From Verrucomicrobiota bacterium (GTDB lineage: Bacteria; Verrucomicrobiota; Kiritimatiellia; RFP12; UBA1067): a DNA stretch of 37,434 nucleotides. Shown piece after piece: positions 1 to 37,434 of the stretch (positions are counted from its first letter, which is position 1; each line of letters begins with the position of its first letter). The notes below the pieces were generated by a model, which did not search any database, was not told the origin of the DNA, and was given only the letters and a program-made list of their open reading frames with translations. The stretch lies in contig JAEEZC010000162.1 in the NCBI GenBank assembly GCA_016288465.1, forward strand, positions 1 through 37,434, written 5' to 3'. The position numbers were made by a program, and so were the translations under genes.

Positions 1-275
1 GCCTTCTTGCCGCCGGCCGTCCTGCCGGACGCCGCAAGGTCCTGCTCCTGCATCGCTGCCCCGCGCATGTCCGCCTCGCCGAGCACGATGAAGTGGCCCG
101 ACTGGACGAGCTGGTCGGTGAGGATCGTGCCCCACGCGTCGCCAAGCTCCCACTGCCCGCGCCAGTTCGCCTTGTTCTCGAACTTGTTGACCATTATGGA
201 ATAGCGCAGACCGCTCCCGCCCGCGAAAGACGCCATCGCCGCCATGGCGAAGGCCGCTACTAACAGTTTCTTCAT
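1..275 (-). CDS. CsgG/HfaB-like secreted protein, N-terminal part (runs off window)
   Basis: The first 91 codons of a gene that continues past the left edge. The ATG at 275 follows an AAAGGAG Shine-Dalgarno about 9 bases upstream. The protein begins with a signal peptide, MKKLLVAAFAMAAMASFAGG, followed by a segment of the form YSIMVNKFENKANW, then LGDAWGTILTDQLVQSGHF and VLGEADM. That order (short beta strand, 'FEN', 'LGDA...LT..L..SG.F.V.E...') is the pattern of the CsgG/HfaB family, which builds outer-membrane export pores or related lipoprotein assemblies. The usual lipobox cysteine is not evident here, so it may be a periplasmic relative. It reads in the same direction as the beta-helix gene upstream, separated by 56 bases. 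Family assignment is by motif recognition from a fragment only. Confidence 0.6.
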   Translation of the reverse strand, partial: MKKLLVAAFAMAAMASFAGGSGLRYSIMVNKFENKANWRGQWELGDAWGTILTDQLVQSGHFIVLGEADMRGAAMQEQDLAASGRTAGGKK

Positions 276-331
276 GTCTTGGTGCTCCTTTGTTGTTATG
301 TTTCCGTTTTAAAAGCGCCTCGCCCCGCGCG

Positions 332-1687
332 TCACTTGACGTCCTGCGCGCCCTTGCCGGAGACCGCGCCGAACAGCTTCAGCGCGTCCTCGAGCGGATA
401 GCGGTTGCAGAACATGTCGCACTTCGTGGTAATCGTGCCCTGAAGCGGAAGCCCGAGGACGCTCCTCAGCCCGTTGCACTTGCCCTCGTCGAGCTTCGTC
501 GACTCGGAGTACTTCATCGAGAGGAACGAGTTCAGGTACTTCGCGTTGATGCGGCCCTTGAACGCCGCAGGGTCCTTGAGGTCCTCGTTGTCCTCTATGG
601 ACTCGATGCCGTCGGTCCCCTCAAGGTCCTCGAACCCGTCGACGCGCACCTTCGCGATGGAGGGCGAGACCGTCATCTGGATGTCGCTCTCGCGGTTCAG
701 GAAGAAGACGTTCCCGTCGATGGACTGCCTCTTGAGCCCGCCCGCGCCCTTCGTGTTGTCGTAGCCGGTCAGAACGTTGAGGCCAATCACGTTGTCCTTG
801 ATCGTGGCGTTGACGCCAGTGTTGTTCCTGACGCCGAAGCCCATGTCGGCGAGGTCGTTGAGGCGGCTCCAGGTGAAGAGGACCGTGTTGTTCTTGAAAA
901 GCCAGTTGACCTCGGGCTTCCAGCCCGCCTTCGCCTTGTTCGGGCCGTCCTGCGGAATAGCCTTCGAGCACAGCACGTTCGCGCCGATCATGCGGTTGTT
1001 GCAGAAGACGCAGTTCTCCACGACGACGTCGCCCTGGTACCACGTTACGTTGAACGCGATGTTGCCCGAGTTGACGAACGCGCAGTTCGTGAACGAGAGC
1101 TTGCCGGTCGCGCGATTGGCCGTCGCCGAGTAGACGAGGTAGCGGTTGGGGGACGGGAACTTGTCGCGCGTCCTGTTCATCGCAGGTCCCTCGAGCCACA
1201 TGCCCGTGTCGAAGCCCTCGGGCTTGCCCTTCGTCTCGTGGTACGAGTTCGCAAAGCCCTCGTCGAATATGAGTCCGTCGAACTTCATGTCCACGCCGTC
1301 GGGATGCTTCGGACGCTTCGTGAAGTCGATCGTGAAGACGCCGAGCCCCGCCCCCTTCTTGTCGTTGTTCTCGTTCAGGGCCTGGAACATCGTCTTGTGC
1401 TCGAGGGGCTTGCGCGCAGCGAAGTCCTTGGAATAGCCGCCGATGACGGACACGGCCTTGTCGATGAGGAACCAGTTCTGCTTCATCTTGCCGGGATACA
1501 CGCCCTCGGCGAGATGGATCGTGTCGCCGTCCTCGGCCTTCTCAAGCGCCTTCCAGAGGTTTTTGAGCGGAGACTCCTTCGTCCCCTCGTTCTTGTTCTT
1601 GCCGGTCTCGACAGACACGTATATATCCGCAGCCCCCGCTGCAAACGCCGAAGCAGCGGCGACAAGGGCGACAATAGACTTGCTCAT
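332..1687 (-). CDS. secreted parallel beta-helix protein (pectate-lyase-like fold)
   Basis: A 451-residue protein with a clear signal peptide (MSKSIVALVAAASAFAAGAA), then an early segment reading YVSVETGKNKNEGTKESPLK-NLWKALEKAEDGDTIHLAEGVY. This is the classic entry into a right-handed parallel beta helix of the DUF1565/pectate-lyase-like type ('G.G...P..tl..Al..A..GDtI.l..G.Y'). The body carries repeated short turns with stacked asparagines (NCAFVNSGNIAFNVTW, ENCVFCNNRMI, NNTVLF, NNTGVNATI). No catalytic residues of a specific polysaccharide lyase can be named, so the role may be binding or cleavage of a polysaccharide at or outside the cell surface. The start has a GGGAGG ribosome site 10 bases upstream and a promoter at 1727-1756. 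Confidence 0.75.
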   Translation of the reverse strand: MSKSIVALVAAASAFAAGAADIYVSVETGKNKNEGTKESPLKNLWKALEKAEDGDTIHLAEGVYPGKMKQNWFLIDKAVSVIGGYSKDFAARKPLEHKTMFQALNENNDKKGAGLGVFTIDFTKRPKHPDGVDMKFDGLIFDEGFANSYHETKGKPEGFDTGMWLEGPAMNRTRDKFPSPNRYLVYSATANRATGKLSFTNCAFVNSGNIAFNVTWYQGDVVVENCVFCNNRMIGANVLCSKAIPQDGPNKAKAGWKPEVNWLFKNNTVLFTWSRLNDLADMGFGVRNNTGVNATIKDNVIGLNVLTGYDNTKGAGGLKRQSIDGNVFFLNRESDIQMTVSPSIAKVRVDGFEDLEGTDGIESIEDNEDLKDPAAFKGRINAKYLNSFLSMKYSESTKLDEGKCNGLRSVLGLPLQGTITTKCDMFCNRYPLEDALKLFGAVSGKGAQDVK

Positions 1688-1726
1688 CTGGACAAAACCT
1701 CCCTTTGTGTTTTACGTTGCCCCTAT

Positions 1727-1756
1727 ATTCTACCAAAACATGGAGCCGTATGGCAA
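1727..1756 (-). promoter_or_regulatory. promoter of the beta-helix gene
   Basis: On the minus strand, -35 TTGCCA (1756-1751) is followed by an 18-base spacer and an extended -10, TGG-TAGAAT (1735-1727). The predicted start site lies near 1720, giving a leader of about 32 bases that contains the GGGAGG ribosome site. Confidence 0.6.
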
Positions 1757-1893
1757 TACGAATCGCGTCAGGAAACTGGCCGAATTCCTCTTCTTGGCGG
1801 CCAAATTCGCTCTGCTACGCGGACTGCCTTCTGTCCACAAGAGACGCGCGGTTCCGGCACACTAGCGTCGCACGACGCGACCGCTTTGTCGTT

Positions 1894-1968
1894 TGGCTTG
1901 GGTGGCGGGACTCGAACCTGCAACAGTCGCATTAACAGTGCGATGCACTACCATTGTGCTACACCCAA
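1894..1968 (-). tRNA. tRNA-Asn (GTT)
   Basis: A complete cloverleaf can be drawn: acceptor TTGGGTG/CACCCAA (7 pairs), D arm GCAC-AATGGTA-GTGC, anticodon arm TCGCA-CTGTTAA-TGCGA with anticodon GTT, variable loop CTGTT, T arm GCAGG-TTCGAGT-CCCGC, discriminator G, and an encoded CCA end at 1896-1894. The T stem has one A-C mismatch at its third pair. It lies 4 bases downstream of tRNA-Cys and is probably cut from the same transcript. Confidence 0.93.
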
Positions 1969-1972
1969 TCAC

Positions 1973-2046
1973 TGGAAGTCCGGACGGGATTCGAACCCGT
2001 GTACACGGTTTTGCAGACCGCGACCTGGCCACTCGGTCACCGGACT
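1973..2046 (-). tRNA. tRNA-Cys (GCA)
   Basis: Acceptor AGTCCGG/CCGGACT (7 pairs), anticodon loop CTGCAAA giving GCA, T arm ACGGG-TTCGAAT-CCCGT, the U73 discriminator typical of tRNA-Cys, and an encoded CCA end. Its 5' end is only 8 bases after the stop codon of the HTH-type gene upstream, and no separate promoter is evident. A shared transcript with that gene is therefore likely. Confidence 0.94.
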
Positions 2047-2054
2047 GCCGAAAT

Positions 2055-2441
2055 TCACGAAATCGCCTTCATTCCATGTTCATGCAGCCTTTCGCTGACG
2101 CGCTGCAAGTCGCCAATGCCCTCTTCAATCGCCTCTGCGAATATCACATCCTCCGGAATAGCCGGCGAAAGCGCAAAGCCAGCCGACCTGAGCAGCTCGT
2201 CCGCGTCCTCCCTCCCGAGCCGCAGGGCCAGCGCGAACTGGATCGCTGTGCGCTTGGCGACGGGACGGAATGGATGCGAGACGATCGAACTGTACGTGCG
2301 CCGGTCGATCCGCGCGGCAGAGTAGACGGCGGGCGCGTCGCCTCCTCGGGAACGCACATGGCGCACCAGCAGATCGGCGAACGTGCCGCTGCGGGAGAAC
2401 TGCCTTGACTTAGTCTTGGAACTTGTGAAGCTGCTGTACAT
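2055..2441 (-). CDS. small HTH-like protein (C-terminal-domain family often fused to other modules)
   Basis: A 128-residue protein starting MYSSFTSSKTKS. The ATG at 2441 is preceded by AGAGG at 7 bases, and that decides this start over the in-frame ATG at 2492. From about residue 20 it follows a pattern I recognise from an uncharacterised helical, HTH-like family: 'F..LL..hv...G.....vY..A.IDRR.ySsI.....r..aKRTAi.FALALrL.r..a.eLL..AGfaLS......vI..' It is seen both alone and as the C-terminal module of larger proteins. The IDRRTYSS segment and LLRSAGFALS helix are the most conserved parts. Biochemical role unknown; DNA or RNA binding is inference. tRNA-Cys follows 8 bases after its stop. Confidence 0.7.
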   Translation of the reverse strand: MYSSFTSSKTKSRQFSRSGTFADLLVRHVRSRGGDAPAVYSAARIDRRTYSSIVSHPFRPVAKRTAIQFALALRLGREDADELLRSAGFALSPAIPEDVIFAEAIEEGIGDLQRVSERLHEHGMKAIS

Positions 2442-2569
2442 CGTTGGACCTCTTGAAGTGGATTGCGGAACGGGACGCGGCATTCCGGACAATCCGAGGT
2501 CCGGAACGTCATGCGGGATTATTGACCCGCGAATTTCTATTACAGAGCTGATGTCTCATAACGCCGCGT

Positions 2570-2578
2570 ATTATACCA
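2570..2578 (-). promoter_or_regulatory. extended -10 element for the HTH-like gene
   Basis: The minus strand reads TGG-TATAAT, the same box found before several other genes in this window. Its TAA is the stop codon of the truncated phytase-like gene upstream. No convincing -35 is present at 16-18 bases. Predicted leader to the ATG at 2441 is about 120 bases. Confidence 0.45.
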
Positions 2579-3194
2579 TAACTTCCGCTCGCCCGTGGTC
2601 TCTCAACAAGAGATAATTTGTGAGACGTACGACGGAGCCGGCATCCTTCGCAGACAGCTCGCCATCGCACATCAACGACTCCTCATTGCAAGTCCACATG
2701 GTCAAGCCATCGCCAGAGATTGTAAGCGCCTCCAGACTATAATTTTCAGCGCTTTGATTCAATATGACAGGAACAGGAGCGGAGCGGAGCTCTGCTCCAT
2801 TGGCAGGGTTGAATTCGCGAATAAGCGAGCGTGTTGTTTTCGAGAGACACTCTTGCGAGACCCACACATTACCCGAAGCGGGATCAAACGCGCAGCCTTC
2901 CACGTCAACGCCTTTGGAATTTTCAAGCGCAACTTCATCCCCTGCCCAAGCATCCCCGTCGATCCTTCCATCATCATAGAACTTAATGTAGAGACGGCAA
3001 AGCGCATCCTGTTTGTCGTCCACCGCGTAAAACAGGTCTCTTTCGTAAGAGTCTACATAGGTAACGCCACTAAGTTCTGATGCTGGGCCATATCTATCCG
3101 CCTCATCAATTTTGATGACATTCAATTCCGCCGACGCCGAAAGAGCGGCAAGCGCCGCCGCGGCGAGAACCGCCGCACAACATTTTCCGTTCAT
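2571..3194 (-). CDS. secreted phytase-esterase-like / SdiA-regulated-like protein, C-terminally truncated
   Basis: A 207-residue open frame starting at ATG 3194 (MNGKCCAAVLAAAALAALSA), chosen over the upstream in-frame start because AAAGGGAG lies just before it. It has a signal peptide and then ELSGVTYV, LFYAVDDKQDALCRLYIKF, VDVEGCAFDPASGNVWVSQE, SLEALTISGDGLTMWTCNEE and GSVVRLT. These are the blades of the 'esterase-like activity of phytase' beta-propeller family (PF13449 type). Members I know are well over 300 residues; this frame ends about 15 residues after VVRLT with a sequence unlike the family. It is probably a truncated remnant, or a gene shortened to a partial propeller. The stop codon overlaps the promoter of the next gene. 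Confidence 0.6.
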   Translation of the reverse strand: MNGKCCAAVLAAAALAALSASAELNVIKIDEADRYGPASELSGVTYVDSYERDLFYAVDDKQDALCRLYIKFYDDGRIDGDAWAGDEVALENSKGVDVEGCAFDPASGNVWVSQECLSKTTRSLIREFNPANGAELRSAPVPVILNQSAENYSLEALTISGDGLTMWTCNEESLMCDGELSAKDAGSVVRLTNYLLLRDHGRAEVMV

Positions 3195-3316
3195 TTGACT
3201 CCCTTTCCTTATTGTCAACGCTTACCCTCCATACGTGTTCAACGAGTGAATCGAAAATCGCGTTGGGTCGAAAATGCGAAGGCAGCAGGCTAGGACCCGC
3301 CGGCGCAGCCGCGAAG

Positions 3317-3345
3317 TTGCCCTTTTCCGCCGCGTGTGCTATACT
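3317..3345 (+). promoter_or_regulatory. promoter of the XylR-type regulator, at the start codon
   Basis: -35 TTGCCC (3317-3322), 17-base spacer, -10 TATACT (3340-3345) preceded by TGC (extended -10). The ATG is at 3352, only 6 bases after the -10, so the expected transcription start coincides with the start codon. No Shine-Dalgarno sequence is present. Confidence 0.6.
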
Positions 3346-3351
3346 TCCAGC

Positions 3352-4542
3352 ATGAAAAGGGCGTTACGAATAGCGGTACAAGTGGAAACCAACCGAGCGC
3401 ACGGGCGGGCCCTGCTTGAGGGGATCGCCGACTACGCGCTCGCACACACGGACTGGCGGCTCGAACCCGTTGAGCCTGGCCTGCTCACCGACCCTTCGCG
3501 CGCAGGCGGCTTCGACGGCCTCATCGTGCGCGTGATGGACGACACGACCGCCGACGCGCTCGTCGCCGCCAAGCGTCCGACTGTCGACGTATACGGACGG
3601 CTGGACAAAAGCCCTATTCCATACATCCGCCTTGACGACGACGCCATCGGCGCATGCGCCGCTCGCTGCTTCGCCGAGCACCGATACTCGCGCTGCGCCT
3701 ACTGCGGATTCTCCGGGCTGCGGTTCTCGGACGCCCGAGGAGAGTCCTTCGCCCGCAACATCGCGCTCGGCGGCGGAACCTGCACGACCTACGACGGAGG
3801 GCTTGCCCGTCTAAAGGAGACGTTCGTCCGGGAGGAGCGAATGGACCGCATAATGGACGATGAGAGCCTCCGCAGCTGGCTCCGCGCGCTGCCCAAGCCC
3901 GTTGCCGTGTTCTGCTGCAACGACATAAGGGCGTTCCAGCTGCTGAAGGCGTGCTCAGACGAGAGAATCGAAGTGCCGCAAGAAGTGGCCGTGCTGGGCG
4001 TCGACAACGACCGCGTGCTGTGCACCTTCGCAAATCCGCCTCTTTCCAGCATCGAGACGAACCCCTTCTCGCTGGGCATGCGCGCCGCAGAAATGCTTAA
4101 CGCGCAGATCTCGTCGCCGGACGAACAGCCTCCCATGGCAGTCCTCCACGCGCCGCGCCGCGTCGTCGAACGGACGTCCACGGAGTTCTATCCGACGAAG
4201 ACGCCCTGGCTTTCCGACGCGCTCGTGTACATTAGGCGCAATCTGGGCAAGGGCGTCTCGGCTGCGGACGTCACGGCCCATATTGGCTATTCGCACACGA
4301 CGGTCGGCAAGGTCTTCAAGGAGGAGCTCGGCACAAGCGTCCAGCAGGTGATCATTCGTCTGCGCCGTGAAATGGCATGCAGACTGCTCAAGGAGACGAA
4401 GCGCACGGCCGCCGACATTGCGGCGGACTGCGGATACCCGTCTGCGCAGTACTTCGCGCACCAGTTCTCGGCGCACTTCGGGACGACGCCGGACGTCTGG
4501 CGCAAGCGCGCCCGTCAGACGGACGCCGCAAAGCCGACGTAG
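3352..4542 (+). CDS. XylR-type regulator (LacI-like sugar-binding domain plus AraC HTH)
   Basis: A 396-residue cytoplasmic transcription factor. Residues 1 to about 275 form a periplasmic-binding-protein-like sugar domain: IAVQVETNRAHGRALLEGIADY at the start, GLIVRV, the 'YIRLDDDAIG' strand, VAVFCCNDIRAF and VAVLGVDNDRVLCTFANPPLSSIE. The last about 100 residues are an AraC-family double HTH, with the signature TAADIAADCGYPSAQYFAHQ followed by F...FG.TP..WR. This is the E. coli XylR layout, where the N-terminal domain senses a sugar and the AraC domain activates catabolic genes. Start at 3352 rather than the longer in-frame ATG at 3274, because a good promoter ends at 3345. Its 3' end overlaps the convergent glycosyltransferase gene by 28 bases. 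Which genes it controls cannot be seen. Confidence 0.88.
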   Translation: MKRALRIAVQVETNRAHGRALLEGIADYALAHTDWRLEPVEPGLLTDPSRAGGFDGLIVRVMDDTTADALVAAKRPTVDVYGRLDKSPIPYIRLDDDAIGACAARCFAEHRYSRCAYCGFSGLRFSDARGESFARNIALGGGTCTTYDGGLARLKETFVREERMDRIMDDESLRSWLRALPKPVAVFCCNDIRAFQLLKACSDERIEVPQEVAVLGVDNDRVLCTFANPPLSSIETNPFSLGMRAAEMLNAQISSPDEQPPMAVLHAPRRVVERTSTEFYPTKTPWLSDALVYIRRNLGKGVSAADVTAHIGYSHTTVGKVFKEELGTSVQQVIIRLRREMACRLLKETKRTAADIAADCGYPSAQYFAHQFSAHFGTTPDVWRKRARQTDAAKPT

Positions 4543-5672
4543 GCCGGGTATATCGCCTCGGCCCTGAGGCAGTCCGGCAACGAGACCGCGCCATGCCTCG
4601 CGAGGATGCGGATTGCCGCAGCCGCCGACTCGGGCGAGCCGAAGTCGTATGTCGCCCCAAGCCCGAACTCGCTGATCAACGCGCCGCATTCGCCGTGCAG
4701 CGAGCTGACGACGGGAAGCGCCGCCGCAAGATAGTCGCCCAGCTTGTAGGGCAGTCCAACCCAGCTGTCGTCCCTCATCGGGATCACCCCGATGTCGCAG
4801 TCCGCCAGGAGCCTCCGAAGCTCGTCCGCGCCAAGATAGCCGTGGAACCTCACCCTTCCGCCTAGGCCAAGCCGCCCGACAGTCTGCCTGAAGGACGCCT
4901 CGCGCGGCCCCGAGCCCGCGACATCGAGCGTAAGGCGAGAGTCCAGCGCCAGCGCTCCCGCGACTGTGTCGAGATCATAGCCTTCGCCAATGTTCCCGAT
5001 GTAGACGAGCCGAGTACGCTCGCGGTCCGGCCGAGGGCGCACGTCGGAAGGACGCGCGGATTCAATGCCGTGGTAGAAAAGCCTATAGTCCTCGCGACCG
5101 CATACGCCGCGGTATCTCTCGCTCACGCCCGTCACGGCGTCCGCCTCCCGGTAAAGGCGCCGCGCCGCAATGCGCATCGGGGCGAGAAGAGCGTCGCCGG
5201 CGCGTCCAAGGCATTTGGGCAGAAGCCGCCCGAAGGTTTCCGGCCACGCGTCCTGCACGTCCAAGACGAACTTCGCGCCAAACCGCCGCGCAAGGCCCAT
5301 CATCGACGAGGCGGCGCCAAGCGTGGGCGTCGCGGAGACGACAAGGCCCGGACGCGCCGCCGGCTCGGAGGCGGCAAGCTCCAGCGCAGCCGACTTCAGC
5401 CTGCGCGCGTAGACTGCATGGGAAAACGCGCGCCTGACGGAGACGTTTGCGGAGTAGGCGGGAACCGGCACCACAACAGTGGAGATGCCCGAAGCCTCCG
5501 CGCTTTCGGCCAGCAGCGCTCTTGGCGCCTTTGCGACGTGATTGAAGCCGGCGGTGAAGTAGACAACCCTGTACCCTGCGGCGGCAAACGCCTCCGCCAT
5601 CAGCCAATAGCGCTGCTTTCTGTACCCTTCGGCCGGAAGGTTGTCGAACGGAGACTGTATCCAGACCGTCAT
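4515..5672 (-). CDS. family 4 glycosyltransferase
   Basis: A 385-residue GT-B fold glycosyltransferase. The N-terminal half begins MTVWIQSPFDNLPAEGYRKQ and includes 'LMAEAFAAAGYRVVYFTAGF' and FVLDVQDAWPETFGR. The C-terminal nucleotide-sugar half shows TRLVYIGNIGEGYDLDTV, 'VAGSGPREASFRQ', RVRFHGYLGADELRRLL and CDIGVIPMRDDSWVGLPYKL followed by GDYLAAALPVVSS, the usual GT4 order. The donor and acceptor are unknown; surface polysaccharide or lipopolysaccharide synthesis is the likely area. ATG at 5672 overlaps the dus stop by 4 bases (ATGA), so it is last in the chain that starts at 10537. It converges on, and overlaps by 28 bases, the regulator on the other strand. Confidence 0.85.
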   Translation of the reverse strand: MTVWIQSPFDNLPAEGYRKQRYWLMAEAFAAAGYRVVYFTAGFNHVAKAPRALLAESAEASGISTVVVPVPAYSANVSVRRAFSHAVYARRLKSAALELAASEPAARPGLVVSATPTLGAASSMMGLARRFGAKFVLDVQDAWPETFGRLLPKCLGRAGDALLAPMRIAARRLYREADAVTGVSERYRGVCGREDYRLFYHGIESARPSDVRPRPDRERTRLVYIGNIGEGYDLDTVAGALALDSRLTLDVAGSGPREASFRQTVGRLGLGGRVRFHGYLGADELRRLLADCDIGVIPMRDDSWVGLPYKLGDYLAAALPVVSSLHGECGALISEFGLGATYDFGSPESAAAAIRILARHGAVSLPDCLRAEAIYPAYVGFAASV

Positions 5673-6625
5673 GCGACAGCGTCTCCCCTGCGGCAGGCCG
5701 CAATGACCGACTCTATCTCGGCAATGGTGCGCACTGTGTTGAGGCGGGCGCGAAGAGCCGCCGCGCCCGGACGCCCGCTGAAATAGCGGAAGAGGTGCGT
5801 GTGCATCTTCACCGAGGCGTATCCGTCAGGAGACGGAAGGCGTGCACCAGGATAGCGGCTCACGAGCAGTTCGCGGAACTGGAGGATGTAGGAAAGATGG
5901 CGTTCCGCCACATCTACCGACGGAGTCGGCGTGACCGGCGCGCCCTTCAGCTTCGCGAATATTGCGGGGTCGCCAAGCGCCGCGCGGCCGATCATTATCG
6001 CGGCTACGCCTGTGCGGGCCATCGCATCGGCCGTGGCGCGACTGACGACGGATCCGTTGCCGGTAACGGGGATGCGGGAGCGAGCGACGACCTCGGCAAG
6101 CGTGTCCAGATGGACCTCGCCTCCGTGCATCTGCGACGTATAGCGGGCGTGAACCGCGACGCCCTTTGCGCCGGCCTTTTCAGCCGCATCCACGATCTCG
6201 AAGACCGTTGTCCAGCCCGGGCGCGGCCCAAGGCGCGTCTTGAGCGTCACCGGGAGCGGCGTGTTTTCGGTCATCGCCTTCAGCAGACGGTATATCTTCT
6301 CAGGATCCTCCACAAGCTTCGCGCCGGCTCCCTCGCGCGTGACCTTCGTCATCGGACAGCCCGCGTTCAGGCCAATCTCGGCAAAGCCGGAAGGAATCGT
6401 CCTAACTGAATACGCAAGCTCATCCTCCTTGGCGCCGAACAGCTGCACGGCGGTCGGGCCCTCGCCAGGCATGGTCTCCATCAGCCGCCGAGTGGGCTCC
6501 GAGCCGTGGGCCAGCCCAGCCGCCGAGACCATCTCGGTGTACACGAGGTCCGCGCCGCCCTCTCGGCACAGGCGGCGGAACGGCGCGTCGGTGAACCCGG
6601 CGAGAGGCGCGAGAACGAACTTCAT
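5669..6625 (-). CDS. tRNA-dihydrouridine synthase (DUS family)
   Basis: A 318-residue flavoenzyme that reduces specific uridines of tRNA to dihydrouridine using FMN and NAD(P)H. The N terminus MKFVLAPLAGFTDAPFRRLC is the family signature (APMag.td..fR). The catalytic motif is GLNAGCPMTKVTREGAGAKL with the active-site cysteine at about residue 90. VTLKTRLG, the VHAR segment, 'IPVTGNGSVVS' and IMIGRAALGDPAIF are the flavin-binding strands. Length is normal for the family. Which of the DusA/B/C subgroups it belongs to is not certain; it looks nearest DusB. The start codon overlaps the TGA of the TPR-like gene (ATGA), and its own stop overlaps the glycosyltransferase start, so translation is probably coupled through the whole chain. 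Confidence 0.92.
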   Translation of the reverse strand: MKFVLAPLAGFTDAPFRRLCREGGADLVYTEMVSAAGLAHGSEPTRRLMETMPGEGPTAVQLFGAKEDELAYSVRTIPSGFAEIGLNAGCPMTKVTREGAGAKLVEDPEKIYRLLKAMTENTPLPVTLKTRLGPRPGWTTVFEIVDAAEKAGAKGVAVHARYTSQMHGGEVHLDTLAEVVARSRIPVTGNGSVVSRATADAMARTGVAAIMIGRAALGDPAIFAKLKGAPVTPTPSVDVAERHLSYILQFRELLVSRYPGARLPSPDGYASVKMHTHLFRYFSGRPGAAALRARLNTVRTIAEIESVIAACRRGDAVA

Positions 6626-8211
6626 CGGCCCTTGCCAGAGACCGGCTTCAGACCCGCCGGAGGCGTCAGCGCCGGATCGGAGTAGGGCGCGGAGCGATCC
6701 ATGCGGGCAAACGACACATAGCTCGGCACACCCCAGCCAGTGCCGTCTGCGCGGCCGAAGACCGCGATGTCCACACGGTTGACGGGCGACATGCGGGTGC
6801 GGTCGATCGTGACGCGCGCGGCGTCCGCGCCGACAGGCTCTATCCTGACGTCCACGTCGGCGCCGTGCGTCTTCACGAAACGGTACTCCGCGGCCCCTGT
6901 CGCCCGTATCGTGAACACGCGCTTCACGTCGTCGGACCGCAGCACATAGGCCCACGCACAGCTGGAGCGGTACGTGAGCTCGGGCAGAGGAGGCGCTTCC
7001 TGAGGGGGCTGCACCTCAACCGTGATCGGCACGATCGGCGGAATCGCCGAGACCTGCAGCTCGGCGGCCGCCTTCATGAGCCTGTTGGTGTCCACGCCGT
7101 CCCTGGGCATCGCCGTCGGATGCGCGCGGACGGACGTGTACTCGTCCTCCGACGAAACGCCGCGCAGGCTCTTTCGCAGAAGCGTCATGATCGTCGGAGC
7201 GAGAAGGCCCCGCCTGACGGCCTCGCGCTTCACTTCCTTTCGAAGTGAGGCCGACGCCAGAAGGGACGCCCTAAGGTACGGCAGGTCGGACCAGCTGCGG
7301 CCAGCGGTCGTAAGCCAGTACGGCGCGATGGACGCGAACACGTCGCCGTTCGTCCCCACAGGCGGAGTGTCGGCGTTCGACGGGAACACCCACACCTGGT
7401 TCGAAAGGTACAGCCGCTCCATCGCCTTGAGCCTGTTCACCTCCGTCGTGAGAATCGCCCTCGGTATCGAACGCCAGAACGGCTTCTGCACAAACGCCAT
7501 CGACGAATTGCCGAACGTGGGGTACGGGAATATCACGTTAGGCACGTTAAGGTCGAGTCCGCGGCCCTGGCCGTCCGGATCGAACTTCACCTCCGTTATC
7601 CCCGGAAACTCCGACAGGAACTTCTTCTTCGCCTCGGGCCCCTTCGGCGAGTGGCCGCCGTCGCGGTTCATGTAGAGATCGCCCGTCCAGCGATCCGCGC
7701 CGCCTTCGGCGAGCTTCAGCCTCGCAATGAAGCAGCCGACATCGAAGTCCCACATGAGATTCTGCTCGCCGAGCGCCACGACGGAGCCGAATACGCCAGT
7801 CGCGTCGACAGTGGAAAGAGGACCGGATATCATCGGCCGCGGCCGCATGTACTTCGCGTACTCCACGAGCTCCTTGAAGCGCTTCTCGGAGGACAGCCGC
7901 TTGAGGTCGGTGTCGGCCGCTATCGCCTCGGGATTTCTGAAGCCGAGGTCTATCGCGAGCTCCAGCTCGTCCAGGGCCTCGTTCTTCCTCTTCGGAAAGT
8001 ACGCAAGCGCGCAGGCGAGGTTGAAATGCCACGTCGGATCGTCCGGCAGAAGCTTGACGCCGCTGCGGCATATGGCCTCCATGTCGGCGGTCTTCCCGCG
8101 TCTCACGGCAAGGACGAACTGATCGCGCAGCCGCTCGTGCTGCGGCTGACGCGCGGGATAGTCCCAAATGGAAAGGACCGCCAGTATCGCTGCAAACAGA
8201 TTCATTGTCAT
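6622..8211 (-). CDS. secreted TPR-like protein of unknown function
   Basis: About 529 residues from the ATG at 8211 (ATGA overlap with the upstream coiled-coil gene), or 527 from the ATG at 8205. The second has better spacing from GAGG and may be the true start. MNLFAAILAVLSI is a short hydrophobic leader. Residues about 45-110 look like a TPR pair: DPTWHFNLACALAYFPKRKN, ALDELELAIDLGFRNPEAI, then KRFKELVEYAKYMRP. The middle (about 120-390) is rich in WDFDVGCF, DLYMNRDGGHS, VIFPYPTFGNSSMAF and QVWVFPSNADTPPVGTNGD and matches no family I can name. The C-terminal 100 residues alternate beta strands (VFTIRATGAAEYRFVKTHG, RVDIAVFGRADGTGWGVPSY), perhaps a sandwich domain. Its neighbours, two GYF_2-type proteins, suggest a shared assembly. 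Confidence 0.7.
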   Translation of the reverse strand: MTMNLFAAILAVLSIWDYPARQPQHERLRDQFVLAVRRGKTADMEAICRSGVKLLPDDPTWHFNLACALAYFPKRKNEALDELELAIDLGFRNPEAIAADTDLKRLSSEKRFKELVEYAKYMRPRPMISGPLSTVDATGVFGSVVALGEQNLMWDFDVGCFIARLKLAEGGADRWTGDLYMNRDGGHSPKGPEAKKKFLSEFPGITEVKFDPDGQGRGLDLNVPNVIFPYPTFGNSSMAFVQKPFWRSIPRAILTTEVNRLKAMERLYLSNQVWVFPSNADTPPVGTNGDVFASIAPYWLTTAGRSWSDLPYLRASLLASASLRKEVKREAVRRGLLAPTIMTLLRKSLRGVSSEDEYTSVRAHPTAMPRDGVDTNRLMKAAAELQVSAIPPIVPITVEVQPPQEAPPLPELTYRSSCAWAYVLRSDDVKRVFTIRATGAAEYRFVKTHGADVDVRIEPVGADAARVTIDRTRMSPVNRVDIAVFGRADGTGWGVPSYVSFARMDRSAPYSDPALTPPAGLKPVSGKGR

Positions 8212-9821
8212 CGCCTCAGCTTCATCCAACTCGGCAGCTTGACCATCTTGGCCTCGCGGCTCTGGTTCGTCTCCATCGAAGACACAGTGCCGATCGACGG
8301 AGACTCGAGCGACGCAAGCCGCGCCATGAGCGCCTGCTTGCCCATCGCCTCCCGCTGGCGGAGCTCCTCGCTGCGCTGGCGCTCCGACAGAAGGTCCTTC
8401 TCGGCGCGCTGCAGCGCCTCGCGAAGCCTCTCGGCCTCCGCGCGAAGCTGCGTCACGTCCCTCATGCTCTCGCCGAGGCGAAGGCACTCGGCGCGGCTTT
8501 CGCGCACCTGGTCGGAGAGCTGGCGCATTCTGGCGTCGTTGTCGAGCATGGCCTTCTCGTGCACGCGCTGGAGCTCCTCGTAGTCCCGCCTCAGTCTCGT
8601 GGTGCGCGGGTCCTCCGGCCTTTCGACAAGAGCCCTTCTCGTCATGTCCTCGAGGTCTCGTCCGCTCATCTTGAGTATGCCGCGGCGGCACTCCTGCAGA
8701 TAAGCCTCCCGCACCTGATAGCGCTTGCGGCACTCGTCGAACTCGGCCTTCTCGCGCTCCAGCGTCGCCGCTATCACCGCGGCTTCGTCCTGCATGATCT
8801 TGAAGACCGCGGCCTGGATGTCTGCGACCTCGCTCGCCGCCGCAGGAAGCCTCTTCAGCTCGTCCTCCAGCGCCACGACCTGCTCGGAGAGCTTCGCCGA
8901 CCTCGCCTCCGCATCCTTGAGCGCCGCGTCGCGTTCGGCGATTATCCCGTCCTTTTCGGCCGACTCCGCCGTCCTGACCTTGAGCTCCGCGTCGCGCTCG
9001 GCCACAAGACGCTCCTTTTCGGCCAGCTCCGCCTTCTTCGCCTCGATCTCCGCGTCTCTCTCGGCGATAATCCGGTCCTTCCCCGCGAGCTCGGCGACCC
9101 GGGACCTAAGCTCGGCGTCGCGCTCGGCAAGAGTCCTTTCCCTGTCGGCGATCTCGGCCGTCTTGGCCTTCAGCTCCGCGTCGGACTCGTAGAACAGCTT
9201 CTCGTTCTCTGCGGCCTCCGCCTCCTTGGCCTTCAGCTGCGCATCGCGCTCGACAAGCGTCGCCTTCAGCGCGGACGCCGTCTTCATCGCGTCGTCCATT
9301 CGCTGCTGCAGATCGACCGTATGCCGCCGCTCCTCCTCGAGAAGGCCCTCCAGCTCCTTTACGCGCGTATCGTCCACGACGACCTTCTCCACGACGCGCA
9401 CCTCCGGCTTCTCGGCGGCATCCGGCCTTTTCTCTTCGTCTTTCCCTTTGTCTTCCTTCTTGTCGTCGGAAGGCTGCGGCCCCTCCGCCTTCACGGGCGC
9501 TTCGGGCGTCTCCGGCTCAGGCGGCTCAAAAGGAGGGCGCACCTCCACCAGGCTAGCCGTCTTCGGCAGCCGCCCGCTCGCAAGAAGAGCGTCCGCGGCC
9601 GCCTTGTTGAACGGACCGCGTGGATTGCCGTCGCCTATGTCGATCGAGAAGCGCATGTCGAGAAACGGGACCTCCTCGACACGCGTCCAGACGACGTTGT
9701 CGTCCGACACCTCCTGCCCCGGCTGCACGCGGCCGAGCTTCGCCCACTCGACGAGCTTCGCCTCGGTCTCGGGGCCGAATGTCTCGTCCTGCGTCCGCAA
9801 ATACCACTTAGCTTCGCCCAT
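8208..9821 (-). CDS. GYF_2-type protein with long coiled coil and 21-residue repeats
   Basis: A 537-residue protein. Residues 1-95 hold two GYF_2-like units: KWYLRTQDETFGPETEAKL-VEWAKLGRVQPGQEVS-W, then GDGNPRGPFNKAAADALLAS. GYF_2 domains bind proline-rich peptides or serve as bacterial scaffolds. Residues 95-140 are a charged, proline- and lysine-rich linker. Residues about 145-500 are almost unbroken coiled coil. Within it, ERDAELK-type starts recur at residues 191, 212, 233, 254, 275 and 296, an exact 21-residue (three-heptad) spacing. A short region around 325-345 breaks the helix pattern. There is no signal peptide or membrane helix, so it should be cytoplasmic. The ATG overlaps the TGA of the gene before it (TGATG). 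Function unknown; a structural or scaffold role is inference. Confidence 0.78.
   Translation of the reverse strand: MGEAKWYLRTQDETFGPETEAKLVEWAKLGRVQPGQEVSDDNVVWTRVEEVPFLDMRFSIDIGDGNPRGPFNKAAADALLASGRLPKTASLVEVRPPFEPPEPETPEAPVKAEGPQPSDDKKEDKGKDEEKRPDAAEKPEVRVVEKVVVDDTRVKELEGLLEEERRHTVDLQQRMDDAMKTASALKATLVERDAQLKAKEAEAAENEKLFYESDAELKAKTAEIADRERTLAERDAELRSRVAELAGKDRIIAERDAEIEAKKAELAEKERLVAERDAELKVRTAESAEKDGIIAERDAALKDAEARSAKLSEQVVALEDELKRLPAAASEVADIQAAVFKIMQDEAAVIAATLEREKAEFDECRKRYQVREAYLQECRRGILKMSGRDLEDMTRRALVERPEDPRTTRLRRDYEELQRVHEKAMLDNDARMRQLSDQVRESRAECLRLGESMRDVTQLRAEAERLREALQRAEKDLLSERQRSEELRQREAMGKQALMARLASLESPSIGTVSSMETNQSREAKMVKLPSWMKLRR
8916..9251 (-). repeat. six tandem 63-bp coding repeats (21-residue coiled-coil unit)
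   Basis: Codons for residues 191-302 of the coiled-coil protein contain six copies of a unit starting ERDAxLK or ESDAELK, with exactly 63-base spacing. The DNA shows matching recurrent GCG-TCG-CGC-TCG segments on the plus strand. This indicates growth by in-frame duplication. Confidence 0.75.
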
Positions 9822-10537
9822 CAGTGTTTCCTCCCGAAGAGACTGCCGACAAGACCGAACCGACGACGTTTCGCAAGCTCCTGCTGGGCAGCGGCCTCAA
9901 GGGCCATCAGCCTGGCGCGGTTGAGGCCGGCGAATATCCCGCCGGGCATCTTCGCAAGGGGCCGACGAGCCGCCGGCGCGAGCACCTCCGGCACTACGGC
10001 CAGGGCGGACTGGGCCCGCGGACGCGGCGCAGGGACCTCCACCACCTTCTCGACGACCCGCTCCACGACCTTCTCGACCGGCACCTCGACGCGGACTTCT
10101 TTCTCGACCACCCGCTCAACCACCTTCTCTACAGGCACTTCGACGATCTTCTCGACGACCCGCTCGACCGGCACCTCTACGCGGACCTCCTTCTCGACCA
10201 CCCGCTCGACGACCTTCGGCGGCGGATCCTCGTCCACAGGCAGCTCGTGCAGGGAATAGACCTTTGCGTCAGGCGACGCCGACCCGTCCTTGAAAAGGCG
10301 TATCACGAACGCGCGGTTGAACGGACCGAAGACGCGGCCGGGCTCCGGCTCGACGAGCCACTTCATCTCGAGCTCGGGCATGGCCGGCGCCGGAAACCAC
10401 TTGACGCGATCGCGGGAAAGCGAGCTTGTGGGCTGGATGCGGCCCTCCTTGGCCCATTCGGCAAGGGATGCAACGCAAGCCGGACCGTAGACGTTGCCGT
10501 CCTCGGCCTTCACATACCATTCGGCGCTTTCTCTCAT
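9821..10537 (-). CDS. GYF_2-type protein with Val/Glu/Pro repeat region
   Basis: A 238-residue protein with no signal peptide. Residues 1-95 repeat the architecture of the next gene's N terminus: AEWYVKAEDGNVYGPACVAS-LAEWAKEGRIQP, then GRVFGPFNRAFVIRLF, i.e. two GYF_2-like units. Residues about 105-172 consist of alternating valine, glutamate, lysine/arginine and proline (KVVERVVEKEVRVEVPVE at 108-125, repeated at 138-155). This should be an extended rod or a partner-binding strand. The tail is basic and ends RRRFGLVGSLFGRKH. The coiled-coil protein next door carries a single echo of the repeat (RVVEKVVVD), suggesting common origin. The ATG at 10537 lies 8 bases after a -10 box, so it is probably the leaderless first gene of the five-gene chain. 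Function unknown. Confidence 0.75.
   Translation of the reverse strand: MRESAEWYVKAEDGNVYGPACVASLAEWAKEGRIQPTSSLSRDRVKWFPAPAMPELEMKWLVEPEPGRVFGPFNRAFVIRLFKDGSASPDAKVYSLHELPVDEDPPPKVVERVVEKEVRVEVPVERVVEKIVEVPVEKVVERVVEKEVRVEVPVEKVVERVVEKVVEVPAPRPRAQSALAVVPEVLAPAARRPLAKMPGGIFAGLNRARLMALEAAAQQELAKRRRFGLVGSLFGRKH
10073..10216 (-). repeat. 90-bp tandem coding repeat (VVERVVEKEVRVEVPVE unit)
   Basis: Codons at 10163-10216 and 10073-10126 encode the same 18 residues, 30 codons apart, with only synonymous differences apparent at the DNA level. Shorter partial copies fill the space between them. Confidence 0.7.
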
Positions 10538-10545
10538 CACCCTCT

Positions 10546-10575
10546 ATTATACCAAAACGGAGGCCGTCTCGTCAG
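10546..10575 (-). promoter_or_regulatory. promoter of the GYF/TPR/dus chain, inside the RND stop codon region
   Basis: -35 CTGACG (10575-10570), 18-base spacer, extended -10 TGG-TATAAT (10554-10546). The last three sense codons and TAA stop of the RND gene lie within or beside the box (the TAA is 10549-10547). The ATG of the GYF_2 gene follows 8 bases after the -10, leaving essentially no leader. Confidence 0.6.
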
Positions 10576-13501
10576 CCTTTCCCGGACGCCGCCCGCGCAG
10601 AAGGGACGCCAGCAGCCCGCCGAACAGCGCGTATCCCAGATACCCTCCGCAAAGCGCAATGCCAAGCGACCGGCTGCCCGCCGCGCCGGCGCCAGTCGCA
10701 AACGCGAGCGGCAGCGCGGTAAGCGCCGCAAGCAGCGGCAGAAGCGCCCTGGCGCGCGCCCCGGAGCCGCGGACCGGCAGCAGCGACATCGCCGTCGTCG
10801 TAGCGAGAAGCATCACGATCGCGTAGCGCGAATACACCGAAAGCGCCGCGCCCGTAACGCCAAGGGCCAGAAGCGCGCCCAGCACCGCCGTCACCGACGG
10901 CAGAAACGAGCGGAACGCGTTGCGCCAGCTCTCGCGGTACGCCACAAGCACCAGGTAGACGAAAAGGACCGCGAGCACAACCAGCCAGTTCTCCCCGCCG
11001 CTCGTCTTGAGCGACTCGTACGTAAAGCCCGCCCAGTCGTTGCGGAAGCCAGGCGAAAGCTTCTCCCGGCAGATTCTGACGACCTCGGCGACCGCCTCCG
11101 ACGTGGAGACGCCGGGCTTCGGAATGAACTGCTCCGTGCAGTAGAGGTACTGGTCGCAGCGGTAGCACGAGCGCGGCCCAAGCTCCTCCCGGCAGGTGAC
11201 GAGCGTGTCGATCGGCACCATCGCGCCGGTCTTCGACCTGACGTAAAGCCCGCGTATGTCGTCCGGCTTCGCGCGCCCGCTCCACTCGGACATCGCCGTG
11301 ACCCGGTTCACCTGCGTGCCGAGGTTGACGTCGTTGACGTATATCGAGCCCAGATTGTGCTGCAGCGCTGTGTATATGCTTGACATCGGCACCTTCATCA
11401 GCTCGCACTTAGCACGGTCCACCGAGACCCTCAGATGCGGCGTGTCGGTGTAGAACCCGCCCGTCACCGACTCCGCAAGGGGCGACTTCGCAAGCTCCCC
11501 GCGCATCCGAAGCACTTCGCGCGAGAACTTGACCGGGTCGTTGTCGCCGATCGACTGGAACAGCACGCACACTCCGCCCTGCGAGCCCATGCCCTTCACC
11601 GGCGGAATCCTCAGCACGAACAGCTCCGCCTCAGGGATGTCCGCCGCGATCTTCTGGATGCGCTTGCCGATCTCGTACGACGACTCGCCCGCGCCGCGCT
11701 CGCTCCAGTCCTTCAGCACGAGCAGCATCTTCGCCTGGTTCTCGCCGGAGCCGTTGATTATGCTCGTGCCGAGCAGCGTCGCGCACTTCTCGATGCCGCC
11801 AAGCGCGCGCGCCTCGCGGTAGACGCGCTTCATCACTTCGCTCGTGACCTCCATGGACGTGCCTTCGGCCGTCTTGCAGTCTACGTACAGAACGCCCATG
11901 TCCTCGTCCGGCACGAACTCCTGCGGAAGCCGCCCGGCAAGTACGTACGAAACGACAATGCAGAACGCCCCCAGCACCATCGCAACCAGAAAACCTGGTA
12001 AGGCGCCGAAGAAAGGACGATCCGATCTCGCGGTCTCGGGCTCCGCGGCGGGAAACAGCCTCTTCGCCGCGACCGGGACAAGAAGGAGCGAGCAGAACAC
12101 GGACGAGACGGCCATCGCCGCGAACACCGCCGAGAACTGACGGAACAGCACGCCCTGCACGCCTCCGCCGAACGCAAGAGGCAGCGCCGCGAACGCGACT
12201 GCCGCGCCGGCGGCAATCTGCTCAACGCCCGGCAGCCTTCCCCTGCGCACTGCCGCGATAGACCAGGCGGCCGTGCCTGCCGCAAACGCGACGGACGCAA
12301 GAAGCGCATAAAGCGCCAGAAGATTCGCCTGCATCCCGGCGACCAGCAGCGCCGTCGCCGCTATAAGCGTCGCGACAAGCGCGGACGCCGTCGAAAGGAG
12401 CGCCGCCTTGAGCGACCTGAACACGAGCAGAATCGCCGCGAACACGGTCAGCAGCGCTATGGCAAGCGCCATTGCGACGCCTCTCAGCGTCCTCACCATG
12501 TACTCCGTCGTGTCGTACGTCATGTCCCACGTCAGGTCCGCCGGAAAGTACGGCTCGAGCTTCTTCAGCTCGCTCTTCACCTCCGCCATCGCCTCAAGCG
12601 GATTCGCGCCCGGCAGAAGGTAGATGGAGATGTACACGGCCGGAGTCTCCTCGTAGAGGGACGAGTAGGAGAAGCCCTGCGGACCCTTCGCGATTCTCGC
12701 GACGTCCTTGAGGCGGACGAGTCCGCCGTCGGCGTCAGTCGCGACGATGATCTCGCCGAACTCCTCCGGCGACGAAAGGCGGCCCCTGGATATCAGCGAG
12801 ATGACGCGGGCCGTCGGGTCTTCGGAAGGCCGCGCGCCGACGGAGCCGAGCGACGCCTGCACGTTCTGCGCCTTGATCGCCGCGACGACGTCCTCCGTGT
12901 TCAGCCCGAGCGCCGCAAGGCGCTCCGGCTTCATCCACACGCGAACCGCGATCTTGTCGTCCTGCACCGTCGACTTGCCCACGCCGCCGACGCGCAGAAT
13001 CGCGGGGTTGACGACGCCGAACACGTAGTCGGCGACCTGGTCGTGCGTCAGCTTGCCTCCCGGCGAGCGAAGCGTCAGTATGCCGAGCTCCTCCGTCGTG
13101 CCGCTCTCGACCGTGACGCCGGTGTTCTTCACCTCCTGCGGCAGCAGGGACTGCGCCTGCTGCACCTTGCTCTGCACCTTCATCAGCGCGAGGTCGCGGT
13201 CGTAGCCCACCTCGAAGTTGACCGTCAGCGAGTACGCTCCGGAGTCGTAGCAGCTGCTCGTCATTCGGTCCATGCCCTCGACGCCGTTGACCTTCTCCTC
13301 TATCGGCCCCGCGACCGTGTTCATCACCTCCGCCGCGCTCGCGCCCGGATACGAGCACGACACCGATATCGCCGGCCTCGCGAGAGTCGGATAGAGCGCC
13401 ACCGGCAGGAACGGCACCGATATGGCGCCTACAAGCGTCGCCACAAGGGCGATTACCGCGGCAAGGCGCGGACGCGCCACAAGAAATTCCGTCGCTTTCA
13501 C
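10547..13501 (-). CDS. RND-family (HAE1/AcrB-like) permease lacking proton-relay residues
   Basis: 984 residues from a GTG start at 13501, which overlaps the adaptor stop (GTGA). Family members are usually 1020-1050 residues. N-terminal landmarks are clear: LPVALYPTLARPAISVSCSY, PGASAAEVMNTVAGPIEEKV, LPQEVKNTGVTVE, VWMKPERLAALGL, and the porter/docking segments LPQEFVPDEDMGVLYVD and GSIYVNDVNLGTQVNRV. The membrane halves are abnormal. Where AcrB has the helix-4 motif with Asp407-Asp408 (VVDDAIVVVEN), this protein reads AAGTAAWSIAA at about residues 407-417. Where AcrB has Lys940 (GLSAKNAIL), it reads ATTTAMSLL. The helix 10-11 connection is also shortened. These residues are required for proton-driven export in AcrB, so transport by the standard mechanism is doubtful. 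No TolC-like gene is present in the window. Confidence 0.9.
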   Translation of the reverse strand: MKATEFLVARPRLAAVIALVATLVGAISVPFLPVALYPTLARPAISVSCSYPGASAAEVMNTVAGPIEEKVNGVEGMDRMTSSCYDSGAYSLTVNFEVGYDRDLALMKVQSKVQQAQSLLPQEVKNTGVTVESGTTEELGILTLRSPGGKLTHDQVADYVFGVVNPAILRVGGVGKSTVQDDKIAVRVWMKPERLAALGLNTEDVVAAIKAQNVQASLGSVGARPSEDPTARVISLISRGRLSSPEEFGEIIVATDADGGLVRLKDVARIAKGPQGFSYSSLYEETPAVYISIYLLPGANPLEAMAEVKSELKKLEPYFPADLTWDMTYDTTEYMVRTLRGVAMALAIALLTVFAAILLVFRSLKAALLSTASALVATLIAATALLVAGMQANLLALYALLASVAFAAGTAAWSIAAVRRGRLPGVEQIAAGAAVAFAALPLAFGGGVQGVLFRQFSAVFAAMAVSSVFCSLLLVPVAAKRLFPAAEPETARSDRPFFGALPGFLVAMVLGAFCIVVSYVLAGRLPQEFVPDEDMGVLYVDCKTAEGTSMEVTSEVMKRVYREARALGGIEKCATLLGTSIINGSGENQAKMLLVLKDWSERGAGESSYEIGKRIQKIAADIPEAELFVLRIPPVKGMGSQGGVCVLFQSIGDNDPVKFSREVLRMRGELAKSPLAESVTGGFYTDTPHLRVSVDRAKCELMKVPMSSIYTALQHNLGSIYVNDVNLGTQVNRVTAMSEWSGRAKPDDIRGLYVRSKTGAMVPIDTLVTCREELGPRSCYRCDQYLYCTEQFIPKPGVSTSEAVAEVVRICREKLSPGFRNDWAGFTYESLKTSGGENWLVVLAVLFVYLVLVAYRESWRNAFRSFLPSVTAVLGALLALGVTGAALSVYSRYAIVMLLATTTAMSLLPVRGSGARARALLPLLAALTALPLAFATGAGAAGSRSLGIALCGGYLGYALFGGLLASLLRGRRPGKADETASVLV

Positions 13502-14706
13502 GGCGAGACGACCTTGACGGCCGCGCCGTCCTTGAGCTTGAACGCACCGAGCCCGACAATCTTGTCTCCGTCGGCAAGGCCCGCGGATATCCGGGAGACG
13601 CCGTTCCACTCCCCGTCAGTCTCGACGGCGACCGGATGCGCCCTGCCTTCGGCGTCGACCTTCCACGCCTGCAGCCCTTCGTCGGTCCGCACAAGCGCCG
13701 CGGTCGGCACCACGAGCGCGGCCGGCGGGTTGCGCTCGTCGGAGAGCACGCGCACGAACGCGTTCGGCACGAGACGGCCTGCCGGATTGTCGAAGCTGAC
13801 GTGCATCTTCAGCGTCGCCGTCTCGCGGCTCATCTCGTTGTCGCCGAAGTCTATCACGCCCTCGCAGCCGTACACCGTCCCGTCGGGAAGCCTCAGCCGC
13901 AGACGGCGCGAGTCCTTGAGCTCGCGGCCGCCCCGCTCCGCCGCCGCCTGCCATGCGTCGTAGTCGCGGTCGCTTATCGGGAAGACCACGCGGATCGGAT
14001 CCGTCTGCACGACGCGCGCAAGGGCGCTCTTGGACGGCGACACGTAGTCGCCGACGTGGTGCAGCGCCTTGCCTATGCGACCGGAGATCGGCGAGTAGAC
14101 CTTCGTGTGCTTGAGGTTGAAGTCGGCGATCGCCGCGGACGCCTTGGCCTGCTCGACCGCCGCGTTCGCCGCGTTGAGCGCGGCCTTGGCCGAGGCCAGC
14201 GTCGTCTCGGCCGTGTCGCGCTCGGTCGCCGTCACGCCGCGCTCGTCTGCGGACGAAAGGCGCTTGAAGTAGCGTTCGGCGCGGTCCACCTCGGAAAGCG
14301 TCACTGTGACCTTCGCCTCCGCGCTGGCGACCTCGGAGTACCGCAGGTTCCTGGCCGCGACATACTGCTCGTCGTCAATCTCGAAGAGGAGGTCGCCCTT
14401 CTCGACCTTCGCGCCCTCTGTGAAGCAGACGCGGCGGATGTACCCGTCGATCTGCGGCAGGATGTCCGTGACCTGCGCGGGCTCGACGTGGCCGACGTAC
14501 TCGGCCGGCGGATTGAACGCCGCGTTCGTCACCGAGACAAGCGTCACGGCCGGCGCCTCTGGAGCGCGCTCCTCCGAAGGCTTCGCCCTGAAGCCAACAG
14601 CGTCTCTCGCAAACCACCCTATCCCAACAAGCGCCGCCGCGACGACAAGCGCCGCACATCTGCCGGCGAAACGGACAGGCCCTCCCTGCATATTAGAACT
14701 AACCAT
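13498..14706 (-). CDS. periplasmic adaptor (membrane fusion) protein, AcrA family
   Basis: A 402-residue protein. A single N-terminal membrane anchor (about residues 14-33, AALVVAAALVGIGWFA) is followed by the usual order: beta-barrel/lipoyl half VTLVSVTNAAFNPPAEYVGH and GYIRRVCFTEGAKVEKGDLL-FEID, an alpha-hairpin (about 120-195, rich in Ala/Glu/Lys), second lipoyl half KHTKVYSPISGRIGKALHHV-GDYVS, then VQTDPIRVVFPISDRDY and a C-terminal membrane-proximal domain ending LGAFKLKDGAAVKVVSP. It links the RND protein to an outer-membrane channel and sets opening of the complex. The start at 14706 is taken because a -10 box ends 7 bases before it; a further in-frame ATG lies 5 codons later. It overlaps the RND start by 4 bases. 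Confidence 0.9.
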   Translation of the reverse strand: MVSSNMQGGPVRFAGRCAALVVAAALVGIGWFARDAVGFRAKPSEERAPEAPAVTLVSVTNAAFNPPAEYVGHVEPAQVTDILPQIDGYIRRVCFTEGAKVEKGDLLFEIDDEQYVAARNLRYSEVASAEAKVTVTLSEVDRAERYFKRLSSADERGVTATERDTAETTLASAKAALNAANAAVEQAKASAAIADFNLKHTKVYSPISGRIGKALHHVGDYVSPSKSALARVVQTDPIRVVFPISDRDYDAWQAAAERGGRELKDSRRLRLRLPDGTVYGCEGVIDFGDNEMSRETATLKMHVSFDNPAGRLVPNAFVRVLSDERNPPAALVVPTAALVRTDEGLQAWKVDAEGRAHPVAVETDGEWNGVSRISAGLADGDKIVGLGAFKLKDGAAVKVVSP

Positions 14707-14713
14707 GCCGCAT

Positions 14714-14722
14714 ATTTTACCA
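14714..14722 (-). promoter_or_regulatory. extended -10 element for the adaptor/RND pair
   Basis: The minus strand reads TGG-TAAAAT. The adaptor ATG (14706) comes 7 bases after its last base, so the transcript should start at or next to the start codon. No good -35 hexamer is seen at the normal distance. Confidence 0.45.
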
Positions 14723-14807
14723 AATCCTGCGCGCGGAGTGTAGTAGTGTCTAGACAGGTCTTTGAGACAAAGGGCCCTCGAAAGCTCAGCCGTCCCCTTG
14801 AACTTAA

Positions 14808-14840
14808 CCCCTCCATAAATATATAGAGACACGTCTTTCT
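14808..14840. repeat. dispersed repeat, copy 1
   Basis: Contains CCATAAATATATAGAGACA followed by CGTCTTTCT. It matches copy 2 at 15043-15074 in the same orientation with one difference over the 28 bases from CCAT to TTCT. The AGACAYGTCT core is palindromic or nearly so. Confidence 0.75.
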
Positions 14841-14886
14841 AACCCGACAAGACCCCCTTGAAGAGCTGGGGACGGAATGGCGGTAG

Positions 14887-14907
14887 GGGCCGAACTCCGG
14901 TCGGCCC
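14887..14907. other. stable hairpin in gene-poor stretch
   Basis: Perfect 7-pair stem GGGCCGA/TCGGCCC around a 7-base loop. It sits between dispersed repeat copies 1 and 2, 50 bases before another stable hairpin. No gene or T-run is associated with it; it could be part of a structured RNA. Confidence 0.4.
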
Positions 14908-14956
14908 GTAGCTCGACGGTGCCCCCTTTGCCTTATAAGCAGACCAGAGTCTTAAT

Positions 14957-14979
14957 GGCCAGCCCGTCAGGGGCTGGCC
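14957..14979. other. stable 9-pair hairpin
   Basis: GGCCAGCCC and GGGCTGGCC pair perfectly around a 5-base loop (GTCAG). On the plus strand it is followed by GTTTGCATATATA, so a weak terminator is possible. It lies between dispersed repeat copies. Confidence 0.45.
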
Positions 14980-15042
14980 GTTTGCATATATATATAGCCC
15001 ATAACCATGTGATTTTCATAAACAGGGTTCGCCCCCCTTTAT

Positions 15043-15074
15043 CCCCCCATAAATATATAGAGACATGTCTTTCT
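15043..15074. repeat. dispersed repeat, copy 2
   Basis: CCATAAATATATAGAGACA followed by TGTCTTTCT. Direct repeat of copy 1 and, with copy 3 at 15147-15169, the left arm of an inverted pair enclosing about 80 bases. It includes the perfect palindrome AGACATGTCT. Confidence 0.75.
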
Positions 15075-15146
15075 TGTTTTACAACATTCGCCGCTTCGGG
15101 GCGATTCCGAACTTCCTCGGCGCTGGAGGACATTTCCGCCGAGGGC

Positions 15147-15169
15147 TGTCTCTAATATATTATGAGGGG
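15147..15169. repeat. dispersed repeat, copy 3, inverted
   Basis: TGTCTCTAATATATTATGAG followed by GGG. Its reverse complement matches copies 1 and 2 with two single-base gaps and one substitution, so positions 15043-15169 are bounded by inverted repeats, as in a small non-coding mobile element. Confidence 0.55.
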
Positions 15170-15242
15170 TGATGCGATTGCGGGAACGGCTCCCGAGCGA
15201 CAGTCGCCCCCTTGCCTGAACAAACACAAGGAGAGCAACGAA

Positions 15243-15480
15243 ATGGAACTGACTTCTATTTGCCGCGGCAATCGCGGCGCTTATGGGCGGATGCTGATCT
15301 CGCTACGGGTGCGACAGCTCGCCCGAACCGCACTTCACGGATACAAATCTCGCTGCGGGCGGATACCGCCCGCAGCTCGTCGTCAACTGAAAGCGCGGAT
15401 GTGGTGCGACCGTTTGACGAAATTTTTCAACCGGCAAGACACCTTCCGTCAACCGGCAAAAATGTTTTTGCCAACTGACG
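15243..15480 (+). pseudogene. broken lipoprotein gene remnant
   Basis: A strong ribosome site (AAGGAG) precedes an ATG at 15243. The frame from that ATG reads as non-protein-like sequence, but shifting frame soon after gives FAAAIAALMGGC, a lipoprotein signal peptide with lipobox (M-G-G-C), followed at once by a stop. Further on the same frame gives NLAAGGYRPQLVVN and then stops, and a third frame continues ESADVVRPFDEIFQPARHL. Those pieces read as one plausible short lipoprotein interrupted by at least two frameshifts and a stop. It is the only plus-strand coding trace in the region. Family not recognised, and the reconstruction is inference. Confidence 0.35.
15455..15472. other. near-perfect palindromic hairpin
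   Basis: GGCAAAAA and TTTTTGCC form an 8-pair stem with a 2-base centre. It falls at the end of the broken lipoprotein remnant, where it could have been that gene's terminator. There is no T-run after it on either strand. Confidence 0.35.
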
Positions 15481-15578
15481 GAGACCCGAGAAACAACCAG
15501 AAAACGAAAGGAACGAAAGGCCATGGCGGGGACAAGTCCCCTGGTCATGACGAGGACAGTCCCCCTAAGCCTTTCGCC

Positions 15579-17309
15579 CTATGCGTCGGGCCAGAGCTCG
15601 TGGGCCATCTCCCTGAGCTTGTACTTCTGGATCTTCTGCGACGCCGTCATCGGGAACTCCTTTAGGAAGTGCACGTACTTCGGTATCTTGAACCAGCTTA
15701 TCCGGTCCTTGCAGAACGCCGCGACGTCCTCCTCCCTGAGCTCCGCCCCGTCAGCAGGAATCACGAACGCCGCGGGCTGTTCGCCGTACTTCTTCGACGG
15801 GCACCCGACGACCGCCACGTCCTTCACGCCGGGCATCGTGCCGAGGAAGTCCTCCACCTCCTTCGGGCTGATGTTCTCGCCGCCGCGGATGATCAGGTCC
15901 TTCAGTCGCCCGGTGATGTAGTAGTAGCCGTCGGCGTCCATACGCCCGATGTCGCCGGAGTGGAGCCAGCCGTTCCTGTCGATGCACTTCGCCGTCTGCT
16001 CGGGCATCTTGTAGTAGCCCTTCATCGTGTTGAAGCCGCGGCAGCATATCTCGCCGTCGGTGCCGATCGGCGCGAGGTCGCCGGTCTCGGGGTCGATGAT
16101 CGCGACCTCCACGCCGGGCAGCGCCTGGCCTATCGTCTGGCACTTGCGCTCGACCGACGGCTCGAAGTAGCGCGTCATCGTCATCACGGGACCGGACTCC
16201 GTAAGCCCGTACGGATTCGTGATCTCCTTCATGAACATGCGGTCCTGCGCCTGCTGCATGCGGTGGACGGGGCACGCCGAGCCGGACATTATGCCGGTGC
16301 GGAGGGAGCGGAAGTCGAACTCCCCGAAGCGCGGATGGTCCAGCATCGCGATGTACATCGTCGGCACGCCGTACGTCGCCGTGCACTTCTCGCGCTCGAT
16401 GGAGCGCATCACCTGCAGCGGGTCGAACTTCTCGAGGAACACCATCGTCGAGCCGTGGTTCACGCAGCTCATAACTCCGAGCACGCACCCGAAGCAGTGG
16501 AAGAGCGGAACCGGTATGCACACGCGGTCGCGGGACGAGAGGTTCTGGCACGCGCCGATCCAGAAGCCGTCGTTCGCGATGTTGCGGTGCGTCAGCTGCA
16601 CGCCCTTCGGAAAGCCCGTCGTGCCGCTCGTGTACTGCATGTTCACGACGTCGTTCACGTCCACCTCTGCCTGGCGCGCGAGGTACTCGTCCTGCGTCGT
16701 CTCGCACGCGAGGGACTTCACCTCGTTGAGCGAGTACATGCCGCGGTGCTTCTTCGGCCCGAGGTAGAACATCCGCTTGAGGCACGGATACCTCTTCGAC
16801 TTAAGCGCCCCGCGCGGGCACTCCTTGAGCTCGGGGATGAGCGAGTTTATGACCTCGATGTAGTCGCAGTCGCGGTAGCCGTCTATCACGAACAGGTTCT
16901 CGGCGTCGGACTGCCTGAGCGCGAAGTCGATCTCCTGGCTCTTGTAGTTGATGTTGAGAGGCAGCAGTATCGCGCCTATCTTCGCGGTCGCGAACATAAG
17001 GACCACCCAGTGCGGAACGTTCGTCGCCCAGAGCGCCACCTTCTCGCCGCGCTTGACGCCGAGCGCCATCAGCCCCTTCGCGACGTAGTCCACCTCCTCG
17101 GAGAACTCGAACCACGTAAGCCGGTAGTCGCGGTCGGCGTACACCACCGCGTCGTTCTCGCCGCACCTCGCGACCGTCTGGTCGAGAAGCTGCCCGAGCG
17201 TGTACTCCCTCGTCACGGGCAGGTTGTGCCACGGCACGCCCGTCGACACGCTCTGCGTGAACGGCGCCTCCCTCGGCGCCGTGCCAAAAGGATCTGTCAG
17301 CTTGAACAT
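15579..17309 (-). CDS. acyl-CoA synthetase / AMP-forming ligase
   Basis: A 576-residue ANL-superfamily enzyme that activates a carboxylate (probably a fatty or medium-chain acid) with ATP and joins it to CoA. The P-loop YTSGTTGFPKG lies at residues 226-236. A5-like NPYGLTESGPV, then GWLHSGDIGRMDADGYYYI and TGRLKDLIIRGGENISPKEV (hinge and ATP-binding) are all intact. The C-terminal lysine region is SQKIQKYKLRE. LLPLNINYKSQEIDFAL near residue 115 is typical of the family. Start at ATG 17309, with GGGGGAAGG immediately upstream. The XRE-cupin regulator ends 11 bases before its start, so the two form an operon. That pairing is one I recognise from other anaerobes. Exact acid unknown. Confidence 0.92.
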   Translation of the reverse strand: MFKLTDPFGTAPREAPFTQSVSTGVPWHNLPVTREYTLGQLLDQTVARCGENDAVVYADRDYRLTWFEFSEEVDYVAKGLMALGVKRGEKVALWATNVPHWVVLMFATAKIGAILLPLNINYKSQEIDFALRQSDAENLFVIDGYRDCDYIEVINSLIPELKECPRGALKSKRYPCLKRMFYLGPKKHRGMYSLNEVKSLACETTQDEYLARQAEVDVNDVVNMQYTSGTTGFPKGVQLTHRNIANDGFWIGACQNLSSRDRVCIPVPLFHCFGCVLGVMSCVNHGSTMVFLEKFDPLQVMRSIEREKCTATYGVPTMYIAMLDHPRFGEFDFRSLRTGIMSGSACPVHRMQQAQDRMFMKEITNPYGLTESGPVMTMTRYFEPSVERKCQTIGQALPGVEVAIIDPETGDLAPIGTDGEICCRGFNTMKGYYKMPEQTAKCIDRNGWLHSGDIGRMDADGYYYITGRLKDLIIRGGENISPKEVEDFLGTMPGVKDVAVVGCPSKKYGEQPAAFVIPADGAELREEDVAAFCKDRISWFKIPKYVHFLKEFPMTASQKIQKYKLREMAHELWPDA

Positions 17310-17320
17310 GGCCTTCCCCC

Positions 17321-17914
17321 TCACGCCGGCATGAACACTACGCCGTAGACCGACGCGGGCTTGCCGCCAAGCGCCCTGAGGCCGTGCCTGACGCACGAAT
17401 TGTAGTACGCCGTGTCGCCCGCCTTGAGAACGATCTTGTTCGGACCGTAGGTGAGCTCCACTTCTCCCGAGATGCAGATGATGAGCTCCTCGCCCTCGTG
17501 ATGCTGGACCGCGTCGACGCCGTCCGCCTCGAACTCGATCCTGAACGGGTCCATGTGGCGGTCCGGCTTGCCGAGCGCGAGCGAGTGGCTTGCGTAGCCG
17601 AGCGCGTTCATGCCCTCGTCGGCGACCTTCTTCGCCTCGATGTCCTTCGCGCGCGTTATGATCGGGTCGGGCTTGAACTGGTCGTCCATGAACGTGCCGA
17701 TCCTCTGCCCGAGCGCGCGGGAGAGCTTCACGAGAATGCCGAGCGCCGGCATCACGTCGCCCTTCTCTATCGCGTTCACCACGACCGCGTCCACGCCCGA
17801 CTTCTCAGCCAGGTCTGCGACGCTCCACCCGTGCCGCTCCCTGTACGCGCGGATCCTCGCACCCGCCTTGCCGTCCGCACCGGAAACCTCGGTCACTCCA
17901 ATATCCGTACTCAT
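17321..17914 (-). CDS. XRE-family regulator with cupin sensor domain
   Basis: A 197-residue protein. Residues about 20-75 are an XRE/Cro-type HTH (ARIRAYRERHGWSVADLAEK, then AVVVNAIEKGDVMPALGILV-KLSRALG). Residues about 115-197 are a cupin fold with 'HHEGEELIICISGEVELTYG' and AGDTAYYNSCVRHGLRALGG, where histidines and a glutamate are in position to bind a metal. Such proteins usually repress or activate their own operon in response to a small ligand. Start at ATG 17914 after GAGGAG. A TTACAAT box 20-26 bases upstream could be the -10. It is the first gene of the pair with the acyl-CoA ligase, so it presumably senses a substrate or product of that enzyme. Confidence 0.9.
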   Translation of the reverse strand: MSTDIGVTEVSGADGKAGARIRAYRERHGWSVADLAEKSGVDAVVVNAIEKGDVMPALGILVKLSRALGQRIGTFMDDQFKPDPIITRAKDIEAKKVADEGMNALGYASHSLALGKPDRHMDPFRIEFEADGVDAVQHHEGEELIICISGEVELTYGPNKIVLKAGDTAYYNSCVRHGLRALGGKPASVYGVVFMPA

Positions 17915-17976
17915 GTCAAAGACTCCTCGTTGATTGTAAGATGTTTCTGAAAGCTCCAGACCGCCGACGGAACGCA

Positions 17977-18009
17977 AAAGCGGACCGCCCGCACAAGGTG
18001 ATCCGCTTT
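17977..18009 (-). terminator. possible terminator downstream of glf and the short lipoprotein frame
   Basis: AAAGCGGA and TCCGCTTT form an 8-pair stem with a 17-base loop; on the minus strand the second arm is followed by TTGCG, giving TTTT in all. It lies about 30 bases after the stop of the 23-codon frame and about 175 bases after glf. Confidence 0.4.
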
Positions 18010-18039
18010 GTTAAGGGTGCTTTTGAACCGGCTCTTCCG

Positions 18040-18111
18040 TTAAAACCGAACCGACTCAGCGGATCCGCACCCGCTAAGTCCGAGAATAAGTCGAATAAGC
18101 CTAAGTTTCAT
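18040..18111 (-). CDS. possible 23-residue lipoprotein, leaderless
   Basis: An ATG at 18111 is followed by 22 more codons and TAA. The product starts MKLRLIRLILGLSGC: two basic residues, a short hydrophobic core and a lipobox (L-S-G-C), then eight mostly small or charged residues. A TGA-TATACT extended -10 (18128-18120) ends 8 bases before the ATG, the same geometry as other leaderless candidates here, and a hairpin terminator candidate follows the stop by about 30 bases. So promoter, frame and terminator make a complete small unit between glf and the XRE-cupin gene. No family is recognised; it resembles tiny entericidin-type lipoproteins in size only. A remnant or a non-coding RNA is possible. 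Confidence 0.35.
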   Translation of the reverse strand: MKLRLIRLILGLSGCGSAESVRF

Positions 18112-18119
18112 TTGTGCGT

Positions 18120-18128
18120 AGTATATCA
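18120..18128 (-). promoter_or_regulatory. extended -10 before the 23-codon frame
   Basis: The minus strand reads TGA-TATACT, 8 bases before the ATG at 18111. There is no strong -35 at the usual distance. Confidence 0.4.
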
Positions 18129-18183
18129 TATTTTAGGCCCGCGTGTCCGTAACTTCGGGTTACATAGCGCACCATCCCCGGCA

Positions 18184-19269
18184 TCACGGCAAAAGCTCCA
18201 GCTTCAGCGCGGCCTCAACGGACTTGTCCATGTCGAGATACCTGTACCCGCCCAGACGTCCGCCGACGACGAGATTGGGGACCGCCTCCGCTTCGCCGCG
18301 GTACCGCGCGAACAGCTCGCGCGACGCGGCGCAGTCCACCGGATAGTACGGCTCGTCGCCCTGCTTCCACGCCGAAGGATACTCGCGCATGACGATCGTC
18401 TTCGGGCGCGACATCACCTCCGCGTTCTCCGGATGGTAGTGCTTGAACTCGTGGATCCGCGTGAACGGCACTTCCGCCTCGGTGTAGTTCACGACCGCCG
18501 TGCCCTGGAAGTCCCTGACGCCAAGCCTCTCGGACTCGAACCTCAGCGTCCGCCAGGGCAGCGCCCCGAACTTGAAGCCGAACAGCTCGTCCAGAGGGCC
18601 CGAATAGTACACCGGAACGTTCGGCAGCACGTCGCCGCCGACCTTGAACGCGCCGCCTTCCAGCCTGACCGCGGCATTGCAGAGGACCGATATGTCCGGA
18701 CTGTCCAGAAGCCTTTCGAAGAGCGAATTGTATCCGGTCAGCGGAATTCCCTGGTTGTAGTCGTTGTAGTAGTTGACGTCGTAGCTGGAGCGGACCGGAA
18801 CGCGCCTTATGACGGACTCGTCGACATCCTCCGGCTGAAGCCCCCACTGCTTGGACGTGTATCCGCGGAAGAACGCGTCGAACACGGCCTTCGAGCGCGT
18901 TTCGTCGGCAAGGAAGCCCGCGACCTCGTCCGGCCTGAGCTCCACGCCGAAGAATTTGTTGATCAGGGCGAGGCCGAACGGCAGAAAGTACATTCTGCCG
19001 CGGTAGGAGGCCAGAACCTTGTGCTGGTAGCCGTTGAACTGCACGAAACGGTTCACGAAGCTCCAGACTTCGGGGACGTGCGTGTGGAATATGTGCGAAC
19101 CGTAAAGATGCACCTCGATGCCGGTCTCGGCGTCCACTTCGCAGCGCACGTTGCCGCCGACCGCTGCGCGCCGCTCCAGCACGAGCACGCGCCGGCCGGC
19201 ATCCGCGAGGCGCCGCGCCACTGTGCAGCCCCAGATGCCGGCGCCCGCGACTATAGCGTCAATCGTCAT
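18184..19269 (-). CDS. glf: UDP-galactopyranose mutase
   Basis: A 361-residue flavoprotein that converts UDP-galactopyranose to UDP-galactofuranose for surface glycans. The N-terminal dinucleotide fold is intact: IVAGAGIWGCTVARRLADAG, then VLVLERRAAVGGNVRC. Family motifs follow in order: HLYGSHIFHTHVPEVWSFVN, QHKVLASYRGRMYFLPFGL, FFRGYTSKQWGLQPEDV, YNDYNQGIPLTGYNSLFERL, TRIHEFKHYHPENAEV and RPKTIVMREYPSAW with GDEPYYPV. All are hallmarks of Glf, and length is normal. The start at 19269 rather than the longer in-frame ATGs is supported by a near-consensus promoter whose -10 ends 9 bases upstream. The glycosyltransferase at 4515 could act on the same surface polymer, but that link is only suggestive. 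Confidence 0.95.
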   Translation of the reverse strand: MTIDAIVAGAGIWGCTVARRLADAGRRVLVLERRAAVGGNVRCEVDAETGIEVHLYGSHIFHTHVPEVWSFVNRFVQFNGYQHKVLASYRGRMYFLPFGLALINKFFGVELRPDEVAGFLADETRSKAVFDAFFRGYTSKQWGLQPEDVDESVIRRVPVRSSYDVNYYNDYNQGIPLTGYNSLFERLLDSPDISVLCNAAVRLEGGAFKVGGDVLPNVPVYYSGPLDELFGFKFGALPWRTLRFESERLGVRDFQGTAVVNYTEAEVPFTRIHEFKHYHPENAEVMSRPKTIVMREYPSAWKQGDEPYYPVDCAASRELFARYRGEAEAVPNLVVGGRLGGYRYLDMDKSVEAALKLELLP

Positions 19270-19278
19270 GTGGCCCAC

Positions 19279-19308
19279 AGTATACCCAATCATCCGTCCC
19301 ATTGTCAA
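19279..19308 (-). promoter_or_regulatory. strong sigma-70-type promoter of glf
   Basis: -35 TTGACA (19308-19303), 18-base spacer, -10 TATACT (19284-19279). The ATG lies 9 bases after the -10, so the leader is 0-3 bases and no Shine-Dalgarno is possible. Confidence 0.7.
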
Positions 19309-19511
19309 CGCCATGCCGCAGGACCATCTCCGCACCGCAACCGCCGCGCATATGCCCGGCGGCAGGGCCTTATTGCTCCGACAACAAATGGGGTTGAGCC
19401 ACAAAGTGCACAAAGGCCACAAAGCCTATGTGTTCTTTGTTATCTGGAGGAAGTATCTTCCAGACCTCCTCTGCCGAAGGCAGCTATAAAGACAACAAGT
19501 CGGTTTGAAGA

Positions 19512-19541
19512 GAATTTGAAAGCGCAAAGCCCTTCAAATTC
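19512..19541. other. perfect 9-pair inverted repeat
   Basis: GAATTTGAA and TTCAAATTC pair exactly around a 12-base loop, in the gap between glf and the FGGY kinase. It is the first of three hairpins there and has no T-run. Confidence 0.5.
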
Positions 19542-19555
19542 AGCGGAGCGTTAGC

Positions 19556-19642
19556 GAGAGCCCAACCGCTCGGAGTTAAAACCGAAGCCGAACCCGCAGA
19601 GCGCGCAAGCGTCTGCGGGAGAGCCCAAACCATCGGAGTTAA
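19556..19642. repeat. 24-bp direct repeat pair in intergenic gap
   Basis: Positions 19556-19579 and 19619-19642 match at 21 of 24 bases (GAGAGCCCAA then CGGAGTTAA), 63 bases apart. A hairpin with an 8-pair stem, CCCGCAGA/TCTGCGGG (19593-19619), lies between them. No coding frame fits both copies. Confidence 0.6.
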
Positions 19643-19678
19643 GCGCAAAAAGCCGACAGGGATATGGCTGCAAAGCGA

Positions 19679-19704
19679 AAGCCCGGGGCACTAGCCTCGG
19701 GCTT
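19679..19704 (-). terminator. possible terminator of the GH2-FGGY kinase operon
   Basis: AAGCCCG/CGGGCTT (7 pairs), one mismatch, then GGC/GCC around TAGT. On the minus strand it is followed by TCGCTTTGC. It lies about 127 bases after the kinase stop, the nearest strong hairpin in the direction of transcription. Confidence 0.4.
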
Positions 19705-19830
19705 GTGAAAGTTGCTGCGCCGGTTCCTCCTTCCGTTTTGGCCGCTCCTCTCGATTCGACACCTATATTGTAGCAGACAATTGTTATCCGATTGTTAATG
19801 GCGACCACATTTCCGGCGCAGGACGGGGGA

Positions 19831-21330
19831 TTATCCGCGAAGCGGACGATACACCGGAGCGAGAGCGTCGTGTATGCGGCGGTAGCAGCTGAAAAGACGC
19901 TCGTACTCTGCGGCCTGCCGCGGATCGGGCTCGACCGTCCGGTCGACGCGAAGGCACTTGGCCACGGCGTCCTTGACGTCCGAGAAGACTCCGGTGCCGA
20001 CACCTGCCAGCAGGCATGCGCCGAAACTGGCGTCGCCAGGCACCGGCACCGCGACAGGACGGTTGAACACGTTGGCGACAATGCCGCTCCAGACCCTCGA
20101 CCTAGCGCCTCCGCCGATGAGGAATATCCGGTTCACGGGCAGACGCATCTCCTCAAGAGTGCGATAGCAGTCCCGAAGCGAAAAGGCAACGCCCTCCATC
20201 AGCGCGCGGCAGAAGTCAGCCCGCGTGGAGGCGATCGAGACGCCTGTGAACGAGGCGCGAAGGCTGGAATCCCAGTACGGGCATCTCTCGCCCTGCAGAT
20301 ACGGATGGAAGAAGGCGCCCCTTGCGCCGACAGGCGAGGACGCCGCCTCGTCGTCGATTCTCGCATAAAGGCCGCGTCCGTCTCCTGCGGACGCGATGTC
20401 GGAGAAGAACGTGTCCCTCAGCCACCTCATGCAGAGCGCGGCGGCGTTCGTAGCCGAGACGGAATACCACATGCCAGGCACGATGTGCGAATAAGTAAGC
20501 GTCTTCGGATGGGGATGCGCAGCGGACGTCATGGAGTTGACGTTGCCGGCGGTCGCGAGCTTGAGAATGAGGTCACCGGGTTCGACTGCGCCCGCGCCAT
20601 AGTCCTCGACGGCGCTGTCGGAAGACCCGCAGACCACTGGCATTCCCGCAGGCAGGCCCGTGAACGCGGCGGCTTCAGGCGTCACGCGTCCGGCGATGTC
20701 GGTCGGCTCGATGAAAGCAGGCAGCTTCTCCAGCGTCAGTCCGGCAAGCTCGACAAGCTCGGGCGACCAGTCGCAGGCCTTCATGTCGTAGAAAAGCGTC
20801 CCCTGCGCCTCTATGCGGTCCGTCGCGGCCTCGCCGGTCAACAGGTACCGGACGTAGTCCTTGACGAAGAGCACATGCCTCGTCTTCGCGAACGTCTCAG
20901 GTTCGTTTGCCTTGAGCCACATCATCTGCGGCAGCGTCCAGGTCGGCGCGGGCATCTGGTAGCAGGTCGAGAATATCTTCTCACCCCAGCCAGCCCTAAG
21001 CGCGTCGCACTCGGCGGTCGAACGCTGGTCGGTCCACATTATCGTGCGTCGGACCGGGCGGAACTCCGCATCAAGAAGAACGGCGTTGTGCGTCGAACCG
21101 TCAAGCGCGCAGGCGACGACCTGCGAGAGATCGACTCCCTTTGCGGAAAGGCTGGAGAGAGACGACTTCAGCGCGTTCCACCAGTCCTGCGGCTCCTGCT
21201 CGCTCCAGCCTGGATGGTCGTGGTGGGTCGGAAACTCCGTTGACGCCTCTCCGACGAACGAGCCGTCCTCTCCGATTGCGGTCACCTTGCAGCCGCCGGT
21301 TCCGTAGTCAATGCCAAGCAGAATCTTCAT
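19831..21330 (-). CDS. FGGY-family carbohydrate kinase (xylulokinase-like)
   Basis: A 499-residue sugar kinase that phosphorylates a ketose or polyol with ATP. The N-terminal nucleotide fold opens MKILLGIDYGTGGCKVTAIG. Family landmarks are WSEQEPQDWWNALKSSL, VVACALDGSTHNAVLLD, RRTIMWTDQRS, LFVKDYVRYLLTGE, GSSDSAVEDYGAGAVEPGD (with the expected catalytic aspartate region), the LATAGNVN phosphate loop and IFLIGGGARSRVWSGIVANV near the C terminus. Closest subgroup by motif is XylB; D-xylulose or a related ketose is the likely substrate. ATG at 21330 follows GAGGA and lies 43 bases after the GH2 stop, so they share a transcript. It probably phosphorylates a sugar released or isomerised by neighbouring enzymes. 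Confidence 0.88.
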   Translation of the reverse strand: MKILLGIDYGTGGCKVTAIGEDGSFVGEASTEFPTHHDHPGWSEQEPQDWWNALKSSLSSLSAKGVDLSQVVACALDGSTHNAVLLDAEFRPVRRTIMWTDQRSTAECDALRAGWGEKIFSTCYQMPAPTWTLPQMMWLKANEPETFAKTRHVLFVKDYVRYLLTGEAATDRIEAQGTLFYDMKACDWSPELVELAGLTLEKLPAFIEPTDIAGRVTPEAAAFTGLPAGMPVVCGSSDSAVEDYGAGAVEPGDLILKLATAGNVNSMTSAAHPHPKTLTYSHIVPGMWYSVSATNAAALCMRWLRDTFFSDIASAGDGRGLYARIDDEAASSPVGARGAFFHPYLQGERCPYWDSSLRASFTGVSIASTRADFCRALMEGVAFSLRDCYRTLEEMRLPVNRIFLIGGGARSRVWSGIVANVFNRPVAVPVPGDASFGACLLAGVGTGVFSDVKDAVAKCLRVDRTVEPDPRQAAEYERLFSCYRRIHDALAPVYRPLRG

Positions 21331-21373
21331 GTCGAGTCCTCAATAATAAAACAAGTTTCAGACGACGGCCGGC

Positions 21374-23905
21374 CTATTTGCCCGCATGCACTGCGATGCT
21401 TGCGGAGGCCATGGGCAGGCCTTCGGACAACGCCTTCACCGTGATCGTTCCGGACGAGCCGGGGACGGCGCGGACTATCGCCTGCGCCAGGCCGTTGAAG
21501 GTGACACGGTTCGGCGAATGGAAGTCGCCGAAGTCGGTTTCGTCGCCATTGTCCGTCGCGACAATCGTGCCGGGCCCCTCTATCTCGAAGCTCACGGGGA
21601 TCTTCGCGTCCGGCACGGTCAAGCCCGCTTCGTCACATACGCTGAGAGTCACAAAGCAGACGTCCTCGCCATCAGCCATGATCGAATAAGTCTCAGGCTC
21701 AAGGACGAGACATGCGGCGGCGCCGGTCGTACGGACGGTGTCATGCGCCCATTCAACGCCGTTTCTGAAGGCGACGACCTTCAGCTCGCCCGGCTCGTAG
21801 CGCACATCGTCCCAGCGAAGGCGGTAGGCGCGGTCCCAGACTCCGGGAAGCTTGCGCTGACGCCCGAGCGAGCGTCCGTTCAGGAACAGCTCGGCTTCGT
21901 CGCCAGAGGTGAACACGTAGACGGGAGTAACCTCCCCTTCACGTCCCTTCCAGTTCCAGTGCGGCAGTATGTGCGCCATCGGCAGGTCGGGACGCCAGCG
22001 TGCCTGAAAGAGGTAGAAGACGTCCTTCCTGAAGCCGGCCTGATCGAGGAAGCCCGTGTTGCAAGTGTGGATTGCGGCGCGCGTCCTGCCTCTGGCCTTC
22101 ACCTCGGCAAGGGCCTCTGCCTGCTTCGCGGGGTCGCTGAACTTCGGCGTCTTGCGCCAGTCCTCGCACCAGAACGGACCGCCGAGATAGTCGATGCCCG
22201 TCCAGACGAACTCGCCCATGCAAGTGCCGACCTTGTCCATCCAGTACCACTGCGCATCGGGCGAGCAGGCCCACCTCGTGTCCAGCCGAGTCCAGCCCAC
22301 GGCCTCCCAGCAGTAGGACGAGTTGTACGAGTCCTTCAAGGCGACCTTTGGGTTCGCCCAAGTCTGAAGGACCGGAAATCTGTACTCGCCGCGCGTCGAG
22401 CTCATGCACACGGTCTCGGTGCCGAAGAACGGGACGTCGGGATACTTCTTCGCAAGAGCGGGATACTGCCACGGATAGTAGTTGCAGCCCATCAAGGACA
22501 TTACAGTCGGGAAGTCGTTCGTGTAGTTCGCGGCGTTGTTGTTCGCCGTGACGGTCGGCCTTGTCGGGTCCTCCTCGGCGACCGAACGGGCAAGCGACCG
22601 CGCTATCGCGGAGAACTCGGAAAGCGGCGCGATCTTCGCGAAGCCCTCGCATATCTCGTTGCCAACCGAGTACATGATGACGCACGGATGGTTGCGGTCG
22701 GTGCGCACCCACGCGCGCAGATCGCGCTCGTGCCACGTGTCGAAGAGGTTTGTGTAGCCGTTCTTGCGCTTGCCAGACGCGCCCGCCTTGCGCCATTCGT
22801 CAAACACCTCGTCCTTGACCAGCATGCCAAGCTCGTCGCAGAGCTCGAGGAGTCCCTCGTCCGGCGGATTGTGGGAAGAGCGCACGGCGTTCACGCCGGC
22901 CTCCTTGAAGAGCAGCAGCCTGCGGCGCTGCGCCGCACGGTTCCAGGCCGCGCCGAGCACGCCGAAGTCATGGTGCATCGAGACTCCGTTCAGGGGCACC
23001 GTGCGTCCGTTGAGCTGGAAGCGACGCTCGTCCGAGCTGAACGAGCTGGTGCGAATGCCGTACTTGTACGCGTCGCCCTCGACGTCGACCGTGTAGAGAT
23101 ACGGGTCGTCGACATCCCAGAGACGAGGGTTCTCGACGAAGAACACGCGCTCCTTCGCGCCTCCAAGGGACATCTCGTAACGAACGCGCACCTTGGCCCG
23201 CTTCGCAGTAACCTCCGGAGTCGTTATGAAGACGCTGCCGGGCACGACATGGTCTTCAGGGCAGACCAGAAGCCTGCAGTCGCGATAGAGTCCGCCGCCG
23301 GTATACCAGCGGGACGAGTTCTTGACGTTGTGGCAACGTATGGCGATTACGTTTTCGCCATTGAGGTTGAGATGGTCCGTGAGGTCAATGCGCCAGCGAG
23401 TGTAGCCGTATGGCCAGCCGCCGAGGAACTTGCCGTTAAGATAGAGCATCGCATAGCTCATCGCGCCGTCGCACTCGAACAGCACGCGGCCCTTCTGAGG
23501 CACGGCGACGGACCTGCCGCCGGACGTCAGCCTGCCGCCGGAAGCCTTGAGCGCAAGCCTGTACCAGCCGACTCCGGTGACGTCGAGGAAAGCGTCGTAG
23601 AAAGGGAGCGTGCAGTCGAACGTCTTTTCAACGCCCCAGTCATGGGGAACGCGCACCTGCTTCCACGACGAGTCGTCGAAGCCGGCCTCCGCCCAGCCAA
23701 ACGACGGAGCGCCGGACGTGTCGCCGCGGTCGGCGCGGTCGAGAATCGCGCTCATCGCCTGAAGCGTGAGGTTTGTGCCTGCAGACGGATCATCGGCCTT
23801 GACGAAGCGCCACCCTTCCTTCAGCGCCAGCTTCTCGGTGGCGCCCAACGCGGCCGACGCGCAAAGGGCGACAGCCGAACAACATGTCATCAGTCTAGTG
23901 TTCAT
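21374..23905 (-). CDS. secreted GH2 family glycosidase
   Basis: An 843-residue enzyme with a signal peptide (MTCCSAVALCASAALG near the start), then sugar-binding domain (GWRFVKADDPS, WKQVRVPHDWGVEKTF, FDCTLPFYDAFLDVTGVGWY), immunoglobulin-like linker (ENPRLWDVDDPYLYTVDV) and a TIM barrel. Barrel motifs are typical of GH2: NGVSMHHDFGVLGAAWNR, AGVNAVRSSHNPPDEGLLEL, then DRNHPCVIMYSVGNEICEG with the acid/base glutamate near residue 417, and FFGTETVCMSS with the nucleophile glutamate near residue 497. The C-terminal part has two beta-sandwich domains. Activity could be beta-galactosidase, beta-glucuronidase or similar. Start at ATG 23905 (AAGG upstream) after a leader of about 40 bases. It precedes the FGGY kinase. 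Confidence 0.92.
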   Translation of the reverse strand: MNTRLMTCCSAVALCASAALGATEKLALKEGWRFVKADDPSAGTNLTLQAMSAILDRADRGDTSGAPSFGWAEAGFDDSSWKQVRVPHDWGVEKTFDCTLPFYDAFLDVTGVGWYRLALKASGGRLTSGGRSVAVPQKGRVLFECDGAMSYAMLYLNGKFLGGWPYGYTRWRIDLTDHLNLNGENVIAIRCHNVKNSSRWYTGGGLYRDCRLLVCPEDHVVPGSVFITTPEVTAKRAKVRVRYEMSLGGAKERVFFVENPRLWDVDDPYLYTVDVEGDAYKYGIRTSSFSSDERRFQLNGRTVPLNGVSMHHDFGVLGAAWNRAAQRRRLLLFKEAGVNAVRSSHNPPDEGLLELCDELGMLVKDEVFDEWRKAGASGKRKNGYTNLFDTWHERDLRAWVRTDRNHPCVIMYSVGNEICEGFAKIAPLSEFSAIARSLARSVAEEDPTRPTVTANNNAANYTNDFPTVMSLMGCNYYPWQYPALAKKYPDVPFFGTETVCMSSTRGEYRFPVLQTWANPKVALKDSYNSSYCWEAVGWTRLDTRWACSPDAQWYWMDKVGTCMGEFVWTGIDYLGGPFWCEDWRKTPKFSDPAKQAEALAEVKARGRTRAAIHTCNTGFLDQAGFRKDVFYLFQARWRPDLPMAHILPHWNWKGREGEVTPVYVFTSGDEAELFLNGRSLGRQRKLPGVWDRAYRLRWDDVRYEPGELKVVAFRNGVEWAHDTVRTTGAAACLVLEPETYSIMADGEDVCFVTLSVCDEAGLTVPDAKIPVSFEIEGPGTIVATDNGDETDFGDFHSPNRVTFNGLAQAIVRAVPGSSGTITVKALSEGLPMASASIAVHAGK

Positions 23906-23952
23906 ATTTGCCTTGTGCATAATAGAGCCCGCGCTCTGATGTCTCGTCCGCC

Positions 23953-23961
23953 ATTATAGCA
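23953..23961 (-). promoter_or_regulatory. extended -10 element for the GH2-kinase operon
   Basis: The minus strand reads TGC-TATAAT. Start codon of the GH2 gene follows about 50 bases later. No convincing -35 at normal spacing. It lies 60 bases after the clan GH-A stop, so transcription may both start here and read through. Confidence 0.5.
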
Positions 23962-24022
23962 CAACGCTGACGAGAACTAGGCCAAAAAGAATGAAAAGTC
24001 ATGAGAGGAACTGAGACGGCGT

Positions 24023-26710
24023 CTACTCGCAGGCAATTTCGTACAGCATGCGCGCTCCGCTGGCTCCGGCGACGGACGCAGTGAACACGAGGCAGCCATC
24101 GCGCTCCCCGGACTCGACGGTTCCCATGCGCCGTCCTGTCGTGGCAAGCTCGTACACGACGCAGCGAGACGGATCGTCCATCTTCACCGCGACTTTCGCC
24201 TCCCCGTTTCTCATGAGAGGGCGAACGCCCCATCTCAGCGTCGTGGTCATGGCTTCGTCGGTGTACTTCGCTCCGTCGCCCTGCACGTCGGTGACGTGCG
24301 TAACCAGAAGACGCCGCGACTTGGGGATGGCCGCGCCGTCGAGAGAGCTGACCCACACCGTCGCAGGCGCGCCGGACACCTCCGCCTTGAGGAATCCGGC
24401 GTCTATCGGGCCCTCGGTCGCGAAACCGCCGCACGTGCGCGGAGTGTCGATTACGAACGTCCCCTTGGCATGATCCAGACGAAGAGACTTGGGGCCTCTT
24501 TCCGCAGCAGACTTCATCTCGGCTTCGAACTCGGCCGCCTCCTCGCGGCGAACGAGACGAAGACCGCCTGCGGACTCCGGCGAGAGGCAGGAGCCTATGC
24601 GAGCGCCCCACGCCACCTGGCGCCACGGCGGCGCGACATGATAGGTCATGTTTGTGGCGGCGGCGCTTTCCTCGGTGAACCAGAACGCGAATCCCTCGGT
24701 CAGCGGCTTCAGGTCGCCGCGAAGAAACAGACAGAGGCAGGCGCGTTCACCGGCCTGGGAGAGAGGATCCGTGGCGAGGTCGAAGTAGCCCGGTCCGCGC
24801 ACATCCGCATCGCCAAGGCCCTTGCGGCCATGCGAATATGCAAAGCGCCAGAGGCCGTCCCAGTCCTGCATAGCCGCCATTGCGCCGGTCAGGATGCCGC
24901 CTACGCCGCGGTAGCGTCCCGGACCCGAGAAGTTCCACTCCGTAATCGTGAACGGCTTGTCGAGCATGCGGACGAAGGCCTGCGTACTTGGCGCAAGACG
25001 CGAACCGTCGAGAATGGGGTTCTTGTTGGGGCAGACGCTCGGGACCGACCAGGGCTTTCCCGGAAAGGTCGGATGGTCGACGTAGAAGTGGTCGTCAATA
25101 TAGTCGTACTCCGCACTTGCCCGCTGGAGAGACGCAAAATGAGGCCCGCAGTTGTCGTTCGTGAGAAGAGCCTTCGAGCCGAGGGAACGGACGTACGCCT
25201 TCATTCTCGCGGCCAACTTGGCCTCAAGCTCGCCGGTCCACTGGGCGATGGCCGGATAAACGCCTCCCTCCCAGAAATTCGACGGAAGCCTGTCCGCGCT
25301 CAGGCCGGACGCGAATGACGGATCGCGCGCCCGCTTCGCCTCCAGCCACTTGCGCCACGAGGCGAGGATGCGTTCGTCGTCCCTGACTCCACGCGACCAG
25401 CCCATGAAGAAGCCGCCCTCGTTGATAAGCGATATCAGTGAAAGCGCGGGCTCGTCGACATAGCGCCGCCCTGTGTACTTGTTCTCGTGGAGCAGGAAAT
25501 TCCTCGCATACGCCGCCCAGTTGTCGAACGCGGGGTCGTATACGGCGCAAAGAGCCTTGTAAAGCTGGCAGTCCACGAGGCCCTTCCTGTCGACGCCTAT
25601 ATGACGCCATTTGACAACTCTGGTGCGCGAGACGAACAGATCGGTCGTGATGTATATTCCCTCGCGAATGGCCGCCGCGACTAGGTAGTCAAGACGATCC
25701 ATGTTGGCATCGCTGAGAGTGAGGCCGTCGTCGCTCCCTGCAACTGTGCCTGCGTCGTGATGGTGTATTCTCAAGGCGTTGTAGCCAAGGCGCTTCAGCC
25801 TTTTGACGAGAGCATCGGCAAGCGCGTGATCAGGGAAGTTCGCGTCACCGCAGAGGTTGACACCATAGAAACGCTGCTTTCTGCCGGGAAGGTTCTCGAA
25901 CTCGAAATGGCCGCCGACGTTTCTGATCCACCCATGCTTGCCAGCGGGAGCGTCAGTGAAGCCCATCTGCGAAAAGTCAAGGGCGCTTCCCTCGACTATG
26001 TCGCGGTGATAGTCGATCGGAATCCACTCTTCGCCCGCAGCGATCACATACGGCCTATGATAGTTCGCGGAAAGGCTCTCGCCTGCCGAGACGACAAGGG
26101 AAAACGACAGAACGTCACCTTTCGAGAACGAGCCCCTGTCAAGCTTTCCCATCCTGACAGTGAAAACCGGATTCCACCGACGGCTGTCTTGTATCAGGTA
26201 CTTGACCTCGTTTGTCGTAGCGAAGGCGACCGAAAGTCCGCTACCGGGAATCGGGAAGGCAAGAGAGCTGAGCCTGCCTTCGGCAATGCGGACTCCGCCG
26301 CCTTTAGGACGATCGAACACTCCCTGACGCGTCCCTGCGCGCCACTCGCGTCCTTCAGTCTTGTCGATCGGGAGGTGCATTGCACAGCCGACGCTTTCTG
26401 CCGCGAAAGACGCTGCCGCGGCGAATTTATAGTCGATGCGGACCTTTCCTTCGCCTATATCTGCAAGCGATACGGTGGCATCAAGTATCTTTTCGCCGCG
26501 GTCTTCTGCCCTGAACCTGGCAAGGTTGTCCTTGCCAAGTTCATAGCCGCCTACCAGCTTCGCGCCCTGCCATCCGGCCAGAGCGACAAAGGGCTTCAAT
26601 TCGCTTCCGCCGACACGCACAGAGCCGTCTGGCTTGAGAGTCACGTCCGCCGCCGCTGCGCACAAAGGCAGCACCAATACGGCCAAGTGGCAGAATTCAC
26701 GCTTTTTCAT
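24023..26710 (-). CDS. secreted clan GH-A (GH5-like) glycosidase, large
   Basis: An 895-residue protein with signal peptide (LAVLVLPLCAAAADV). Residues 20-220 form an N-terminal beta-sandwich region; residues about 250-650 form a TIM barrel. FYGVNLCGDANFPDHALADA, LKRLGYNALRIHHHDAGTV and LDYLVAAAIREGIYITTDLF are typical barrel strands. LSLISLINEGG places the acid/base glutamate near residue 431, and DKPFTITEWNFSGPGRY the nucleophile near residue 591. C-terminal residues 700-895 are a beta-rich domain, probably carbohydrate-binding. The two-glutamate, strand-4/strand-7 layout identifies clan GH-A; GH5-like is the closest label, but it may belong to another family of the clan. ATG at 26710 comes 3 bases after the LamG stop, so they are translationally coupled. 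Confidence 0.85.
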   Translation of the reverse strand: MKKREFCHLAVLVLPLCAAAADVTLKPDGSVRVGGSELKPFVALAGWQGAKLVGGYELGKDNLARFRAEDRGEKILDATVSLADIGEGKVRIDYKFAAAASFAAESVGCAMHLPIDKTEGREWRAGTRQGVFDRPKGGGVRIAEGRLSSLAFPIPGSGLSVAFATTNEVKYLIQDSRRWNPVFTVRMGKLDRGSFSKGDVLSFSLVVSAGESLSANYHRPYVIAAGEEWIPIDYHRDIVEGSALDFSQMGFTDAPAGKHGWIRNVGGHFEFENLPGRKQRFYGVNLCGDANFPDHALADALVKRLKRLGYNALRIHHHDAGTVAGSDDGLTLSDANMDRLDYLVAAAIREGIYITTDLFVSRTRVVKWRHIGVDRKGLVDCQLYKALCAVYDPAFDNWAAYARNFLLHENKYTGRRYVDEPALSLISLINEGGFFMGWSRGVRDDERILASWRKWLEAKRARDPSFASGLSADRLPSNFWEGGVYPAIAQWTGELEAKLAARMKAYVRSLGSKALLTNDNCGPHFASLQRASAEYDYIDDHFYVDHPTFPGKPWSVPSVCPNKNPILDGSRLAPSTQAFVRMLDKPFTITEWNFSGPGRYRGVGGILTGAMAAMQDWDGLWRFAYSHGRKGLGDADVRGPGYFDLATDPLSQAGERACLCLFLRGDLKPLTEGFAFWFTEESAAATNMTYHVAPPWRQVAWGARIGSCLSPESAGGLRLVRREEAAEFEAEMKSAAERGPKSLRLDHAKGTFVIDTPRTCGGFATEGPIDAGFLKAEVSGAPATVWVSSLDGAAIPKSRRLLVTHVTDVQGDGAKYTDEAMTTTLRWGVRPLMRNGEAKVAVKMDDPSRCVVYELATTGRRMGTVESGERDGCLVFTASVAGASGARMLYEIACE

Positions 26711-26713
26711 TCT

Positions 26714-29188
26714 TTAGCGAACTAGAATCATCATGCCGTTCCCGATCCTGCCGAGGAACTTGTCGGGAGTGAGGACGCCCTTGGAGACGCGCACTGCGTC
26801 GAACTTGCCGACGATGTTCGGATGGGTGTTGGAGCCTTCGCCAAGCATAAGGCGGTGGCCGGCAACGCGCTTCGGCAGACGGAAGCCCAGCGTGGCGCCA
26901 TTCATGCTCTGGCCGCCGTACTTGACGTTCTTGTAGTCGTAGAAGAGCTTGACCAGCGTGTTCGTGCCTTCGTTGGCGGGCTCGAACGTGATTGCGTAGT
27001 GATGCCACCTGCCGTCAACAACCAGTTTATTCGACGGAATGGCCCAACCAGGATATTGACCTCCGATCGACATCTGGATGGCGCCTGCATTGTCTTTCAG
27101 TCTGTAGACGTACCAGTCGTAATCGGAACTTTCCATCTGAGAGAGGCGTATGATCGGGACATGGTGGGCAAGGCTCGTCGAGCCTGCGTCAACAGGACCG
27201 TTGCCATCGACAATGCCGTCGAACTTCGCCCAGAACTCGACCGTGTAGGAGTCCTGCTCGAACAACGGGATGCCGGGGGCAACGACGCGGCTTGCGTTCA
27301 GGCTGACCGAATACGCGTTGGCGACGACCTTCGTGCCGTTCGTGCCGTCAAGAATCAGCTTGCCGCGAGACTCGTTCACGAACGTCGGCGCATTGCCGCT
27401 CGTGCGGGCTTCGCCGATGCCTCCAACGGTGAGCGCATCGTTTTCCGGGGAAACGAAATCGTAGTTCTGCTCGAAGAGAGCGATCATCGAGGTGTCGCCA
27501 GTGCCGACAGGATGCGTGGTAAGAAACTCGTCGGGCGTCAGCGCGCGCCGCGTTACGCGGATGTCGTCCATCCAACCGTCAAAACACTGCGTTCCACCAT
27601 CTCTCGCGCCGAAGAAGAGGGATTTTCCGGTTGAGACATCGACGAGAGAGCCGGTTCTTGACTTAGCTAGCACATAGTCAAAATAGAACTTCACGGTTCC
27701 TGCCGTGCCATCGACAACGACAGCGACATGGTGCCACTTGCCGTCGTCCGCGTTTGATGATGCAGTATCGTAATGCGTCACCCCGTCCGTATTGCTCACA
27801 TAGAGCATTTTCGAGCTGATCGCGTCGAAAAGCACATTGAAATACCCGTCCCCGCCGAACTTCATCAGAACCTGGCGGTTGTCCGTCGTGCCGCGCACCG
27901 TCTTCCGCGTCTTGTAGAACATTTCAGTGGTGTAGCTCGCCGCCGCCCCGTCATTTCCACGGATCAACTTCGAGATGTATGGCATCTGGACGTAGTTGGC
28001 CTTGCCGACATCATTCGTTTCCTGATAGAACGACGCGACGTCATCGATCCAGAAATCCGTTTCGGATTTGGCGGCCATGATGGCACCGGCTTTCGTCTCG
28101 GTGTCATAGACGGACGATCCCGCACCGGAAACCTTCCTGAACACCGCAATATCCTGGCAGTTCGGTCGAAGCGCGTCGCCGATATCCGCATAGTCTCTTT
28201 TCAGCAGCACCCTGTATTCGTCGGGCGTAAAAGAAACGCGCGCGATTTCGTCCGGATCCATGTCCAATGGCTGCATCCGCAGGAACTGGTCGGGAGTGAG
28301 CACTGCATCTGAGACACGCACCTCGTCGATCAACCCGGGATACTTGCGGCCACCATTGTTGGCGTCGCCATAGGCGTAGCCACCGATCCAGGTGGCGTTG
28401 TCGTTGGAATAGGCGAGAATGGTTCCTGTCTTGCTATGAACACGGTCGGAATCATCGGAGGACTTCTTGTCAAGGACGTAATCAACGTATATGCGTACTC
28501 TCTCGCCATCGTAAGTGAATGCCACGTGGTGCCAGGCGCCGTCGTTCACCTTGTACTTGCCGCCAGCGCCGTTCCCGCTGTACCAGACGTCAGTCGATTT
28601 ATCTGCCGTCAAGCGCACGGCAACTGTACCGTTGTTTTCCATGTAAATCGCGAAACGCTCGGATGTCCAGCTCGCTCCGTCGACGCTGCCGACGATGGGG
28701 GCGAAGGTATTGTAAACGCCGCCGGTGGTGCAGACGAAAGCCTCGACTGTGAGGGCACTCTTCTCATAGAGCGGCTGGTAGAGATCGTAGCCGCCATCGA
28801 ACTTGAGGCCGCCGCCAAAGCGTGCGCGTCCGTTATTTGAGTCCGGAGTGGATCCGCCGCGATCAACGCGGAATTTCATCGCGGCACTGTTGGTGCGCGT
28901 GATGCCGGAAACCGGATCGTAGACGGCGAGTCCGTGGAATGGCTTGGTGTATGTCGGCAGATAGTCGCCACCGTTCTCAACAGTGGTTGACATGGCATTA
29001 GCGGTGCCGATTGTATACACATGGGCGTACGTCGTCGGCGCCTGGTCGCTCGCAACGGTGTTCGCGGGGGCGGTCGTGCCGGGTTCGCACTCGTCGAAGT
29101 GCCACCAGGCTATGGTATTGGCATGGGCAGACGCCAACGCAGCGAAAGACAACGCCATCGCTGAACTGTAACCGATGAACTTGCTCAT
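26714..29188 (-). CDS. secreted protein with three LamG-like domains
   Basis: An 824-residue protein with signal peptide (MALSFAALASAHA) and three concanavalin/LamG-type units at about residues 125-305, 400-555 and 600-812. Each has the central 'DGxWHH.A..xDG' strand (about 219, 485, 728) and each ends in the same exit motif: DEVRVSDAVLTPDQFL, DDIRVTRRALTPDEFL and DAVRVSKGVLTPDKFL. LamG units bind glycans and adhere to polymers. No catalytic site, cell-wall anchor or C-terminal sorting signal is visible. Start at ATG 29188 with AAGGAAAGGA upstream; a promoter element lies at 29237-29245. The next gene, a clan GH-A glycosidase, starts 3 bases after its stop, which suggests this protein captures the substrate of that enzyme. 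Confidence 0.9.
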   Translation of the reverse strand: MSKFIGYSSAMALSFAALASAHANTIAWWHFDECEPGTTAPANTVASDQAPTTYAHVYTIGTANAMSTTVENGGDYLPTYTKPFHGLAVYDPVSGITRTNSAAMKFRVDRGGSTPDSNNGRARFGGGLKFDGGYDLYQPLYEKSALTVEAFVCTTGGVYNTFAPIVGSVDGASWTSERFAIYMENNGTVAVRLTADKSTDVWYSGNGAGGKYKVNDGAWHHVAFTYDGERVRIYVDYVLDKKSSDDSDRVHSKTGTILAYSNDNATWIGGYAYGDANNGGRKYPGLIDEVRVSDAVLTPDQFLRMQPLDMDPDEIARVSFTPDEYRVLLKRDYADIGDALRPNCQDIAVFRKVSGAGSSVYDTETKAGAIMAAKSETDFWIDDVASFYQETNDVGKANYVQMPYISKLIRGNDGAAASYTTEMFYKTRKTVRGTTDNRQVLMKFGGDGYFNVLFDAISSKMLYVSNTDGVTHYDTASSNADDGKWHHVAVVVDGTAGTVKFYFDYVLAKSRTGSLVDVSTGKSLFFGARDGGTQCFDGWMDDIRVTRRALTPDEFLTTHPVGTGDTSMIALFEQNYDFVSPENDALTVGGIGEARTSGNAPTFVNESRGKLILDGTNGTKVVANAYSVSLNASRVVAPGIPLFEQDSYTVEFWAKFDGIVDGNGPVDAGSTSLAHHVPIIRLSQMESSDYDWYVYRLKDNAGAIQMSIGGQYPGWAIPSNKLVVDGRWHHYAITFEPANEGTNTLVKLFYDYKNVKYGGQSMNGATLGFRLPKRVAGHRLMLGEGSNTHPNIVGKFDAVRVSKGVLTPDKFLGRIGNGMMILVR

Positions 29189-29236
29189 ATGCGAATCCTT
29201 TCCTTGATGTACGGGAGGAACATCCTTTACACCCAT

Positions 29237-29245
29237 ATTATACCA
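29237..29245 (-). promoter_or_regulatory. extended -10 element for the LamG/GH-A genes
   Basis: The minus strand reads TGG-TATAAT with TTT just before it. The leader to ATG 29188 is about 42 bases and contains a good Shine-Dalgarno sequence. No strong -35. Confidence 0.5.
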
Positions 29246-29307
29246 AACATGAAGACATTAAGCGAACGAATTGCGCAGAAATTATCGAGCTGATTGCGAA
29301 CTTCGCA

Positions 29308-30471
29308 TCACAGACTGTTCTGGCTGCTGCGCCACTCGCGCATAGAGAGCCCGGTGGCGTTCCGAAACGCTCGCCGCATGGACACGGGGCTGTCGTACCC
29401 GCATTCGCAGAATATGGAGTCAATGGGTATGCCGCGATTGAGCAGCAGGCCCTTCGCGCGCTCGATGCGCGTCGCCATGATGGCCTCGCCGATGGACTGG
29501 CCGGTCGCCTTGCGAAAGCGCGACTCCGCATGTCTTCTGCTTCCGCCGATGTCGCGGCACACCTCTGCCGCGGTGAGTCCGTTGCAGGAGTCGAGGCGGA
29601 TGCGGTCGATCGCGCGATGAATGGCGTCGTCGCGCCGCGGAAGGCTGATTGTCGACCCGCGCCTGACGACATGGGTTGCGCCGAACTTTACGACATGCGG
29701 AGCGCCGCGTCCCGACATGGCATCGTCGAGCATCTTCGCAGCCATGTACCCGGAGAGCTCGAAGTCGGGCATGACGCTTGTCAGGCGCGGAGTGGAGTGC
29801 TCGCACACCAGCTCGTCGTTGTCAATGCTGACGACAGATATTTCCTCCGGCACGTCAATGAGCTCCATCCTGCACGCCTGAAGGACGAGGTCGCCGGATA
29901 TGTCGTTCGCGGCCATTATGCCGCACGGCTTGGGCAGGCTTCTGAGCCACGGCCTTATTCTCTCGAAGAACTCAGTAGTGGAACGGTCCCTTTCGACGGC
30001 AAACGCGCAAAACGTCTTTCCCGCCTCGGCGACCGCCTTCGCGAACGCCTCCTGCCTCTGCAGCGACCAGTCGCGCGGACGAATGTTGCCGACGAATGCA
30101 TAGTTCTGGAATCCGAGGGAGAAGAGCTCCTTTGCGGCCAACATCGCCGTCGCCTCCGAGTCGTGTTCGACGCCGAAGTAGCGCCGCGGCATCTTCGCCT
30201 TGTTTGCGTCGCAGAAAACGACCGGCGTGCTGCCGAAGTCGCTGACACTGTTGCCGTAGCGTTCTGTGACTATTCCCTCGGCTATGCATCCGTCAGGACG
30301 CCAGAACGCAAGCTCGCGCCTTATCGGCATCGACGTGAGGCCAAATTCGGCTATCTGCACGTTCCATCCGACCTTCGCGGCGTATCGGTATATCCCGGCG
30401 AGCCTTGTGCGCCACAAACGCCATGGATACTGAAGGAAAAGGACGCTTCTGCGCTTTTTCTCGTTTCCCAT
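29308..30471 (-). CDS. XylR-type regulator (LacI-like sensor plus AraC HTH), locus regulator
   Basis: A 387-residue protein of the same layout as the plus-strand regulator. The N-terminal sugar-sensing part has RSVLFLQYPWRLWRTRLAGI, FWRPDGCIAEGIVTERYGN, FGVEHDSEATAMLAAKELFS, PCGIMAANDISGDLVLQAC and ISVVSIDNDELVCEHSTPRL. The C-terminal HTH pair (about 285-380) has GLTAAEVCRDIGGSRRHAES, RFRKATGQSIGEAI and FCECGYDSPVSMRRAFRNAT. Placed between the GH30 gene and the LamG/GH-A/GH2 genes, it is the likely sugar-responsive activator of this locus. Start at ATG 30471 with GGGGG 8 bases upstream. Ligand unknown. Confidence 0.9.
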   Translation of the reverse strand: MGNEKKRRSVLFLQYPWRLWRTRLAGIYRYAAKVGWNVQIAEFGLTSMPIRRELAFWRPDGCIAEGIVTERYGNSVSDFGSTPVVFCDANKAKMPRRYFGVEHDSEATAMLAAKELFSLGFQNYAFVGNIRPRDWSLQRQEAFAKAVAEAGKTFCAFAVERDRSTTEFFERIRPWLRSLPKPCGIMAANDISGDLVLQACRMELIDVPEEISVVSIDNDELVCEHSTPRLTSVMPDFELSGYMAAKMLDDAMSGRGAPHVVKFGATHVVRRGSTISLPRRDDAIHRAIDRIRLDSCNGLTAAEVCRDIGGSRRHAESRFRKATGQSIGEAIMATRIERAKGLLLNRGIPIDSIFCECGYDSPVSMRRAFRNATGLSMREWRSSQNSL

Positions 30472-30533
30472 GGCGTTTCCCCCTTCACTGCGAGCGGCGC
30501 CGGAACATTGGAATCATCTTGGTCCGGCTGTAA

Positions 30534-31928
30534 TCACCTGAAGACCAGCGTCGACACGGACCACTGTCCTCCTGGCATCGGGAGCGTCTTGTAGAGCCCC
30601 TTGTACTTCACGACAAGTCTCCGGCGCTGTATCTTGCGAACGAGAGTGCCGTCGCAGGCCACCACCAGCACATACTGTCCGTCGGGATTCCTGAAGAGAA
30701 TCGTGTTCGTTCCGTCACGAGACCCCGAGACTTCCATCACCCGCGCGCCGCGTTTCACAAACGGGCCTATGTGGCGGAAGAGCCTGTACTGCGGAGAAAA
30801 CGTCACGTCATGCGATTCCGAGTCGACAACTGCGAATCCGCCGCAGAGGTGCGCGCCTGTAGCCGGCGTGCCGAGCTCGTCAAGGCAGAGGTTCCATGTC
30901 GTGAACATCCCGCATCCATTCTGCAGCATGCCGAAGACCCTGGCCGACCACCAGAACTCGGTTCGATCCTTGATCACGACATGCGGACCGTTCTCGGTGT
31001 GGAAGAATCCGAGCTGCGGGTACTTGGCCTTGAGGGGAGGAAGATTCGTCGCCTCGTTGGGATCACAGTAGCAGTGCCACGCAACGCCGTCTATGGCGTC
31101 GACAACGCCAGGCATCTCAAGAAGCTCTTTTGCGCGCGGAAGATCCCTGGCGTTCGGGTTGTGGTCGTGCACCCATATCCTGGAGCCCACACCCGCCTTG
31201 CGAAACGCCGGCGCGAGATGGTCGCGCACAAACGCGCCCTCCTGCGCCGCAGGATACACGCAGCACGGATACTGCCCATGCGTATCGCACATGGTCTCGT
31301 TCTGAGGGCACACGGCGTCTATGGCGACGCCGCGCTCCCCGTAGCCCTGCACGTACTTGACGAAGTAGTTCGCCAGGGCCGGCATGAATTCGTCCTTGAG
31401 GCTTCCGGATATCATCATCCCGGACGTCTTCATCCAGCCGGGCGGACTCCATGGCGCGGCGAAAACGAACACGTCCGGCCTCAGCTCCTTCACGCGCTTC
31501 GCCATCGGAACGAGGAACTCGTCGTCGCGGGCAAGCGAGAAGTTCTTCATCTCCACGTCGCCCGGCGTGTCGTTGTAGCTGTAGAGGCCTGTGGAGTAGT
31601 CGCTCGCTCCGATGTTGAGGCGTATCGCGCCGAGGTTGCATCCCTCCGGCGTGAACAGCTTCCTGAGCAGGCTCTCGCGCTTGTCGGCCGGCATGTTCGC
31701 GAGAACCCACGCCGACGCATCCGTAAGCGACGCGCCGAGGGCGAGGAACTCGTGCCCCGCCTTCGCCGCGTCGACGTCAAGGGCCTCGACAGCCGGATAT
31801 GGATGAATCGTAAAGCCGCTTGTTGCGATTTCGCGGAAGTCCTTCGCCTCCGTCGTCTGGAAGAGCCTCAGCTCCTCCCCGCCTTCCGCGGCCACGAAGG
31901 CCGCCGCCAAAAGTGCAAGTGCGATCAT
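30534..31928 (-). CDS. secreted GH30 family glycosidase
   Basis: A 464-residue enzyme with a short signal peptide (MIALALLAAAFVAAEG). Family landmarks are in order: FLALGASLTDASAWVLANMP, NLGAIRLNIGASDYSTGLYS, FAAPWSPPGWMKTSGMMISG, VAIDAVCPQNET with the acid/base glutamate near residue 211, GVAWHCYC, and GFFHTENGP with the nucleophile glutamate near residue 312, followed by a C-terminal beta-sandwich (VLVVACDGTLVRKI). GH30 includes beta-glucosidase, beta-xylosidase and glucuronoxylanase-type activities; nothing here separates them. ATG at 31928 is preceded by GGAGG at 11 bases. It lies 36 bases after the IolB stop and 62 bases before the regulator. Confidence 0.9.
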   Translation of the reverse strand: MIALALLAAAFVAAEGGEELRLFQTTEAKDFREIATSGFTIHPYPAVEALDVDAAKAGHEFLALGASLTDASAWVLANMPADKRESLLRKLFTPEGCNLGAIRLNIGASDYSTGLYSYNDTPGDVEMKNFSLARDDEFLVPMAKRVKELRPDVFVFAAPWSPPGWMKTSGMMISGSLKDEFMPALANYFVKYVQGYGERGVAIDAVCPQNETMCDTHGQYPCCVYPAAQEGAFVRDHLAPAFRKAGVGSRIWVHDHNPNARDLPRAKELLEMPGVVDAIDGVAWHCYCDPNEATNLPPLKAKYPQLGFFHTENGPHVVIKDRTEFWWSARVFGMLQNGCGMFTTWNLCLDELGTPATGAHLCGGFAVVDSESHDVTFSPQYRLFRHIGPFVKRGARVMEVSGSRDGTNTILFRNPDGQYVLVVACDGTLVRKIQRRRLVVKYKGLYKTLPMPGGQWSVSTLVFR

Positions 31929-31964
31929 TGCGGATTCATCCTCCTCAGCTGACGGTTCGAGCCA

Positions 31965-32759
31965 TTACTTCTTCACCCACGCATGCGCCGGGTCCATCGA
32001 GGAGATGAGACCGCGGCCCTGCGAACCGGCCATCGTCCAGAGATAGTACATCTGGTAGCCTGGCGCGCCGACTAGCGGATGGTATCCCTCGGCAATCGCG
32101 ACGGTGTCGTAGTTCTGCACGCGGTATGCCTCGTTCAGGGAGCCGTCCGGCTTGTACACGCTCTGGAATCCGAAGCCCTGCGGCGGATCGAAGAGGTAGA
32201 AGTACGTCTCCTCCATGTCCAGCTCGTTCGGCGGATTGTTCACGTCGTGGCGGTGGCTAGGGTAGCCGGACCAGTTGCCGCTCGGAATCATCCCCTCGCC
32301 GATGTAGAAGTGCTCCGAGTCGAACTTCTCGTCGAGGATTATCTCCGACGTGCGCGTCCAGTTGTCCTTGCCGAGCGCAATGTGCCGCGTGTCCTCCGGC
32401 CTGATCAGCGTGGGCTTAGCGGTGTCGCGCGTCGCGGGCGAGCCGTTGTACGCGAGCTCCACGTTCGAAAGCGCGGTTATCGCATACTTCGTGTGGCGCG
32501 GCAGATAGAGGCAGTGCGGCTTGCCGGTGAACGGAGACTTGCGCCCGTCGGCCACCTCGAAGGCCCAGCCGTCGCCTTTCGCGGCGAAGTTGCCGCCGAT
32601 CAGCACGAGCGCGACCTCGCTCTCGGCGGTGTCGCCCTCGTACGAGGTGCCCTTGGCGAGCTTGACGAGCCCGAACCTGGTGAGCTTCATCCCGTACTCG
32701 CCGACATCGAATATCTTGTTGTAGCCCTGCTCAGGCTTCAGCGCAATCTTAAGGTTCAT
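31965..32759 (-). CDS. iolB: 5-deoxy-glucuronate isomerase (IolB/KduI family)
   Basis: A 264-residue double-cupin protein. IolB normally interconverts 5-deoxy-D-glucuronate and 5-dehydro-2-deoxy-gluconate in inositol breakdown. The metal site is intact: SGYPSHRHD, then LDMEETYFYLFDPPQGFGFQ, in which the two histidines and a following glutamate are the expected ligands. YDTVAIAEGYHPLVGAPGYQ and MYYLWTMAG are family-typical C-terminal strands, and length is normal. No iolD, iolE or iolG gene is in the window, so the enzyme may act on another uronate or deoxy-sugar here. Start at ATG 32759 with AAGGAG 7 bases upstream, 41 bases after the isomerase stop. Confidence 0.88.
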   Translation of the reverse strand: MNLKIALKPEQGYNKIFDVGEYGMKLTRFGLVKLAKGTSYEGDTAESEVALVLIGGNFAAKGDGWAFEVADGRKSPFTGKPHCLYLPRHTKYAITALSNVELAYNGSPATRDTAKPTLIRPEDTRHIALGKDNWTRTSEIILDEKFDSEHFYIGEGMIPSGNWSGYPSHRHDVNNPPNELDMEETYFYLFDPPQGFGFQSVYKPDGSLNEAYRVQNYDTVAIAEGYHPLVGAPGYQMYYLWTMAGSQGRGLISSMDPAHAWVKK

Positions 32760-32800
32760 TTTCTTTCTCCTTGATTCCGTTCCCAATTCCCCGTTCCCCA

Positions 32801-34165
32801 TTACTTCACCAAATGCATTTCGATGTTCATGTTGCGGCAGAGCGCCGTGAGCTCGTCTACGCGGTCGCCGTACATGAGCGCATAGTGGTGCTCCCAGCCG
32901 TTCTCCATGACCTCGCGGCGGACAGCCTCGCAGCCGGCGTCGAACTTGATGTTGAGCGGAGTGCCCCTCACGAAGAGGTCGGTGTCGATTCCTGTGCCGG
33001 GGCAGACAAGCATGCGGAAGCCCGTTCCGTCGCGCTTCTCGCCAAGGCGCGCCAGGGTAACGCGGCCGGGCTTCAGCGGGAACTCGCCCGTGCAGCCCTT
33101 CACGCCGCCACCCTCGACCGTCGCCGAGCAGTGCAGCTCGGGCTGGTAGCCCTTCTTGCAGAGAGCGCACGGCGCCGCGCCGCAGTGCCACACTGTCCCG
33201 TGGTCGCCTTCGCAGATGATGAGGTCGCAGAAGAACGGCAGCTCGCCGGAGATGATCTCTCCGATGCGCATCATCACCGCGCCGTAGACGTCGCCCTCGC
33301 ATGCCGTGAGATAGCCGTGGTTCGTGAGGTGTCCGAGCGTCGAGCAGACCGCGATTCCGTAGAACTCGTTGAGTATCACCTCGGGCCAGCAGCGCATCGC
33401 GAACGTGTCGACGTAGAACTTCTCCTTCAGCTTCATGACGGCCGCGATGAGCCGTGCGGACTTCTCCTTCTGGTCGCCGCGCGGTCCGTCCGTGGGATGC
33501 GTCTTGAGGTCGCCGTCGATTATCGCCATGCCCTTCGCGATCTCGTCCTTGGAGAGGTTCTGGGCGACGGTGAAGAGCTCGTGCTCAGTGATTATCTTGA
33601 CCTCGGGGCCAAGCGTGCGGCGAAGCATCATCTCGTCCACGCAGCTCGTGAAGAAGCCGGGCACCCTTCCGCCGATGAGCCCGATGCGCATGCGGCCGAG
33701 CGCCTTCATGGCCTGGGCGACGCGAATCTGCCTCATGAGCCCCTCCTCCGCCTCCTTCGTCCCGGCCTGCGCGTGGACGTAGAAGTAAGGAATGCCCAGG
33801 CGCCACATGTGATGGGCGTTCATGTTCGCCGCGCAGAACGAGTTGTTCTGGAGGCGCCCTCCCTTCGGATCGGGCTCAGGCTGCGACCAGAGCAGAATCG
33901 GAACCTTGAGGCGCTGTGCGAACATCGGCGGCACGACGCCGAGCGAGAACGTCAGGAAATGCGCCACGATCAGGTCAGGGCGGTCCTTCTCCCACTGCTC
34001 GAGGACTTCGATTGCCTCGCCTTCGAGCGCGAGCATGTGGTCGGGCGCAATTACCTCGACGTCGGGGAGCGTCTTGAGGAACTTGATCGCGTCCGCACGC
34101 GCGGCCTCAAGGGTGTCGTTGGTCCAGTTTACCTTGCTGAGAGGCAGATATCCGATTTTGAACAT
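32801..34165 (-). CDS. sugar isomerase of the L-fucose/L-arabinose isomerase-like family (COG2407)
   Basis: A 454-residue cytoplasmic enzyme. The N-terminal half reads MFKIGYLPLSKVNWTNDTLE and PDLIVAHFLTFSLGVVPPMF. The C-terminal active-site half has FYVDTFAMRCWPEVILNEFY, GHLTNHGYLTACEGDVYGAV and FFCDLIICEGDHGTVWHCG, where glutamate and aspartate are positioned to bind the divalent metal. This family interconverts aldoses and ketoses; the natural substrate is unknown for most members and is not shown here. It is shorter than true FucI, about 454 against roughly 590 residues. Start at ATG 34165 after AGGGA, 62 bases after the MFS stop. It may feed the FGGY kinase downstream. Confidence 0.82.
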   Translation of the reverse strand: MFKIGYLPLSKVNWTNDTLEAARADAIKFLKTLPDVEVIAPDHMLALEGEAIEVLEQWEKDRPDLIVAHFLTFSLGVVPPMFAQRLKVPILLWSQPEPDPKGGRLQNNSFCAANMNAHHMWRLGIPYFYVHAQAGTKEAEEGLMRQIRVAQAMKALGRMRIGLIGGRVPGFFTSCVDEMMLRRTLGPEVKIITEHELFTVAQNLSKDEIAKGMAIIDGDLKTHPTDGPRGDQKEKSARLIAAVMKLKEKFYVDTFAMRCWPEVILNEFYGIAVCSTLGHLTNHGYLTACEGDVYGAVMMRIGEIISGELPFFCDLIICEGDHGTVWHCGAAPCALCKKGYQPELHCSATVEGGGVKGCTGEFPLKPGRVTLARLGEKRDGTGFRMLVCPGTGIDTDLFVRGTPLNIKFDAGCEAVRREVMENGWEHHYALMYGDRVDELTALCRNMNIEMHLVK

Positions 34166-34227
34166 GTTGTTCCCTGCTTTCCTTTTTTGTTGGGTTTGAT
34201 GCCTTAAATGTCTCCGCCGGAAGCCCG

Positions 34228-35511
34228 TCACCCCGGCGTCCTCACGTCGGCAACGCGGTCGCGGGCGAAGAACACATACCTCGCCACCAGCACCGCGACG
34301 GCGCCAAGTGCGTAAGTCCCGCCGAAAATGGCGATTCCGTGCTGATACGAGAAGTGCTCCCCTACATATCCGAGCACCGCTGTCGCCGGGCATCCGATCA
34401 GGAACGCGCCGCAGAGATAGACGCCCATCGCGGCGGCGCGGTAGCGAGGCGCCACGACCTCGAAAAGCCCAGAGTAGAGGGAGCAGTCGAAGAGCCCGCC
34501 GCCCACGCCGAACACAAACGTCATCAGACAGCAAAGCCACAGGTTCGGCATATACACCATCGCCGCCATGGCCGGCGCAGATATCGCAAGGCCGATCCAG
34601 AGCATGTTGATGCGAATCGCCGGAAAGCGTCCCACGAACCTGTCGGAAAGCCGCGCGCCAGCGCCTATGCCGATGAAGGAGCCTATATAGAACCAGACGA
34701 CGGAATGCAGCGCGGCGGATGCGGGCGAGAGCGCGAAGCCGCCCAGCTCCGGGCCCTGACGCATGAAGAGCGGCAGAAACGTGCGGAAGCAGTTCGAGCC
34801 GAACACGAGCATGCCGAACGCGACCGTCAGAAGCACCGCGGACGGCTTGGAGACCATGGCAAGCGCGGCCTCCTTGAAGCTCGCCCTCTCGAACTCACCG
34901 GCCCTGTGGCTCTGAAGCAGCGGCGGAGAGTCCCTGAGGAAGAACACGAGCGCGAACGTCCACACCACGCCGATTGCGCCGAACGCCCAGAACGCATACC
35001 GCCAGCCTTCGGTCGAGATGCCTCCCAGCCATCCGGCAAGGGCGCTTGCGACGATTATGCCGAAGTAGAGGCCTGTCTGGTATATCGAGAGCGCCGTCGA
35101 ACGGGTTTCGTGGTGGTACTGCGCTATAAGCGAACTCGCCGAAGCCGGTATCATGCACTGTCCGATGCCGTTCATGAGCCCGTACATGACGAGCATCCCT
35201 ACGAAGCCGTCGACGAACCCCGTCCCGAGCACGCTTGCCGAGAACAGGAACGCCCCGACTATTACGACCCACTTGCGCCGCATCATGTCCGCCGCGATGC
35301 CGGCAAGAGGAACCGCAAGGCCGTATGCGAAGAGGAACGCCGTGCGCGTCAGCCCCCATTGCGTGTCGCTCGTCCCAGGCAGCGACGCCTTGATGTCAGG
35401 CAGCGACGCGTTGAACACCTGCCGCGTCGCGTGCATGAGAAAGTAGGTGAAGGCGAGCAGCGCCAGCATCACCCACTTGTACCTTCTGTCTCTGGCGTTG
35501 CTCTCGTTCAT
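34228..35511 (-). CDS. MFS sugar transporter
   Basis: A 427-residue major facilitator protein with 12 hydrophobic segments. Typical elements are WVMLALLAFTYFLMHATRQV at helix 1, TAFLFAYGLAVPLAGIAADM with MMRRKWVV (the GxxADxxxRR loop between helices 2 and 3), YQTGLYFGIIVASALAGWLG, and the long internal loop around residue 215. Closest by pattern to the organophosphate/hexuronate antiporter branch. It probably imports the sugar or uronate handled by the genes around it. ATG at 35511 overlaps the kinase stop by 4 bases (ATGA), so the two are coupled. Confidence 0.88.
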   Translation of the reverse strand: MNESNARDRRYKWVMLALLAFTYFLMHATRQVFNASLPDIKASLPGTSDTQWGLTRTAFLFAYGLAVPLAGIAADMMRRKWVVIVGAFLFSASVLGTGFVDGFVGMLVMYGLMNGIGQCMIPASASSLIAQYHHETRSTALSIYQTGLYFGIIVASALAGWLGGISTEGWRYAFWAFGAIGVVWTFALVFFLRDSPPLLQSHRAGEFERASFKEAALAMVSKPSAVLLTVAFGMLVFGSNCFRTFLPLFMRQGPELGGFALSPASAALHSVVWFYIGSFIGIGAGARLSDRFVGRFPAIRINMLWIGLAISAPAMAAMVYMPNLWLCCLMTFVFGVGGGLFDCSLYSGLFEVVAPRYRAAAMGVYLCGAFLIGCPATAVLGYVGEHFSYQHGIAIFGGTYALGAVAVLVARYVFFARDRVADVRTPG

Positions 35512-36416
35512 TTCAGGAACTCCTCGACTTCCTCCCTGGTGGGCGCGCTGGGCGGACGGCCGGAGAGTCCGCGGCACTTGATGGCCGAGACCGCCGCGCC
35601 GAAGCGCTGGCACTCCATGAGATCGTGCGTCTCGAGCCAGCGCACGGCAAAGCCGGTGTGGAAGAGATCTCCGCATCCCGTAGTGTCCACCACCTTCTCG
35701 ACCTTGAATGCAGGGCATTTCACGAAATCCCGCCCGTCAAAGCACATCGAGCCCCGAACGCCCATAGTCGCCCCGCAGACCTTCGGACGGTACTTCTCCC
35801 ACACCTGGCGAACCGCCGCCTCCGCGTCCTTGAGCCCAGTGAGCTTCAGGATGAACTCCTCGGAGCAGATGAGAAGGTCGGCCAAAGGCAGAAGCTCCTC
35901 CATGCCATCGCGATGGGTGCCTGCGTCGTACATGATGGTGACACCGGCCTCCTTCGCGATCTTCGCGGCGGCTATGGCGCCGACGGCGTTGTGCCCATCC
36001 AGATGAAGCACCTTGGCGCCGCGTATCGCATCCGCAATCGCGGGAGTGATCTCGTCCGCCGTCAGCTCGGTCAGCCCTTCGCGCGTCCATGCGCAGGAGC
36101 GGTTGCCCGTCTTCTCCTCTATCCAGAGATACGCGATGGCGCTCGTCGCGCCCTTGCGGACGGCCACCATCGACGTGTCGACCCCTTCCCGCGCAAACGT
36201 GTCGAGTATCATCCGCCCGTCGGCGTCGTCGCCGACCGTGCCGATGAACGCCGCTCTCTTGCCGAGCGCCGCCGCGCCTGCAGTGGAGTTGCCAGCAGGG
36301 CCGCCGCCAAGGATGGCATGGGAGATCATCTTAACCTTCGTGTCCATCGGGATGAACGGCAGCACCGCGAGATGGTCGTTCGACACGAAGCCCAGTCCTA
36401 TGTATTCAAATGTCAT
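35508..36416 (-). CDS. PfkB-family sugar kinase
   Basis: A 302-residue ribokinase-fold enzyme. Landmarks are MTFEYIGLGFVSNDHLAV, the substrate loop GGGPAGNSTAGAAALGKRA, GTVGDDADGRMILDTFAREG, ICSEEFILKLTG, ATMGVRGSMCFDG and the C-terminal PfkB signature VVDTTGCGDLFHTGFA, where the aspartate (near residue 251) is the catalytic base. The signature reads TTGCGD where most members have TTGAGD, a mild change. Substrate unknown; candidates are fructose-like sugars, 2-keto-3-deoxy-gluconate and 5-dehydro-2-deoxy-gluconate, the last because IolB is nearby. ATG at 36416 lies 9 bases after a -10 box and no Shine-Dalgarno is present. It is the first gene of the locus. Confidence 0.88.
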   Translation of the reverse strand: MTFEYIGLGFVSNDHLAVLPFIPMDTKVKMISHAILGGGPAGNSTAGAAALGKRAAFIGTVGDDADGRMILDTFAREGVDTSMVAVRKGATSAIAYLWIEEKTGNRSCAWTREGLTELTADEITPAIADAIRGAKVLHLDGHNAVGAIAAAKIAKEAGVTIMYDAGTHRDGMEELLPLADLLICSEEFILKLTGLKDAEAAVRQVWEKYRPKVCGATMGVRGSMCFDGRDFVKCPAFKVEKVVDTTGCGDLFHTGFAVRWLETHDLMECQRFGAAVSAIKCRGLSGRPPSAPTREEVEEFLK

Positions 36417-36425
36417 CACGCGACG

Positions 36426-36434
36426 ATTATACCA
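36426..36434 (-). promoter_or_regulatory. extended -10 element at the start of the sugar locus
   Basis: The minus strand reads TGG-TATAAT, ending 9 bases before the kinase ATG. No -35 at normal distance. The position again predicts a nearly leaderless transcript. Confidence 0.5.
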
Positions 36435-36492
36435 CATGCAACACTACATTTGCACGTCAATCTTTGAGACGCAATGAGAACACATGAGAATT

Positions 36493-36521
36493 GCGGCCGG
36501 CCAGTCAGCCGGCCTGGCCGC
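36493..36521. terminator. GC-rich hairpin between the ACP-like gene and the sugar locus
   Basis: GCGGCC-GGCC pairs with GGCC-(one bulge)-GGCCGC around an 8-base loop, 26 bases after the stop of the minus-strand gene at 36548. There is no T-run on the minus strand, so it may be a transcription block rather than a classical terminator. Confidence 0.4.
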
Positions 36522-36547
36522 GACTAAAAGCGGCAGTTCCCTAGCGT

Positions 36548-36997
36548 TTACGGAGCTTCGCCTTGATTGCCGCTCTCTGGCTTTTCCCGCTCTTCGCGAA
36601 GCGCCCTGCGCTCTTCACGCTTGGCGGCAACGACAGCGTATGCCAGATACATGACAAAGCCCGATGACAGCAAGCTGAAGACTAGTCCGACTATCTGCCG
36701 GAAGCCCAATTCGCCGCCGCCCGCCACGGCTCTACCGACCACAATGACATTGCAGACAAAGTATCCAATCACTCCGAAAATGACAAGCAAACCAATCGTC
36801 GCGCATCCCCATCCAATGCGATGCCTTTTCTGGAGCTCGGCAAGATCCGCTGAACCTTGACGCTCGCGAACGTAGCGAACAAGGTCCCCGAACGTCTTGA
36901 CCGTCTTCCAGACATCCTCGTCGAAGATGAACCTGAACTTTTGTTCAAGATCTTCCAAAGCGTCTTCGAAGCCCTCATCGTCAATGGATGCCACCAT
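36548..36997 (-). CDS. acyl-carrier-like plus two-helix membrane protein (3' part of frameshifted gene)
   Basis: 149 residues from ATG 36997, but the frame stays open upstream without a start codon until a stop near 37066, and the sequence there (ECLGLPNERLIADDPLEMVA) reads as real protein. With it, residues up to KTFGDLVRYVRER look like an acyl-carrier-protein fold: a conserved acidic stretch, FEDALEDLEQKFRFIFDEDV, then V.T.GDLV.YV. The usual DSL phosphopantetheine serine is replaced by ASIDDEGFED, so it may not carry a cofactor. Two membrane helices follow (ATIGLLVIFGVIGYFVCNVI; VGLVFSLLSSGFVMYLAYAV), then a charged tail. A single extra base joins this frame to 37047-37253. Function unknown; the ACP resemblance is inference. 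Confidence 0.6.
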   Translation of the reverse strand: MVASIDDEGFEDALEDLEQKFRFIFDEDVWKTVKTFGDLVRYVRERQGSADLAELQKRHRIGWGCATIGLLVIFGVIGYFVCNVIVVGRAVAGGGELGFRQIVGLVFSLLSSGFVMYLAYAVVAAKREERRALREEREKPESGNQGEAP

Positions 36998-37046
36998 CTC
37001 AAGCGGGTCGTCCGCAATTAGCCGTTCGTTTGGCAGACCAAGGCAC

Positions 37047-37253
37047 TCCTTGAAAATCCCTCAGACAGCAAGCAGCGATTTTGCGTTCCGCCTCGTCAGT
37101 CCAGATATCTTCGTGCTTGATGTCTGGACGCAGACGCAGCTGCCGCAGGAGAGTTTTCCTGAGCAATGCGCTTTCGCCACCCAGACGTCTCGCCCATGTT
37201 AGGCGAAACGCCGAATGTCGCTCTGCACAGTCATCTCTCAGCGGTTCAATCAT
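37047..37253 (-). pseudogene. 5' part of the frameshifted acyl-carrier-like gene
   Basis: ATG at 37253 starts 3 bases after the stop of the preceding gene, so this is a natural start. The frame reads MIEPLRDDCAERHSAFRLTW, RKTLLRQLRLRPDIKHEDIW and ERKIAACCLRDFQ, then deteriorates and stops at 36999. Leaving out one G within CAAGGAG (37052-37046) continues it directly into ECLGLPNERLI of the next frame and gives one protein of about 234 residues. Either the gene is broken, the base is a sequence error, or ribosomes shift at this spot. Confidence 0.6.
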
Positions 37254-37256
37254 TTG

Positions 37257-37434
37257 TTACGGAAGAGAAACCTGAAGTTTGAAGAACCGATCTCCCGATG
37301 TTTTCTTATGCCAGGAGGACAAGTCTATGCTTCCCATAAGGGAATAGACCGAAACTGCGCTGTTGGTGCGATTCCATTCCACTATCGGTTCTTCTCCCTG
37401 CATACGAATCGAAAGACGAAGTTGTTCGTTTGCA
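37257..37434 (-). CDS. C-terminal part of an unidentified protein (runs off window)
   Basis: The last 58 codons of a gene entering from the right edge, ending TAA at 37259-37257. It reads ANEQLRLSIRMQGEEPIVEW, NRTNSAVSVYSLMGSIDLSS and DRFFKLQVSLP. The alternating beta-strand pattern and the closing FFKLQVSLP resemble C-terminal beta-sandwich domains of surface or secreted proteins, but no family can be named. The next gene starts 3 bases after its stop, suggesting an operon. Confidence 0.55.
   Translation of the reverse strand, partial: ANEQLRLSIRMQGEEPIVEWNRTNSAVSVYSLMGSIDLSSWHKKTSGDRFFKLQVSLP

Follow-up and report, generated by a model that had tools for sequence, protein, structure and literature searches.

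An AcrB-fold RND family of Kiritimatiellae without the proton-relay residues

The window, i.e., the whole stretch of 37,434 nucleotides that was analysed, encodes an RND protein that retains the AcrB fold, with its 12 membrane helices and two large periplasmic loops, and carries none of the residues found at D407, D408 and K940 of the AcrB proton relay. Judged from sequence, it is an RND-superfamily protein that we do not class among the HAE1 pumps. We tentatively suggest, with somewhat less than even confidence, that the AcrB-fold family to which it belongs, of at least 134 members, builds a stable trans-envelope complex together with its own adaptor and a TolC-type channel, one that is unpowered and does not act as a proton-driven pump. 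Such a clade would separate the role of the porter and docking parts from that of the proton engine, and lets one ask, in a natural setting, whether a tripartite complex is useful when it does not pump. The titles and abstract openings of open-licence PMC papers yielded no description of a natural relay-less HAE1 clade.

Relay columns, membrane helices and family assignment

The intact RND reading frame comprises 984 codons, running from a GTG start at 13501 to a stop at 10547 (Table 1), and its product (P0001) aligns with AcrB of E. coli K-12 over residues 5 to 955. The earlier note had read Gly-Thr in place of the helix-4 Asp-Asp pair (within AAGTAAWSIAA, residues about 407–417) and ATTTAMSLL in the helix-10 lysine region; both segments are present, with G409 and T410 at the columns of D407 and D408 and A904 at that of K940, and T978 is replaced by L921. 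G914 aligns with R971, a column that depends on the alignment, one of which puts Arg there in most relay-less rows and two of which have mostly Gly, Ser, Thr or Pro. Arg918, well conserved (R in 94/121) near the start of helix 11 and about one turn from the aligned R971 position, might be a stand-in for R971. The change is not a private mutation, as D, E and K are absent from columns 407, 408 and 940 in the window protein and in all 120 homologs listed (49–97% identity), and a second search, from a distant member, gave 134 of 134 aligned homologs without them (one gap at 940), divided into three subfamilies of 50, 45 and 39. The two protein searches covered the best 120 of 4246 and the best 120 of 2263 matches, so that relay-less homologs number at least 134; 101 of the 121 proteins of the first set were used in alignment A1. 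Two distant sequences, L088 (two frames and a masked stretch) and L093 (22% identity), also have no full D-D-K set and were excluded from the family counts. Changes at D407, D408, K940 or R971 are reviewed as abolishing export by AcrB (PMC8277102). Partial relays are apparently tolerated, because many AcrB-like members keep one acid only and the helix 10 base is not absolutely essential, according to the review PMC5719797; the total absence of acids exceeds the one-acid relay reduction reviewed there.

Table 1. Coordinates of the RND gene, its adaptor gene and features of the relay-less protein in the window
Feature	Position	Strand	Basis or remark
Relay-less RND (AcrB-fold) protein, 984 aa	10547..13501	minus	intact ORF
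Membrane-fusion (adaptor) protein gene	13498..14832	minus	overlaps RND start
PN1 subdomain (about 41–136), axis helix and exit-gate residues	13094..13381	minus	mean pairwise identity 0.82, most conserved subdomain of the clade
E138 (AcrB F136), pocket residue	13088..13090	minus	Glu or Asp in all of the 121-protein set
Q180 (AcrB F178), pocket residue	12962..12964	minus	K, Q or R in 96% of the 121-protein set
Helix 4, residues 394–419, G409-T410 replacing Asp407-Asp408	12245..12322	minus	alignment to AcrB
Helix 6–7 linker, residues 483–501, amphipathic helix missing	11999..12055	minus	AcrB description and model of relay-bearing relative
C779-x2-C782-x5-C788, periplasmic strands	11138..11167	minus	Cys in 71%, 67% and 68% of 134
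Helix 10, residues 889–907, A904 replacing Lys940	10781..10837	minus	alignment to AcrB
Helix 11, residues 915–933, after shortened 10–11 linker	10703..10759	minus	

A relay retained in a shifted register, with which the conserved Arg918 near the R971 column would be compatible, is hardly credible and was rejected, since the alignment shows no conserved acid in the helix cores (helices trimmed by four residues at each end). Among the 121 proteins no acid is conserved at any position in any core; the cores hold no acid in 93 proteins, one in 26 and two in 2, at scattered positions, and the core of helix 10 holds only one stray Glu and three His. The conserved ionizable residues of the helices are mostly basic and located at or near helix ends, with Arg454, Arg944 and Arg918 conserved near such ends. 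The earlier note would have given up the relay loss for acids and a lysine at shifted positions or for orthologs with the full relay; no such residues are conserved, so the loss stands, and no ortholog with the full relay occurs among those examined.

Three cytoplasmic elements are reduced: the helix 10–11 linker, whose shortening the earlier note had correctly pointed out, and also the helix 4–5 linker together with the amphipathic helix connecting helices 6 and 7, which it had not mentioned. It had likewise said nothing of the pocket changes described below or of how far the relay loss extends through the family. The mean gap fraction over the helix 4–5, 6–7 and 10–11 stretches of AcrB is 0.88, 0.43 and 0.66 in relay-less proteins (n=134) versus 0.08, 0.01 and 0.00 in relay-bearing Kiritimatiellae (n=36). 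The 6–7 amphipathic helix, described for AcrB (PMC5719797), is predicted in the model of a relay-bearing relative and is absent from that of the window protein. A locked O-like state, read from the structure matches of this one-chain model, was dropped; the model of a relay-bearing control ranks much the same PDB chains, so that no locked state can be argued from the structure model.

With 547.3 bits against PF00873 (ACR_tran; cut-off 28), the protein falls in the RND superfamily, whereas its score against the HAE1 model TIGR00915 is 574.6 and lies below the cut-off of 940.35, as do those of P0060 (561.5) and P0119 (532.9); C74, a paralog in the same genome, passes with 979.0. The MdtB and MdtC models give 229.1 and 212.5 against cut-offs of 1584 and 1774. 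Because the protein falls short of the TIGR00915 cut-off and the D407/D408/K940 relay of HAE1 pumps occurs in 0 of 134 homologs, it was not filed as an HAE1 pump. It resembles AcrB/HAE1 permeases (TIGR00915, PF00873) in its fold, 12 helices, porter and docking domains, axis helix and adaptor partner, and differs from them in having no D407, D408, K940, T978 or, in two of three alignments, R971, in its shortened 4–5, 6–7 and 10–11 cytoplasmic parts and in the replacement of the pocket phenylalanines. Automatic names such as 'multidrug efflux pump subunit AcrB', carried by the relay-less member P0027, can mislead on function.

Constraint, periplasmic sites and spread

Conservation and phylogeny were assessed on 68 distinct sequences of more than 880 residues, including 10 relay-less ones (the window's among them) and 36 from relay-bearing Kiritimatiellae, two of which (L003 and L021) end before K940. 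In none of 45 relay-less pairs (drawn from 10 distinct sequences) does the membrane half exceed the periplasmic half in conservation, whereas it does so in 620 of 630 relay-bearing pairs (36 sequences), where the first membrane block is the more conserved in 608/630 and the second in 628/630. In six relay-less pairs dN/dS is 0.02–0.14 for the periplasmic part, 0.10–0.41 for the membrane block and 0.06–0.18 for the whole gene, and in seven relay-bearing pairs it is 0.02–0.26 and 0.00–0.24 for the two parts, values that are rough because several dS are near or above 1. On these comparisons, constraint is inverted relative to relay-bearing pumps, the periplasmic part bearing most of it, and the gene is evidently maintained. 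The earlier note had called the gene intact and unlike a decaying one, which agrees with the open frame and the low whole-gene dN/dS. Decay into a pseudogene is very improbable: the membrane half is relaxed and one carrier, G060 (the record of L043), has the gene in two frames, but the carriers other than G060 have no stop inside the match, the family has at least 134 members in three subfamilies, and the periplasmic dN/dS excludes decay; this explanation was rejected, as the purifying selection seen in all six whole-gene comparisons contradicts it.

Within subdomain limits (PN1, DN, DC) that we assumed when placing them on the protein, PN1 (0.82) and DC (0.74) are the most conserved subdomains of the relay-less clade, compared with 0.68 each in relay-bearing relatives, and the pore helix (0.81 v 0.73) and the hairpin (0.75 v 0.68) follow the same direction; DN is no higher (0.64 v 0.66). 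At the exit gate, N126 and Y721 are found in all 121 proteins and T127 in 99%. The drug-pocket phenylalanines of AcrB, taken from what we presume to be its pocket sites, are replaced by charged or polar residues in the relay-less set: besides the F136 and F178 columns (Table 1), Glu predominates at the F615 column (83%), most of the remainder being Thr or Asp, and the F610 column has Thr, Ala, Val or Cys in nearly all of the 121 proteins. Relay-bearing Kiritimatiellae also lack several pocket phenylalanines, mostly with replacements other than those of the relay-less clade, and by this comparison the rewriting of the pocket in part predates the clade. As a set, the pocket sites are about equally conserved in the two groups (0.51 relay-less, 0.48 relay-bearing); with the pocket only slightly higher and DN at 0.64 v 0.66, a specific ligand is not indicated. 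The periplasmic cysteines C779, C782 and C788 could form a disulfide or a metal site; the first two occur in 0 of 41 relay-bearing rows (duplicates included).

The 10 distinct relay-less sequences (11 leaves, the window being entered twice) form one clade with a support of 1.0 and a stem of 0.79, and share a 20-leaf clade (support 0.996) with nine relay-bearing pumps of the C74 type. These nine group together with a support of only 0.207, so that no exact sister is named; on this tree the relay-less clade is monophyletic among relay-bearing Kiritimatiellae pumps. Among the loci compared, proteins of at least 49% identity have no relay in the covered columns, complete Kiritimatiellae proteins of about 36–43% have it, and no intermediate was seen. 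The gene is carried by 10 of 61 genomes of the genus (one open frame giving two matches in G012, and the split gene of G060 counted) and by at least 11 of the 345 in the class, a minimum because scoring was limited to the two best first-look candidates per genome; the additional carrier, G266, belongs to another genus of the same family. The closest named relatives by protein, among the matches listed, come from goat ileum (75%) and water-deer rectum (71%) and are recorded as Kiritimatiellae bacterium; further relatives come from goat omasum, yak caecum and horse faeces. Although 2242 plasmid records had a match, none held 80% of the query in one place.

Genomic context and possible role

The stop codon of the adaptor gene overlaps the RND start codon, and the adaptor scores 207.2 bits against TIGR01730 (cut-off 94.9) and also matches HlyD_D23, in line with the coupled AcrA-like partner reported in the earlier note. 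As in HAE1 systems, an adaptor adjoins the RND gene in 8 of the 9 loci with upstream sequence (the window and 7 of 8 relatives; L039 and L041 have no upstream sequence and are left out). The exception, L040, has at 8000–9311 another coding frame, which does not match the adaptor and ends just before the RND gene, and by eye we take this frame to resemble a glycoside hydrolase. No neighbour besides the adaptor recurs beside the relay-less RND gene in more than two of the loci compared, and sharing of genes outside the pair is limited to two loci at a time. The window contig (C212 of a 3.52 Mb genome, 82.6% complete) holds one PF00873 protein only. On other contigs of the same genome lie two paralogs, C74 (42% identity, full relay) and C203 (39% identity, D407 and D408 present; G000:C203:4869-7670, also L003, with a TAG inside the match near the contig end and the contig ending before K940). 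Both resemble the relay-less pair in having an adjoining adaptor gene, with tip regions similar to that of the window adaptor, and differ from it in their relay residues and in the conserved membrane half of their group. One TolC-type channel gene was found, on another contig.

Slightly more tentative than the complex itself is the suggestion that a natural clade has lost the engine and kept the outer machine, which would leave an RND complex uncoupled from protons, serving either as a passive conduit with a gate or as a permanent strut from the inner membrane to a TolC-type channel. The relay-less RND protein would form a trimer and, like relay mutants of AcrB and MtrD, dock on adaptor and channel. 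The complex would stay docked, as dissociation presumably requires proton flux; its conserved centre, with axis helix and exit gate, might then act as a gate or strut, either closing off the channel or allowing a single polar ligand to move down its gradient. The analogy comes from MtrCDE, where binding to MtrC survives relay mutation of MtrD, and where, by the authors' inference, the mutant complex fails to come apart and keeps the MtrE channel sealed (PMC3664412); a stable unpowered complex is proposed here because the mutant protein stays bound, and a passive conduit needs an extra assumption because the inactive pump seals the channel in that work. Laboratory relay mutants (AcrB D407A; MtrD D405K/D406K/K948E) likewise have the relay residues gone with assembly reported as preserved, but are engineered, whereas the relay-less clade is natural and has inverted constraint. 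Counted for the unpowered complex are the relay loss, the acid-free cores, the inverted constraint, the conserved exit gate, the adaptor and the TolC-type gene, and against it the missing adaptor of L040 and the DN values. Of the three options raised by the earlier note, a non-transporting scaffold, here widened to a scaffold or unpowered conduit, fits best.

The main rival, unlikely as it seems, is that the protein joins a relay-bearing paralog of the C203 or C74 type in a heterotrimer, in which it would be the subunit lacking the relay and tasks would be shared as between MdtB and MdtC. The trimer hairpin and axis helix are conserved, other RND genes including the full-relay C74 are present in the genome, and MdtBC provides a precedent for unequal relay needs within a trimer, relay mutation being more damaging in MdtB than in MdtC (PMC4338810). 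Against this, both RND genes lie in one operon in the MdtBC system as reviewed (PMC8277102), whereas here a single RND gene is accompanied by its own adaptor, which alone recurs beside it in more than two loci, and one relay-dead unit is reported to inactivate a whole linked AcrB trimer (PMC4403515). All 10 carriers in the genus have a second RND match of about 36–42% identity (fragmented in G013 and G029, where the pieces fall short of the cut-off used in the genus co-occurrence count, and with the relay read in fetched sequences only), but paralogs are common anyway, 34 of 51 non-carriers matching at E<=1e-150, and co-occurrence with a C203-like paralog was set aside as uninformative. The second RND subunit that the earlier note had considered thus has candidates elsewhere in the genome and none adjoining the gene.

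Improbable in our judgement is a regulatory role as a decoy, in which the protein would tie up the adaptor or the TolC-type channel and thereby limit other pumps: the docking surfaces are kept with the relay lost, relay-mutant complexes are inferred not to dissociate (PMC3664412) and a single channel gene was found in the incomplete genome, yet there is no obvious reason for a decoy to have its own adaptor or to conserve the exit gate, and the gene is patchy in the class. Still less probable is an active transporter driven by another ion or a partner protein. The 12 helices and the arginines near helix ends would suit it, and VexF is cited as sodium dependent (review PMC10924465), but the membrane cores offer no conserved acid for cation binding, which also weakens the earlier note's option of a pump driven another way, and the membrane half is the faster-evolving part.

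Downstream of the RND gene, two minus-strand ORFs (8208-10540) each carry an N-terminal GYF_2 domain scoring just above the cut-off, with no recurrence seen beside RND genes in the relatives' loci. A carbohydrate-use cluster on the minus strand (19831-35718) includes an FGGY kinase, GH2, GH30, a KduI-type isomerase, an MFS transporter, a triple Laminin_G_3 protein and an AraC-type regulator with a sugar-binding-protein-like domain, and within it an 895-residue ORF (24023-26710, minus) has no Pfam match. Two related AraC-type regulators with Peripla_BP_3 domains are encoded at 3274-4542 (plus) and 29308-30471 (minus), and a gene similar to these regulators adjoins the relay-less RND gene of L057.
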